Source: a virus
Reading direction: 5' to 3' (one strand)
IMG/VR virus record: IMGVR_UViG_3300010373_000020
Location: 1-42,648 of that record
DNA length: 42,648 bases
Shown: one piece after another, positions 1 through 42,648 of the stretch
How the letters are laid out: the number at the start of each line of letters is the position of its first letter
Numbering within the stretch: position 1 is the first letter of the stretch
Program-made: the position numbers and the translations under genes
Notes under the pieces: generated by a model
Database searches by the model: none
Told to the model about the DNA's origin: nothing
What the model saw: the letters and a program-made list of their open reading frames with translations, nothing else

Positions 1-123
1 GACGGGCGGCTCTCGCCTGCTCTTGCTCGCGCGCTAGTTCATCGCTAATCCGCACAATCTCTTCATCTGACATGGAAGCGAGCTTTGACCGAATAACTGA
101 CTTCATCTCAGCGCCGAATGCGC
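1..123. repeat. Terminal direct repeat, left copy
   Basis: The first 123 bases are identical to bases 42526-42648. The repeat lies inside one gene, and the reading frame is continuous only when the two ends are joined. This is what an assembler produces at the overlap of a circular contig. It gives a unit genome of 42,525 bp. A true short terminal redundancy of the packaged DNA is less likely because the repeat sits in the middle of a coding frame. Confidence 0.95.
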
Positions 124-313
124 TGGCGGCTCTCGCCTGGGCGATGAGACGGAGAATGATCCTGTAATTCTCGCAGACGCCGCATTCGCATGGAAGGTTG
201 AATCCGTGCGCCCGATCCAGCGACGACTGCACCTTCGCGGCCAGCGCGTCAAACTCCTGCTCACTCAGCGGCTCCGGCGTCACGGGAGGCGGGATCGGAT
301 CAGTAGGCGTCAT
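1..313 (-). CDS. DUF551-like protein, N-terminal part (gene crosses the circular joint)
   Basis: ATG at 313 overlaps the stop of the upstream gene (ATGA). The frame runs off position 1 and continues at 42525 down to 42311, giving a 175-residue protein on the closed circle. This part carries a proline-rich start, a CxCxxC cluster (CECGVC, about residues 42-47) and a predicted helical region. The C-terminal part has the WQPIETAPKDGTWIL signature of DUF551 proteins, common in phages and of unknown function. It is the last gene of the leftward early operon. Cluster plus DUF551 arrangement suggests a small metal-binding accessory protein; no activity can be assigned. Confidence 0.85.
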   Translation of the reverse strand, partial: MTPTDPIPPPVTPEPLSEQEFDALAAKVQSSLDRAHGFNLPCECGVCENYRIILRLIAQARAASAFGAEMKSVIRSKLASMSDEEIVRISDELAREQEQARAAR

Positions 314-519
314 GGGCGCTCCGTAGGCTTGTAGCGTGCTGACAACTTGTCGGCCTTCGCTTGGGCCGCGTTCGCCTTGTCCTGCCACTTGCGAGCGTCA
401 AGAACGGGCTTCAGTAACTGCACCACGGCCTCTAACTCTGGCGTGGACTGCACCGAATCAATGACCTGCTGGGCCAGCCTGTAGGCACGCGCGGGCGGAT
501 GTTCAACGTCTGGAGTCAT
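310..519 (-). CDS. Small hypothetical helical protein, 69 aa
   Basis: ATG at 519 overlaps the stop of the preceding gene by 4 nt, and its own stop overlaps the next ATG, so it is translationally coupled on both sides. The protein is hydrophilic and apparently all-helical, with an Ala/Lys-rich second half (DKANAAQAKADK, coiled-coil-like). I recognise no family. Position at the distal end of the early operon suggests a non-essential host-takeover or accessory role, which is inference. Confidence 0.7.
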   Translation of the reverse strand: MTPDVEHPPARAYRLAQQVIDSVQSTPELEAVVQLLKPVLDARKWQDKANAAQAKADKLSARYKPTERP

Positions 520-701
520 CAGGGCGTCGGCTCCTTCGGGGCGCTGGCGAGTTCCGGTTCGTCGAAGAACTTCTCGCTCAAGCGCAGCCAGCTTTCAATC
601 TCAAACCACGCATCGCCGAGCAGCATCCACTCCATGCCGCAGTCGGTGCAGCGTCGGTAGTCGTCGGTGTATTCTCCGTGCTGATGCGTGCAGGCCGTCA
701 T
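519..701 (-). CDS. Small Cys/His protein, 60 aa, zinc-ribbon-like
   Basis: ATG at 701 overlaps the stop of the upstream gene (698-700). Near the N-terminus are CTHQH and CTDCGMEW, four potential zinc ligands in a knuckle pattern, followed by an acidic helical tail. A longer in-frame extension to 1055 is possible, but it would overlap the upstream gene entirely and has no ribosome site. The family is not recognised. The fold suggests nucleic-acid or protein binding through zinc; function unknown. Confidence 0.7.
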   Translation of the reverse strand: MTACTHQHGEYTDDYRRCTDCGMEWMLLGDAWFEIESWLRLSEKFFDEPELASAPKEPTP

Positions 702-1414
702 TTCGCGTCTTTGTGAACGTCGGACCAGAGACAGCCGTTGTCGGGATGCGATGGCTGCGAGGCACCGATGTCGGTAGTAACCCGCACATTGCACCACGCG
801 CACGAGCCGGACCATTCGCGGCTGAAGTTGCCAGTCCGCTTGAACCCGACGGTGCGCGTCGTCGCCAGCCACGGACTCGGCAGCTTCCTCACCCGCTCCC
901 GCAGCGTGGCCCCGTCCGACTCGGCTTGGCGCACGCGGGCGATGATCTTCTCGGCCAGCGCTCCGTAGTCGTCCACTTCGCCATCGAACAGGGCGGCGCT
1001 TAGGGTGTGAAGCGCCTTGAAGGATGCGGCGTGTGCCTCTGAAAACTCGCCGCAACGCACGACGAGCCGGTCGATTTCGGCCTTCGCATCGCTAGAGATC
1101 GTCTCGGCCTGCTCGGCACGGTGCAACAGCGTGGCCCCGTCAGCACGGAGACGCGAGACTTCCGCGAGAAGGTCGGGCACGTCGTCACGCGAATCAGCCA
1201 ATTTGTCTAACGTCTCTGCAATTCGGCACGCCCAACAGTGACTCGCTGGAAGGCGATATTCCTCATTCGGACTGAGACAGTAATCCGCAATCGTGTCGGC
1301 GTCATCGCGCAAGAGATCGGCCGTCCACGTCGCCTGTGTCTCTCGCCGCTGAATCTCCTTCAGCCGCTCCTCACTCATCCCCTCGGGCCGGGGCGCACTC
1401 TGGCTAGACACCAC
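698..1414 (-). CDS. Hypothetical coiled-coil protein with C-terminal Cys motif, about 238 aa
   Basis: GTG at 1414 (or 1411) is chosen because GAGGG lies 5-9 nt upstream and the start overlaps the stop of the upstream gene at 1404; ATG 1378 has no well-placed ribosome site. The middle of the protein is heptad-like and rich in Ala, Glu, Arg and Leu (for example LLAEVSRLRADGATLLHRA), indicating coiled coil. Early CWAC and late CAWC pairs may bind zinc. This looks like the phage ead/Ea22-like class of accessory early proteins, but I cannot name the family with confidence. Confidence 0.65.
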   Translation of the reverse strand: MVSSQSAPRPEGMSEERLKEIQRRETQATWTADLLRDDADTIADYCLSPNEEYRLPASHCWACRIAETLDKLADSRDDVPDLLAEVSRLRADGATLLHRAEQAETISSDAKAEIDRLVVRCGEFSEAHAASFKALHTLSAALFDGEVDDYGALAEKIIARVRQAESDGATLRERVRKLPSPWLATTRTVGFKRTGNFSREWSGSCAWCNVRVTTDIGASQPSHPDNGCLWSDVHKDAK

Positions 1415-2104
1415 ACATACCCTCACATTCCATCGCAGCGAACAGATTTGGATCATCGGCCTTCGGTGCCTCCGTGACGGCCTCCATCAACGGCACGCGC
1501 GCTCGGTGCATAAACTCTTGGGCGCGCATCCCTCGGCTGTGCCCCGTCCGAAGCGCCGCGTCTATCTGGACAGCATCTGCGAACTCGTTCGGGCGTTCGC
1601 GCTTCATCGTGCGCCAGAACTCACCGTCATGAAACGGGCAGCCGATACATGCCGACTTCGGCGGTTCTTGAAAGCCGTGCGCCTTGAGCCACGCCACGCA
1701 ATCGGTGCGCGACATGTTGCGTTCCACAAGCGGCCAGCGATTGACGATGTAGCGTTGCCGTGCGTCCTTCATCCGCGAGGCTTCGTCAGTGGAGATCCCA
1801 ATCCACATTTGGAACGTGCCGGCCGGGATGTGGTCACGCCGGCCAGCACCGATGATGCGCCGCAGTTCACGAGCAATCGGCTTGAGCTTGTATTCGGAAT
1901 GTGCATTGCCGTTGGCCCATCCCCCTTCGGCCGCGCTCGTCGAGCGTGAACCATGGGACCGCTGCGAATCGTTGCGCAGATGTCGCGCAACTCGGCCAAC
2001 ATCACCGTGCGTGTCGGCGTCGGATCGGTGCGAGATTGAATCTTCCAGCGCATGGTCATCGGGTCTTCCCACTGCACCGCAAACTTGTTAGCGAACCGCT
2101 TCAT
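1404..2104 (-). pseudogene. PAPS-reductase/PP-loop-like protein, C-terminal part, broken by two frameshifts
   Basis: Homology-like signal moves through three frames. ATG 2104, with a GGGAGGG ribosome site, opens a frame beginning MKRFANKF. Near 1965-1985 the signal passes to a second frame reading FAAVPWFTLDERG then RRGMGQRQCT. At about 1892-1895 one extra T moves it to a third frame reading SEYKLKPIARELRRI and on to the end. The last part has the CIGCPFHDGEFWR motif and KSACIGC context typical of phage adenine-nucleotide alpha-hydrolase (PAPS reductase-like) proteins. The SGGKDS PP-loop that should begin such proteins is absent. Either this is a decayed gene or the assembly has two base insertions. 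The intact third-frame segment (stop at 1404) may still be translated. Confidence 0.6.
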
Positions 2105-2157
2105 CCCTCCCCCTTCCCGGTCACGCCGCACACCCTTGAGGGCGCACGGTCAGTCAT
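2101..2157 (-). CDS. Micro-ORF, 18 aa, coupled on both sides
   Basis: ATG at 2157 overlaps the stop of the upstream gene (ATGA), and its TGA at 2103-2101 overlaps the next ATG at 2104. It encodes MTDRAPSRVCGVTGKGEG. Its last eight codons are also the ribosome-binding region (GGGAAGGGGGAGGG) of the next gene. It may be a leader peptide that couples translation rather than a functional protein. The same VTGKGEG coding/ribosome-site unit recurs at 2440-2459. Confidence 0.45.
   Translation of the reverse strand: MTDRAPSRVCGVTGKGEG
2105..2124. repeat. 20-bp repeat carrying a ribosome-binding site, copy 1
   Basis: The 20-mer is identical at 2105-2124 and 2440-2459. On the minus strand it reads GTGACCGGGAAGGGGGAGGG and lies directly before the ATG starts at 2104 and 2438. 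A related piece (CCGGTCACGGGATCG on the plus strand) links 2452-2466 with 2536-2550. The duplication therefore copies a translation start region. Confidence 0.85.
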
Positions 2158-2663
2158 CGGCCAGACTCCTGCGAGCAGTGATCACACAACGTCAGGCCGT
2201 TGACGACGTTTTCGTTGCCTGGAACGCCGCCGCGCTTGCCGTGACACTTCGCGCAGTTGTCGCGCATCGCCGTCTTGGGCACAAGGGCCGTTTCACCCGG
2301 ATTGAGCCAGCGTGGGCCAGCAAGCCGCGTGCGGTCGATCGCGCGAATCCGATACCGCTTCGGCGTCTGGCCAATTACTTCGACCTGCTGCCGTGTGCGG
2401 CCTTCCCAGCCGTCGAGTAACAAATAACCTATGATCATGCCCTCCCCCTTCCCGGTCACGGGATCGTGCCCGTCAGCGTGTTCTTCCCAGACGCCAGTCA
2501 GAATCGTGTATCCCACCGTCTCACTCCTTCTCCCGCCGGTCACGGGATCGCGAACGACGCAGGCGATGTGCCGTTGTTGATAACCGGGAACGGCGATCCC
2601 GAGGAGGGGCTGGGTTGAGCAGCCACCCGCCGCCAGCGGCTTTCGCCGCACTTCCATCGCCAT
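2154..2663 (-). CDS. Hypothetical protein with C-terminal zinc ribbon; internal start at 2438 likely
   Basis: One open frame of 169 residues. The last 94 residues form a recognisable unit starting at ATG 2438 with a very strong ribosome site (GGGGGAGGG, 4-5 nt upstream): MIIGYLLLDGWEGRTRQ, then a basic stretch, RLAGPRWLNPGETALVP, and a C-terminal CAKC...CDHC zinc ribbon. Similar small proteins occur in many phage early regions without known function. The upstream 75 residues contain RDPVTGGRRSE and HDPVTGKGEG repeats and may be a separate small gene fused in frame, or not translated. ATG 2663 lacks a well-placed ribosome site. Confidence 0.6.
   Translation of the reverse strand: MAMEVRRKPLAAGGCSTQPLLGIAVPGYQQRHIACVVRDPVTGGRRSETVGYTILTGVWEEHADGHDPVTGKGEGMIIGYLLLDGWEGRTRQQVEVIGQTPKRYRIRAIDRTRLAGPRWLNPGETALVPKTAMRDNCAKCHGKRGGVPGNENVVNGLTLCDHCSQESGR
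2440..2459. repeat. 20-bp repeat carrying a ribosome-binding site, copy 2
   Basis: Second exact copy of the 20-mer described at 2105-2124. It ends immediately before the internal ATG at 2438, which supports that ATG as a real start. Confidence 0.85.
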
Positions 2664-2693
2664 GCGTCGATCGCGATCTCGGACCTCCCCTAC

Positions 2694-3068
2694 TTAGATC
2701 TCAACGTCTTCGAACATCGCGAGCATGCGGCTGATCCAATCGATGGCTGCGCCCGTGTTGATTTGCCGCGGCGTCACGCGCAAGACCCGCCAGCCCTCGA
2801 TCGCCGCCTCGTTCGCCTTCTCACAGTCACGCTCGAGTCCCATCCCGCGCGTGTGACGACCGCCCACAAATCCGCCGCCATCCACTTCACAGGCGATGCG
2901 TTTCGCCGGCCACGCCAAATCGAATCGCCAACGTCGAGTCTCATGAAATCGATACTCGCAATGGGGCAGGTCGAGCTCGAGCTGTCGGCACTGCGTCACC
3001 AGCCCATCGGCCGCATTCGCCACTGGCATCTTGAACTTGTTCCCCGCCTTCAGCCGCAGGGGGCTCAC
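2694..3068 (-). CDS. PD-(D/E)XK-like endonuclease, 124 aa
   Basis: GTG at 3068 forms a GTGA overlap with the upstream stop and has GAGG 5 nt before it; an upstream ATG at 3107 is possible but less well placed. The sequence RRWRFDLAW (Asp50), then IACEVDG (Glu61, Asp63), then RDCEKANEAAIEGWRVLRVT (Lys84) follows the D...ExD/ExK order of the restriction-like fold seen in Vsr/DUF559-type nucleases. Small phage proteins of this type with the GGRHTRG element are common. The likely role is processing branched or nicked DNA during replication or recombination, or degrading host DNA; the substrate is not shown by sequence. Confidence 0.7.
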   Translation of the reverse strand: MSPLRLKAGNKFKMPVANAADGLVTQCRQLELDLPHCEYRFHETRRWRFDLAWPAKRIACEVDGGGFVGGRHTRGMGLERDCEKANEAAIEGWRVLRVTPRQINTGAAIDWISRMLAMFEDVEI

Positions 3069-3298
3069 GTCGTCCTCGCGCCGGAGGGAGACTCGATCAC
3101 GTCCCAACTGCCAACTCGACGAAGGCCGCCAACGTAGATGCCGCCGTTCTCTGCGAAGTCGATGTCGCGTGAATTGAGCGCGTGTTGACGCTTCACTTCG
3201 TTGTAGAGCGAGTGATACGTCAACGGCCTCGGTAATTCCACTGACCAGGACTTGTGGCCCGCGCCGACATCCGTAAACTGCACTTGGACTGTCCTCAT
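3065..3298 (-). CDS. Hypothetical protein, 77 aa
   Basis: ATG at 3298 overlaps the upstream stop by 4 nt and its stop overlaps the GTG of the nuclease gene. The protein alternates hydrophobic and polar residues in its first third (MRTVQVQFTDVG, SWSVELPRPLTY), suggesting beta strands, and has a helix and a short GGIYVGGLRRVGSWDV segment. I do not recognise it. Confidence 0.65.
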   Translation of the reverse strand: MRTVQVQFTDVGAGHKSWSVELPRPLTYHSLYNEVKRQHALNSRDIDFAENGGIYVGGLRRVGSWDVIESPSGARTT

Positions 3299-3507
3299 CT
3301 CGTCACCAGCGCCAGATTCGTGCTCTTGACCCCTGACCGGCCGCAGACGCCACATTGCAGTTCCACGCTCCGGCACGTCGGCGTCTCCTCGCGTGAAATC
3401 TCGATCACCGTCGGGCCAGTCGGGCATTGATTCACCGGCCCGCACACGCAGGTCGTCAGCAGCCAGTTCGGTGATGGCGTGAGCGTGAAGCGATCCAGCT
3501 GCGTCAT
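3295..3507 (-). CDS. Small Cys-rich zinc-ribbon-like protein, 70 aa
   Basis: ATG at 3507 overlaps the upstream stop (3504-3506). Cysteines occur as TTCVCG, NQC, TC and QCGVCG, giving two CxC/CxxC knuckles separated by about 30 residues, consistent with one bound zinc. No family assigned. It is one of a run of four short coupled genes between the nuclease and the helicase-loader-like gene. Confidence 0.6.
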   Translation of the reverse strand: MTQLDRFTLTPSPNWLLTTCVCGPVNQCPTGPTVIEISREETPTCRSVELQCGVCGRSGVKSTNLALVTR

Positions 3508-3653
3508 GCCGACCCTCTCATATCGGACAATTGCGCCTCGATCCGCCGCACCATCGCTCGCTCGCGTGCCCAGCGCCGCCGATGCGCGACGCGACACCGC
3601 GCACAGCGGAGCGACCGACACAGCGCTCGACGGCCGCAGCGGCAGCGCCTCAT
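3504..3653 (-). CDS. Small Cys/Arg-rich protein, 49 aa
   Basis: ATG at 3653 overlaps the upstream stop by 4 nt. MRRCRCGRRALC...CARCR gives five cysteines in about 20 residues amid many arginines, then a basic helix. The pattern suggests a zinc-stabilised nucleic-acid-binding peptide. Because the region is extremely GC-rich the composition alone is weak evidence; the coupling on both sides is the main support. Confidence 0.55.
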   Translation of the reverse strand: MRRCRCGRRALCRSLRCARCRVAHRRRWARERAMVRRIEAQLSDMRGSA

Positions 3654-4231
3654 GACGCCTTCCTGGCCTGTTGCGCCGCCTTCCGGCGCGCAACAACCGG
3701 GTTCCGCTGCCAGCACGTGCAGCGGACGACGAACGTATGCGACGGATGGTTGTCGCGGCGGCCGCAGTGCTGCGCGTCGAGCTGCTGCTCATGCGGCGGC
3801 AGCGCCCGGCCGGCGTGCGGCCCCGACCCGCCGCAGCGCACCGTCTGCCAACCGCTCGGCTCGTCGTGACACGCCACGCAGAAAAAGCGCGGCCCGTCGT
3901 CGTCCGACTTCGGCTCGGGCAGCATCCGCGCGGCCTTCGCCACCGCCTCGTCCGCCTTCGCGATCTGCCCGACGCGCTCGCGGATCGCCGGCGCCGACGG
4001 GAGCGCCGATTCGTAGTCCTTCCGCGTGACGCGCGCCAGGTCGAAGCACGCACGCTCGACCATCACCGGGTCGAGATCGCCGAGCGCGTCCTGATAGACC
4101 AGCACCGTCGGGGTGTCGATGCTCGATCCGCGCGCCAGGGCGAGCTGCGCGACGGCCCAGCCAATCGCCTCGGTGCTGTCCAATTCGGGCAGCGCGTTTG
4201 GGCGCGTGAAGCGCGAGATCGCCGTCGTCAC
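3650..4231 (-). CDS. Probable replicative helicase loader (G39P/DnaC-type), 193 aa
   Basis: GTG at 4231 overlaps the stop of the initiator gene (GTGA). The N-terminal half is helical: WAVAQLALARG, a pair LDPVMVERACFDLAR, then a PSAPAIRERV segment. This matches the pattern of phage helicase loaders, in which a helical bundle ends with a PT/PSxxEIR-like turn. A C-terminal FFCVACHDEP...RCGG...CTCW region adds a zinc ribbon. Its position immediately after an initiator-like gene is the classic O-P or gp39-gp38 order. No helicase gene was found in the window, so it presumably recruits the host DnaB. Assignment rests on pattern and context. Confidence 0.5.
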   Translation of the reverse strand: MTTAISRFTRPNALPELDSTEAIGWAVAQLALARGSSIDTPTVLVYQDALGDLDPVMVERACFDLARVTRKDYESALPSAPAIRERVGQIAKADEAVAKAARMLPEPKSDDDGPRFFCVACHDEPSGWQTVRCGGSGPHAGRALPPHEQQLDAQHCGRRDNHPSHTFVVRCTCWQRNPVVARRKAAQQARKAS

Positions 4232-5130
4232 ACCTGCCTCCGCGCGGCGAAGGCAGCGCTCAACGCCGCCATCGTCGAGTGGCCTTTCGTGTGCGGCGAC
4301 GGCGCGGCCGGCGCGACGGCGGGGTGTGCGGCGGCCCACACGGCCCGCCAGAAGTCGTACGGCTTGTCGCCGGGCACTCGGTCGCCGAGCGTGCTAATCG
4401 TCGCGTCTACGAGCCGCGAGACGTGCGCCTCGGCCTCCGTGCGGTCGCCGCCGAGGCGTAGGTACCACTCCTCGGCCAGCTTCGGCGGCACGCAGATCCC
4501 GCGCTCGCACGCCGCCCAGGTGCCCTGCGGGCAGAGCGTGTGATTGCCCATGAGGCCCGTGCGGGGCCGTGGCTTCGGTCGCGTGAAGCCGCCGGCTGGC
4601 GCGATGGCGATTGGTTCTCTCGCGCTCTCTCCGGTAGAGCCAGATCCCGCAGACTCAGACTCATACGCAGACTCATACTTCGCGTCCCGCCCGCGCGCGC
4701 GTAAGGGCGTCTGAATGGATTCCGACTCGGAATCCGGCCGGACAGGCCGAATGGATTCCGACTCGGAATCCGGCCGGACAGGATCGACCTGTCCACCGCG
4801 CCGCGCTTGCTTTCTCACTCGATCCTGATGTTGGTATGCCTGCACCTGGGCCTTCGTCGGGTTGTGGTCAAGGAAGTCATGGATTCGAAAACCCTCAGAC
4901 TCGACGCTCCATAGCCCGACGCGCACCAGTTCGCCCGCTAGTGCGTACGGCCCCCGCTGACCCGCCACGAGCGTCGCGACCTTGGCCCGCGGGATAAACC
5001 CGTCCGTGAGCGTGCGACGCGCGTAGAGCAATCCTGCGAGCCACAACCACCCCGCCTGTCCGACCTGCGGGCCGAGGTTGAGAAACTTCGGATGGTCCGT
5101 GAGGCAGTCATCAATCGACGCTTTGCCCAT
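4228..5130 (-). CDS. Replication initiator-like protein, 300 aa
   Basis: ATG at 5130 follows the upstream TGA directly (TGATG) and has AAGGGG upstream. Residues 1-95 look like a winged-helix domain: FLNLGPQVGQAGWLWLAGLLYARR, DGFIPRAKVATL, LVRVGLWSVE, GFRIHDFLDHNP, the pattern of phage replisome-organiser proteins. A hydrophilic middle contains an exact tandem repeat, PVRPDSESESI, at residues 117-127 and 129-139, coded by DNA with inverted repeats (candidate origin). The C-terminal half has a TLCPQGTWAACERGICVPPKLAEEW segment and a helical end. As with lambda O, the protein probably binds iterons within its own gene and recruits the next-encoded loader. Confidence 0.65.
   Translation of the reverse strand: MGKASIDDCLTDHPKFLNLGPQVGQAGWLWLAGLLYARRTLTDGFIPRAKVATLVAGQRGPYALAGELVRVGLWSVESEGFRIHDFLDHNPTKAQVQAYQHQDRVRKQARRGGQVDPVRPDSESESIRPVRPDSESESIQTPLRARGRDAKYESAYESESAGSGSTGESAREPIAIAPAGGFTRPKPRPRTGLMGNHTLCPQGTWAACERGICVPPKLAEEWYLRLGGDRTEAEAHVSRLVDATISTLGDRVPGDKPYDFWRAVWAAAHPAVAPAAPSPHTKGHSTMAALSAAFAARRQV
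4713..4794. other. Candidate replication origin: tandem iterons with inverted repeats
   Basis: Inside the initiator gene a 36-bp unit begins at 4713 and repeats from 4749. Each copy contains the near-perfect palindrome GATTCCGACTCGGAATC (4718-4734 and 4754-4770; arms of 8 with a single central base). Directly after them lies a third inverted repeat, GGACAGG-5-CCTGTCC (4776-4794). Tandem palindromic iterons in the middle of an initiator gene are the arrangement of lambda ori within O. There is no obvious AT-rich unwinding element beside them. Confidence 0.5.
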
Positions 5131-5438
5131 CAGTTCCGCCCCTTGACGACGCACATGTGTCGGATATTGTCAATCGGTTCAGTAGCGCGCGCGTGCGCGA
5201 TCTCGGCGAGCGCTCGCGTGGCCTTCGCGCGGGCGTGCGCCGCCTGGCCACGTTCGCGCCGCAGTCGCGCGACGACCTTCGTCTCGTCGTAGCCGGAGAA
5301 CCGGACGGAATGGCGCAGCCGGCGCGACAGGCGCGCGTCACGGATCGCGACCATCCGGTGACGGCGGTCAATGCCGCGGCGGAGAACGACGACCCACGCG
5401 CCGATGAGCGCCGCAAAGACGACAGCGATGGCGGTCAC
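5130..5438 (-). CDS. Small membrane-anchored protein, 102 aa
   Basis: GTG at 5438 overlaps the upstream stop by 4 nt. Residues 1-20 (VTAIAVVFAALIGAWVVVLR) form one clear membrane segment. The remainder is strongly basic and helical (RDARLSRRLRHSVRF, ARLRRERGQAAHARAKATRAL), predicted to lie in the cytoplasm by the positive-inside rule. Family unknown. Its site between pentapeptide and replication genes suggests an early membrane function such as exclusion or tethering of replication, which is inference. Confidence 0.65.
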   Translation of the reverse strand: MTAIAVVFAALIGAWVVVLRRGIDRRHRMVAIRDARLSRRLRHSVRFSGYDETKVVARLRRERGQAAHARAKATRALAEIAHARATEPIDNIRHMCVVKGRN

Positions 5439-5950
5439 GCGGTCGCTCCTGAGAACGCTGCGCGCATCCGCAGCAGCCAGTCCTCCACCCACTCAGCCGC
5501 GAGCCTGGACGGTTCGTGATTGTCCGGCGTCTGACCGGGCTTGATCTGGAGGAACCACACCTCTGAAAGTCGCGAGGCGTTCGGCGCGAGATTCGGGATC
5601 TGGTCGTAGGCGCACTGCCGCACGTTCGCTAGTGTGCCGACCAGACAGGCGCAGGCGCCCTCGTAATGCGACCCGTCGATGCGCCCTTCCTTGATTGCTG
5701 AAAGGAGCCCTGGCACTTCGGCCGGCGACGCCGACAGCACAGCCCAGAGATCATCGCGAAACTGGGACTTGAGCGAATCAGAGAGGTTCGCCTCCGAGAG
5801 GTTCGCCCGCGAGAGGTCCGCCTCCGAGAGGTTCGCCCCCGAGAGGTTCGCCCGCTCATCCAGCGCCGCGTGGATCGCGTCGCGCATCGTCTCGGCTTCC
5901 CCGCTCCAGATCACTGCGTTGGTAAAGCGATTCACGATCGTGCGTGTCAC
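5435..5950 (-). CDS. Pentapeptide-repeat protein, 171 aa
   Basis: ATG at 5950. Residues 35-59 are five consecutive A(N/D)LSx pentapeptides (ANLSG, ANLSE, ADLSR, ANLSE, ANLSD), coded by five 15-bp tandem DNA repeats at 5781-5855. Pentapeptide repeats form a right-handed beta-helix; some mimic DNA and inhibit gyrase, but this array is short. A helical C-terminal domain follows, with KEGRIDGSHYEGACACLVGT, similar to a domain seen after pentapeptides in several phage proteins. Function unknown. Copy number of the 15-bp repeat could vary by slippage. Confidence 0.75.
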   Translation of the reverse strand: MTRTIVNRFTNAVIWSGEAETMRDAIHAALDERANLSGANLSEADLSRANLSEANLSDSLKSQFRDDLWAVLSASPAEVPGLLSAIKEGRIDGSHYEGACACLVGTLANVRQCAYDQIPNLAPNASRLSEVWFLQIKPGQTPDNHEPSRLAAEWVEDWLLRMRAAFSGATA

Positions 5951-5969
5951 TCCCCACCTCCAACCGTCG

Positions 5970-6422
5970 TCAAGCCAAGTGCGCTTTCGATTCCCAGGAC
6001 CGGAGCACCCTGCCGGTCTCGGCGTCGGTCAACCAAAACGTCAGCGTCTCGTTCGCGTGGCCCGCGCAGTGCAGCCGCTCGGCGCGCAGGCCGTGGATCA
6101 GGTCGTGCGCTTCGGGCGAGAGCGTGGCGATGTTGTCGAGCTCGTCTGAGCCGCCCCGCGACCGAAAGATGACGTGGTGCGGGTGCATCGCCGTCAAGTC
6201 GCCTTCGTAGCGCGGCTTCAGCCGGAGCGGCGTCCCAAAGGCCCGGCAGTGGCCGTGGTCGCGTTTGTAGGCTTCGGCCTTGCGGACTTCCCACGCCGCG
6301 GCCGCGTCGCGCTCGGCCTTCCGTGCGGCCTTCTCGGCTTCCGCTCGACGGACCGCGCGGCGATGCCGCAAGCCGTCGCGGAAACTGCCCGCCTCCGGCT
6401 TCCAACTCGGTTCGAGGCTCAC
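5970..6422 (-). CDS. HNH endonuclease, 150 aa
   Basis: GTG at 6422 overlaps the upstream stop (GTGA). An Ala/Arg/Glu-rich helix (residues 20-55) precedes the HNH core: RDHGHCRAFG, then MHPHHVIFRSRGG (His82, His83), ELDNIATLS (Asn97) and EAHDLIHG (His106/110). The first zinc knuckle of the usual CxxC is reduced to a single Cys (CRAFG rather than CRxCG), so metal support of the fold may be lost. Such proteins may be free-standing homing nucleases or packaging-associated nickases. It lies in the recombination block rather than beside the terminase, favouring the former or a recombination role. Confidence 0.75.
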   Translation of the reverse strand: MSLEPSWKPEAGSFRDGLRHRRAVRRAEAEKAARKAERDAAAAWEVRKAEAYKRDHGHCRAFGTPLRLKPRYEGDLTAMHPHHVIFRSRGGSDELDNIATLSPEAHDLIHGLRAERLHCAGHANETLTFWLTDAETGRVLRSWESKAHLA

Positions 6423-6901
6423 GAGACCATCTCCAGCGGCCGAGCCTTCGCGGCCCGCTTGCGCTCACGCTCTTTCCGCTCCCGATACTCCCGCGGCGCC
6501 TCGAGCACCACGCCGCACTCGGCGGCGATCTCCAGCGTCCGTTCGATCAGTTCGGCGTACTTCGCCCGACTGAGCGTCGACGTGTGCGACTCACGCAGCA
6601 CCATCGAAATTTCGCCCGTGATCGGGTTCGCGTGTTCTTGTTCGCCGAAGACTTCGCGCAGGATGTCGCGCTTCAGGTCGTCGATCCGGTGCCCCTCAGA
6701 CCGCGCCCAGGGCGTGATCATTGCGTGGAAGCCCGCTTCCTGAAGGCGCGTCTTCAGCGCGCCAGGTCCGGCGACGATGACGTCGACGCACTGCCCGGCG
6801 TACTTCGCGCGGCAGTAGGCGCGCTGCTGGGCTGGGAAATCAAGATGAATGCGGCCATCCGCATCGACCTTGCCCACGAAAACGGCGGGGTCTTGGCTCA
6901 T
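6419..6901 (-). CDS. Possible NinB/Orf-like recombination protein, 160 aa
   Basis: ATG at 6901. The sequence contains MITPWARSEGHRIDDLKRDILREVFGEQEH, then a PITGEISMVLRESHTSTLSRAKYAELIERTLEIAAECGV segment. A conserved small phage protein with this W...LK...FG...STSxLS...Y...IE pattern lies near recombinase genes and resembles NinB (lambda Orf), a mediator that loads annealase onto single-stranded DNA. Its location two genes after the exonuclease-annealase fits. I identify it by pattern only; a homology search is needed. Confidence 0.45.
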   Translation of the reverse strand: MSQDPAVFVGKVDADGRIHLDFPAQQRAYCRAKYAGQCVDVIVAGPGALKTRLQEAGFHAMITPWARSEGHRIDDLKRDILREVFGEQEHANPITGEISMVLRESHTSTLSRAKYAELIERTLEIAAECGVVLEAPREYRERKERERKRAAKARPLEMVS

Positions 6902-6906
6902 CGGCG

Positions 6907-7389
6907 TTAAAAGGGGATGTCGTCGTCGCGCGGGTCGCGCTCGTCGGCGCCGCCGGCCCAGCCGTTATCTGTCGGCGCCTGCTCGTGCGTCTGCGCGTGC
7001 CGGCCGTCTCTGATGCGCTTCGCCCAGCCGCGCGCCCGCGCCGCGTCCAGCCGCTTGTAGGCACTCGCCGGCTTGCCGTTCGAGGCTTTTTCGCCCTTCT
7101 CGTCGGCCTGCTCGGCGAAGTAGTCGAGACGCGCCGCGACCATATCGAGGTAGTCGGGCGGGCATTCCGAGAATCGCCGGCCCTTCATGGTCGGACCCAT
7201 CCAGTCCCGCGGGTCTTTGGCCTTAACTTCAGGATCGCCGTACTTCCCATCGAGGTCCGCATCGGGGGCGGCGACCCTCCCAGGCGCGCCGCCCCCGGTG
7301 TGCCCTGCGGCGCCCTGCCGCAGTTCGCGCAGGATGTCTTTCAACGTCTCGTCGATGGAGCGCAGCACGTGCAGAGCGTCGGTGGACAT
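6907..7389 (-). CDS. Protein with SSB-like acidic C-terminal tip, 160 aa
   Basis: ATG at 7389 follows the fusion gene directly. The first 22 residues are helical, then a Gly-rich linker, then a compact central part (WMGPTMKGRRFSECPPDYLDMVAARLDYFAEQADE). The last residues are RDPRDDDIPF, which is the terminal acidic tip by which SSB proteins dock to replication and repair enzymes. A standard OB-fold cannot be seen, so it may be a non-canonical ssDNA-binding or SSB-mimicking protein. Being next to the annealase supports a role in recombination on single-stranded DNA. Confidence 0.6.
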   Translation of the reverse strand: MSTDALHVLRSIDETLKDILRELRQGAAGHTGGGAPGRVAAPDADLDGKYGDPEVKAKDPRDWMGPTMKGRRFSECPPDYLDMVAARLDYFAEQADEKGEKASNGKPASAYKRLDAARARGWAKRIRDGRHAQTHEQAPTDNGWAGGADERDPRDDDIPF

Positions 7390-8829
7390 CTACGCCGCCT
7401 CCCGCACTTCGGCCAGCTCTTCCGGCGTGTAGAGGCCCGCGAGCAGATCCGGGTAAATCATCCGCGCGAGGCGCGACGAGCAGCGCGCGACCAACATGTC
7501 GGTCGGCACGCGGCCCCACCCGCTCTTGTCCCACGCCTCTTGAGTCTTCGGCCCCCACGCGGCCTTGGTGCCGTCCTTGATCGGCCACGCCTGCTTCGCC
7601 ATCTCAATCGTGTGCGTGAGCCGCATCGGATTACGCGCGCCCTTGCGCTTCGTCTCGTAGGTGACAGACGTTTCTGAGACTTCAATCGGCTCGAAGTACT
7701 CGGCGATGCCGGCCTTCAGCACCAAGCCGACCATGAGGGACGCGGCCAGGGCGTGTTTGCCTTCGAGGTTGTAGATGCACCGCAGGGAGGCCATCGCGGG
7801 TAGCCCGAGTTCGCGGCCGACCATGACCGTCGACAGCACCGCCTGCGGCGAGCCGTAGGCCGAAAACATTCGCGACTTGAACATGTCCTCGGCGAGCATC
7901 TGCGCCTGCCGCATCGACCGCGGGTCGAGCTGCCGTTCGTAGTCCTCCGGCGCCGGGGCCAGCACGTCGGCGTCGCGCGCGGGGGCTGGCACGAGCGACA
8001 AGAGTTCCGGCGTCGCAGCCTCGGTCGCCATCGGCGCTTGCGGGAGCGCGCGTGGCTTCAGCACGGCGTCGAAGTCAATCGGCGGGTCGGTGCTGAGCGC
8101 GATCAGGCGCCGCGCCAGCGCACGGCCGCCCTGCGCGTCGAACTCGTGCAGCGCCTTCGCCTTCGCGGGCGTGATCCCCATCGAGACGGCGCCCTGCACT
8201 TCCAGGCGCTCGTAGATGGCGTCGAGCGACCCGTGGCGCGCGAGCAGGTCCGCCGCGCTCTTCTCGCCGATGCCCGGTGCGCCCTTGACGTTGTCGGCCG
8301 AGTCGCCGACCAGACACAGGAAGTCGAGCATCTGTGCCGGTGTGACGCCGAACTTCGCTTTGACGGCGTCGGGGTCGACGAGCGATCCGTCACGGACGCT
8401 CTTCGCCTTCACGCGGTCGCCGACGAGCTGCAACAGGTCTTTGTCGGCCGAGACGATGACGACCGTTGTGTCCTCGTCGAGCGCGAGCGCCTTCTCGGTC
8501 GCCGCCGCGATCACGTCGTCCGCCTCAAACCCCTTCGCCGACCAGACCGGGAAGCCGTCCGCGAGCAGCACATCAGCCGCGAGCGCGATCTGGTGCTTCA
8601 GCGTGCCGTCTTCCTCCGGCCGGTTCGCCTTGTAGGTCTCGGCGATGTCCTTGCGGAACGAGCGCCCGGCGTCGCAGCAGATCGCGACGTGCGGCGCGCC
8701 GTTGGCCAGCGCCCTGACGCGCGCGACGATCTGCGTCGAGGCGTGATTCGGATCGGGCTCAGACTGGCTCGTGTGCCAGATCGGGTAGGCGATGGAGGAC
8801 AGGTCGATGAGGACGATTTCGCGCGCCAT
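7390..8829 (-). CDS. Fusion of 5' flap exonuclease (FEN) and RecT-family annealase, 479 aa
   Basis: ATG at 8829. Residues 1-260 are a PolI-type 5' nuclease: IDLSS (Asp9), CCDAG (Asp53), GFEADD (Glu102, Asp104, Asp105), SADKD (Asp129, Asp131), GDSADN (Asp176, Asp179) and the helix-hairpin-helix KGAPGIGEKSAADLL; the complete acidic metal-binding set is present. Residues 261-297 are an Ala/Pro linker. Residues 298-479 follow the RecT family: MLAEDMFKSRMF, VMVGRELGLPAMASLR, LEGKHALAASLMVGLVLKAG, VPTDMLVARCSSRLAR and PDLLAGLYTPEEL. One chain thus joins end resection with strand annealing, jobs done by two proteins in lambda Red or RecET. The frame is unbroken over the joint. Confidence 0.88.
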   Translation of the reverse strand: MAREIVLIDLSSIAYPIWHTSQSEPDPNHASTQIVARVRALANGAPHVAICCDAGRSFRKDIAETYKANRPEEDGTLKHQIALAADVLLADGFPVWSAKGFEADDVIAAATEKALALDEDTTVVIVSADKDLLQLVGDRVKAKSVRDGSLVDPDAVKAKFGVTPAQMLDFLCLVGDSADNVKGAPGIGEKSAADLLARHGSLDAIYERLEVQGAVSMGITPAKAKALHEFDAQGGRALARRLIALSTDPPIDFDAVLKPRALPQAPMATEAATPELLSLVPAPARDADVLAPAPEDYERQLDPRSMRQAQMLAEDMFKSRMFSAYGSPQAVLSTVMVGRELGLPAMASLRCIYNLEGKHALAASLMVGLVLKAGIAEYFEPIEVSETSVTYETKRKGARNPMRLTHTIEMAKQAWPIKDGTKAAWGPKTQEAWDKSGWGRVPTDMLVARCSSRLARMIYPDLLAGLYTPEELAEVREAA

Positions 8830-8831
8830 GG

Positions 8832-9155
8832 CTACTCACCCTCCCGGTGCGGTGCGGCCGTCTCGAGATCGCCATCGGCTTCGTAGTCGGCCCGGACGAC
8901 GGGCTCGAAGCACGCTTTGCAGAGGCACGTGCGCCGCCCCTCGTCGCCTTCGCGGAGGGTCGATTCCACGCGGCATGCCGGACAGACCGCCTCGCCGCAG
9001 TCGGCGCAGCGCGGGAGCGGTTCGTAGCGGTCGCCGAAGCCGCTGCACTTGTCGCAGGCGTCGTGCCCGACCGGCACGCGCCGGACGGCTTGCGCGGGCC
9101 CGTGACAGATTGCCGCGGCGGCTTTGAGAGTCATCGTGCTAGAATTGGTGGTCAC
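8832..9155 (-). CDS. Zinc-binding Cys-rich protein, 107 aa
   Basis: GTG at 9155 is chosen because AGGAG lies 8 nt upstream; ATG 9134 has no such site. The middle holds two or three zinc knuckles: CDKCSG, CADCGEAVCPAC, then CLCKAC, an arrangement like a DnaJ-type or double zinc-ribbon domain. The C-terminus is acidic. Directly upstream of the exonuclease-annealase gene with a 2-nt gap, so co-expressed. The function may be nucleic-acid binding; family not identified. Confidence 0.65.
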   Translation of the reverse strand: MTTNSSTMTLKAAAAICHGPAQAVRRVPVGHDACDKCSGFGDRYEPLPRCADCGEAVCPACRVESTLREGDEGRRTCLCKACFEPVVRADYEADGDLETAAPHREGE

Positions 9156-9207
9156 TTCGTTTGCTCCTGTTTGTCGGGGTCGGCGTTCCCGCGCCGGCCC
9201 TTTTCGT

Positions 9208-9315
9208 TTACCGCCAGAACTTCCACCGTCGACACTCACTCGGCGCCGGCGCGATCCACAGCACGGCGCAACCGACGATGGCCACGATGAGCGCCGCGCG
9301 CACCAGTTCGATCAC
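9208..9315 (-). CDS. Tiny membrane protein 3 of 3, 35 aa
   Basis: GTG at 9315 overlaps the previous stop (GTGA) and has GGAGG 5 nt upstream. VIELVRAALIVAIVGCAVLW forms a single membrane helix, followed by a short basic tail (SECRRWKFWR). Too short for routine annotation; supported by ribosome site, overlap and the matching architecture of its two neighbours. Confidence 0.55.
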   Translation of the reverse strand: MIELVRAALIVAIVGCAVLWIAPAPSECRRWKFWR

Positions 9316-9410
9316 AGCCCCCTCCGTCGCCACGGTTCGAACAGATTAACGACGAGCGCGAAGACGATCACGAAGACCGACCACGCCAGCGTGCTCGCAG
9401 GGCTAATCAC
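9312..9410 (-). CDS. Tiny membrane protein 2 of 3, 32 aa
   Basis: GTG at 9410 has GAGAGGA 7 nt upstream and lies within the end of the previous tiny gene. A single hydrophobic segment (TLAWSVFVIVFALVVNLF) is followed by basic EPWRRRGL. Its stop overlaps the next GTG. Single-span, basic-tailed peptides of this size resemble phage toxins and exclusion or lysis-modulating peptides, but no homology can be claimed. Confidence 0.55.
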   Translation of the reverse strand: MISPASTLAWSVFVIVFALVVNLFEPWRRRGL

Positions 9411-9507
9411 GGCGTCGTCCTCTCGCGCCGCGCACGAACCACGCGGCGAACACGAGCGCGCCACACCAGGCCGCCACCACGAAGACCGTCGCGACGACGG
9501 CGATCAC
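9403..9507 (-). CDS. Tiny membrane protein 1 of 3, 34 aa
   Basis: GTG at 9507 overlaps the stop of the excisionase-like gene (GTGA). The hydrophobic run AVVATVFVVAAWCGALVFAAWF forms one membrane helix and the end is basic (RGARGRRRD). It stands first in a chain of three overlapping micro-genes with the same layout. Confidence 0.55.
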   Translation of the reverse strand: MIAVVATVFVVAAWCGALVFAAWFVRGARGRRRD

Positions 9508-9728
9508 GCCGACACCTGCCGCGCTTTGCGCGACCCGCGGCCGAACGCCACGACCGACTCGCCCGCTAGGAACCGATCCACCAGCACGCGCGAGTAGCGG
9601 AACCGGCCGATCGGGCGGCTGACTTCCAAGAACCGGAACTCGCCCGCCTTCTGGTGGGCGTAGAACGGGGCTTGCGACATCCCGAGCCGGCGCATCAGAT
9701 CGCCGGGCGTCATCGGCTTGTCATTCAC
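9504..9728 (-). CDS. Excisionase-like helix-turn-helix protein, 74 aa
   Basis: GTG at 9728 forms a GTGA overlap with the preceding gene. MTPGDLMRRLGMSQAPFYAHQKAGEFRFLEVSRPIGRFRYSRVLVDRFLAGE is a MerR/excisionase-type winged helix (HTH_17 pattern: helix-turn-helix, then a strand pair carrying basic residues, then an R(Y/F)S..lvdrfl helix). It is in the early leftward operon about 3 kb from the attachment site, so it could direct excision or act as an early regulator. Confidence 0.65.
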   Translation of the reverse strand: MNDKPMTPGDLMRRLGMSQAPFYAHQKAGEFRFLEVSRPIGRFRYSRVLVDRFLAGESVVAFGRGSRKARQVSA

Positions 9729-10093
9729 TGATTCACCGCCTGCTGAGAAATCTCGATGCTCGTGTTGACCCGCACCCCGACCGCGCAGGACTTCGCCAAC
9801 GAGACGACCAACTCCAGCCGGAACCGATCGCCCAGCATCCACAGACGCGCGAAGTTCGGCGTCTCGTCTCCGGCGATCCACGCGCTCAGCGTGCTCTGGC
9901 CCGATTCGGCGTAGCCCATCGCCAGCGACGCGGCCTTCTTTTCGATCCCGCTGCGTCTCAGCGCTTCCTCGATCGCCACGCCAATCACGCGGTTGAACTC
10001 GTCCTTCCGAAGCGGCTTCGGATCGGCTTTCGCCTCCATCCGCAAACTCTTCGGATGCACGTCGCCCAGGCGATCGGCCACGCTAGCGGGCAT
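9725..10093 (-). CDS. DNA-binding regulator, possibly CII-like, about 122 aa
   Basis: ATG 10093 gives 122 residues; ATG 10039 (104 residues) is an alternative, and neither has a strong ribosome site. The centre contains a helix-turn-helix-like part: EEALRRSGIEKKAASLAMGYAESGQSTLSAWIAGDETPNFARLWML, with the amphipathic pattern of regulators such as CII or phage P22 C1. It follows the Cro-like gene in the same direction, the position of cII after cro. Target unknown. Confidence 0.55.
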   Translation of the reverse strand: MPASVADRLGDVHPKSLRMEAKADPKPLRKDEFNRVIGVAIEEALRRSGIEKKAASLAMGYAESGQSTLSAWIAGDETPNFARLWMLGDRFRLELVVSLAKSCAVGVRVNTSIEISQQAVNQ

Positions 10094-10192
10094 GACGACC
10101 GCCGAACGGATCGATAGAGCTATGTCCCGCCTCGAGGTGGCCATCCGGCGACTGGACCGGCGCAAACGAGAACTGCGCGCAATCTTGGCGGC

Positions 10193-10396
10193 TCATGACC
10201 CAGCCTCTTTGGCCGAGCCGAACAGCTCCTCGGGCCGCACACGTAACGCCTCGCAGAGCGCGGAGACCGTGCGCCACTCAGGGGACTGATGCGGATTAGT
10301 CTCAAGACCGGAGATGGTCTGCTGCGGGACGCCGGACTTGGCCGCCAGCTCCTGCTGGGTCAGTCGCCGCCGCTTGCGAACATCGCGCAACGCCAT
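10193..10396 (-). CDS. Cro-like XRE-family repressor, 67 aa
   Basis: ATG at 10396 is chosen because a consensus promoter places the -10 box only 7 nt before it. The protein is a single helix-turn-helix: RDVRKRRRLTQQELAAKSGVPQQTISGLE, then SALCEALRVRPEELFG. It has no dimerisation domain beyond the HTH, as in Cro proteins. It heads the leftward early operon and is divergent from the larger repressor gene, which favours Cro over CI. Confidence 0.75.
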   Translation of the reverse strand: MALRDVRKRRRLTQQELAAKSGVPQQTISGLETNPHQSPEWRTVSALCEALRVRPEELFGSAKEAGS

Positions 10397-10403
10397 ACAG
10401 GAG

Positions 10404-10432
10404 AATTTACCGATATAGGGGTGACTTGTCAA
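10404..10432 (-). promoter_or_regulatory. Early leftward promoter (leaderless transcript)
   Basis: On the minus strand TTGACA (10432-10427), a 17-nt spacer and TAAATT (10409-10404). The ATG of the Cro-like gene starts 7 nt after the -10 box, so the mRNA should begin at or next to the start codon and lack a ribosome-binding site, as for lambda cI from PRM. Confidence 0.7.
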
Positions 10433-10442
10433 CAGGTAAATT
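10404..10442. promoter_or_regulatory. Switch operators: inverted repeat AATTTACC / GGTAAATT
   Basis: AATTTACC at 10404-10411 and its exact complement GGTAAATT at 10435-10442 have centres 31 bp apart, three helical turns. The first covers the -10 box of the leftward promoter and the second lies just upstream of its -35 box. They are the best candidates for repressor or Cro binding. Confidence 0.55.
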
Positions 10443-10464
10443 GTCCTCCGCGCGATCTTTTTCT

Positions 10465-10476
10465 CCGTTATAACGG
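10465..10476. promoter_or_regulatory. 12-bp palindrome before the rightward repressor gene
   Basis: CCGTTATAACGG is a perfect palindrome containing a possible -10 element (TATAAC) 13 nt before the ATG at 10489. It may be an operator for autoregulation of the repressor gene. No good -35 box is seen, so the promoter may need activation. Confidence 0.45.
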
Positions 10477-10488
10477 TAAAACGCCATA

Positions 10489-10971
10489 ATGCCTGCACTT
10501 ACCGTTGATATACCCATCCGCAAGTGGCACGATGCGGCCGTGCTGTCCGTTGGAGACTCCGTTCGCAAGCTCAGGAAGGGCCGCAAATGGACGCAGGCCC
10601 AGCTCGCCAAGAAGGCTGCCGTGGCACACACGACAGTTGGGCGCGTCGAAAACGACGGCAATTACACTCGTGAAACGCTGGAGGCAATCGCGAAAGCGCT
10701 AGGCACGAGCGCGGCGGGATTAGAACCGGAAACGACGTCTGACCGCGGCTGGCACGGGGATGGGGTAAAACCCTCACCAAAGGTTGGTGCCAACGATGCC
10801 GGGAATGTTGCTGGCCTTCTCGCCGCGAGAGAGGGCGAACGACTCGACTTATTTGTTATCTTCTCTGGAATCTTCGCCGAACTCTCCGCGGGACAGCCTT
10901 TGGACCAAGTATTGCAGGCTGCGGCGGATCGATCCCGTCGGCGCGAAAGCCATCGCTCTGCTCATCGATGA
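10489..10971 (+). CDS. XRE-family repressor (CI-like), 160 aa
   Basis: ATG at 10489; GTG 10540 is an alternative start. Residues 21-76 are a typical XRE helix-turn-helix (VRKLRKGRKWTQAQLAKKAAVAHTTVGRVEND, then LEAIAKALG). The C-terminal half is Ala-rich and of unknown fold, without the Ala-Gly cleavage site and Ser/Lys pair of LexA-type repressors, so RecA-dependent self-cleavage is not evident. The neighbouring frame over the last 60 codons reads DPVGAKAIALLIDDFYDRTQGR to a stop at 10999, which resembles a natural repressor C-terminus; a frameshift near 10925 is possible. It leads the rightward lysogeny cassette with a lipoprotein and integrase. Confidence 0.72.
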   Translation: MPALTVDIPIRKWHDAAVLSVGDSVRKLRKGRKWTQAQLAKKAAVAHTTVGRVENDGNYTRETLEAIAKALGTSAAGLEPETTSDRGWHGDGVKPSPKVGANDAGNVAGLLAAREGERLDLFVIFSGIFAELSAGQPLDQVLQAAADRSRRRESHRSAHR

Positions 10972-11005
10972 TTTCTACGACCGCACGCAAGGGCGATAAA
11001 CGATC

Positions 11006-11479
11006 ATGCGTATATGGTGTTTTGTGCTCATAGCGCTGTCCGCCGGGTGCGGCAGTTCGCCTACCAACCAACCGACCGGGCCGACAGGCCCAAGCGTGCC
11101 TCAGTATGGTTTCAACTGGACCGGGACCTTCTCCGTGCTCTCGTGCGCCGAAACCGGAGATGGCGCCGGAGTTTGTGCGGCGTCAGGGGCCGTCGGCAGC
11201 ACTGGAATCTACTCACTGACGCTCTCTCAAAGCGGATCGGTCGTGTCTGGCCCGTTCGCGATCGGCAATGAGGCTTTCCCGTCAACCGGCGGCACAATTG
11301 CGTCGGACGGCACGCTGAGCCTAACGGGCACTAATACCGCCAATGGTATAACCGACGTTGTCCGTTGGTCGCTACTGGTATCAAATTCGTCACTGGCCGG
11401 AACCGTGACGATCAGGTCGAGCGAGGCCAACGGGTCTGTTACGCTGACAGCCCAGATCGTCAGTTCCAGCCATCCGTGA
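11006..11479 (+). CDS. Lipoprotein in the lysogeny cassette, 157 aa
   Basis: ATG at 11006. The first 15 residues (MRIWCFVLIALSAGC) form a lipoprotein signal with lipobox LSAGC. A GPTGPS linker follows and then a Ser/Gly/Thr-rich beta domain (GIYSLTLSQSGSVVSGPF, GTIASDGTLSLTGT), similar to lipoproteins with a CGSSPT mature end seen in Acidobacteria-like genomes. It sits between repressor and integrase and would be made in the lysogen, so superinfection exclusion or surface alteration is likely. Its stop overlaps the integrase start (GTGA). Confidence 0.75.
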   Translation: MRIWCFVLIALSAGCGSSPTNQPTGPTGPSVPQYGFNWTGTFSVLSCAETGDGAGVCAASGAVGSTGIYSLTLSQSGSVVSGPFAIGNEAFPSTGGTIASDGTLSLTGTNTANGITDVVRWSLLVSNSSLAGTVTIRSSEANGSVTLTAQIVSSSHP

Positions 11480-12654
11480 CCGATCCGCGCTGGCGCGGGA
11501 TCTACCCGCACGGGGCCGGCTGGCGGGCCGTGGTGTCGCGCGGGCGCAGCCTGCCGCTTCTGACGCGCCACTTCCCGGCGGATACGCCGCTGCGGGCGAT
11601 GCAGGACTGGCGCCGAGACGAGCAGGCCAAGGCGCGCCTGGCGCGCAAGCGTCGCCCGTTATCGGGCACTTTTGCCGTTGAGGCGAAGCGCTACCTCTCG
11701 CTCGTCGTCGGGCTGCCGACGATTGACGACCGGAGACGGGAGGTTGCCCACTGGATCGCCGCGTTCGGCGACCGACGGCGAGAAACCCTCACGGCCGGCG
11801 AGATCCGCGCCCAGCGTGATCGGTGGACGACGGCCCCGCGCTCGGCGACAGACCGGCGCCCGGTGTCGGCCGGCACGATCAACAAGCGGCTCCGGGCGCT
11901 CTCGAACCTCTACGCGGTCCTTGACGGCCCCCGCGCGCCCAATCCGGCCCGCGACGTGGACGAGCTGCGCGAGCCGGTCGCCGAAGCCCGCGCCGTCGAC
12001 TACGCCGTGATTGCGCGGATCATCAAGGCCATGCCGGACCGCGGGCGCCCGCGCAAGGGCCACGCGCCCCCGGACGTGTCGGCCACGAAACTGCGCGTCG
12101 CGTGCTTGGCGTACTGCCAGATCACGCCCAAGCAGCTCAAGGCGCTCACGCCAAGCGATCTCGACCTGGCGGCCGGCCTGGTGCGGCTGCCGGCTCGAGC
12201 CAAGGGCCGCGGCGCCGATGCCGTGTGGGTGCCCCTGCTCCCGAAGGCCGTCGGAGCCTTTCGCGCCTTCGACGCCGCGAACCTCTACGGCCCCTTCTCG
12301 CAGCACTCGCTCAGGAAGTCCTGGTCGCGGGCCGCCCAGAAGGCCGGCGCGCCCGGCGTGCGGCCCTACGACCTGCGCCACACCTACGGCACGCTCGTCT
12401 ACCGCGCCACGCACAGCCGTGAGGCCGTGCAGCAGTTGCTCCAACACGGCTCCTGGGAAACCTCGGCGCGGTACGCGATGGGAGCCGAAGACGATGTCCG
12501 CCTCGGACACGCCCGCGCCGTGGTAAAACATTTTGGTAAAACATCCAAACATAACACGAGGAAACACAAGGGTTTTCGGGGCGAGCCCGCGCGCCAGATC
12601 GGCCAGCCGGCCCGGCGAACATTGAGCAATTCGCGCAGAAAACCCATGAAATAA
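11476..12654 (+). CDS. int: Tyrosine integrase, 392 aa
   Basis: GTG at 11476 overlaps the lipoprotein stop; the frame is open further upstream, but that part lies within the lipoprotein gene. The N-terminal part is a SAM-like arm and core-binding region (TINKRLRALSNLYAVLD). The catalytic domain ends DLRHTYGTLVYR...LLQHGSWETSARYAMG, giving Arg301, His324 and nucleophile Tyr333. Two departures are visible: the first catalytic Arg position reads CQITPKQLKAL (Thr217 where Arg is usual) and the His of HxxR is Tyr298. The gene stops 2 bp before attP. It should catalyse integration into the host tRNA-Arg(CCU) gene. Confidence 0.88.
   Translation: MTDPRWRGIYPHGAGWRAVVSRGRSLPLLTRHFPADTPLRAMQDWRRDEQAKARLARKRRPLSGTFAVEAKRYLSLVVGLPTIDDRRREVAHWIAAFGDRRRETLTAGEIRAQRDRWTTAPRSATDRRPVSAGTINKRLRALSNLYAVLDGPRAPNPARDVDELREPVAEARAVDYAVIARIIKAMPDRGRPRKGHAPPDVSATKLRVACLAYCQITPKQLKALTPSDLDLAAGLVRLPARAKGRGADAVWVPLLPKAVGAFRAFDAANLYGPFSQHSLRKSWSRAAQKAGAPGVRPYDLRHTYGTLVYRATHSREAVQQLLQHGSWETSARYAMGAEDDVRLGHARAVVKHFGKTSKHNTRKHKGFRGEPARQIGQPARRTLSNSRRKPMK
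12521..12543 (+). repeat. Integrase arm-type sites, left pair
   Basis: TGGTAAAACA occurs at 12521-12530 and again at 12534-12543, a 13-bp period. The pair lies in the last part of the integrase gene on the left side of attP and matches a pair on the right side. Confidence 0.6.
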
Positions 12655-12655
12655 G

Positions 12656-12705
12656 TGGTGCGCCCGGCCCGAGTCGAACGGGCGACCCCCGCCTTAGGAG
12701 GGCAG
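12656..12705 (-). other. attP: attP core: 3' half of tRNA-Arg(CCU)
   Basis: Read on the minus strand, the segment gives the 3' half of a tRNA: anticodon stem CTGCC/GGCGG around loop CTCCTAA (anticodon CCU), variable region, T arm GCCCG-TTCGACT-CGGGC, acceptor strand CGGGCGC, discriminator A and CCA. The D arm and 5' acceptor strand are missing. A partial tRNA directly after an integrase gene is the classic attP identity segment; integration should restore a full host tRNA-Arg. Confidence 0.85.
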
Positions 12706-12747
12706 GGGCATCGAACTAACTCTAGTAGTATCAATGTCTTGCAAGGC

Positions 12748-12768
12748 TGGTAAAACCATTGGTAAACG
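12748..12768 (+). repeat. Integrase arm-type sites, right pair
   Basis: TGGTAAAACC at 12748-12757 and TGGTAAACG at 12760-12768 repeat the motif of the left pair with a 12-bp period. Together the four sites flank the core on both sides, as arm-type sites do in lambda-type attP regions. Between here and the gene at 12851 nothing else convincing is seen. Confidence 0.6.
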
Positions 12769-12850
12769 CGCCGGCCGGATTGTTGTCCGGGCCGCGCGAC
12801 CAGATCCGTAGAAATCCGCACAACAACGGGCTTGTACGAATCGCGCGCGG

Positions 12851-14341
12851 ATGCGAAGGTATCGCACCTTCCGCATGCGCAGCGCCTTCGCCCCGATTCC
12901 ACTCGCCGCCCTCGTCCTCGCGGCGTCCTGCTTCACGCCCAACTCGCCCAAGCCGGCGCCGACGGCCGTCGTCACGGTCGACACCTCGCCGGGCGCGACC
13001 GACTGCACGTTCACGCTCACCATCGGGTCGTCGACTCAGACGAGCCCTGCGCACGTCGCGTCCGCGCAGTTCACCGTTCCCGAGTCGCAGGTCAACGCGG
13101 ACTCCGCGACGGCGTCGTGCGCTGGCTTCCTGCCCGCCACGCAGTCCCCGGCGTCGCTCTTGTCGAATCACGTCACGCTCGCGCTGACGCCGGTGGCGCC
13201 GCCCGTGCCGCCCCTTCCGCGCGCGCCGACGCGCGATCAACTGCTCCGCGTGCGCGCCATCTTCCAAGGACTGACGGTCACGACCGCGCAACTGGGCACC
13301 GTGCCGAGCTGGGGGCCTGAAGTCGGCATGCTCACGTCGGCCGCCGACCGGCAGGCGACTTACGCCGCCCACAAGCGGGCGGGCGCGACGCACTTTGTGC
13401 TCGCGGTCACGTGCCACTACACCGAGCCGGGCGTCGCCTTTCCGAACGCCACGGCCTGTAGCAACGACTGGTCGAACGACCCGGCGACCCTGGCGACTCG
13501 CGTTGCCGAGGTGGTGCGCGCCGGCCTTTTCCCCGTCGTGATGCAGGGCGGCGACGAGCTGCCCTGGTCGACGGTGCGCGCGCAGATGCCGGCGTGGTAC
13601 GCCGCGCTGAAGACGTCGCCAGACGGAGATCTGACGCCGTATATCGTCTGGTGTCTCGGCTTCGACAGCGTCGTGCCGATCCTGAACGCGAACGACACGG
13701 CCGTGCAGGATTTCATCGATACGACGCTGGCGACCCGCGCGGTCATCGGCAACGGCGCGCAGGTCATCGAATATCCGGCCGGCTGGGCATTTTGGGGTCC
13801 GACCGACGCGCGGTTCAACCTCGCCGGGCCTGGCAGCTACACGTCCACGGCTGGGCAGGCGCTCGATGGCGTACTGCAAGAGTTCGCGAACGACTCGCCG
13901 GGCAACGATCCGACGCCGACGGTTACCGGCTCGACCTACGACCCCGAGCACGGCTACACGCCGACGTGGTCGGCCGATGCGTCGCCGTGGATGCAGGTGT
14001 GGCAGATCGCCGCGCGCGGGCCGTCCTACACCGCGCCAGCAGACGAGCCTTTCAACGTCCGCGTCACGGCCGCAGGCGGTGGCCCGCAGGACGGCCAGAT
14101 CGTCTCGGTCAGCGCCGACCGACAGCACGTCACGTCGTATGCAGCCGGCGTCTCGACGCCGCGCGGACGCTTCTACTTCGTCGGCTTCGAGTTCGCGACC
14201 TATCAGCATGTTCATGGGCAGACGACGCGCGCCCGTGTAGTCAAGGCCGGTCAGTACATCTCCGGCGTCGGCTACGACGCCGTGTGCATGCCGGCCGCGT
14301 CGAGCGGTCGGGCGACTGCTCGCTGGGAGGTGCGCCGATGA
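12851..14341 (+). CDS. Large lipoprotein of unknown function, 496 aa
   Basis: ATG 12851, or ATG 12872 which would place MRSAFAPIPLAALVLAASC as a cleaner signal. The lipobox is LAASC, so the protein should be lipid-anchored. Residues 60-90 are a Pro-rich linker (PPVPPLPRAPTRDQL). The main domain has alternating helices and strands, with THFVLAVTCHYTEPG, GLFPVVMQGGDELPWS, IEYPAGWAFWGPTDARF and HGYTPTWSADASPWMQVWQ; this looks like a TIM-barrel glycoside-hydrolase-type fold, though no active site can be stated. First gene of the rightward late operon. It may degrade or bind surface sugars or change the host surface. Confidence 0.65.
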   Translation: MRRYRTFRMRSAFAPIPLAALVLAASCFTPNSPKPAPTAVVTVDTSPGATDCTFTLTIGSSTQTSPAHVASAQFTVPESQVNADSATASCAGFLPATQSPASLLSNHVTLALTPVAPPVPPLPRAPTRDQLLRVRAIFQGLTVTTAQLGTVPSWGPEVGMLTSAADRQATYAAHKRAGATHFVLAVTCHYTEPGVAFPNATACSNDWSNDPATLATRVAEVVRAGLFPVVMQGGDELPWSTVRAQMPAWYAALKTSPDGDLTPYIVWCLGFDSVVPILNANDTAVQDFIDTTLATRAVIGNGAQVIEYPAGWAFWGPTDARFNLAGPGSYTSTAGQALDGVLQEFANDSPGNDPTPTVTGSTYDPEHGYTPTWSADASPWMQVWQIAARGPSYTAPADEPFNVRVTAAGGGPQDGQIVSVSADRQHVTSYAAGVSTPRGRFYFVGFEFATYQHVHGQTTRARVVKAGQYISGVGYDAVCMPAASSGRATARWEVRR

Positions 14342-14643
14342 ACCTGCAAGAGGAACACGCCGCCGCGAACCCTGCCGCCTATCGGCGCACGGCCGAGGCG
14401 GTCCTGATGAACGCGCTAGAGGATCTGAACGCGCCACTCAGCGACGACCTGCCCGTGATCTACCGGGCGCTCGCGGCCGGGGCGTTCCTGTTCGAGCGCA
14501 CGGATCGGATCGTGCCGTTCTGGTTCGGCCTCGCCGGCGTCGACTTGCGCGCCTTTCGGGAGTCCCGACACGCCGCGATCCTGCGTGCGCGCTTCGCCGC
14601 GTGGCGCCAGCTCGACGCGCGGCGTCACGAGGAGGTCGCATGA
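14338..14643 (+). CDS. Hypothetical helical protein, 101 aa
   Basis: ATG at 14338 overlaps the lipoprotein stop (ATGA). The protein has no signal or membrane segment and looks all-helical (TAEAVLMNALEDL, ARFAAWRQLDARRHEEVA). Family not recognised. Its coupling to both neighbours supports expression. Confidence 0.65.
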   Translation: MNLQEEHAAANPAAYRRTAEAVLMNALEDLNAPLSDDLPVIYRALAAGAFLFERTDRIVPFWFGLAGVDLRAFRESRHAAILRARFAAWRQLDARRHEEVA

Positions 14644-14837
14644 GCCCCCGACACCACCACCAGAAACCCGACTGCCTCATCGGCAATGCGCACACCGAAG
14701 CCGCGAATCCGACCTCGTCGTGGTGGACCGGTATCGACCGGGCCGACTTCTCGCGCGAAGTGGCCGCGCAGACCCCGCGCATGCGGCGGTCGAAGTTCGG
14801 CAATCTCGACTCGCCGACGTACGGCGACGAGGACTAG
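14640..14837 (+). CDS. Hypothetical protein, 65 aa
   Basis: ATG at 14640 overlaps the preceding TGA. It is hydrophilic with a His run (MSPRHHHQKPDC), a central SSWWTGIDRADFSRE segment and an acidic end (YGDED). No family recognised. Confidence 0.6.
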   Translation: MSPRHHHQKPDCLIGNAHTEAANPTSSWWTGIDRADFSREVAAQTPRMRRSKFGNLDSPTYGDED

Positions 14838-14859
14838 ACCGCTTTCGAAGGAGACTCCC

Positions 14860-15072
14860 ATGAGCCCGCAAGTAAAGACCGGACTGATCGGCCTCGGCAC
14901 GTTCCTCGCCGCGAGCGCACTCAACTACGTGATCGGGCATCTGACGAGCTTCGGCGTGCCGGCGGCGTGGCTGCCGGCGATCTCGGCGCTCCTGCCGCTC
15001 ATCACGCACTACCTGCCGACGCCGCAGTCGATGGCCTCGTCCGCGAACACCGTCAGCACGTCGGGCCGGTAG
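14860..15072 (+). CDS. Small two-span membrane protein, holin-like, 70 aa
   Basis: ATG at 14860 with GAAGGAGA upstream. Two hydrophobic segments, TGLIGLGTFLAASALNYVIG and AAWLPAISALLPLITHYLP, are joined by a short turn, then a polar Ser-rich tail. Size and topology suit a class II holin, or the small membrane proteins common near phage holins. A second candidate lies at 15477. Neither is beside the lysis enzyme at 24.5 kb. Confidence 0.6.
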   Translation: MSPQVKTGLIGLGTFLAASALNYVIGHLTSFGVPAAWLPAISALLPLITHYLPTPQSMASSANTVSTSGR

Positions 15073-15073
15073 C

Positions 15074-15466
15074 ATGGCCGCAAAGCTGATCGACCCGCAG
15101 GGGTTGTGGCAGCAGGACGACGACGCACTTGATCGCGACGTCGACTTGCAGTGGTTCAGCGAGATCAAGACCGGCGTGTCGGTCTACGGCCGCACGTCGG
15201 GCACGGCCTCGAACCACATCCACCTGTATCACCACGACACCGGGGCCGATTCCGGCCTGAACCTCGATCCGCGCACGGGCATCGTGAGCCGTGACGGGAA
15301 CCCGATCGGCGACGTCCTCGCGACGGCCGTGGTCGGCCTGGAGGGCATCGCCGGCAGCCTGATCGGGAGCGGCGTCGCGGCGGTCAACGCCGCCAAGCGG
15401 ATCGCCTCTCCAAGCGGCGAAGCCGTCGACCTGACGGGGCTGGTCTTCGCCCCGCCGCACCCGTAA
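15074..15466 (+). CDS. Hypothetical protein, 130 aa
   Basis: ATG at 15074, one base after the previous stop. The first 85 residues are polar with short strand-like pieces (GVSVYGRTSGTASNHIHLYHH); then a small-residue helix (ATAVVGLEGIAGSLIGSGVAAVNAAKRI) that could be membrane-associated. No family recognised. Confidence 0.6.
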   Translation: MAAKLIDPQGLWQQDDDALDRDVDLQWFSEIKTGVSVYGRTSGTASNHIHLYHHDTGADSGLNLDPRTGIVSRDGNPIGDVLATAVVGLEGIAGSLIGSGVAAVNAAKRIASPSGEAVDLTGLVFAPPHP

Positions 15467-15476
15467 GGAGACTCGG

Positions 15477-15680
15477 ATGTCTACCGGCGTGTCCTTCGTC
15501 TTGATCGCCACCGTCCTGCTGTGGGGCGGCTACGAACTCTTCGCGCTCGCGACCCATCGGCAAACGATCTCGCGCGGCATTCAGGACTCGCTGCGGACGT
15601 CGATCGGCGCCCGCTATGCGTGCCTCGTCTGCATCGTGATCGGCGTGTTGCTGGGGCATTTCTTCTTCCCCCTGTGCTGA
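15477..15680 (+). CDS. Small two-span membrane protein, holin-like, 67 aa
   Basis: ATG at 15477 with AAGGAGA 5-11 nt upstream. Membrane segments VSFVLIATVLLWGGYELFAL and YACLVCIVIGVLLGHFFF flank a basic loop (THRQTISRGIQDSLRTSIGAR), as in small holins. This or the protein at 14860 may be the pore-forming holin; the coiled-coil membrane protein at 24908 is a third candidate. Confidence 0.6.
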   Translation: MSTGVSFVLIATVLLWGGYELFALATHRQTISRGIQDSLRTSIGARYACLVCIVIGVLLGHFFFPLC

Positions 15681-15684
15681 CCCC

Positions 15685-15900
15685 ATGAACGCTGCTGAAC
15701 TCCACGCGCTGCTGTCGAAGATTCCGAAGGCCGATCGGCGCGAAATCGAGGTCATGGTCGCGCGGGCGAAAGACGCTGGCCCCCCGATCGCCTCGCCGGC
15801 TGAGGACTCGTCCGGGTGGAACTATCCCGTCCGGCGCGCGGAGCGGCAGAACGCGGTTGTGCTGTCGCTGCGCTGGGTCGCGGAGAACGATCCGTGCTGA
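15685..15900 (+). CDS. Hypothetical protein, 71 aa
   Basis: ATG at 15685, four bases after the previous stop. N-terminal helix (AAELHALLSKIPKADRREIEVMVARAKDAG), then a short segment ending in EDSSGWNYPVRRAERQNAVVLSLRWVAENDPC. Its stop lies inside the start of the sigma-factor gene, so the two are coupled. No family recognised. Confidence 0.6.
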   Translation: MNAAELHALLSKIPKADRREIEVMVARAKDAGPPIASPAEDSSGWNYPVRRAERQNAVVLSLRWVAENDPC

Positions 15901-16541
15901 CCACGGGCCAGAAAGTCACCTCGACCGACCCGGCCGACCCGGCCGTCATCGAACTACTGCGGCGTCTCTCGATCAAGGCCGCGCACGGCTCGCGCACGGC
16001 GTCGCGGCTGCCGCCCGGCTTGGACGCCGACGACTTGAAGCAGATCGCCCTGATCGCTGGCGTCGATGCGCTCGGCCGTTGGCGCGCCGATGGCGGGGCC
16101 TCGGTCGGCACGTTCGTCTTCCACCGCATGCGCGGCGCCGTCTTGGACGTGATGCGGTCGCAGGCGTGGCCGCGCTCGATGCGGAGCGTGATGCGGGGCG
16201 ACGTCGATGCTAGCCCGCACATGGCGCGGCGCGTCTGCGGCCTGCACGCGATGCAGGCGAAGCCCGAGGCGCATCTGCCGGCAGGCTTCGGCCTGACGAC
16301 GTTCGACGCGCCCGACGCGGCCCTGCTGCGGCGCGCCGATGGCGTGCGGGTGCGCGCGGCCGTCCTCAGGTTGCCGCCGCGGCTGCGGCGCATCGTCACC
16401 CTGTACTTCTGGCGCGGCCTGACGATGCGCCAGATCGGCGAACAAATCGGCGTGAACCAGTCGCGCGTGAGTCAGTTGTGCCACGCGGCGCTCGACCGGC
16501 TGCGGCGGACCCTGGCGACGCCGGACCAACTGGCGGCATGA
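15894..16541 (+). CDS. Sigma-70-family RNA polymerase sigma factor, 215 aa
   Basis: GTG at 15894 overlaps the preceding gene by 7 nt. Region 2: LDADDLKQIALIAGVDALGRW, then VGTFVFHRMRGAVLDVMRSQAW, the FliA/SigB-type core-binding and -10 recognition pattern. Region 4: LPPRLRRIVTLYFWRGLTMRQIGEQIGVNQSRVSQLCHAALDRL, a full helix-turn-helix. It should bind host core polymerase and redirect it to phage promoters. It ends by overlapping the terminase start (ATGA), exactly where a small terminase gene is usually found; a region-4 helix-turn-helix protein in that place could also serve DNA recognition in packaging, but the complete region 2 favours a true sigma factor. Confidence 0.82.
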   Translation: MLTTGQKVTSTDPADPAVIELLRRLSIKAAHGSRTASRLPPGLDADDLKQIALIAGVDALGRWRADGGASVGTFVFHRMRGAVLDVMRSQAWPRSMRSVMRGDVDASPHMARRVCGLHAMQAKPEAHLPAGFGLTTFDAPDAALLRRADGVRVRAAVLRLPPRLRRIVTLYFWRGLTMRQIGEQIGVNQSRVSQLCHAALDRLRRTLATPDQLAA

Positions 16542-18004
16542 GCGGCCACCCGCCCGACTCGAAGGTCTGGACGTGGGGCGCCGGGGCGTGGGCGGCCCTG
16601 AACTCGACCGCGCCGTACGTCGACCTCGAAGGCGGCATCCGCGCCCAGAAGACGACGGTCTTGTGCGCGAAGGTCTTGGCGCTCTGCTTGAAGCATCCGG
16701 GCATCAAGATCCTGCTCTGCCGCTGGACCGAGGAATCGCTTGATACCCAACTGAAGCCGAAGTGGCGCGAGCATTGCGCCGAGAACGGCGTCACGCTCGC
16801 GTGGAACGCCGAGGAGCACTACGACCGGCTGGAGAACGGGTCAATCGTCTACCTCCGCGGCCTGAAGCCGTCCGAGGGCGCGGCGCGCTACTCGAAGCTG
16901 CGCGGGCTCACGCTGGCCTTTATCGGGGCCGATCAGGCCGAAGAATTCCCGCCCGACTTCTGGCCAGAGTTCGTGGGTCGTATCTCACAGCCAGGCTACC
17001 CTCATCAGATCTGGCTCACGCCGCAGCCGGTCAACCCCGGCCACTGGATCGACGAGAAGTTCCCCGAAGACAACCGCGACCCGGCGTACTGCTACGTCCG
17101 CACGAACGTCTACGACAACCGCGCGGCGGTCGGCGACGAGTACATTGCGGGCCTCGAAAAGGAATACCCGCTCGGCTCAGCGCAGCGCCGCACGCTGCTC
17201 GAAGGGCGTCGCGGGCTGGCGACCGTCGGCCGTCCGGTCTATCAAGGACTCTTCGACCGACGACGTCACGTCCGAAACATCACGGCGAACAAGGATCTGC
17301 CGCTCTACGAAGGCTGGGACTACGGCCACGGGCACCCGTGCGTCGTGTGGGCGCAGTTCACGCCGATGGGCCGGTATGCGCTGCTCGGCGCGGTCATGGG
17401 CGAACACATGTCGATCGACGTCTTCGCGCCGGTCGCCCTGTACTACCGCGAGCTGTGGTTCGGCAAGCAGATCGACGTGCAGTCGACCGGCGACCCGGCC
17501 GGGCTGGCCGAGAGCAGCCAGGGGCTCCCCGGCAGCGTTGACGAGATCCTGGCCGGCTACGGCGTGGCGATCACGGGCTGCACGGGCGGCAACGCGCCCG
17601 AAGCGCGCGACCGAGCGATCAAGGCGACCGGGGCCTACATGACCCGCGCCGCGCTGGACGGTGGCCCGGCGTTCGCGGTGTCCGAGCGCGGCATGGTCGT
17701 CAAGGCCGGGGCGGACCCGCGCCCGGTCCCGCTGCTGCCCGACGGCTTCGAGGCCGGCTACGTGTGGGACGAGCGCCAGTTCTACGGGCCGCGCGTGAAC
17801 ATCCGAAGACCCAAGAAGGACGGCTTTTACGACCACAGCCAGAACGGCAACGAGTACATCGCGTTGTCGTTCGGGCCGGGGATGCCGAGCCAAGACGACT
17901 TGGAAGCGCACGAGCGCCGCGAGCTCAGGCGGGCGCAGCGCGATCCCGACGGCGTGGGCGTCGCGGTCGGGCGGTCGATGGTGGGCCGGATACGGCGGGG
18001 CTGA
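16538..18004 (+). CDS. terL: Terminase large subunit, 488 aa
   Basis: ATG at 16538 overlaps the sigma-factor stop. ATPase domain: Walker A GGIRAQKTT (residues 32-40, an atypical P-loop), Walker B LAFIGADQAEEF (Asp132, Glu135, Glu136). Nuclease domain: YEGWDYG (Asp261), QSTGDPAG (Asp319) and KKDGFYDHSQNG (Asp432) supply the metal-binding acids of the RNase H-like fold. Length is normal for the family. It cuts and translocates DNA into the prohead. Directly followed by the portal gene. Confidence 0.9.
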   Translation: MSGHPPDSKVWTWGAGAWAALNSTAPYVDLEGGIRAQKTTVLCAKVLALCLKHPGIKILLCRWTEESLDTQLKPKWREHCAENGVTLAWNAEEHYDRLENGSIVYLRGLKPSEGAARYSKLRGLTLAFIGADQAEEFPPDFWPEFVGRISQPGYPHQIWLTPQPVNPGHWIDEKFPEDNRDPAYCYVRTNVYDNRAAVGDEYIAGLEKEYPLGSAQRRTLLEGRRGLATVGRPVYQGLFDRRRHVRNITANKDLPLYEGWDYGHGHPCVVWAQFTPMGRYALLGAVMGEHMSIDVFAPVALYYRELWFGKQIDVQSTGDPAGLAESSQGLPGSVDEILAGYGVAITGCTGGNAPEARDRAIKATGAYMTRAALDGGPAFAVSERGMVVKAGADPRPVPLLPDGFEAGYVWDERQFYGPRVNIRRPKKDGFYDHSQNGNEYIALSFGPGMPSQDDLEAHERRELRRAQRDPDGVGVAVGRSMVGRIRRG

Positions 18005-18007
18005 ACG

Positions 18008-20179
18008 ATGAAGAAATACAACCTGCACAGGGACGCCAAGAAGCCGTACCGCATCGCCCTCGATGACGAGGACCGCAAGACGTTCTTCGAGGAGCTGATC
18101 CTTGAACTGCAATCCGCCATGTCCGCGCGCAATGAGTACGTGCGCGAAGGCGGCCTCATCGATCAGTGGTGGGCGATGTACGAGCAGACGCCCGACTATG
18201 AGCGCATCCGCGACGGCCGGAAAGACTTTGCCTCGTGGATGCCAACGGTGTACGTCGACTCGATGGCCGACCGGGTCAATCAGGTCGTCTTCGGCGTCGA
18301 GCCGATCTGCATGGTCGAGGGCTGGCCGTCGTCGGCGCAGGGGCCGAGTTCGAGCGCCGATGCGGCGGCGAAGGTCGAAGCCTTCCACGAGTGGCAGGCC
18401 GACAACGAGCGGCTGCGGCTGGTCGCCGACAAGCTCTTCCGGGCCGGGCTCGTGGAGGGCAACGGCATTCTCGAAGTGTCCGAGCGTCGGCGCGTGGTGA
18501 AGACGAAAAAGACCATGCGCGCTGCGGTCGCGCTGAACGAGCACGGGGCCGTGCACCTGGACGAGCAGATGCGGCCGATCCCGCGCCGCGATGCGCAGGG
18601 CCAACTCGTGCCGCACGATCCGCACGATCCCGTGTTCAACGGCGCCGAGGCTCCGTCCGTCGATGTGTCGTACGAGGAAACCGCGACGCCCGGCGACGGC
18701 CCAGAGCACACGGTCATTTCAGCGAAAGACTTCCTGTACCTGCCCGTGCACGCGAAGAACATGGGGCAGGTGTACGGCTACGCGCGCCGGTTCTTCCTGA
18801 CGGTCGCCGACTGCAAGCAGAAGGAAGCGCAGGGCGTCTACGATGGCGTGGACGCGCTTGGCGTGTCGCAGGAGCGCCTGACAAACGAAGAGGATCGCCG
18901 CCTCGGCCAGACCGCGCAGGACGCCTCGACCGACGACCGGGCGATGAAAGAACTGTGGCAGGTGTCGCTCTACGTCGATCTCGACGGCGACGACGTGCCC
19001 GAGTGGGTCATCGCGACCGTCAGCGTGCAGCACAACGTCGGCATCCAGTTGCAGTTTGACGACCTGCCGCAGTGCCGTTACCTGTCGTTCACGCCGTTTC
19101 CGCGTTCGACGTCCGTGTGGGGCATGTCGCTCATCGCGAAGATGTGGACGACGATCGATGAGCACACGTGCTGGCGCAATCTGTCAGCCGAAGCGGCCGA
19201 GAAGCGCGTCCATGCGCCACTGCTGCGGCAGCGGAACTCGCCGTGGAAACCCGAGGTCCAGCCGTTCGGCACGGAAGCGGTGATCGATGTCGCGTCGATC
19301 ACGGGCGACGTCGCGCAGTTGCAGATGTTCGACGCGCCAGAGGGCGTCTTCCTGAAGACCCGCGAGACCGAGGAAGCCGGCGAACGGCAGAGCGGCCTGA
19401 ATGACGTCGCGATGCTCGGCGGGTCGTCCTCGGCCGGCGGCAGCCGCGGCGGCCACGCGACGGCGACCGAAGTGCAGACCGACGCGCATGCGTCCTACGT
19501 GCGCGTGCAGGCCGTTGTGGACCGGGCGCAGGAGTTCGTCGCGGACTGGTACTACCTGCGGCATCAGCTGTGGAAACGCGCGTTGGCGGGCGGTGTGGCG
19601 GCGAAGATGCCGCCGGGCACGGCCGCGCTGCGCGGGCTCCAGTCGCGCGGGATCTTCGCGGACGCGAATGGCCCGCTCGACTTCACGGCGCAGGATCTCG
19701 AAGGCACCTGGCGGTTCAAGCCGCGTGGGTCGGTCGAGACGGCCGACGTCTACCGGCTGCGCGACGACCTGATCGGCTTCATGGAGAACGTCCTGCCGGC
19801 GATCATGAAGTTGTCGCCGTCCTTCGCGCAGTTCGTGCAGGGCAACCCCGCGTTCATCAAAGCGATCTTTCAGGACGCGATCCGGCTGTTCCGCATGGAA
19901 GCGCTGCAAACGCAGATGAACCAACTGATGCAGCAGTTTCAGGCGCAGCAGACGCAGCAGGCCGCGCTCGCGCCGCCGGCTGGCCCGGCGGGGCTGCCGC
20001 CCGGCGCCGGACCGGCCGGTGCCCCGCCAGTCGCCCAGCCCGGCGTGGGCGGCCCGATGATCCCTGGCGCGCCTGGCGGGCCGGGCGGTCTGGGCGTCCA
20101 GAACTTCGCGCCAGTCGTCGCGCCGACGATTGCCGTGGGAGGGGCCGGTGAGCCAGTACCGACAGCCGCGGCCGGATGA
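18008..20179 (+). CDS. Portal protein, 723 aa
   Basis: ATG at 18008. The long alpha/beta protein with GGLIDQWWAMYEQ, VYVDSMADRVNQVVFG, KDFLYLPVHAKNMGQVYGYARRF and FPRSTSVWGMSLIAKMWTTIDEHTCWRNL follows the P22/podovirus-type portal pattern. The C-terminal 100 residues are a helical QTQMNQLMQQFQAQQTQQ segment followed by a Gly/Pro/Ala-rich tail, comparable to the barrel and tail of large portals. Position after the terminase agrees. The end of the gene overlaps the GTG of the next gene. Confidence 0.85.
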   Translation: MKKYNLHRDAKKPYRIALDDEDRKTFFEELILELQSAMSARNEYVREGGLIDQWWAMYEQTPDYERIRDGRKDFASWMPTVYVDSMADRVNQVVFGVEPICMVEGWPSSAQGPSSSADAAAKVEAFHEWQADNERLRLVADKLFRAGLVEGNGILEVSERRRVVKTKKTMRAAVALNEHGAVHLDEQMRPIPRRDAQGQLVPHDPHDPVFNGAEAPSVDVSYEETATPGDGPEHTVISAKDFLYLPVHAKNMGQVYGYARRFFLTVADCKQKEAQGVYDGVDALGVSQERLTNEEDRRLGQTAQDASTDDRAMKELWQVSLYVDLDGDDVPEWVIATVSVQHNVGIQLQFDDLPQCRYLSFTPFPRSTSVWGMSLIAKMWTTIDEHTCWRNLSAEAAEKRVHAPLLRQRNSPWKPEVQPFGTEAVIDVASITGDVAQLQMFDAPEGVFLKTRETEEAGERQSGLNDVAMLGGSSSAGGSRGGHATATEVQTDAHASYVRVQAVVDRAQEFVADWYYLRHQLWKRALAGGVAAKMPPGTAALRGLQSRGIFADANGPLDFTAQDLEGTWRFKPRGSVETADVYRLRDDLIGFMENVLPAIMKLSPSFAQFVQGNPAFIKAIFQDAIRLFRMEALQTQMNQLMQQFQAQQTQQAALAPPAGPAGLPPGAGPAGAPPVAQPGVGGPMIPGAPGGPGGLGVQNFAPVVAPTIAVGGAGEPVPTAAAG

Positions 20180-20393
20180 TCGCCGCTACGACTTGGCCGA
20201 TCCGCAACTACGGAAGTGCCAGCGCAAGATCCGCTTTCGCAGCCGCGGTGCGGCGCGCGATGCGATGCGGCGCGTGCAGCGCGAACGGCCGCGACCGGGC
20301 GACGACACGCTGAACCCCTATTACTGCTCGAACTGCGGAGGGTACCACTTTGGACACAAGACCACACGACGAGACGACGACCCAGGCGACTGA
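20148..20393 (+). CDS. Small zinc-finger protein, 81 aa
   Basis: GTG at 20148 has GGGAGGGG 5-11 nt upstream and lies within the end of the portal gene. A basic middle (KCQRKIRFRSRGAARDAMRRVQRERPRP) is followed by YYCSNCGGYHFGHKTT, a CxxC...HxxxH zinc finger. Small phage proteins with the YxCxxCGGxHxG motif are frequent in virion gene clusters and of unknown function. Confidence 0.65.
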   Translation: MSQYRQPRPDDRRYDLADPQLRKCQRKIRFRSRGAARDAMRRVQRERPRPGDDTLNPYYCSNCGGYHFGHKTTRRDDDPGD

Positions 20394-20727
20394 CGAAGCG
20401 AAGAACGAGATCGCGGCCCTGACCGAGTTGGCGCAGTCGCCCGGCTGGGCGCTCGTGACGAAAGCCTTTTCCTCGCTCGCGTCGCCCGCGCACGTCCTCG
20501 ATTCCGCCCACGGCCTGCTGAAAGATGCGTCGGCCTTGGGGTCGCAGAAGCTCGAGATCGGGCTGCGCCAGATCCTCTCAGAGGGGTCTGCGGTCGCTGC
20601 CGTGCTGACGTTCCCGCAGATGCGGATCGCGCAATTGCAGGGGCCGAAGACTGGCCCGCAGGAGCCGCGCGGGATGCCGCTCCCCACGCCCGAGTCGCGC
20701 GTGCGTCACTTCGTGAGGCGCGGATGA
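20350..20727 (+). CDS. Hypothetical head-module protein, 125 aa
   Basis: TTG at 20350 is preceded by GGAGGG with an 8-9 nt spacer, inside the end of the zinc-finger gene; this deserves note as a rare start. The protein is helical with a Ser/Ala-rich centre (KAFSSLASPAHVLDSAHGLLKDASALG) and a Pro-rich end. No family recognised. Confidence 0.6.
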   Translation: MDTRPHDETTTQATDEAKNEIAALTELAQSPGWALVTKAFSSLASPAHVLDSAHGLLKDASALGSQKLEIGLRQILSEGSAVAAVLTFPQMRIAQLQGPKTGPQEPRGMPLPTPESRVRHFVRRG

Positions 20728-21023
20728 CGGCGCTGCGCATGCTCGGCTCGCGCGTGCTGCTCAAGCCGATTGACCCGGCGCCGCGTTCGGACCTGATCGC
20801 GCTGACGGACAAGTCGTGGACGTTCGCGGCCGAGGTGGTCAATCTCGGTCGGCCGCGGTGTGCGTCCTGCGGCCACCCTCTCACGGTCGACATTCAGGTC
20901 GGAGACCGCGTGTACGTGCCCGCGTCGAAGGGGCACGAAATCACCATGAACGGCGAGACGTTCTGGGTGCTGGACTTCGAAGACATCGGCGGTCTTTTCG
21001 TGGACGAGGTGACCCATGCCTGA
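20724..21023 (+). CDS. GroES-like co-chaperonin, 99 aa
   Basis: ATG at 20724 overlaps the preceding stop. GSRVLLKPIDP begins the fold; PRSDLIALTD occupies the place of the mobile loop, with a hydrophobic Ile-Ala-Leu like the IVL tripeptide that binds GroEL; AAEVVNLGRP, DIQVGDRVYVP, GHEITMNGETFWVL and DIGGLFVDE complete the Cpn10 beta-barrel in order. The roof-loop region carries an inserted CASCG pair. Length equals that of GroES (about 97). It lies between portal and scaffold genes, as an assembly factor would, like T4 gp31 that adapts GroEL to fold the capsid protein. Confidence 0.8.
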   Translation: MTALRMLGSRVLLKPIDPAPRSDLIALTDKSWTFAAEVVNLGRPRCASCGHPLTVDIQVGDRVYVPASKGHEITMNGETFWVLDFEDIGGLFVDEVTHA

Positions 21024-21999
21024 CGACGCGGCCCTGATCGGACTGGAAACGGACGGCGGCGAGGCGGTCGCGCTGCCGGCGGAACTCGCCAACCCAGAAG
21101 CGCCCGGCGCGGCAACTGAACCCGCAACTCCGGCCGAGCCCTCCGCGCCCACGCCCCCGCAGCCGGCCGACCCAGCCGCGGCGGCCACCGCGTGGGAACG
21201 GGAACGTGCCGGCCTGCTGCGCGCGCTGTCGGAGGAGCGCGACGACAAGAAGACTCTGCGCGATCAGGTGAACCGCCTGAGCGGCATGGTCGAGGCCATC
21301 GCCAAGCCGACCGTAACCGCTCCAGTCGTCGAACCCGGCCCCACCGCGGCGGACCTCGAAGACACGGCGCGGTCGCTCGGCCTCTACAAGGCGGACGGGT
21401 CGGGCCAGCTCGACCTCGTCGCCGCCAAGAACGTCCTGGCGCGCGAAGCGCAGCGGACGCGGGCGGCCGTCGAGCAAGTCGTCGAGGAGCGCGTCAAGCC
21501 GCTCCAGACACACGTCGAGACGCAGCAGGCGCAGGCGGCCGTCAGTTCGATCTTCGAGGCGACGCGCGGCAAGGGCATCGAGGACCGCTTCACGCAGGCG
21601 GCGATCCAGAACTTGACAGGTGGCGACCCGCGGACGCTGATGCAGCCAGGCGTGCAAGTGCTCGTGACGCTCACGGCGGCGGGCATGAAGCAGATGATCG
21701 CTGGCGGGGCTCCCGCCACAGCGGCCACGGCTGCGGCGGCGGCCTCGGCAGCGGCAGCGGTCGTCAACGCTGGTGCCCCAGCGGCCCCGGCCGCTCCCGC
21801 CGCCCCCCCGGCGTTCGTGGCCGACACCGGGGCGCGCCCGGCGACCGCCCCGGCGCCCGAACTGTCGGCGCTCGAAAAGAAGACGATGCGGTCGCACGGC
21901 ATGAAGGTCGAGGAGTTCCGCGATTTCACGAAGGCCCTCGACAAGGCGAACGAGTCGGGCCGCGGCATTCCCGCTAGCGGTATCGCACTGGAGGACTGA
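21016..21999 (+). CDS. Scaffold-like protein, 327 aa
   Basis: ATG at 21016 overlaps the GroES-like gene by 8 nt. The N-terminal 60 residues are Ala/Pro/Glu-rich and disordered; a coiled coil follows (WERERAGLLRALSEERDDKKTLRDQVNRLSGMVEAI), then helices, a low-complexity Ala/Pro run (about residues 233-275) and a small charged C-terminal domain (ALEKKTMRSHGMKVEEFRDFTKALDKAN). Composition, coiled coil, basic end and place after the portal are those of a capsid scaffold. The capsid gene it would serve is far away on the other strand. Confidence 0.65.
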   Translation: MPDDAALIGLETDGGEAVALPAELANPEAPGAATEPATPAEPSAPTPPQPADPAAAATAWERERAGLLRALSEERDDKKTLRDQVNRLSGMVEAIAKPTVTAPVVEPGPTAADLEDTARSLGLYKADGSGQLDLVAAKNVLAREAQRTRAAVEQVVEERVKPLQTHVETQQAQAAVSSIFEATRGKGIEDRFTQAAIQNLTGGDPRTLMQPGVQVLVTLTAAGMKQMIAGGAPATAATAAAAASAAAAVVNAGAPAAPAAPAAPPAFVADTGARPATAPAPELSALEKKTMRSHGMKVEEFRDFTKALDKANESGRGIPASGIALED

Positions 22000-22003
22000 A
22001 CCT

Positions 22004-22537
22004 ATGGCGAAGGACAAGCAGGCCGTCAAGATTCCCGCCGACTTCGCGGTGGCCGAGCGGCGATTGCAGCACGGCGATCTGGCCGAACTGTCGCGCGGGT
22101 CAAACATCGAACTCGTCGGGCAGCCGTGCCCGATGGTGCTCTACTGGGCGCCGATCAACGGCCAGCCGTCCCCGTGGCACATGATCAACGTGCTCGGCTG
22201 GCAGTACGTCACACCGGCCGACCTCGGCGGCAAGCCGTCCGACCTCGGCCTGGACGAACAGGACGGCCGGATCGTCAAGGGCGGCCGCGACGATCAGGAA
22301 GTCCTGTTCAAGATGCCGAAGCATCTGCGCGAGCGGATCGCGTTCAAGAAGACCGAGGACTTCACACGCAAGCTCACGGACACCTCGAAGTCCAAGAGCG
22401 TCATCCAGAAGGGGCTGTCGGACGCGGGCGACGACCGCTCGGCCGAACTGCTCGGCAAGATGGAAGGGACACTCGAAGGCGGGGCGGCGCACCGGCTGGC
22501 TCGCGCGGTGGAATCCGAACCGGAAGAAGTCAAGTAG
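22004..22537 (+). CDS. Hypothetical head-module protein, 177 aa
   Basis: ATG at 22004, four bases after the previous stop. Mixed alpha/beta: FAVAERRLQHGDLAELSR, CPMVLYWAPINGQPSPWHMINVLGWQYVTPADLGG, a DQEVLFKMPKHLRERIAFKK segment and an acidic C-terminus. The YVTPxDL and VLFKMPKHL pieces occur in conserved head-region proteins of some podoviruses with no known role. Confidence 0.6.
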   Translation: MAKDKQAVKIPADFAVAERRLQHGDLAELSRGSNIELVGQPCPMVLYWAPINGQPSPWHMINVLGWQYVTPADLGGKPSDLGLDEQDGRIVKGGRDDQEVLFKMPKHLRERIAFKKTEDFTRKLTDTSKSKSVIQKGLSDAGDDRSAELLGKMEGTLEGGAAHRLARAVESEPEEVK

Positions 22538-22546
22538 GGCTCGGCC

Positions 22547-23779
22547 ATGGTCACAAAGCCCAACGCCGACAACGTCCTGCGCGCGGCCGTGCGCGCCGTG
22601 GAGAAGGCCGACGGACACCGCGGGCGCGCGGCTGTGGCGCTCGGCATCCCGGTCGGGACGCTCAAGGATCGCCTCCGGCAGGCCGTCACCAGCGGTCTCA
22701 TTCAGGCGTTCCCGCGGACGTTCTTGGCGACCCGGTACGCCGCCGAAGGCGAACGCCCGGAGCAGACGATCGATGACGACCTCGCGCGGCAGAAGTCCCG
22801 CGTCGGCCAGAAGGACGTCGAGCGCAAGTACCAGGAGTCGCTGGCGACCATTGACGCGCAGCGCCGGGCGCTCGAAGCCTCCTACGCGCTTGCGCGGCCG
22901 GTCGAGACGGTCGTCATCGAGCCGAAGCACGGCGGCAGCACGTCGGAAGCGACGGCCATCGCGCTCGCGGGCGACTGGCACATCGAGGAGGAAGTCGGCA
23001 AGGAAGTCGGCGGCCTGAACGTCTACAACCTCGACATCGCGCAAGCCTGCGCGGCGCAGTTCTTTCGCGCCGTCGTCAGCCTGACGCGCATGTCGCAGCA
23101 GGACGTCAAGATCGAGCACCTGGTCCTCGGCCTGCTCGGCGACTTCATTTCCGGCGACATTCACGACGAGCTGCGCGAGCGGTGCCAGCTCCGGCCGACC
23201 GAAGCGATCGTGATGGCGCAGCGGATGCTCGTGTCGGGCATCGAGTTCATCCTGAACCACTCGAAGGTCAGCATCCTTGCCGTGTGCAAGTCGGGGAACC
23301 ACGCGAGGACGACGAAGAAGGTCTTTGTCTCGAACGAGCAAGGGCACTCGCTCGAATACCTGATGTACCAGCACTTGGCCGCGCACTTCCGGTCCGAGAA
23401 GCGGGTGCAGTTCCAGATCGACGAGTCGTACCACTCGTACGTCCAGATTTACCGCGAGACCGCGGCCTTCCACCACGGGCACCATGTCAACTATCAGGGC
23501 GGCGTCGGCGGCCTGACGATTCCAATGAACAAGGCGATCGACCGGTGGAACGAAGCGCGACCGGCCACGGTGTACTTCAACGGCCACCATCACACGTCGC
23601 TCGACGGGGAGCGGTTCGTGTCCAACGGCTCGATGATTGGGCACTCGGCCTTCTCGGTCAGCATCAAGGCCCCGTACGGCGAGCCCCGGCAGTGGTTCAA
23701 CCTGATCGACAAGCGCCGCGGCCGCACGGGCCGATGGCCCATTCTCTTCGACAACCGAAAGGCGACTCGTGCGGCGTAG
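22547..23779 (+). CDS. Calcineurin-like metallophosphoesterase with N-terminal HTH, 410 aa
   Basis: ATG at 22547. Residues 10-60 form a helix-turn-helix (AVRAVEKADGHRGRAAVALGIPVGTLKDRL); residues 75-120 a helix with charge repeats; then the metallophosphoesterase motifs AGDWHIEEE (Asp143, His145), LLGDFISGDIHDE (Gly198, Asp199), SGNHAR (Asn251, His252), AFHHGHH and FNGHHHT (347-349). All five metal-binding blocks are present, so it should hydrolyse phosphodiesters or monoesters, possibly on DNA given the HTH. Such enzymes occur near portal genes in some phages; role in packaging or end-processing is inference. Confidence 0.78.
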   Translation: MVTKPNADNVLRAAVRAVEKADGHRGRAAVALGIPVGTLKDRLRQAVTSGLIQAFPRTFLATRYAAEGERPEQTIDDDLARQKSRVGQKDVERKYQESLATIDAQRRALEASYALARPVETVVIEPKHGGSTSEATAIALAGDWHIEEEVGKEVGGLNVYNLDIAQACAAQFFRAVVSLTRMSQQDVKIEHLVLGLLGDFISGDIHDELRERCQLRPTEAIVMAQRMLVSGIEFILNHSKVSILAVCKSGNHARTTKKVFVSNEQGHSLEYLMYQHLAAHFRSEKRVQFQIDESYHSYVQIYRETAAFHHGHHVNYQGGVGGLTIPMNKAIDRWNEARPATVYFNGHHHTSLDGERFVSNGSMIGHSAFSVSIKAPYGEPRQWFNLIDKRRGRTGRWPILFDNRKATRAA

Positions 23780-24041
23780 CGGGTACGGCACACAACGTAT
23801 CGAAGAAGCCGCTCGGCGGCTCGTGGACGGCCCGCGCTCGGCGGCCTACGGTGCCCCGCCCGACTCCATGCGGCGGATCGCACTCGCGTGGTCGGCTATT
23901 CTCGACCGGCCCGTCACCGGCAAAGAGGTCGCGCTGTGCATGGCGGCGCTGAAGCTCTGCCGGGAAGCCCACAAGCCGAAACGAGACAACCGCGTCGACC
24001 TCGTCGGCTTCGCCCTCATCGCGGACATGGTCAGCGAGTGA
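23769..24041 (+). CDS. DUF6378-like protein, 90 aa
   Basis: GTG at 23769 overlaps the phosphoesterase stop by 11 nt. The middle reads RRIALAWSAILDRPVTGKEVALCMAALKLCREAHKPKRDNRVDLVGFALIADMV, the characteristic pattern of DUF6378 phage proteins (W..ilg..vt...Va..m..lKl.R......D...D..GYa). The family is widespread in phages, often near nucleotide-metabolism genes; activity unknown. Confidence 0.7.
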   Translation: MRRSGYGTQRIEEAARRLVDGPRSAAYGAPPDSMRRIALAWSAILDRPVTGKEVALCMAALKLCREAHKPKRDNRVDLVGFALIADMVSE

Positions 24042-24048
24042 GCTGGGA

Positions 24049-24249
24049 GTGGAAGACGACGCCCCGATCGACGGCGGCACGCTCTGCCTCTGCTGCGGGT
24101 CGGAAAGCCTCCACTGGTGTTGCTTCGCGAGGACCGCGGATGCGGGTGATCTACATCGCTGGCCCGTTTCGGGCGCCGAACCCCGACGGTACCAACAACG
24201 CGTGGCGCACGCAAGAGAACATCATGCGCGCCATGGATCTCGCGCGTGA
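24049..24249 (+). CDS. Possible short Cys-rich protein, 66 aa
   Basis: GTG at 24049. The first 35 residues have LCLCCGSESLHWCCFART, a plausible zinc knuckle, but the rest overlaps the next gene by 110 nt in another frame and looks like a shadow. Only the gap between the two neighbours argues for a gene here. Confidence 0.25.
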   Translation: MEDDAPIDGGTLCLCCGSESLHWCCFARTADAGDLHRWPVSGAEPRRYQQRVAHAREHHARHGSRA

Positions 24250-24553
24250 GGTGTGGCGGCTCGGCCACGCCGCGCTCTGCCCGCACGCCAACACGATGTT
24301 CTTTCAGAACACCGCGCCAGATGCCGTGTGGCTGGAAGGCGACCTTGAAATGATGCGGCGGTGTGACGGCGTGCTGCTGGTCGAAGGCTGGGAGCAGTCG
24401 CAGGGCGCCTCAGCGGAGGCCGAGGAAGCCGTCACGCTCGGCATTCCGATCTTCTCGAATCTCGAACGCCTGAAGACGTGGCTCGCGCTCTGGGGCGACG
24501 CTCAGGCCGCGATGACGGGCGCCCGGAGCGAGGCCACGACGCGCAGCCGGTAG
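24140..24553 (+). CDS. DUF4406-like nucleoside 2-deoxyribosyltransferase-fold protein, 137 aa
   Basis: ATG at 24140. RVIYIAGPFRAPNP, then NIMRAMDLAREVWRLGHAALCPH, DLEMMRRCDGVLLVEGWEQSQGASAEAEEAVTLGIPIF matches DUF4406/YtoQ-type proteins, related to nucleoside 2-deoxyribosyltransferases; the Gly-Pro, Asp-Gly-Val and Ser-x-Gly-Ala-x-x-E motifs are present. It may act on modified nucleosides or nucleotide pools. Last gene of the rightward late operon; its 3' end overlaps the oppositely directed lysis gene by 52 bp. Confidence 0.75.
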   Translation: MRVIYIAGPFRAPNPDGTNNAWRTQENIMRAMDLAREVWRLGHAALCPHANTMFFQNTAPDAVWLEGDLEMMRRCDGVLLVEGWEQSQGASAEAEEAVTLGIPIFSNLERLKTWLALWGDAQAAMTGARSEATTRSR

Positions 24554-24906
24554 TCGCGGTCTGCGACGGCCGCCGTCCACGCCGCGACGCGCACGTCGAA
24601 TGCCTGAACAATACAGCCCAGCGACGCCTGGCCGGGATGCGCGATTGAATCCCCGTGCAGGCCGAACTCCGACCGGCCGAACATCTCCGTGCCCGGCAGT
24701 GGTTCGAGCCAGATAACGTACGGCCCGTGCGTGGCCGTATCGACCGGCTTCTGCATGATGTAGTCGCCGCACGGGAGCGGCCCGACATCGGCGACGGCCT
24801 GCATGTCGGGATTGTTCTTGCCGGGGCCAAGGCCCGCGTACCCGACGCCGAGCACGTGTCCGGCCGCGTCGAGCAGGGCGCCGGTCTTCTGCACGTACGT
24901 CAGCAT
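24502..24906 (-). CDS. L,D-transpeptidase-fold (DUF2778/Tlde1-like) cell-wall enzyme, likely endolysin, 134 aa
   Basis: ATG at 24906. VGYAGLGPGKNNPDMQAVADVGPLPCGDYIM resembles the entry part of DUF2778 proteins, and EMFGRSEFGLHGDS (His84), then HPGQASLGCIV (Ser95, Cys98), gives the HG...S.GC catalytic motif of the L,D-transpeptidase fold. The family cleaves or exchanges peptide cross-links of peptidoglycan. No signal peptide is seen, so a holin would be needed. It follows the coiled-coil membrane protein in the same operon, as a lysis pair would. No other endolysin was found in the window. Confidence 0.72.
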   Translation of the reverse strand: MLTYVQKTGALLDAAGHVLGVGYAGLGPGKNNPDMQAVADVGPLPCGDYIMQKPVDTATHGPYVIWLEPLPGTEMFGRSEFGLHGDSIAHPGQASLGCIVQAFDVRVAAWTAAVADRDYRLRVVASLRAPVIAA

Positions 24907-24907
24907 G

Positions 24908-25216
24908 TTACCGCCCGACGACCGTGGCGATGGCGTGCCAGCCCTTGATGAGCCCTTCCACGACGGCGACGGCCAGCGCGGCGACCATCGCCGTGATGCG
25001 GCGATCGATGCGCGAGTCTTTCTTCGCGTCCGACTCGCTCGTCTCCAGCGTCTTGATCCGCTCGTCTTGGCGGGCGATGTCTTGCTCGGATGACCCGAGG
25101 CGGCCGTTGAGCGCGTCGAGACGTTGATTGACCTGCGCGAAGCCGGCGCGCTGGTCCTCGCGCATTTCGCTCCACCGGCTCAGGAATTCTTCGCGACTCA
25201 GGTCCACAATCCTCAC
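24908..25216 (-). CDS. Coiled-coil, single-span membrane protein (XhlA/holin-like), 102 aa
   Basis: ATG at 25216. Residues 1-65 are a long charged helix with coiled-coil periodicity (FLSRWSEMREDQRAGFAQVNQRLDALNGRL, RQDERIKTLETSESDAKKDSRIDRR), followed by one membrane segment (ITAMVAALAVAVVEGLIKGW). The plan matches XhlA-type and DUF-type holin-associated proteins. Two bases separate it from the lysis enzyme. Likely a holin or spanin-like lysis partner. Confidence 0.65.
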   Translation of the reverse strand: MRIVDLSREEFLSRWSEMREDQRAGFAQVNQRLDALNGRLGSSEQDIARQDERIKTLETSESDAKKDSRIDRRITAMVAALAVAVVEGLIKGWHAIATVVGR

Positions 25217-25377
25217 CTCAGCCCGCGGACCCGGCCGTTGACCACATGGCCGCGCGGAATGGCCCGGTTGACGTGCAGGGCCGCCGTGCGGGGCATGGCG
25301 CCGATGCGGAGGATGCCGGGGCTGAACTTCGCCGGCTTCGGGACGGCGGCCTTCGGGATACCGGGCTTGAACGCCAT
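25213..25377 (-). CDS. Short basic protein, 54 aa
   Basis: ATG at 25377. MAFKPGIPKAAVPKPAKFSPGILRIGAMPR is Pro/Lys-rich and probably disordered; the end is basic. It overlaps the next gene by 4 nt (stop 25213, ATG 25216) and the previous by 1 nt. Unknown; possibly a minor virion peptide. Confidence 0.6.
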   Translation of the reverse strand: MAFKPGIPKAAVPKPAKFSPGILRIGAMPRTAALHVNRAIPRGHVVNGRVRGLR

Positions 25378-25580
25378 TACTGGCCCCCTTTCTTCGGTCG
25401 GAACTTGGCGAACGTCTTCGCGAGACGCGCTTCCTTGCCGAGCGCGCCGGGCGCGCTGGCTTCCTTCTTCGCGTAGGCCGACGTCGACATGCCGGCCTTG
25501 GCGGCCTTGGCCTTGAAGACGCCCTTGCGCAACGGCTTCACCGCCGCCTTCATGAAATAGCCGGAATGATGCTTGTTCAC
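25377..25580 (-). CDS. Short Lys/Ala-rich protein, 67 aa
   Basis: ATG at 25580 overlaps the preceding stop (ATGA). Strongly basic (KAAVKPLRKGVFKAKAAKAG, ARLAKTFAKFRPKKGG), like DNA-condensing internal peptides of virions; this is only composition. Family not recognised. Confidence 0.6.
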   Translation of the reverse strand: MNKHHSGYFMKAAVKPLRKGVFKAKAAKAGMSTSAYAKKEASAPGALGKEARLAKTFAKFRPKKGGQ

Positions 25581-27229
25581 GATCCGCCTCCGCGGTTCGC
25601 CGCTGCCAGCGGCACATTGATCGGGTCTTGCGGGATGTTGACCGGCACGGACGCGCCGGCGCCGCTCAGCGACTGATTGACGACCGGAACGACGGTGCCC
25701 GTGATCGATGCGATGGACGCGAGCGTGCGCGCGACCGTGGCGGCGTCGCCCGCGCGAATCGCGCTCGACAACGTGCCGAGCGCGCGCGCCGTCGCAATCT
25801 TCGTCGTGTAGCCGGAATCAGACGCGACTTTCAGTGCCGCGCCGAGAAACCCGCCGATCTGCGCACCTTCGATGCCGCCGAGCGCCGCGCCCCCGGACGC
25901 CCCGAGCATCGCCGGCATGATCTTCGCGACCGCGGCGAAGTTGCCGCCCTTCGTGGCCGTGCGGTTGATCTCGTCGGCGGCGTCCATGACGTCGGACGCC
26001 TTCTGCCAGATGTTTAGGTTGGCGTTGGCCGCGGCGAGCTTCGGATCGGACTGCGCGAGCGCGTCGCGAATCGCTCCGGCGGCGGCTTTGTTGCCGACGG
26101 AGTTCTGTTTCGAGGCCGTGTTCTGCTCAGACGTCGAGGCGATGGATGGCGAGTAGTCGGACCCGGCATCATAGTCCTGCCGAATCTTCCGAAGATCCTC
26201 GTATGTCGCCATGGGGCCGAGCTGTTTGAGGCGATTGATCGCGCCTTGGATGACCGCGATCTGTGGCGCGCGGTTCGGCCCTTGCACGGGCGCGCCGATC
26301 GGTCGACCAACCACGTTCGGCGCAGCCTGCACCTGTCCAGTCATCGGATCGCGCGTTTGACGAGACGGTAGTAGGGGACGTCCGCCCGGTCCTTCCAGAC
26401 TCGGCACGAGTCGATTCGCGTCGATCGGCTGCGCCGTGAGGGCGTCAATCTTTGATTGCAGTTGGGCGATGATCGGGCCGGTGTCGATCGCACGGCCAGG
26501 CCGTCGATCCGCTTCCGCCGCCTTCCATGCATCGGACGCCGCCTGTAGGTTCGTGTCGACGAAACTCGCCAGTCCGCTCGTCCGCACCGCGTTCGGTCCA
26601 GCCGCGAGCACATCCGGTGCGACATCGGCCGCGGTGGCCGAGAGCTTTTTCCCGGCCTTGCTCCGGCCCCAGCCGTTCTGCGGCCCCATAGCGGAGGCGA
26701 TCCGAGACTCCGCGCCCGCCTGCGCGGCATCGGCCACGGTCGGGGCCGCCGCTTCGGCCGCGATATCCGCGCCGCCGGACATCAACGTCGGCCCCGCGAG
26801 CGCCGCCGCGTCTCCGAGCGCCTTCGCCGCCTTCGTGTGGTCGCCCGAGCGCACCGCCGACAGCAAGTCATCCGCGATCGGCCCGACGACCGGCACCGTC
26901 CCGAGAAAGTGCAGCGCCGCCGTCGAGTGATCGCCCTGCGCGAGGGCCGTGCGGGCCGCCGCGAGACGCTGCGCCGACTGCGCGATGATCGGGTTGATGA
27001 TCGCCGCAGCCACCGGGTCTTGACCGTGGATCGCCGCGTCCCATGCGGTTTTGATCGCGGGCGCCGGGTTCAGGTCGCTGATGAACTGCTGCGCGCCGAC
27101 CGCCAGCGGCCCGTTCGGGTCGTTCAGGTTCGGCGGCGCGCCGACCTTCGCGGCCGAAGGGTCGGTCGACAGGTACGTGACCTTCGCGGCGCTCGGGTCC
27201 GTCGAGACGTACTGCTGATCGTCGGCCAT
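25577..27229 (-). CDS. Internal virion / ejection-like protein, 550 aa
   Basis: ATG at 27229 overlaps the next upstream stop. The N-terminus has an 11-residue tandem repeat (YVSTDPSAAKV / YLSTDPSAAKV, residues 7-29). Most of the rest is Ala/Gly-rich and helical with weakly hydrophobic stretches (MPAMLGASGGAALGGIEGAQIGGFLGAAL). Large, Ala-rich helical proteins after the tail hub of podoviruses are usually ejected into the host to build the DNA conduit. Sequence family not identified. Confidence 0.6.
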   Translation of the reverse strand: MADDQQYVSTDPSAAKVTYLSTDPSAAKVGAPPNLNDPNGPLAVGAQQFISDLNPAPAIKTAWDAAIHGQDPVAAAIINPIIAQSAQRLAAARTALAQGDHSTAALHFLGTVPVVGPIADDLLSAVRSGDHTKAAKALGDAAALAGPTLMSGGADIAAEAAAPTVADAAQAGAESRIASAMGPQNGWGRSKAGKKLSATAADVAPDVLAAGPNAVRTSGLASFVDTNLQAASDAWKAAEADRRPGRAIDTGPIIAQLQSKIDALTAQPIDANRLVPSLEGPGGRPLLPSRQTRDPMTGQVQAAPNVVGRPIGAPVQGPNRAPQIAVIQGAINRLKQLGPMATYEDLRKIRQDYDAGSDYSPSIASTSEQNTASKQNSVGNKAAAGAIRDALAQSDPKLAAANANLNIWQKASDVMDAADEINRTATKGGNFAAVAKIMPAMLGASGGAALGGIEGAQIGGFLGAALKVASDSGYTTKIATARALGTLSSAIRAGDAATVARTLASIASITGTVVPVVNQSLSGAGASVPVNIPQDPINVPLAAANRGGGS

Positions 27230-29001
27230 CAGTCACCGCCTCCGCTGCCGAGCGCCGGCGCGTTCTGCATGTCGCCGCGCCAGCCCTTGCCGTCCCACCA
27301 CACCGGAACGCCGTTGATCGTGCCGCGCGTGTTGACGGGCACGGCCGACGCGCCGCCGCCAGCGCCCGCGCCGCCCGCACGGCCGCCGCCGCCGCTGATG
27401 CGGCCCTTGACCTTCGTGATCTGATCCTGCAGCGCCGTGCGCCGGTTGTCGGCGTCCTGCTTCAACAGCTTGACGACGTCGAGCGTCTGTTTCAGCGTGG
27501 CGTTTTCGGGAAGGTAGCCCGCGACTTCCTCGCGCGACCGATCGGACAGCTGGCCCGACAGCGTCGGATTGCTCGTGATCTTCGCGATCTCGTTCGCGAA
27601 GACCTGGCGCGCGGCCTGATAGGTCGGTACCTGCGGCGCGCCGACGACCTTATCGGACAGCGTTCGCAGCGGTTGATTTGCCAGCGGCGACCCGCTGTCG
27701 ATGACCTTCTGCGCCGCGGCGATGAACTGATCGGCGTTCTTGAACGCGGTATCTTCGAACGCTGATACGGCGTCGAGGTTTTTCTGTAGCTGCGTCAGCG
27801 ACCCGCTGTCGGCCCTGAAACCGGCCTGCGCCGACGCAATGTCGACGTCCTGATCGAGTCCGGCGCGGACGCGCGCCGCCGCGCGGTTCATGATCGCCGC
27901 CTTGTCGGCCTTGCCGCCCATGCCGAAGCCCGGCAGCCCAGCGCCGCGATTGAACGCCGCCGCGGCGCGGTCGAGCGCGTCCGGGTCGAGCGAAATCGAG
28001 TTCGAACCGGATGCCGGTTTGTTCGCCGCTTCGGCGGCCGCGCGCTTCCCGGCGACGGTCGCCTCGTAGTTCGCCGTGGCGTCCTGCGCGATCTTTGTCG
28101 CCTCGGCCTGCGTCATCGGCGGCAGCCCGGCCGTCTTGCGCCGCTGCTGCTCGGCCACGATCGCGGCCTGTCCGGGGTTCTTTGAGGCATCGACGAGCGC
28201 GGGCTGCGCGGTCGGCGCGACTGACTTGCCGCTCGAGTCCGACACGTCGACGCCGACGACTGCCTGCAGGTCCGAGAACTTCGTCGGCTTGCCCCGGAAC
28301 GTGACCGTATAGTCCGGGTGCGCGGCGATAAACTGCGCGCCCGTCGGATCGTCCGGCGAAGCGAACTGCTTGCCGACGCGGTCGAGCACGGTCTGCGCGT
28401 CGACCTTCGTCTTGGCGAGCGCCTTCGCGTTGTCGAACTTGACGGCGCTGGAGATCGTGCCGGGGTCCGTGCCGAAGACGCGCGCCGACGTGTCATCGAA
28501 CAACTTCGCGGTCGCGGCGAACTGCACCGGATCGTCGATGCCGTTCAGTTCCTTGATCGCGTTCTGGACGAAGGCCGTCTGCCGCTGCTGCTGCGCCGCG
28601 CTTTCCTGCTGGAGCCGGATCAGGTCGTCCGTGTTCTGGTGCGTGTACGCTTGGTGCAGCGCGGCCTGCTTCTCGAGCTCGGCGCGCTTCTCGGCCTGCG
28701 CGTCCGACAGCCCCTTGAGCAGCCCGGCGCCCGCGAGCGGTCCGCCCGCCCTCGCGGCAATGCCCGCCATCACGAGCGGCAGCGCCTGCCGGATCGAATC
28801 CCACACGCCCGGCCCGTTCTGGATCGGCGCTGGCGCGGCCGGGGTCTGTGGCGCCGGGGCGGCTACGGGCGGCGTGTTCGCCGACGGCGCGGGCGTGACG
28901 ACCGGGGCGTCGGTCGTGTCATCGGTAAACGACGCCGGAGCCGTGGCCCCCGGATCGGGGCCGCCGAGCTGGTCCGACGAGAGGATGTCAGGCACGCCCA
29001 T
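27229..29001 (-). CDS. Internal virion / ejection-like protein, 590 aa
   Basis: ATG at 29001. A Pro/Ala/Thr-rich disordered start (about 60 residues) is followed by helices with repeated Gln/Ala coiled coils (EKRAELEKQAALHQAYTHQNTDDLIRLQQESAAQQQRQ), and more helices to a Gly-rich end. The coiled-coil and size suit a conduit protein that unfolds during ejection. Overlaps the next gene by 1 nt. Confidence 0.6.
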   Translation of the reverse strand: MGVPDILSSDQLGGPDPGATAPASFTDDTTDAPVVTPAPSANTPPVAAPAPQTPAAPAPIQNGPGVWDSIRQALPLVMAGIAARAGGPLAGAGLLKGLSDAQAEKRAELEKQAALHQAYTHQNTDDLIRLQQESAAQQQRQTAFVQNAIKELNGIDDPVQFAATAKLFDDTSARVFGTDPGTISSAVKFDNAKALAKTKVDAQTVLDRVGKQFASPDDPTGAQFIAAHPDYTVTFRGKPTKFSDLQAVVGVDVSDSSGKSVAPTAQPALVDASKNPGQAAIVAEQQRRKTAGLPPMTQAEATKIAQDATANYEATVAGKRAAAEAANKPASGSNSISLDPDALDRAAAAFNRGAGLPGFGMGGKADKAAIMNRAAARVRAGLDQDVDIASAQAGFRADSGSLTQLQKNLDAVSAFEDTAFKNADQFIAAAQKVIDSGSPLANQPLRTLSDKVVGAPQVPTYQAARQVFANEIAKITSNPTLSGQLSDRSREEVAGYLPENATLKQTLDVVKLLKQDADNRRTALQDQITKVKGRISGGGGRAGGAGAGGGASAVPVNTRGTINGVPVWWDGKGWRGDMQNAPALGSGGGD

Positions 29002-29002
29002 G

Positions 29003-30733
29003 TTAGACCAGCCCCGAGAGGAACTGGCCGATCTGCTGCGCGAGCGCCGCATTGTTCCCAGCGTTGATGTTGCCTTGCGAGTTGTTCGAGTTGATGATCG
29101 ACATGATCGACGAGAGCAGCAGCGACGGATTCGCCGCGTTCGTCACGCCGAGCGCGTTCTGGAGCGCGTTGTTTTCCGCCGTGACGGGCAGCGTCGAGAT
29201 CTCCGCGCCCGTGACCGCGTTCCCGAACCCAAGCTGGGAATTGCCGGTCGCGGTCGTCGCGCCGAGGTTGAGCGCCTGCAAGAGTTCCTGCCGCCGCTGG
29301 TCGATGGTGTTCAGCTCGTAGATGTTGTTGGCCTGCTGGGCTTGGCCTCTGAGCTGCGTGTAGGAGTTCTTGATCTTGTTCACCGCGTCGGTCACGGTGC
29401 CCGACGTCGGCGACTGCCCGAGGAGCCCCTGTCGCTGGATTTCCGCTTGGATCGCGTTGTCCTGGTCGCGCTGGATCGAGTCCATCGAGGCCGTGCGGAT
29501 GTTGTTGAGCTGCTGGTCAGTGAACGCCGGCCCTTGAAGCTGTTGGGCGATGTTGTTGATCGCGGCGTAGAGCGCGGCCGTCTGCGGGTTGTTCCCCGGC
29601 GGCTGCTGCGCCTGCGACAGCGCGGCTTGGACGGCTTCCCACAGCGCCATCTGCGTCGGATCGGTGAACGGGTTGCCGCCGGTCGAGCCGGGGCTGCCAG
29701 CGGTCGCCTGCTGGACGCCCTGCTGCTGCGCGAGCGCCTGCTGCATCGCCGCTTGCGCCGCGGCGCCCATGTCGGGTGGCGGGGCGGTCGGCTGCGGGTT
29801 GCCGCCGTTGCTCACGAAGGCCGGCGGCGTGTAGACGCCCGTCGTCGGGTCAACGCTCCCGCCGCCAGGAATCGGGTTGCCGCTGAGGTCCGTGGGCAGA
29901 GCCGGGGCAGGCGCAGGCGCGGGCGGCGCGCCCGTGACCGGACCGCCGTTGACCGGGCCGCCGACCGGCGTCCCCGTGTTGACGCTCTGCGTCCTCACGC
30001 CGCCGAGGTCGGATGGCGGCGTGCGCACGTCGAAGGGCGACGACACCCCCGCGGCGTTCGTCGTGATCGCGCCCGTGACTGGATTCTGGCTGAACATCGG
30101 CAGGCCGGTGTACGGGTTGGTCGGCATGCCGGGCGATGAGGCCGCAGGCGCCACGGCCGGCGCAACCGGAGCCGGGAGCGCAGCAATCGTGTTCGTCGGC
30201 TGGGCCGAGAAGCGCGAGAGCAGCGACGTCAGCAGCCCCGTCAGGTCCGGGCCGCCACTCGCCCCCGCGCTTTCGTTCCCGCGCGCCACGGGCGACCAGT
30301 CGGCCATGCCGTTGCCAAACGTCGGCCCGGCGAGGTAGTAGCCGTCGGCCAGCCCAATCGTGTTGTTGTTGCCGTAGTAGACGGCCTGCTGCCCGGTCTG
30401 GAGGTTGTAGGCGGCGTTGGTCGCATCCACCGCCTGCTGCGGCGTCTTCCCCTGCTTCAGAAGCGACAGCGCGTACTGGGACGGCAGCCCCGGCAAGGGC
30501 TGAGACGCCGACGAGCCGGGCTGCGTCGAGCGCGGCGGGTTCGTGCCAGGGAGCGGCGACGACACCGGAGGCAGCGGGTTCGTGGACCGCCCGGGGTCGA
30601 GCGGCGAGAGCGGCCGGATCGCGCTCGCGATGGGCTGCGTCGTCCGCGACGGGTCGGTCTGGTCGAGCGGCTTGAGCGGCGTCGAGTCGCTCGGCGCCGT
30701 CTGGTTGTCGTCGAGCGCGAAGGAAGACAGCAT
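29003..30733 (-). CDS. Internal virion / ejection-like protein, 576 aa
   Basis: ATG at 30733. A proline-rich start with repeated DPxRxTxP phrases (TDPSRTTQP, LDPGRSTNP, TNPPRSTQP) leads to a Gly/Pro/Thr-rich middle and a helical Gln/Asn-rich C-terminus (DNAIQAEIQRQGLLGQ, QQANNIYELNTIDQRRQELLQAL). Third of three consecutive large low-complexity helical proteins, the usual number of ejection proteins in podoviruses (T7 gp14-16, P22 gp7/16/20). Confidence 0.6.
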   Translation of the reverse strand: MLSSFALDDNQTAPSDSTPLKPLDQTDPSRTTQPIASAIRPLSPLDPGRSTNPLPPVSSPLPGTNPPRSTQPGSSASQPLPGLPSQYALSLLKQGKTPQQAVDATNAAYNLQTGQQAVYYGNNNTIGLADGYYLAGPTFGNGMADWSPVARGNESAGASGGPDLTGLLTSLLSRFSAQPTNTIAALPAPVAPAVAPAASSPGMPTNPYTGLPMFSQNPVTGAITTNAAGVSSPFDVRTPPSDLGGVRTQSVNTGTPVGGPVNGGPVTGAPPAPAPAPALPTDLSGNPIPGGGSVDPTTGVYTPPAFVSNGGNPQPTAPPPDMGAAAQAAMQQALAQQQGVQQATAGSPGSTGGNPFTDPTQMALWEAVQAALSQAQQPPGNNPQTAALYAAINNIAQQLQGPAFTDQQLNNIRTASMDSIQRDQDNAIQAEIQRQGLLGQSPTSGTVTDAVNKIKNSYTQLRGQAQQANNIYELNTIDQRRQELLQALNLGATTATGNSQLGFGNAVTGAEISTLPVTAENNALQNALGVTNAANPSLLLSSIMSIINSNNSQGNINAGNNAALAQQIGQFLSGLV

Positions 30734-31447
30734 TTACTGGTACTCCTTCGGCAACATGCCGTGCGCCATGTTCACGACGTTGCCGAAGAGGGGCTGCGTC
30801 TGCTGGAAGCGCTGCTGCATCTGCGGCAGAAGCGCGTTGAGCGCGGCCATCAGCGGCGCGTTCTGCTGCTGCGCGGGGTTGCGCGACGCGAGGTTCAGGC
30901 CGATGCCGAGGCCGCCCGTCGCGAGCTTGGCGAGCTTCGGCGCGAGCGCGCTGGTCGCGCTCGTCAGGCCGGGAATCGCACTGGCCCCTGCCGTCGTGCC
31001 CGCCATCGCGGGCGTGCCGGCAGAACTCATGGTGTCCACGGCCGGCAGGCTCGCATCGGCGCCGGCTGCGCTGGAACCAAACGCGCTCGGCCCAAGAACG
31101 CCGCCGGCGATTGCCGGCGCCGCAAAGGGCGCGGCCAGAAATCCGAGCGTCGTCGCCCAATCCTTCCACGTCATCCCAGAGGGCGCGGCGCGCGTCTGGC
31201 CCGCGTTCGGTCCACTGAGCGCCGTCATTTGCATGTTCTGACCGTCGCCGCTGTACACGTCGGCCTCTGGCGCACGTCCGCCGGACCCCACGCCCAGCAG
31301 ATTCAGCGTGTCGACCTCTTGGCCCGCGTGCGGCCCCGTCGCGAAGACGATCGTGTTGTTCGGGCTGACGGTCAGCCGGTCGGTAATGCCGAGGCTCCCG
31401 AGTCGTTGCTGCAACCGTGCGAGGAGTTGCTGAGAATCGTTCGCCAT
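30734..31447 (-). CDS. Virion protein, Ala/Gly-rich, 237 aa
   Basis: ATG at 31447. Starts with a helix (SQQLLARLQQRLGSLG), a short beta part (TVSPNNTIVFATGPHAGQEV) and a long weakly hydrophobic region (TTLGFLAAPFAAPAIAGGVLGPSAFG), then a Gln-rich helix. Just before the three large ejection-like genes; may be the smallest member of that set. Confidence 0.55.
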   Translation of the reverse strand: MANDSQQLLARLQQRLGSLGITDRLTVSPNNTIVFATGPHAGQEVDTLNLLGVGSGGRAPEADVYSGDGQNMQMTALSGPNAGQTRAAPSGMTWKDWATTLGFLAAPFAAPAIAGGVLGPSAFGSSAAGADASLPAVDTMSSAGTPAMAGTTAGASAIPGLTSATSALAPKLAKLATGGLGIGLNLASRNPAQQQNAPLMAALNALLPQMQQRFQQTQPLFGNVVNMAHGMLPKEYQ

Positions 31448-31451
31448 CGCC

Positions 31452-31829
31452 TCACCCTTCCACGAAGATCGTCACGGTCGCATTCGTCACCGACGACGAC
31501 AGATATACAAACTCGTTATCGGCGATCCGCGTCACCTTCAGCGGGACGAGCTGGCCGCCGACTTCCGTCGGATCGAGCACGGGGATCACCAAGTACGGCG
31601 CCGTGGGCAGCCCGTGCGGGATCGCCACTTCGCGGTTCGCGACCGACGACGTCACGAACGACACCGGATACCAGCGCAGGTTGCACGCGCGCTCGATCTG
31701 CGTCACGCCGGGTTCCGGCCGGCCCGCCGTGAAGTTCTGCAACACCTCGAGGAACGCCTGGAGCAGCGCGGGGCGCTGCGTGGCGGGCACCGAGGACAGA
31801 TACGACTGCACGAGGCCGAGATTCGCCAT
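31452..31829 (-). CDS. Tail-associated beta-rich protein, 125 aa
   Basis: ATG at 31829 just after the fibre gene. Helical N-terminus (SYLSSVPATQRPALLQAFLEVLQNF), then strands (YPVSFVTSSVANREVAIPHGLPTAPYLVIPV, TRIADNEFVYLSSSVTNATVTIFVEG), like the base of fibre proteins or their trimming partners. Follows the fibre-like protein directly. Confidence 0.6.
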   Translation of the reverse strand: MANLGLVQSYLSSVPATQRPALLQAFLEVLQNFTAGRPEPGVTQIERACNLRWYPVSFVTSSVANREVAIPHGLPTAPYLVIPVLDPTEVGGQLVPLKVTRIADNEFVYLSSSVTNATVTIFVEG

Positions 31830-31833
31830 GACC

Positions 31834-32727
31834 CTACGACGCGATGTAACAGCCCGACACGGACAGCACCTGACCCGACGCGAACGTAAAGGGCGTCGTC
31901 GGCGTGATGCCGCTGCCGGTGTCGTGGTCTTCGATGATCGAGACGTTGTTCGCGTCGGCGATGATGGCCACGCCGATCCGCCACTCGACACCCGCCTCGA
32001 ACATCACCGCGTGACCGGCCGCGCTGTCGCCGCCCGACGCGGCCGCGACCGGCAGGGAAAACTTGTACGTTCCCGACCCGAACGTCGTCGTCGACCCGAA
32101 GACGTACACGATCTCGTAGTGAACGAACTTCCCGATCTGCACGTACTTGCCGGTAACCGACCCGTTGCCGAGCGCGGGATTAGACACCGACGCCGTCCAT
32201 GCGGGCGTGTACGTCTGCGCCGATCCGGTCGCCGACGCCGTCTGCGACCGCGCGATCTCGATCCAGTTCGTGCCGTCGTAGCGCAGCAGCAGCGCCGACG
32301 CGGCGTCGGACATCACGTACGACCCGGCGCCGATCAGGGTGATATTGCCCGTGCCCGAACTGACCGTCACGACGTGGGAGACGTTGGCCGGCGTCAGCAG
32401 CAGCAGCGACCCGATGCCGAGCGAAATGCCTTCGGACACCGCGCCGAGGTTGATCGTGTCGAGTTGATCGGTGCCTGCGCCGCCTTCCGTGTCGACCTTG
32501 TGGTGAAACAACAGCGCGGCGACCACGCCCGACGCGATCGTCAGCATCGTCGGCGACTGAGTCCGCAGCCCGTTCGTCTGCACCAGATGCGACAGGCCGG
32601 ACGAGAGCAGCGCCGTTTCGAGCGCGACAATCTCGGCTTGAATGCCGTTGATGTCGGCCGACGCGATGCGGTCGCCGCTGTTGTGCGTGGCGAAGCCGAC
32701 GACGGAAGACGGATAGGACGCCGGCAT
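31834..32727 (-). CDS. Tail fibre / receptor-binding-like protein, 297 aa
   Basis: ATG at 32727, overlapping the tail hub gene by 1 nt. The first 50 residues are DINGIQAEIVALETALLSS, the common helix of phage fibres that attach to the tail hub. Then strands separated by small residues (GNITLIGAGSYVMSDAASALLLRYDGTNWIEIARSQ) and a C-terminal beta domain. This is the best candidate for host recognition; the receptor is not known. Confidence 0.72.
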   Translation of the reverse strand: MPASYPSSVVGFATHNSGDRIASADINGIQAEIVALETALLSSGLSHLVQTNGLRTQSPTMLTIASGVVAALLFHHKVDTEGGAGTDQLDTINLGAVSEGISLGIGSLLLLTPANVSHVVTVSSGTGNITLIGAGSYVMSDAASALLLRYDGTNWIEIARSQTASATGSAQTYTPAWTASVSNPALGNGSVTGKYVQIGKFVHYEIVYVFGSTTTFGSGTYKFSLPVAAASGGDSAAGHAVMFEAGVEWRIGVAIIADANNVSIIEDHDTGSGITPTTPFTFASGQVLSVSGCYIAS

Positions 32728-34613
32728 TAGAAGCCCCTGATTTCCGGTTCAGCCTGCGACGTGTGCGCATAGCTGTAGAGTTCGGTCGGGTCGGTGCCCG
32801 TGTAGGCCAGCCCCCACGTGATCGCGCGCCCTTCGGCCGTTTCCGGCAGGTCAAAGGGAAGCTGAATGAAGCTCGAGCCGCCATAGACGGCCGAGTCGTA
32901 GAGCGCCGAGTCGTAGAGCGCGAGCGACGCGCCAATCGTGAGCGTGCGCCCGACGACCGGGACGCCGTCCACCGAGATCGAGAGCGCCAACTGGCCGCCG
33001 GCCGGGAGCACCTGCACGACGCCTTGCAGGAAGCGCGCGACGAACAGGCCCGACGACAGCGCCGGCCCGACGTAGGTCGAGACGAGCGCGACGCCGTTGG
33101 CCGTCGTGCCCACGCTTTCCTCGTAGAGAACGCCCGTCGTCGTCCGATCCCACGAGAACAACCGGCCGCGGTTGGCGGCCGTCGGTTCTGGGCCGGCCCA
33201 GAGCGAATACCCGCCAATCGCGCGGTCGGTCGTGGACCACGCCGGGATGTTCTTGACTTTCGTGCGCGCCAGATCGAGCACGTACTCGCCCGCCTGCCCC
33301 GTCTCGGCCATGACCGGCACGGCCACACGGCATTCCTTGTCGCGCTGGTGGTAGATAATCGCGAGGTTTGCCAGATCCGACGCCGAGGAGGCCGCCATCG
33401 CCGAGCGCCAGTCGACCTCGAAGTCAAACGACAGCAGCCGGTCGGTCGCCCCGTCGAACAGGTAGATCCCCTCGGCGCACCCATGGCAGAGCGATCCTTC
33501 GATGATGGCCCACGCGCGCGCGCCGAGCGCCCCGCCGGCAATCGCCGCCGACGGAATCACCTGAAAGTCGAGCGACGTCTGCCCGATGAGCAGGAAGCCG
33601 GGCACCGACGTGCCGAGCGTCACGAGGATATTGCCGAGCGGCGCGACGGCCGACAGCGTGTCGCCGGTCGAGAACGGGAGATCGATGAAGTAGTCTTCCG
33701 GCCAGACCTGATCCTGGAACAGCTCCGAGAAGCGCAGGCGCGCAGGGGCCGTCGGGTCGATGGCCCACCAGCGGTTTTTCCAGAAGACGGCCGACTTGAG
33801 GGCCGGCGGGACGTCGTGGGTCGTCGGGGCCGCCATCGCTTGGCCCCAGGTGTTCGCCGTGATGTCCAAATGCGTCGTCGTGGCGCCGGGGTTGGCGACC
33901 GTGCCCGCTTGGCGACGCACGGTTTCGCCGGACGAGACATCGCGGGCGTAGATGATGATCGTGTCGACCTGCGGGTCGGTCGTGCCCGTGACCGTCACGC
34001 GGACCGTCAGATTGCCGCCCGACGGCGTTGCCGTGACGACAGCCGATCCCTCATTCGACAGCGTGCCGAGCGTGGAATCCTCGTAGCCGTACGAAAACTC
34101 GTACTGATCGCCCGAGACGAGCGAGCCGCCCGCGATGAGGGCTTCGGTCGGCGCGACCGATGGCGCCGTGATGCCGAGCTGCGTCCACGTCGAGCCGTCC
34201 TTCGACTTCTTCGGGACGTGCACGCCGTCCATGACCGACACAATCGTCGCGTCGGACGGGAAGAAGATCGGGGCCGACCCGTCGAGGCCGGTCAGCACGG
34301 CCGAGCCGAGCACGCCCGCATCCGATGGCTTGTAGACGCTGCCGTTGGCCGCGACGAGTTCGAAGGGCGCCCCGGCCGCCAGATACGCCCGCGCGGCCCC
34401 TTGAACCTTGTGGCCGGGGCCGGCGGACCACTGCGAGAAGCCGGGCCGCGGCGTGAGCTTGCCGACGACCGCCAGCCGCCAGTTCCGCAGCGTCTGCGCC
34501 CGCTCCGGCCGCATCAGCGTCGGCGTCGTGCGCCGGTCCAGACCTCCGGTGAGATCGGCCACCCGCGACGCCGACGTTTTCACCGAAAGGGACGGACCCT
34601 GCGCGCGCGGCAT
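32727..34613 (-). CDS. Tail hub/stabilisation-type protein (beta-propeller-like), 628 aa
   Basis: ATG at 34613. Begins LTGGLDRRTTPTLMRPERAQTLRNWRLAVVGKLTPRPGF, the opening typical of podovirus tail hub or stabilisation proteins, then repeated strand blocks (KNRWWAIDPTAPARLRFSELF, EGIYLFDGATDRLL, KECRVAVPVM) like blades of a propeller. P22 gp10 and T7 gp12 are functional counterparts. Sits between adaptor and fibre genes as expected. Confidence 0.7.
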   Translation of the reverse strand: MPRAQGPSLSVKTSASRVADLTGGLDRRTTPTLMRPERAQTLRNWRLAVVGKLTPRPGFSQWSAGPGHKVQGAARAYLAAGAPFELVAANGSVYKPSDAGVLGSAVLTGLDGSAPIFFPSDATIVSVMDGVHVPKKSKDGSTWTQLGITAPSVAPTEALIAGGSLVSGDQYEFSYGYEDSTLGTLSNEGSAVVTATPSGGNLTVRVTVTGTTDPQVDTIIIYARDVSSGETVRRQAGTVANPGATTTHLDITANTWGQAMAAPTTHDVPPALKSAVFWKNRWWAIDPTAPARLRFSELFQDQVWPEDYFIDLPFSTGDTLSAVAPLGNILVTLGTSVPGFLLIGQTSLDFQVIPSAAIAGGALGARAWAIIEGSLCHGCAEGIYLFDGATDRLLSFDFEVDWRSAMAASSASDLANLAIIYHQRDKECRVAVPVMAETGQAGEYVLDLARTKVKNIPAWSTTDRAIGGYSLWAGPEPTAANRGRLFSWDRTTTGVLYEESVGTTANGVALVSTYVGPALSSGLFVARFLQGVVQVLPAGGQLALSISVDGVPVVGRTLTIGASLALYDSALYDSAVYGGSSFIQLPFDLPETAEGRAITWGLAYTGTDPTELYSYAHTSQAEPEIRGF

Positions 34614-34615
34614 GG

Positions 34616-35068
34616 TTACGCGATCCGGCCGCCCGCCGCGGCCAACCCGCCAGCGGCCATGTCGTTCGTGCCGCCGGGCGCCTGCGTCGCCTGCGGCAGC
34701 ACGGGCGGAATGGCCCCCGCGCTGGGCCGGCCCGCGCCCCCGCCGGGCGTGATCGTCGGCGCCTGCGGCCCAGTCGGCGCCGACTGCCCGACGCTGTTGA
34801 GCATCGCCGTCAGGTGGTCGATCAGCGTCTGGTTCGGCATGCCCGAGCCGGTGAGCGACTTGAGCAGCGTCTGTGCGACGAGCGATTCCGGGCTGAAGCC
34901 GCGGGCTGAGGGGCCGTTGGCCGCGAGCGGCGAGAAGTTCGCCCGCGCGGCCGCCGTCGGCAGGTTCAGGCTGAGCACCTGCACGGCGCTTTGGAGCGGC
35001 GCGAGAGCCGATGAGGGCGATCCGCCCACATTGGACGAGCCCGGTTGAAACGAAAGCCCTGCATCCAT
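34616..35068 (-). CDS. Hypothetical structural protein, 150 aa
   Basis: ATG at 35068. Low-complexity Ala/Pro/Gly/Ser protein with one helical core (SPESLVAQTLLKSLTGSGMPNQTLIDHLTAMLNSVG). It lies between adaptor and tail hub genes. Could be a minor tail or assembly protein. No family recognised. Confidence 0.55.
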   Translation of the reverse strand: MDAGLSFQPGSSNVGGSPSSALAPLQSAVQVLSLNLPTAAARANFSPLAANGPSARGFSPESLVAQTLLKSLTGSGMPNQTLIDHLTAMLNSVGQSAPTGPQAPTITPGGGAGRPSAGAIPPVLPQATQAPGGTNDMAAGGLAAAGGRIA

Positions 35069-35076
35069 CGTGTCAC

Positions 35077-35268
35077 CTACTGCGGTTTCTGCCCCATCGG
35101 CTCCACGGGCGTCGGCGTGGCAATCGGGCCGGGGAGCACGGCGCCGGTCACGCGCGGGCGCCGCGACGTCACGGTCTGCCGGATGCGCGTCTCGCCGCAG
35201 TGGCACTGCGGCCGCTCGTCCGGGCCGGCCACGTTCTGCGCGTGCCCGCAGGCGAAGTGCACCGTCAC
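35077..35268 (-). CDS. Small zinc-binding protein, 63 aa
   Basis: GTG at 35268 gives a GTGA overlap with the adaptor gene; GTG 35271 is also possible. HFACGHAQNV and PQCHCGETR provide a CxH...CxC set; the C-terminus is Pro-rich and disordered. Unknown. Confidence 0.5.
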   Translation of the reverse strand: MTVHFACGHAQNVAGPDERPQCHCGETRIRQTVTSRRPRVTGAVLPGPIATPTPVEPMGQKPQ

Positions 35269-36056
35269 CACGTGCGGCCGAACCGTTCTCCCGGCGCGTG
35301 CGGGCCGAAGCGCCCCGGCTTGCCGATCCCGACGCCCGGCCGTCGCGGCACGCGCAGCCGCTGCGGGCCGACGACCGTCGTGCGCGCGTTGTACTCGTCC
35401 ACGCGCTGCTGGGCGAGCGTCTGCATGATCTCGCTGCGGTCGAGCCCCTTGCGCAGCAGTTCGAGCCGGGCGGCCGCGCGGAAGCCCAGCGCGTCGTGCC
35501 ACGGCGCGATCGACCGCTTCGTCACCCCGGCGACCGTGAACGGCTCGTCGGTGTCCTGCACGAGCGCCTGCGGGCTGTAGACGTAGGGCACCTGCAAGAC
35601 AAGGGTGCTGCCGTTCAGGTCCGGCGGCGGCGTCACGCCAATGATCGACTCAGCGCCTTCTTCGCGCTCGTACCAGCAATCCGGCATGCCCGGCTTGTCG
35701 GCCTGCCAGCCGTCGCGGTACTCGTTCAGCCACGGCACAGTGCGCCGCGGGAACTCCTCTTCGCCAGAAAAGACCGTCGTGTTGCCGTGCGCGTCCGTGA
35801 CCTCGATCCGCGGCCCCTGCTTCGGGTTGATGAAGAGGAACGTGTCATCGGTCACGAGCTCTTCGAGGTCGTATTCGCCGGTCGCCTGCACGAGCGTGAT
35901 CGGCCAGGTCTTCGATAGACACGAGGTCTGCGTCAGAAACCACGTCTGCGCCTCGTTGATCGCCGCCTTGCGCCGCGCGATGGTGAACAGCCCCGAGCGG
36001 TCGCCCGTGCCGAGGGCTTCGTCGAGGCGATCCCCGTACAGGTCCGCGAACGTCAC
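35265..36056 (-). CDS. Head-tail adaptor-like protein, 263 aa
   Basis: ATG at 36056. Helical start MTFADLYGDRLDEALG...ARRKAAINEAQTWFLTQTSCLSKTW matches the N-terminal helix pair of podovirus adaptor or head-completion proteins (P22 gp4, T7 gp11-type), followed by a beta segment (TFLFINPKQGPRIEVTDAHGNTTVFSG) and a C-terminal helix (RKGLDRSEIMQTLAQQRVDEY). It should close the portal and connect the tail hub. Confidence 0.65.
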   Translation of the reverse strand: MTFADLYGDRLDEALGTGDRSGLFTIARRKAAINEAQTWFLTQTSCLSKTWPITLVQATGEYDLEELVTDDTFLFINPKQGPRIEVTDAHGNTTVFSGEEEFPRRTVPWLNEYRDGWQADKPGMPDCWYEREEGAESIIGVTPPPDLNGSTLVLQVPYVYSPQALVQDTDEPFTVAGVTKRSIAPWHDALGFRAAARLELLRKGLDRSEIMQTLAQQRVDEYNARTTVVGPQRLRVPRRPGVGIGKPGRFGPHAPGERFGRTW

Positions 36057-36059
36057 GGG

Positions 36060-36965
36060 TTACGAGACCCCGATGCAGGTGATGGCGTACACGTCGCCGG
36101 TCGAGGGGGCCGTCCCGTTCGTCGTGATGACCACGCTCGCCGTGCCGGGCACGACCAGGATCGGGGCCTTCCCGGCCGCCATGCCCGTCTTGGCGGCATT
36201 GGCAGTGCAGGACGGCGCGGTCGCCCACGCCTGATTGAACGTGACCGTAAAGGGCGACGCGGGCGTCCCCGTCGCGCCCATCGTGACGAGCATCGCGGTA
36301 TCGGTGCCGGACACCGAGGGCGTCGTGCCGCACGACGCCGAACAGGTCGGCGCGGTCGTCTGGCCCGATCGCAGGCGATCGATCTTCCAGTCGCCGTACG
36401 CCGTATCGCCGCTGTTGCGGATGGCGGCCGCCGTCGTATCCCACTTGATCCGGTAGTTCGAGCCGTCGCCGAAGTAGTGATCGGACAGGAGCGCGGAGGT
36501 GCACTGAATCGTCCGCGCCGAACTCAACATGCCGCAGTTGGTCGCGCCGACGCCCCAGAAGAACGTGCCGTCATTGCCCTGCCAGAGGCCCCAACCGACG
36601 TTCTCATTGGCCGAAAACGTCGTGTTGTTGCCGCCGATCGCGAAGTAGGAATCGGTGGCCTGCTGGAAGTAGAGCATCACGAGGCCGGGATTGACCGCAG
36701 CCGTGGTCGTGTTGCGAATCGCGACCATGGAACTCGGTACGCCCGCGCACCCGCCCGCGCAGGACGAGAGGCCGCCCCCGAAGATGGACAGGCCCGTGCC
36801 CTGCGCGTTCAGCTGCGCGATCGTCACGGCCGACGACCCGGAAGGCACCGCCGTGAGGAGTGCCTGCCCGTTGTTCTGGAACACCCACGTGCCCTGCTGG
36901 GCGGCCAGCGTGACCGTGGCCAGCACGAGCGCGAGGCCGAGGAGGAAGAGCTTCGGGCCGCGCAT
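36060..36965 (-). CDS. Secreted-type protein with fibre-like C-terminus, 301 aa
   Basis: ATG at 36965. Residues 1-23 (MRGPKLFLLGLALVLATVTLAAQ) are a Sec signal peptide with likely cleavage after TLA/AQ. The mature part is beta-rich with Asn/Thr/Gly and at least ten Cys (SSCAGGCAG, CSASCGTT, TCIG), and its end (DTAMLVTMGATGTPASPFTVTFNQAWATAPSC) resembles C-terminal domains of phage tail-fibre proteins. A secreted, disulfide-capable protein in a virion operon is unusual; it may decorate the cell surface or block receptors. Alternative: a virion protein with a hydrophobic N-terminus. Confidence 0.65.
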   Translation of the reverse strand: MRGPKLFLLGLALVLATVTLAAQQGTWVFQNNGQALLTAVPSGSSAVTIAQLNAQGTGLSIFGGGLSSCAGGCAGVPSSMVAIRNTTTAAVNPGLVMLYFQQATDSYFAIGGNNTTFSANENVGWGLWQGNDGTFFWGVGATNCGMLSSARTIQCTSALLSDHYFGDGSNYRIKWDTTAAAIRNSGDTAYGDWKIDRLRSGQTTAPTCSASCGTTPSVSGTDTAMLVTMGATGTPASPFTVTFNQAWATAPSCTANAAKTGMAAGKAPILVVPGTASVVITTNGTAPSTGDVYAITCIGVS

Positions 36966-36967
36966 CG

Positions 36968-37321
36968 TCAGTTCCCCAGCACGCGGACGGTCACGCCCGT
37001 GGTACCGTCCACCGTCGTCGTGACGCGCGCGCGAATCGCCGAGAACGGCTGCTGCACGACGGTGAGCGTCTGCTGCTGCGGCGTGTTCGTCGGCGACGCG
37101 AAGGGCGCGCCAATCGGCGCCCACGCGCCCGTGTAGGCATTGACCGTCTTGTCGGGGCCTTGCGAGACGTAGGCTTCCTCGATCTGGACGGCCCCGTTGG
37201 ACGAGTCGCCCCAGATGACAAAGAACTTCAGTCGTCGCGCGTGGCCGCCGAGATTGAGCGAGCCGGAGGCGGGGGCGAGCTGCCCCTTGAGCAAGACATT
37301 GTCGACTTCAGGAGTGAGCAT
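36968..37321 (-). CDS. Hypothetical structural protein, 117 aa
   Basis: ATG at 37321 is supported by GAGG with a 6-nt spacer; it lies in the end of the glycosyltransferase gene. Beta-rich: LKGQLAPASGSLNLGGHARRLKFFVIWGDSSNGAVQIEEAYVSQ, TLTVVQQPFSAIRARVTTTVDGTTGVTVRVLG. Similar in style to small virion or fibre-associated domains. Family not recognised. Confidence 0.6.
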   Translation of the reverse strand: MLTPEVDNVLLKGQLAPASGSLNLGGHARRLKFFVIWGDSSNGAVQIEEAYVSQGPDKTVNAYTGAWAPIGAPFASPTNTPQQQTLTVVQQPFSAIRARVTTTVDGTTGVTVRVLGN

Positions 37322-38015
37322 GGGCATCCTCGAGGACACACGCCTCGGCTTGCTGAATGGCGGTCTGCGGGTTCACCAGATGCGCCTCGCCCGCGCGGCC
37401 GGGAATCATCGCGCCGAGCATCAGGTGCGGAATGCGCACGATCGGGTCGACGTAGACGCCGAAGCCCGCGGCTTTCATTTGCGAACAGAAGTAGAGGTCT
37501 TCGCCGAGCGTCTGCCCGTCGTCCTGCGTCTGCGTCTTGAACCACGGCGCGCGCAACTGACGGACGCAGGCCAGGTCGAGCAGCGTGAAGCCCATCCCGA
37601 TCCCGTCAATCGGCAGCGGCTCCCGCGTGGCATCGAGCAGTTCGGGCCGGATCGACCGAAACCACGTCGGGCAGTCCTGCTTCGGCTCCAGCATGTACGA
37701 CGTGACGTGCGGCTGCGTAAACGACCGCGTCATGATCACGCCGCCCACGACAGGCAGGTGATGCTTCAACAGGCGCACGACATGGCGCGCCTGCCACAGC
37801 TGATCGTCGTCGACGAACAGCAGCGCATGGCAGCCCGTGTCGAGCGCCTTCTGGACGATCTTGTTGCGCTGCGCGGCGATGTCCGACGATTCGAGGTCGA
37901 GGAGCGCCGTTTCGATGTTCGAGCGCGCGGCCAGGTCGGCCATCGCGGCCGCCAGGTCAAGGTAGGACGCGGGATAGCCGACCGCGCGATGACAGATCCC
38001 GATGCCAAGCCGCAT
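37308..38015 (-). CDS. GT-A-type glycosyltransferase, 235 aa
   Basis: ATG at 38015 with GGAGGGCGG upstream. The order MRLGIGICHRAVGYPASYLDLAAAM, NKIVQKALDTGCHALLFVDDDQLW (DxD metal motif around residues 72-74), then VGGVIMTR, GIGMGFTLLDLACVR, GEDLYFCSQMKAAGFGVYVDP (acidic GED, the usual catalytic region) fits family-2-like transferases. It probably uses a nucleotide sugar. Because it is inside the capsid operon, it may glycosylate virion proteins, host surface or phage DNA; target unknown. Confidence 0.75.
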   Translation of the reverse strand: MRLGIGICHRAVGYPASYLDLAAAMADLAARSNIETALLDLESSDIAAQRNKIVQKALDTGCHALLFVDDDQLWQARHVVRLLKHHLPVVGGVIMTRSFTQPHVTSYMLEPKQDCPTWFRSIRPELLDATREPLPIDGIGMGFTLLDLACVRQLRAPWFKTQTQDDGQTLGEDLYFCSQMKAAGFGVYVDPIVRIPHLMLGAMIPGRAGEAHLVNPQTAIQQAEACVLEDAHAHS

Positions 38016-38086
38016 CCGCCCTCCGAGGAAGAACAGCGCGCCGGCCCGACATGCGCGGGCCGACGCGCCGGGTTGCGCCGTGCGGG

Positions 38087-38518
38087 CTAGATCGCCTTGC
38101 CGCCGGCCGGATAGCGTCGGTAGCCGGTCACGTTGACCGTGACTTCCGACGCCGCCGTGGTGTTGCCCGTGGCGGCCTGAACGGAGAGCACGGTGCCGCC
38201 GGGAACGAGAATGCCCTCGTCCTCTCCACTGCCGGGCGTGAACGTCACGCCGACGTCTGAGCCCGTGACGAGCGTGAGCGTCTTGCCTGCCTGAACCGCC
38301 GATGAGCCGGCCATCAGCGTCAGCACGGCCGCGTTGGATCCCTGGTTGGCGGCGAAGCCGCTCCAGTTCGTCACATACCAATCCTCAGTGGACGGGATCG
38401 TGACCTGCCCGATGACGATGTTGGTCTGGCCCGTGGCGATGGTGCCCACCTGGGCGACGTGAACGATCGCCTTCGCGCCGTAGTCCGGACCGCCGAGTGC
38501 GTCTCCCCCGCGCGCCAT
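38087..38518 (-). CDS. Capsid-operon beta protein, possible decoration protein, 143 aa
   Basis: ATG at 38518, 3 nt after the major capsid gene. Short beta strands and many Gly, Thr and Val (IATGQTNIVIGQVTIPSTEDWYVTN, SSAVQAGKTLTLVTGSDVGVTF, SEVTVNVTGYRRYP) in a compact size typical of decoration or head-fibre proteins. Family not recognised. Confidence 0.6.
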   Translation of the reverse strand: MARGGDALGGPDYGAKAIVHVAQVGTIATGQTNIVIGQVTIPSTEDWYVTNWSGFAANQGSNAAVLTLMAGSSAVQAGKTLTLVTGSDVGVTFTPGSGEDEGILVPGGTVLSVQAATGNTTAASEVTVNVTGYRRYPAGGKAI

Positions 38519-38521
38519 GGC

Positions 38522-39451
38522 TTAGGCCCCCGCCGAGCCGTACGCGCCCTGCCAGCCACGTGCACAGCCGACGGACCGACGGAAGCGCATCGCGTAGAAG
38601 CGATTGCCCGACTTCGGCAGCCGCTCCGGCGGCATCGCCGAGATCGGGATGCGCGTGTAGGACACCAGCCCGTGGCGCTTGCCCTTGTAGAACAGGAACC
38701 ACTGCGTATCCGACCCGCCGGCCGCCGCCGACAGATACGGATTGACGACGATCGTGATCGCGTAGTTCTTGTTGATCGGGTTGATGTCGTTCGCGTTCGT
38801 GCCCGGCAGGCCCGGCGAGCTCACGACGCGCTCGGCCGTCATCATCAGCGCGGGCGGGACGTGCAGTTCGAGCCCGTCCTGGGCCAACGTGAAGAAACCC
38901 TCTTCCGACTTCTGGTCGGTGACGAGGTCGATGATCGCCTGCTGGAGGTTCAGCGACGACAGCGCGGCGTCGCGCCGGTTGCGGGCCGTGCCGCCGAGCT
39001 TCAGCGCGTGCGCCGTGTTGAAGATCGACACGCCGTCCGGCGACTGCTCGGTCGTGAACCCGTTGTTGAGGATGCCGGCCGCCAGCGATTCCTCGGCCAC
39101 GCGCGCCGACCGGGCCAGCGCCGGAGCGTACTGGTTCAGGACGTCGTAGACGTCGTCTTCCTGCGCCGTCAGCGTGATCTCGAAGCCGAGGCCGAATTCC
39201 GCCGCGGTGAGATCCTTCGAGTAGCCGGCCTGCACGAGCTGCGTCGGGAAGTCCTGGCCTTCCGGCTTGAGCGGCATCTGGCCGAACTGCACGTACGAGA
39301 AGTTCCGCTCGAACTTGCGGTCGGACGTCTCGACGGTGAAGAGTTTCTTGTAGTAGCCGGGCGTGTCCTTCAACTGCTTCTGAAACAGCGAAAAGACCGT
39401 CTTGTCGACGTTGTCGTAAAGCTGCGGGACAACACCGCGAACCTGAGCCAT
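38522..39451 (-). CDS. Major capsid protein (Mu gpT-like, HK97 fold), 309 aa
   Basis: ATG at 39451. The middle FNTAHALKLGGTARNRRDAALSSLNLQQAIIDLVTDQKSEEGFFTLAQDGLELHVPPALMMTAERVV, then NDINPINKNYAITIVVNPYL and DTQWFLFYKGK follow the Mu-type major head subunit pattern (F.T.HaL...N....LS...L..A...l.....G...L.l.P..L.v...l, N..NP..g...v.vdpyL). Other capsid genes lie next to it. It is on the minus strand although portal, scaffold and GroES-like genes are on the plus strand. Confidence 0.82.
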   Translation of the reverse strand: MAQVRGVVPQLYDNVDKTVFSLFQKQLKDTPGYYKKLFTVETSDRKFERNFSYVQFGQMPLKPEGQDFPTQLVQAGYSKDLTAAEFGLGFEITLTAQEDDVYDVLNQYAPALARSARVAEESLAAGILNNGFTTEQSPDGVSIFNTAHALKLGGTARNRRDAALSSLNLQQAIIDLVTDQKSEEGFFTLAQDGLELHVPPALMMTAERVVSSPGLPGTNANDINPINKNYAITIVVNPYLSAAAGGSDTQWFLFYKGKRHGLVSYTRIPISAMPPERLPKSGNRFYAMRFRRSVGCARGWQGAYGSAGA

Positions 39452-39463
39452 GCTGCCTCCGCC

Positions 39464-39970
39464 TTACACGCCGAACGGCAGGGACGCCGCGGCAAGGAAC
39501 TTGAACGCGACCCGCGCGTTGACGGTGCCGATCCCGTTCGGCTCGACGTCGGTCGAAATGTCCGTGATGACGACCGTCTTCTGGGTGGTGTTCGTGGTGT
39601 CGACGCGCCAAATCTTGTTGGTGCCGTCGTACGTCACGCCGCACTGCAAGTCCTGATGCGTGCGGGCGAGCGCCGTGCCGTTGTCGATGACGCCGATGAA
39701 CTCGCTGCCGGGCTTGGCTTCCCAGACGCTCACAAGGTTGTCGGTCGTGCCCGACGCGGCTTCGCCGGCCACGCCGACGACACCGCTGTTAGGGTGCGTG
39801 ACGGCTTCGACGACGCTGTCTTCGTGACCGGAGGCGGTGTTGCGCTGGAGGATGTCGCCGACGATGAACGTCTGCGAGACGCCCTCTTTGTAGCTGCGAA
39901 CCAGAAAGCTCTGGTCGCAGCGATACGGCTTGATCCCGTCGCCGGGACCGATGGTGCGGGTTACAGACAT
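39464..39970 (-). CDS. Capsid-associated protein, 168 aa
   Basis: ATG at 39970 with GGGAGGG 2-8 nt before it, and a stable hairpin (39980-39995) directly upstream of the ribosome site. MSVTRTIGPGDGIKPYRCDQSFLVRSYKEGVSQTFIVGDILQ, then VVGVAGEAASGTTDNLVSVWEAKPGSEFIGVI indicates a small beta-barrel like decoration or head-stabilising proteins that precede the major capsid gene. First head gene of the leftward operon. Confidence 0.65.
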   Translation of the reverse strand: MSVTRTIGPGDGIKPYRCDQSFLVRSYKEGVSQTFIVGDILQRNTASGHEDSVVEAVTHPNSGVVGVAGEAASGTTDNLVSVWEAKPGSEFIGVIDNGTALARTHQDLQCGVTYDGTNKIWRVDTTNTTQKTVVITDISTDVEPNGIGTVNARVAFKFLAAASLPFGV

Positions 39971-40137
39971 AAGCCCTCCCGCGCCTGGCGGCGCGAGAAA
40001 AAGAAACGTGCGTGCTGGTTGGGCTTGTGCCGCCGCGTCGCCTTCCAACCGAAGACGCGGGCCGTGACATGCGGCGAACTGCTACAGCAGGCGTCGGGGC
40101 CGCACGAGGCCCGATCCTGCGAGGCGTCGGAGAAGCG

Positions 40138-40215
40138 TGGTGGCGGGGGCGGGATTTGAACCCGCGGCCTGCTGGGTATGAGCCAGCCGTTCTAACCGGG
40201 CTGAACTACCCCGCA
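40138..40215 (-). tRNA. tRNA-Met(CAU)
   Basis: On the minus strand 5' acceptor TGCGGGG (40215-40209), D arm GTTC...GAAC, anticodon stem GCTGG/CCAGC around loop CTCATAC (anticodon CAU), variable AGGCC, T arm GCGGG-TTCAAAT-CCCGC, 3' acceptor CCCCGCC, A, encoded CCA. All stems pair except T1 with C72. The anticodon stem lacks the three GC pairs of initiator tRNA, so an elongator Met, or an Ile tRNA with modified C34, is meant. Confidence 0.88.
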
Positions 40216-40291
40216 CCAAATGCCGCGGTCGACGACTTCGCGGCGGCGGATACCTTGCGCCTTCACCAGCAAGGCGCGCAACTCCTGATTT

Positions 40292-40573
40292 CTACGTTCT
40301 TGTGTCCGACGCCGCCTGATGCACGATGACGCTCGGCAACAGCGCCGACGGCCCGGACTGGACCTGCTCGCTCGGAATCATCCGTGCGCAAATCTGGTAG
40401 AACGTCGCGCGGTTCTTCTCCTCGGCGCCCCAGCGTTGCAGCTCCTCGGCGCCGCCCATGCCCTCAAAGGCGTGCAGCACCGCGTCGCGGAAGGCGCGCG
40501 TGACTTTGTTCTTTGACCCCTTGGGGCGACCGCCCTTGTGGCCCTTGGCGAAGGGCCGGCCTGGTCCTGGCAT
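40292..40573 (-). CDS. Terminase small subunit-like DNA-binding protein, 93 aa
   Basis: ATG at 40573. The N-terminus FAKGHKGGRPKGSKNKVTRAFRDAVLHAF carries a GRPKG AT-hook-like element and a helix; then MGGAEELQRWGAEEKNRATFYQICARMIPSE, the pattern of short phage proteins often annotated as small terminase subunits. It heads the leftward virion operon, about 24 kb from the large subunit. Whether it truly pairs with TerL needs testing. Confidence 0.5.
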   Translation of the reverse strand: MPGPGRPFAKGHKGGRPKGSKNKVTRAFRDAVLHAFEGMGGAEELQRWGAEEKNRATFYQICARMIPSEQVQSGPSALLPSVIVHQAASDTRT

Positions 40574-40661
40574 TCCGTGGCCTTTTCTGCTCCGATTGCG
40601 GCGTTGGGGCGTGAACCGCAGCGGGAATCAACCGCGGCCATTGGCGGGTCTCGGACGCGGT

Positions 40662-40736
40662 TCAGCAGCCCCCTGATGATCTTTCGGACGATCTACCGTG
40701 CCTGTCCACGGGCGGGGGCGTCATCGTCTCGCTCAT
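40662..40736 (-). CDS. Possible micro-ORF, 24 aa, with duplicated leader
   Basis: ATG at 40736 has GGAGG with a 9-nt spacer. The leader (AGCCAGCGGAGG...ATGAGCGAGACG) nearly repeats the one before the gene at 41683, so this looks like a duplicated start region whose reading frame has been cut short (MSETMTPPPVDRHG...). The rest of 40574-40883 shows no other convincing gene; it includes a 10-bp direct repeat GCTACTTTCT (about 40754 and 40791) and lower GC. Confidence 0.35.
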   Translation of the reverse strand: MSETMTPPPVDRHGRSSERSSGGC

Positions 40737-40883
40737 GGTCGCCGTCCTCCGCTGGCTACTTTCTGAGCCGCAGCTCTTTCAGCGTCCGTTCGCTACTTTC
40801 TCTCAACTCCAGGTCTGCTGCCGATTCTAGCCTGTCTGTCCAGCCCCTCAATGAATTGATGATTTTGCTAAGGATTTGCCCTA

Positions 40884-40912
40884 TTGACAGACGGTGGCTG
40901 TATTTGTAGGAT
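40884..40912 (+). promoter_or_regulatory. Consensus sigma-70 promoter
   Basis: TTGACA at 40884-40889, a 17-bp spacer, and TAGGAT at 40907-40912. It drives the two-gene cassette at 40980-41370. The -35 box is perfect and the -10 box has four of six matches. Confidence 0.75.
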
Positions 40913-40979
40913 GGGTCTTGTGGATGGGCGTTGGGCCTGTCCGGTGCGCCTCGACCAGATAGGGGCGGAGAACCACACC

Positions 40980-41171
40980 ATGACAATCACGACGACGCGC
41001 TGGAGCTGGAAGAACGAACCGGAACTGATGGCGCGCTTGCAGGATGCCCAGAACGACGACCGCAACATCAATCGAGACATCATGACCTTCGCGGGACTGT
41101 GCAGTAATCGCGAAGAACTCCAGCGACACGTCGAACGCTACGAGCGCTACGCGAATGGCGGCCGTGACTAA
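40980..41171 (+). CDS. Hypothetical protein, 63 aa
   Basis: ATG at 40980 with GGGGCGGAG about 9 nt upstream. A polar N-terminus (MTITTTRWSWKNEPELMARL) precedes a helix with NREELQRHVERYERYANGG. It overlaps the HTH gene by 8 nt. No family recognised. Confidence 0.6.
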   Translation: MTITTTRWSWKNEPELMARLQDAQNDDRNINRDIMTFAGLCSNREELQRHVERYERYANGGRD

Positions 41172-41370
41172 CCATCCAAATCGAGGGGCTGGACCGAGGA
41201 GAAATCCTCGGCCAGCCGAGATCGTGTCGGCGCGAAATGAGGCCAGGCTGACGCAGACTCAAGCCGCCGCAGTCGTCTACGTAACCCTCTCTGGCTGGCA
41301 ACGCTGGGAGCAAGGGGAACGGCCGATGCATCCGGCGTTCTGGGAGTTGTTCCGGCTCAAGACCCAGTGA
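41164..41370 (+). CDS. Small helix-turn-helix regulator A, 68 aa
   Basis: GTG at 41164 is preferred over ATG 41155 because the next residues (TNHPNRG) align with the paralogue at 42099 (PNHPNRS). The core is AEIVSARNEARLTQTQAAAVVYVTLSGWQRWEQGERPMHPAFWELFRLK, an XRE-type HTH with a conserved WQRWE recognition helix and MHPAFWELF tail. It should act as a DNA-binding regulator, perhaps of the promoters nearby. Confidence 0.72.
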   Translation: MTNHPNRGAGPRRNPRPAEIVSARNEARLTQTQAAAVVYVTLSGWQRWEQGERPMHPAFWELFRLKTQ

Positions 41371-41683
41371 CATCAGGTCCAGCCCTCAGCGGGGCGAGCG
41401 CGGCTCGTAGTTCAACAATCTCCGTCACGTCGCGTTCATGCTGACGCAGAGACGGGTCGAAGTCGGACGGATAATTGTTGCGCTGCCGCAGCAGTTCGTC
41501 TCGCTCCCGTGTGACCTCGGTGAGCTGGGCCTGAAGTTGCAAACTTTTACGAGCGAGCTCGACGAGTTTGAGCACACCCTTCGGCGTGACGCGCTTCGTC
41601 CGCTGTGCTTCCTCGTTCGTGGCCCAGTGCTCAAAGCCTTCCAGCAGCAACTCGTCAGTCAGGCCGTCTTCCGTCTCGCTCAT
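41357..41683 (-). CDS. Coiled-coil protein, 108 aa
   Basis: ATG at 41683 with GGAGG and a 9-nt spacer; ATG 41728 is an alternative. The acidic start (MSETEDGLTDELLLEGFEHWATNEEAQRTKRVTP) leads to a long heptad-type helix (GVLKLVELARKSLQLQAQLTEVTRERDELLRQR). It is transcribed from the divergent side of the operator at 41748. It overlaps the end of the HTH gene (41357-41370). Function unknown. Confidence 0.65.
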   Translation of the reverse strand: MSETEDGLTDELLLEGFEHWATNEEAQRTKRVTPKGVLKLVELARKSLQLQAQLTEVTRERDELLRQRNNYPSDFDPSLRQHERDVTEIVELRAALAPLRAGPDVTGS

Positions 41684-41737
41684 GGGCGATGGCCTCCGCT
41701 GGCTGATTTCATGCGTTTTCCCTAGCATTTTACCCGC

Positions 41738-41766
41738 TTGACACCATTATACCGTTGGTATATTCT
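41738..41766 (+). promoter_or_regulatory. Promoter with embedded operator palindrome
   Basis: TTGACA at 41738-41743, a 17-bp spacer and TATTCT at 41761-41766 on the plus strand. Within the spacer and touching the -10 box, TATACC-GTT-GGTATA (41748-41762) is a perfect inverted repeat, a likely operator. A TATAAT box on the minus strand (41751-41746) points towards the coiled-coil gene, so the same operator could control both directions. Confidence 0.72.
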
Positions 41767-41828
41767 GTCTCAGTCGTCGCGGTTGACGGCAGACGCGCCT
41801 CGGTCGCTCAGGGGCAAGGGAGTGGGCC

Positions 41829-42098
41829 ATGAATCGTCACGCGCGCAAGTTCTGGGACGAGCTTTTCAACGAACACATTCGCATGCCTGGATTTCCAGCG
41901 CTCATCGTCACGCGCGCTCGGGCTCGTCGCTGGTTCGTGGAAGCGGGTTGGAATCTCGATCAGCGCACGCCGCAAGGGCAGTCCGTCGACCGGATGGTGT
42001 TCTTGCCTACGGCGCTGGACGAGCCGCTGACCGATGGCGAGTTCACCGAACGCTGCCTCGCCGCGATGGCCGAGCATGAGCGCAACCGGGAGGAGTAG
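41829..42098 (+). CDS. Hypothetical protein, 89 aa
   Basis: ATG at 41829 with GGGAGTGGG upstream. A mixed helical/strand protein (HARKFWDELFNEHIRMPGFPALIVTRARARRWFVEAGW, MVFLPTALDEPLTDGEFTERCLAAMAEHERN). The HTH gene starts directly after its stop. In gene order it equals the small protein at 40980, but the sequences are not alike. Confidence 0.6.
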   Translation: MNRHARKFWDELFNEHIRMPGFPALIVTRARARRWFVEAGWNLDQRTPQGQSVDRMVFLPTALDEPLTDGEFTERCLAAMAEHERNREE

Positions 42099-42332
42099 AT
42101 GCCGAATCACCCGAACCGCTCGAAACTGAATCCATCGGCCGCACGCAACCCGAAACCTGCTGAGATTATGGCGGCACGTGAGAAAGCCGGATTGAACCAA
42201 ACCGAGGCCGCGGCGCTCCTCTACTCGACACAGCCAGCGTGGCAGCGTTGGGAAACCGGCGAACGACCAATGCACCCGGCCTTCTGGGAACTCTTCAAGC
42301 TGAAGCTGCTTCACGGCCGTCCTCCGTCCTGA
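42099..42332 (+). CDS. Small helix-turn-helix regulator B, 77 aa
   Basis: ATG at 42099. AEIMAAREKAGLNQTEAAALLYSTQPAWQRWETGERPMHPAFWELFKLK is closely similar to regulator A (identical WQRWE.GERPMHPAFWELF), so the two are paralogues. XRE-type HTH. Its 3' end overlaps the convergent DUF551-like gene by 22 bp. Confidence 0.72.
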   Translation: MPNHPNRSKLNPSAARNPKPAEIMAAREKAGLNQTEAAALLYSTQPAWQRWETGERPMHPAFWELFKLKLLHGRPPS

Positions 42333-42648
42333 GCGGGCGGGGCGGGGAGATGTTGCCAGTGGCTCACGCCTCCCACCATGTAATCGCCGTTGTTCCACGC
42401 CGGAATGCCGCAGTAGGCCGACCAGCGCAACACATCAGCGCGCGGCGCAGCTTCGGCGTGATTCGGCCAGCAGAGAATCCACGTCCCATCCTTCGGGGCC
42501 GTCTCGATCGGCTGCCACGGCGACTGACGGGCGGCTCTCGCCTGCTCTTGCTCGCGCGCTAGTTCATCGCTAATCCGCACAATCTCTTCATCTGACATGG
42601 AAGCGAGCTTTGACCGAATAACTGACTTCATCTCAGCGCCGAATGCGC
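42311..42648 (-). CDS. DUF551-like protein, C-terminal part (5' end continues at position 313 after circularisation)
   Basis: This is the rest of the gene described at 1-313. It contains MSDEEIVRISDELAREQEQARAAR, then SPWQPIETAPKDGTWILCWPN, LRWSAYCGIPAWNNGDYMVGGVSHWQHLP, the full DUF551 pattern (W.PIetAP.DG..Il, ending in HW..LP). An ATG at 42631 is internal to the longer frame. Function unknown. Confidence 0.85.
   Translation of the reverse strand, partial: AFGAEMKSVIRSKLASMSDEEIVRISDELAREQEQARAARQSPWQPIETAPKDGTWILCWPNHAEAAPRADVLRWSAYCGIPAWNNGDYMVGGVSHWQHLPAPPAQDGGRP
42526..42648. repeat. Terminal direct repeat, right copy
   Basis: Exact copy of bases 1-123; see the left copy. It closes the circle. 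Confidence 0.95.

Follow-up and report, generated by a model that had tools for sequence, protein, structure and literature searches.

The window analysed here, by which we mean the whole stretch of 42,648 bases, is the metagenomic virus record IMGVR_UViG_3300010373_000020 of IMG/VR. Its minus strand carries, at positions 7390–8829, a single uninterrupted open reading frame of 479 codons that encodes a 479-residue protein, with the ATG at 8829 and the stop codon at 7390–7392. A ribosome-binding-like stretch, GGGAGGGTGA, is found upstream of the ATG. The plus strand of 7390–8829, read in the same frame, is broken by stops. The encoded protein joins a PolI/FEN-type 5′ nuclease domain to a RecT/Redbeta-type annealing core, and is referred to below as the FEN-RecT fusion.

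A 5′ nuclease domain and a RecT/Redbeta-type core in one chain

The nuclease domain comprises residues 1–258 (8056–8829, minus strand). The Pfam N- and C-terminal domains of PolI-type 5′–3′ exonucleases (PF02739, E 2.3e-30, 105.9 bits against a curated cut-off of 34.3; PF01367, E 9.5e-19, 68.1 bits against a curated cut-off of 40) together span residues 5–254, and PHROG 107, an exonuclease family, matches the same half with E 3.5e-39. This half displays a PIN-like core, the arch-region residues R59, Y66, K67 and R70, nine acidic residues and an H3TH motif. In an alignment with Taq, D9, D53, E102, D104, D105, D129, D131, D176 and D179 coincide with the nine acidic residues of that enzyme, which we take to be the metal ligands of the FEN family, and Y66, K67 and R70 coincide with its YKxxR motif. 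The nine acidic residues show no variation across 89 fusions wherever the sequence covers them. An AlphaFold model, built from an alignment of 42 fusion sequences (mean pLDDT 89.4), consists of two confident domains and an intervening stretch near residues 262–297 at about 40–63 pLDDT; the FEN half is mostly above 90. Fold matches of this half (VIA) include plastid exonuclease 1 (9l55, Z 28.9), E. coli ExoIX (3zdd, Z 27.5), the M. smegmatis flap endonuclease (26.3), the T5 5′-exonuclease (1exn, 25.4), Taq (20.9) and EXO1 (7mxw, Z 14.5), with superpositions on 9l55, 3zdd and 1exn giving an rmsd of 1.9–2.2 over 241–252 residues. By profile, residues and fold, this half belongs to the PolI/FEN-type 5′ nuclease family; its nuclease activity is inferred.

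Since the FEN half took all of the VIA rows, that search was uninformative on the RecT half, residues 297–479 (7390–7941, minus strand). PHROG 4171 (RecT-like) matches residues 304–474 with E 4.6e-18, and PHROG 561 matches with E 3.4e-10. Lambda Redbeta (7ujl) was recovered both by profile (E 1.2e-3) and by fold with Foldseek (E 1.4e-3, probability 1.00, TM 0.61 by target). The Pfam RecT model PF03837 stayed below threshold (13.6 bits versus a cut-off of 24), as it likewise did for the stand-alone protein annotated as RecT in phage Jolie2. PHROG profiles and fold place this half among the RecT/Redbeta annealases of the Rad52 superfamily; annealing and oligomerisation are inferred.

The two halves are connected by a disordered, Ala/Pro-rich linker, residues 261–296 (7942–8049, minus strand; pLDDT 40–63). 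Among relatives the linker is hypervariable in length (about 38 to 193 residues) and sequence. Shortly after the FEN domain, a recurrent acidic motif resembling DDI(D/E)xAMPTL was observed in ten of the related linkers (L001, L002, L005, L044, L065, L067, L068, L072, L076 and L082); it is not present in the linker of the window, and might be an interaction motif. We also considered that proteolysis of the linker, or an internal translation start, frees FEN and RecT as two products and renders the fusion mechanistically meaningless. In support of this alternative, a Shine-Dalgarno-like stretch precedes an in-frame ATG or GTG in or near the linker in 35 of 44 sequences. Against it, synonymous resampling predicted 44.4 ± 4.9 such sites where 47 were observed, the linker of the window has no such start, and no conserved cleavage site was noticed. 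An internal start was rejected, as the sites match what amino-acid composition gives, and the two-product reading as a whole is very improbable.

An initial annotation, made from sequence alone, had described this protein, and its structural claims held. The coordinates 7390–8829 were exact, although no strand had been named and the frame is on the minus strand. The union of a PolI/FEN-type 5′ nuclease with a RecT-family annealing domain in one chain was upheld by profiles, fold and structure prediction, each half being placed in its family, and the presence of all nine expected acidic residues was upheld by the alignment with the Taq 5′ nuclease. A 37-residue Ala/Pro linker was likewise confirmed (residues 261–297, 46% Ala+Pro, predicted disordered). 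A stop or frameshift near 8049 would have refuted the claim; none was found, and the search for the same fusion in other phages returned 89 distinct sequences in which it is continuous. As the source is a metagenomic virus record, a chimeric assembly or an overlooked frameshift could be proposed. This explanation is all but excluded, because the 89 continuous fusions lie on independent contigs, most of them with the same conserved neighbour.

Genes surrounding the fusion

That neighbour is a 160-residue partner gene (6907–7389, minus strand) that directly abuts the stop codon of the fusion; its relatives sit downstream of most fusions. The reverse search, starting from the partner gene, found a fusion at 43 of 53 partner loci, most of the others being truncated by, or close to, the end of their contig. 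At one locus (L166) the partner gene lies beside a stand-alone RecT with another exonuclease. The protein has a predicted N-terminal helix, a conserved helical core and an acidic C-terminus ending in DDDIPF. E. coli SSB ends in the same tip. In the alignment of the partner family, 22 of 27 members end in F or W, compared to 5% of open reading frames; the tails read DDDIPF, DDEIPF, EGQIKW and similar. The partner could not be assigned to a known family, and its model, which is helical, had no PDB fold match at E <= 0.001; the OB-fold SSB domain PF00436 had no match anywhere in the window.

Next in the same direction is a NinB/Orf-like recombination mediator (6419–6901, minus strand; PHROG 72, E 7.5e-8), conserved in two of the related loci (L061 and L062). 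The same early gene block encodes, also on the minus strand, an HNH endonuclease (5970–6422; Pfam and PHROG) and a replication initiation protein (4228–5154; PHROG 2447, E 1.5e-22). A pentapeptide-repeat-like stretch, ANLSEADLSRANLSEANLS, was seen at 5435–5950 (minus strand), and a phosphoadenosine phosphosulfate reductase-like gene at 1404–2072 (minus strand; PHROG 424, 1.2e-24) lies near the end of the block. Immediately upstream of the fusion is a small cysteine-rich protein, zinc-ribbon-like in translation and without a clear family (8832–9239, minus strand), and an excisionase/HTH-like protein (9504–9881, minus strand; PHROG 66, E 8.9e-5) heads the block. Farther away, a tRNA-Met (CAT) gene occupies 40138–40215 (minus strand). 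The window holds integrase and repressor-like genes, from which we infer that the source phage is likely to be temperate; a tyrosine integrase is present in 12 of 26 fusion records.

Distribution, trees and the RecT C-terminus

Scans of viral contigs yielded 152 loci with both domains in one open frame, a count in which some contigs appear more than once and the window itself accounts for two. The distinct fused proteins number 89 (83 clusters at 90% identity), and come from viral contigs and one MAG contig. The latter (L119), a 3.8-kb contig of a Thermoanaerobaculia bin, carries the fusion together with its neighbour gene and may be a binned phage. A first scan of genome contigs gave no match, and a second gave three loci, only L119 being fused. 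Isolate phages and plasmids contained no match covering 80% of the fusion chain, and blastn of the locus against phages found none. A 69%-coverage match listed under a Listeria phage name (L117) was examined and is not a fusion, and an 827-residue frame (L120) was dismissed when Pfam found no nuclease domain in it. UniProt entry A0A6J5MUB0, a 462-residue protein of an uncultured Caudovirales phage, aligns over the whole chain with 42% identity, and is very likely the same FEN-RecT fusion. It is annotated by its nuclease half alone, as 'PIN_53EXO domain containing protein', and we found no description of it as a fusion.

Close pairs of fusions gave dN/dS values of 0.09–0.36 for FEN, 0.02–0.35 for RecT and 0.12–0.71 for the linker, some of the underlying dS values being near saturation; both halves are under purifying selection. 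In the RecT tree all fusions constitute one clade (SH-aLRT 91), the sole non-fused rows within it (L041, L060 and L066) being truncated by contig ends. The 44 fused sequences also group as one clade in the FEN tree (93), and this clade lies closer to the PolA-type nucleases of bacteria than to the common stand-alone phage FENs. With the fusions forming one clade for either half, a single ancient fusion event is the simplest reading; the trees were quick, made without bootstraps and midpoint rooted.

When more rows were added to the FEN tree, two extra FENs fell inside the fusion clade (99). The first (L219) belongs to a 744-residue frame at 4899–7130 of IMGVR_UViG_3300021178_000012 that fuses a FEN of this clade to an annealase resembling Sak4 (PHROG 124, 2.3e-19), which has the Walker A motif GRSGIGKT; a Cys-rich stretch separates the two parts. 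This architecture is confined to one contig, the search having found no other relative. The second, L230 (4998–5726), is a stand-alone FEN that ends at the domain boundary and has no RecT found within 5 kb; it could be of the ancestral, unfused type or have arisen by loss. A third arrangement, at 3271–5711 of IMGVR_UViG_2928234723_000001 (L238), comprises RecT, NinB/Orf (PHROG 319, 3.3e-6) and FEN as three consecutive separate genes, its FEN lying in a different part of the FEN tree. Thus the same functions also travel together unfused.

The fused RecTs stop no more than 8 residues past the core (43/43), that of the window ending right after it. Stand-alone RecT relatives continue for 57–249 residues beyond the core (23/23). 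Neither count is phylogenetically independent. In Redbeta, annealing does not depend on the C-terminal region, but dsDNA recombination does, and the region takes part in binding the exonuclease (PMC5052646); host SSB is a further binding partner of Redbeta (PMC9772228). By analogy with Redbeta, the simplest reading of the missing extension is that the covalent tether rendered a docking domain unnecessary.

Among annotated actinophages, the stand-alone RecTs closest to the fused ones are accompanied by an ExoVIII-type exonuclease, either adjoining or nearby (3 of 3 RecT-bearing actinophages). No YqaJ or ExoVIII-type match was found in the window, and no YqaJ, DUF3799 or ExoVIII-type exonuclease was found in the 26 fusion records under conditions in which control genomes did match; exactly one FEN match was present in each of the 26. 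Taken alone, the absence of ExoVIII proves little, because ExoVIII is also absent from eight viral records with a stand-alone RecT. Among the late genes, a metallophosphoesterase-like gene (22547–23779, plus strand) contains the motifs GDWH, GDFISG, GNHAR and GHHH and matches PHROG 284, 'exonuclease' (4.6e-39). As the real exonuclease partner it was set aside, being present in the window and only one of the 26 fusion records.

Possible mechanisms and relation to known systems

We favour, with a probability of roughly 0.56, the interpretation that the fusion is a single-chain resect-and-anneal recombinase, a version of the phage exonuclease-plus-annealase ('SynExo') pair. On replicating phage DNA, the FEN-type domain would degrade the 5′ strand at ends or nicks; the RecT domain, held nearby by the flexible linker, would bind the 3′ strand on exposure, oligomerise on it and anneal it to a complementary strand. 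The tether would do the work of the docking domain at the C-terminus through which Redbeta-type annealases bring in their exonuclease, and the SSB-tailed small protein and NinB/Orf would probably assist at DNA coated with SSB. Computation shows the two domains, an active site that is intact, selection on both halves, the lost extension, a conserved gene neighbourhood and no detected RecE/YqaJ-type exonuclease; nuclease and annealing activity, the order of steps and the roles of the neighbours are inferred, none of the activities having been measured. The consecutive separate genes of L238 and the FEN-Sak4 fusion of L219 lend this interpretation support. Against it stand the occurrence of the clade's FEN without RecT in L219 and L230 and the eight stand-alone-RecT records without ExoVIII. 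PolI-type 5′ nuclease domains, to which the FEN half is most closely related, prefer flaps and nicks to blunt ends, so this half may not start resection at a double-strand break. Moreover, RecT-family proteins act as many-subunit filaments (PMC9772228), and one nuclease per annealase therefore exceeds what resection needs.

A serious rival, ranked below resect-and-anneal and best regarded as possible, is that RecT anneals single strands, for example at lagging-strand gaps, and the tethered FEN then removes the displaced 5′ flap for ligation, resection being performed by host enzymes or not needed. In its favour, the FEN half resembles the PolI/Xni/FEN flap nucleases and retains the arch residues Y66, K67 and R70, and having a nuclease on every filament subunit makes more sense for trimming along annealed DNA than for resecting a single end. 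In poxviruses, loss of G5, a FEN1-like flap endonuclease, impairs the repair of double-strand breaks (PMC9415595). Against it, FEN is the only known resection candidate in most fusion records, as neither the window nor the 26 records yielded a RecE/YqaJ-type exonuclease, and the missing docking extension suggests that FEN replaces a docked resection enzyme. The sequence cannot separate resect-and-anneal from anneal-then-trim, since FENs are capable of either reaction and a RecT filament would bear many nucleases; the two are not mutually exclusive.

A role in replication, in which FEN removes primers or Okazaki flaps, RecT only localises FEN to ssDNA and recombination is secondary, appears unlikely. 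The replication initiation protein in the same gene block speaks for it, and stand-alone phage FENs, T4 RNase H and T5 D15 among them, function in replication. However, the window gave no match to a family A DNA polymerase, purifying selection acts on a RecT core that is complete, and the neighbouring NinB/Orf points to recombination.

Like resect-and-anneal as proposed here, lambda Red (Exo plus Redbeta) and RecET pair a 5′–3′ nuclease with an annealase of RecT/Redbeta fold, and NinB/Orf is nearby as in lambda. In contrast to these two-gene systems, the fusion is one polypeptide, its nuclease is FEN-type instead of a PD-(D/E)XK exonuclease, and its annealase lacks the C-terminal extension that docks exonuclease and SSB. 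The RecE-like exonuclease and RecT pairs of actinophages (Gordonia Adora and SmokingBunny, Mycobacterium Jolie2 and Thermobifida P1312) have a homologous RecT core (about 30–33% identity) beside or near a nuclease gene, but the genes are separate, the nuclease is ExoVIII-type (PHROG 412) and RecT has a long C-terminal extension. The PolI 5′ nuclease domain, E. coli ExoIX/Xni, M. smegmatis FenA, T5 D15 and T4 RNase H share with the FEN half the fold, the nine acidic residues (checked against Taq), the arch lysine/arginine and H3TH; none of them is joined to an annealase, the PolI domain being joined to a polymerase. FEN-superfamily nucleases do work with strand annealing in the eukaryotic succession of EXO1 and RAD52 and in T7 gp6 with gp2.5. 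Unlike the fusion, these and poxvirus G5 (PMC9415595) act as separate proteins, and the T7 and poxvirus annealases come from other families.

These comparisons bear on the remaining claims of the initial annotation. That an annealase normally lies beside a separate exonuclease of another type held for the nearest stand-alone actinophage RecT relatives. That FEN-type enzymes are not the usual partner needs qualification, as they have a viral recombination record (poxvirus G5, T7 gp6 with gp2.5). The suggested direct hand-over of resected DNA is an inference only; FEN-type enzymes are equally flap endonucleases, and trimming after annealing remains live.

A bolder reading, which we hold to be less likely than not, is that FEN-annealase fusions are a separate viral recombinase class. 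An in-cis nuclease on every filament subunit would resect and/or trim flaps during pairing, the nuclease would be joinable to unrelated annealase folds (RecT here, Sak4 in L219), and a dedicated SSB-tail partner would replace the docking domain.

Neither the parts nor the combination of a 5′ nuclease and an annealase is new. No description of a FEN-RecT fusion was found in the literature searched, which excludes the majority of subscription papers as well as two SSAP surveys of central importance (Iyer 2002; Lopes 2010); within that scope the single-chain architecture and the fact that it is conserved, together with the missing docking domain and the partner protein, appear to be undescribed. 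How DNA passes from an exonuclease to its annealase has long been asked of lambda Red, RecET and the herpesvirus pair, in which the contact is weak (KD about 8 uM in Red; PMC5052646) and hard to study. The fusion fixes the pair at one to one without a docking domain, and hand-over therefore becomes testable by severing the linker or varying how long it is. The fusion also offers, in one chain, a natural counterpart to the eukaryotic route from EXO1 to RAD52. Because exonuclease-annealase pairs transfer poorly between hosts (PMC6093641), it is a candidate one-gene recombineering tool.

Follow-up and report, generated by a model that had tools for sequence, protein, structure and literature searches.

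What does a sigma factor gene do directly in front of terL in a temperate phage? The question is raised by an open reading frame at 15894-16541 (plus strand) in the viral record IMGVR_UViG_3300010373_000020, whose 42,648 nucleotides are the whole stretch of DNA analysed here (the window). A first-pass annotation had read its product as a sigma-70-type factor with intact regions 2 and 4, coupled to terL, placed where the small terminase is expected and potentially able to switch transcription to late genes. Because the first and last 123 bases of the record are identical (1-123, plus strand, and 42526-42648), we treat it as complete and closing to a circle of 42,525 bp. The features that bear on the question are collected in Table 1.

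Table 1. Features of the window around the sigma gene and the two late operons
Feature	Position	Strand	Basis or remark
Divergent Cro/C1-type HTH genes, presumed immunity region	10193..10971	10193-10396 minus, 10489-10971 plus	
Tyrosine integrase	11476..12654	+	
Gap upstream of plus late operon, tested for promoters	12655..12874	.	
Presumed attP core, 3' half of tRNA-Arg(CCT) gene	12656..12709	.	directly after integrase stop
Plus-strand late operon with sigma, terL and portal	12875..24041	+	gene calls; comparison with relatives
Four small ORFs (14860, 15074, 15477, 15685), same run, upstream of sigma	14860..15900	+	gene calls
Sigma-70-family factor	15894..16541	+	215 aa, GTG start; Pfam, NCBIfam and PDB sequence matches
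Sigma-2 domain	15918..16166	+	model residues 9-91; Pfam r2 residues 38-92
Short linker, residues 93-145, at the position of the FliA sigma-3 domain	16170..16328	+	alignments; pLDDT <50 at residues 117-136
Sigma-4 domain, residues 146-208, helix-turn-helix SRVSQL	16329..16517	+	Pfam; 4nqw alignment
terL	16538..18004	+	Pfam Terminase_3, phrog_2; ATGA overlap with sigma stop
Portal	18008..20179	+	Pfam SU10_portal
Minus-strand late operon, capsid and tail, inverted relative to relatives	24502..40573	-	gene calls; comparison with relatives
Major capsid protein	38522..39451	-	
Gene preceding capsid gene, also in relatives	39464..39970	-	matches in relatives' loci
terS-like small basic protein heading capsid operon	40292..40573	-	pre-terL profile; phmmer
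Gap upstream of minus late operon, tested for promoters	40574..40919	.	

Family matches far beyond chance identify the protein as a genuine member of the sigma-70 family that has both region 2 and region 4. In Pfam it reached 53.6 bits for Sigma70_r4 (cut-off 24.1), 34 bits for Sigma70_r4_2 (cut-off 25.7) and 33 bits for Sigma70_r2 (cut-off 24), and the NCBIfam model of the sigma70 superfamily, TIGR02937, gave 75.8 bits against a cut-off of 42.9, so that the first-pass annotation of an intact sigma-70-type factor stands. FliA sigma-28 entries were the top PDB matches, with E of about 1.5e-16 and both regions aligned. The top-scoring NCBIfam family was likewise FliA_WhiG (TIGR02479), at 90.7 bits, yet below its cut-off of 189.6, and no subfamily or equivalog model exceeded its own cut-off among the best 25 of 39 matches. 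The sigma-3 domain is absent: in alignments, about 33 residues of the host FliA proteins have no counterpart in the phage sigma. Because of this loss the protein has a two-domain, ECF-like architecture, composed of sigma-2 and sigma-4.

Further information was obtained by predicting the structure. AlphaFold without an alignment gave a mean pLDDT of 48, and only region 4 was confident. When it was supplied with an alignment of 32 sequences (the phage sigma and 31 sigma proteins from fetched viral loci), the mean pLDDT rose to 80.8, and the model showed two confident domains joined by a loose linker. The check proposed in the first-pass annotation, which a prediction lacking sigma regions would have refuted, thus returned the sigma-2 and sigma-4 folds, to be read with the caution that the input alignment is itself composed of sigma proteins. 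The best Foldseek matches of the model in the PDB include sigma factors, FliA and WhiG among them. With VIA-align 2, residues 9-91 fall on sigma-2 of 8b3z (Z 10.8, rmsd 2.0 over 74) and residues 146-208 on sigma-4 of 4nqw (Z 10.1, rmsd 1.5 over 63). Each domain superposes on solved sigma domains with rmsd 1.5-2.3, and the large whole-chain rmsd reflects the free placement of one domain relative to the other in the model.

These results bear on the idea that the protein is a DNA-binding late activator, no longer a full sigma factor, similar to the Ltr, ArpU and RinA proteins encoded before terS in phages of Gram-positive bacteria. The likeness is one of genome place, which is the same as that of ArpU/Ltr in Streptococcus phages according to the accessible part of PMC5601072, and region 4 of the phage sigma also matches phrog_36, a 'transcriptional regulator', weakly (E 1.4e-5). 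However, region 2 is intact and above its Pfam cut-off, and the sigma-2 fold is predicted with confidence, so we consider such an activator unlikely. Ltr, ArpU and RinA do have their genes directly before the terminase genes (accessible parts of PMC5601072 and PMC13123087), whereas the window phage has a two-region sigma of FliA type and not an Ltr-type activator.

Where did this sigma come from? We sampled 396 genomes, all from a single phylum, that of the Acidobacteria MAG described below, and 41 of them contained a sigma match at E <=1e-10 (best 2.4e-18), with up to 51% identity in region 4. In phmmer comparisons, 16 distinct genome places of FliA type scored 94-109 bits and a further protein, of G101, 60-61 bits; the best PDB FliA entry scored 63.9 bits and the best sigma from a viral contig 72.4 bits. 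Regions 2 and 4 of the FliA/WhiG (sigma-28) proteins of Acidobacteriota align throughout with the phage sigma, and the SRVSQL of the region 4 helix-turn-helix is identical in all aligned rows, phage and Acidobacteriota. The phage protein differs from bacterial FliA/WhiG in that it lacks sigma-3, falls under the TIGR02479 cut-off and is encoded by a phage, beside terL. By these comparisons, the FliA proteins (sigma-28) of Acidobacteriota appear to be its closest relatives among the genomes sampled. In a tree, the phage sigma is placed on a long branch (5.24) as sister of 16 rows from Acidobacteriota (support 86/76, not starred); the host rows of this tree all come from one phylum and were chosen for their similarity to the phage protein. 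An Acidobacteriota origin is likely, rather than firm, because one phylum was sampled; the tree supports it weakly and is a lead only.

The host of the phage is probably an acidobacterium, because a 41-nt stretch of the tRNA-Arg(CCT) 3' half beside the integrase has an exact match, the only one in the genome collection, in a contig of an 'uncultured Acidobacteria bacterium' MAG. ARAGORN finds tRNA-Arg(CCT) at the matching place of that contig. The same order of integrase, tRNA-like 3' half (identified by eye) and late genes is found in L003, the closest TerL relative by identity (51%). The word GGTAAA is over-represented in the window (14 against 2.44 expected). We rejected it as a promoter box, since its pairs at 12522/12535 and 12749/12761 (window 12522-12545 and 12749-12768) flank the tRNA-like core and are therefore read as integrase arm-type sites. 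HPnc0260, the sole result of an Rfam scan of 12500-12900, was below the gathering score and was also rejected. Elsewhere in the genome, TACCGTTGRTATA occurs at 10500-10512 and 41750-41762, in two early promoter regions, and is likely a repressor operator. The protein encoded at 7390-8829 (minus strand) joins a 5'-3' exonuclease (Pfam) to a stretch matching RecT-like annealing proteins (PHROGs) and on these matches is an exonuclease-annealase fusion, with a homologue in L078.

The sigma might act mainly on host genes, mimicking the host FliA and redirecting transcription of motility or envelope genes instead of phage late genes. The nearest cellular relatives found are indeed Acidobacteriota sigmas of FliA type, the SRVSQL of region 4 is shared with them in every aligned row, and the phage has no conspicuous sigma-28-like promoter. 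But the gene belongs to a packaging operon and overlaps terL, where its timing would be late, and sigma-3, which is part of FliA promoter recognition, is gone. We see a role of this kind as improbable.

The connection with terL can be read directly from the DNA. The sigma stop overlaps the terL ATG at 16538 (ATGA), which confirms the coupling proposed earlier, and the sigma start overlaps the preceding ORF (15685-15900) by 7 nt. The four small ORFs upstream gave no family above cut-off in Pfam and PHROGs scans (PHROGs only for 14860-15072). At the beginning of the same operon, directly after attP, a 488-aa protein (12875-14341, plus strand) has a lipoprotein-like signal, as judged by eye, and no Pfam or PHROG match; it may be a lysogeny gene.

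Relatives often have, in front of terL, a gene for a small basic protein whose start is of the GRPKG type. We classed pre-terL proteins by a home-made motif, which picked out 29 of the 74 loci with upstream DNA and left 45 as 'other' (6 of the 80 loci have no upstream DNA); the motif misses some look-alikes, such as those of L003, L004 and L050, and two of the 29 proteins classed by it (L043 and L044) resemble shadow frames. A profile of the 29 proteins does not match the phage sigma, and its only match in the window is the ORF at 40295-40627 (minus strand), with E 3.1e-18. A phmmer search with the 93-aa protein encoded there, at 40292-40573, is independent of the motif and gave matches in 15 loci, the best in L081 (E 2e-15). 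Thirteen of the 15, near-copies included, end at most about 30 nt from the terL start (coordinates by eye), and the remaining two, in L075 and L088, are some hundred bases farther from it, on the upstream side. The sole Pfam match of this protein, DUF5681, is below cut-off.

From this homology we think that the product of 40292-40573 is probably the small terminase. On comparison with the relatives, the sigma occupies the usual pre-terL slot and the usual pre-terL protein is encoded at the head of the capsid operon. The phrase 'in the place of the small terminase' thus holds for the position before terL and is not supported for function, because a homologue of the usual protein is present elsewhere. 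That the sigma replaces the small terminase subunit as the partner of TerL, as its slot might suggest, is very hard to reconcile with a genome that keeps this homologue and with a protein that is a sigma by family and by predicted fold; we give this reading almost no weight.

The late genes as a whole are also arranged differently from those of relatives. Among the TerL-search loci, 14 had a capsid match, in all 14 cases on the terL strand, while 38 of the 64 new capsid-search loci also had terL or portal, which shared the capsid strand in all 38 and lay opposite in 0 (some contigs are common to both sets). The gene preceding the capsid gene was matched in 14 TerL-search loci and in 51 of the 64 capsid-search loci. 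In the window, terL and portal are on the plus strand (to 24041), and the capsid and tail genes are on the minus strand (40573 to 24502). By this comparison, the single late operon of the phage group is split here into two convergent operons. As relatives have all late genes on one strand, an inversion of about 16 kb is implied in the window. The border between both operons lies at 24042-24502. Within the minus late operon, a tRNA-Met gene (40138-40215, minus strand) is located between the terS-like and capsid genes, and the last gene, 24502-24906 (minus strand), encodes a Tlde1-domain protein (Pfam, above cut-off) that is possibly a lysis enzyme.

The sigma is rare in this phage group, as had been supposed: phmmer matched it in 0 of 96 TerL-search loci (E 1) and in 0 of 64 capsid-search loci (E 1e-3). 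Family searches of whole records covered 50 of the 80 TerL relatives. Region 2 was matched in three of these 50, once above cut-off (record of L086), and region 4 in two, never above cut-off, and no near relative among them had a sigma above the cut-offs in both regions. L086, a distant relative, has a frame with sigma region 2 only, at about 7200-7517, some 2.5 kb upstream of terL. The sigma could be a passenger, a host gene picked up near the attachment site and dispensable for the phage cycle. This would agree with the missing matches in sampled relatives and with the variability of the region before terL. Nevertheless, both domains lie in an uninterrupted frame that overlaps the adjacent genes at either end, and the long branch implies that the sigma did not arrive just recently. 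We consider a mere passenger to be quite improbable.

Close relatives of the sigma were found neither in annotated phages (E 1e-5) nor among 15 pattern candidates in viral contigs, none of which was confirmed; one plasmid FliA turned up. None of 14 candidates was confirmed with the portal as query, and the same was true for 133 pattern candidates for TerL relatives in bacterial genomes. No TerL relative appeared at E 1e-10 in the 396 genomes of the MAG's phylum, a search without positive control and thus uninformative.

More distant FliA-like sigmas exist in other phages. Scanning viral contigs with a FliA motif yielded 54 stretches, 50 of which were examined for terL and sigma. terL was recognized by phrog_2 in 27 of the 50 records and sigma region 2 in 49; 26 records had both, one terL record being dropped for want of a region-2 match. 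In 7 of the 26 (6 distinct) the sigma precedes terL on the same strand at a distance of no more than 5 kb, against a random mean of 1.93 (P 0.0014), in contigs that are not a random sample, with a phrog_2 profile that misses some terL and a 5-kb limit of our choice. In L138, for example, the order is sigma, terS-like gene, terL and portal (terS and portal named by eye). These IMG/VR sigmas (L098-L151) have the same region-2 motif as the phage sigma, several of them lack sigma-3 or have it shortened, and some precede terL in environmental phages that are unrelated to this one. The 31 aligned ones are 22-31% identical to the phage sigma, and the fetched stretches contain no TerL related to that of the window (phmmer, E 1e-3).

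If the sigma serves the late operons, a shared promoter before them would be expected, as the first-pass annotation had pointed out. We did not find one. Sigma-28-like sites are at chance level (the best scores 13.3, and 20 Markov shuffles reached maxima of 11.8-13.8), and the leaders of 12875 and 40573 share neither an ungapped block nor two-block words above shuffles. Some other leader pairs gave p values of 0.0-0.04, roughly what testing so many pairs would yield. The lack of a shared promoter carries little weight, because the promoters of phage 7-11 are likewise unpredictable and were found by experiment, according to the accessible part of PMC8948821. Regarding host-type sigma-70-like promoters, the region from 10 to 25.5 kb has one site, facing the repressor gene, where 0.9 are expected, and the region from 34 to 42.6 kb has four where 0.6 are expected, three of them around small early genes. 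The fourth, a 9-of-12 site at 40851-40824 (minus strand), before the minus late operon, could drive this operon with the host sigma.

Taking all this together, we favour, with some confidence, a phage sigma of FliA descent, likely derived from Acidobacteriota and reduced to sigma-2 and sigma-4, which directs the host core polymerase to the late operons. A late-gene factor is plausible in view of the family and structure matches, the position at the packaging genes with overlap of terL, the FliA-like sigmas found above random upstream of terL in unrelated environmental phages, and the chance level of host-type promoters over 10-25.5 kb. We count against it the lack of a shared promoter, the sigma-70-like site before the minus operon, and the fact that relatives with the same structural genes manage without a sigma. 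We infer core binding, promoter choice, timing and target operons as follows. The sigma would first be made by plus-strand transcription from a host-type or early promoter and would bind host core RNA polymerase. The resulting holoenzyme would be directed to a few phage promoters of the late operons, and the sigma would then sustain its own operon together with terL.

The window phage resembles the phiEco32-like podoviruses (phi32_gp36, 7-11 gp47) in having a phage sigma, in being podovirus-like and in its SU10-type portal, SU10 being a phage that we take to be phiEco32-like. phiEco32 and 7-11 are not known to have an integrase, and neither is among the 28 tblastn records obtained for the phage sigma at E up to 10. 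Podoviruses nevertheless offer a precedent: 7-11 gp47 and phiEco32 gp36 are proven late-gene factors, which combine with the host core into holoenzymes and drive late promoters; coupling to terL is not described for them in the part of PMC8948821 available.

A bolder proposal links the sigma to the rearrangement. A captured host FliA, stripped of sigma-3, would have entered the slot that the terS-like gene left free as the late operon was split and half of it inverted; the sigma would couple the two convergent late operons, and excision would gate the late switch. The immunity region, integrase, attP and sigma-terL order are on one strand, and thus read-through making the first sigma would occur only in the excised circle, so that excision itself would gate the switch. 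Without sigma-3, recognition of the -10 element and control by anti-sigma factors may be altered, and the protein is perhaps freed from a FlgM-type host anti-sigma. We offer this proposal as a speculation that is rather unlikely to hold as a whole.

Late sigma factors (PMC8948821) and late regulators encoded before terminase genes (PMC5601072, PMC13123087) are already known from the accessible parts of these reports. What is unusual here is the shortened, two-domain form of the sigma and the rearranged genome around it; a literature search, with most subscription journals outside its coverage, found no report of a FliA-like sigma coupled to terL. Phage late-gene sigma factors have been proven in few phages. 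The window adds a minimal two-domain sigma of clear cellular descent in a temperate phage with a split late operon, whose sampled relatives lack such a factor. If the function that we propose is true, this case would reveal a route by which a phage gains a new transcription switch and would identify the part of FliA that can be dispensed with. The sigma also provides a handle on gene control in phages of Acidobacteriota.
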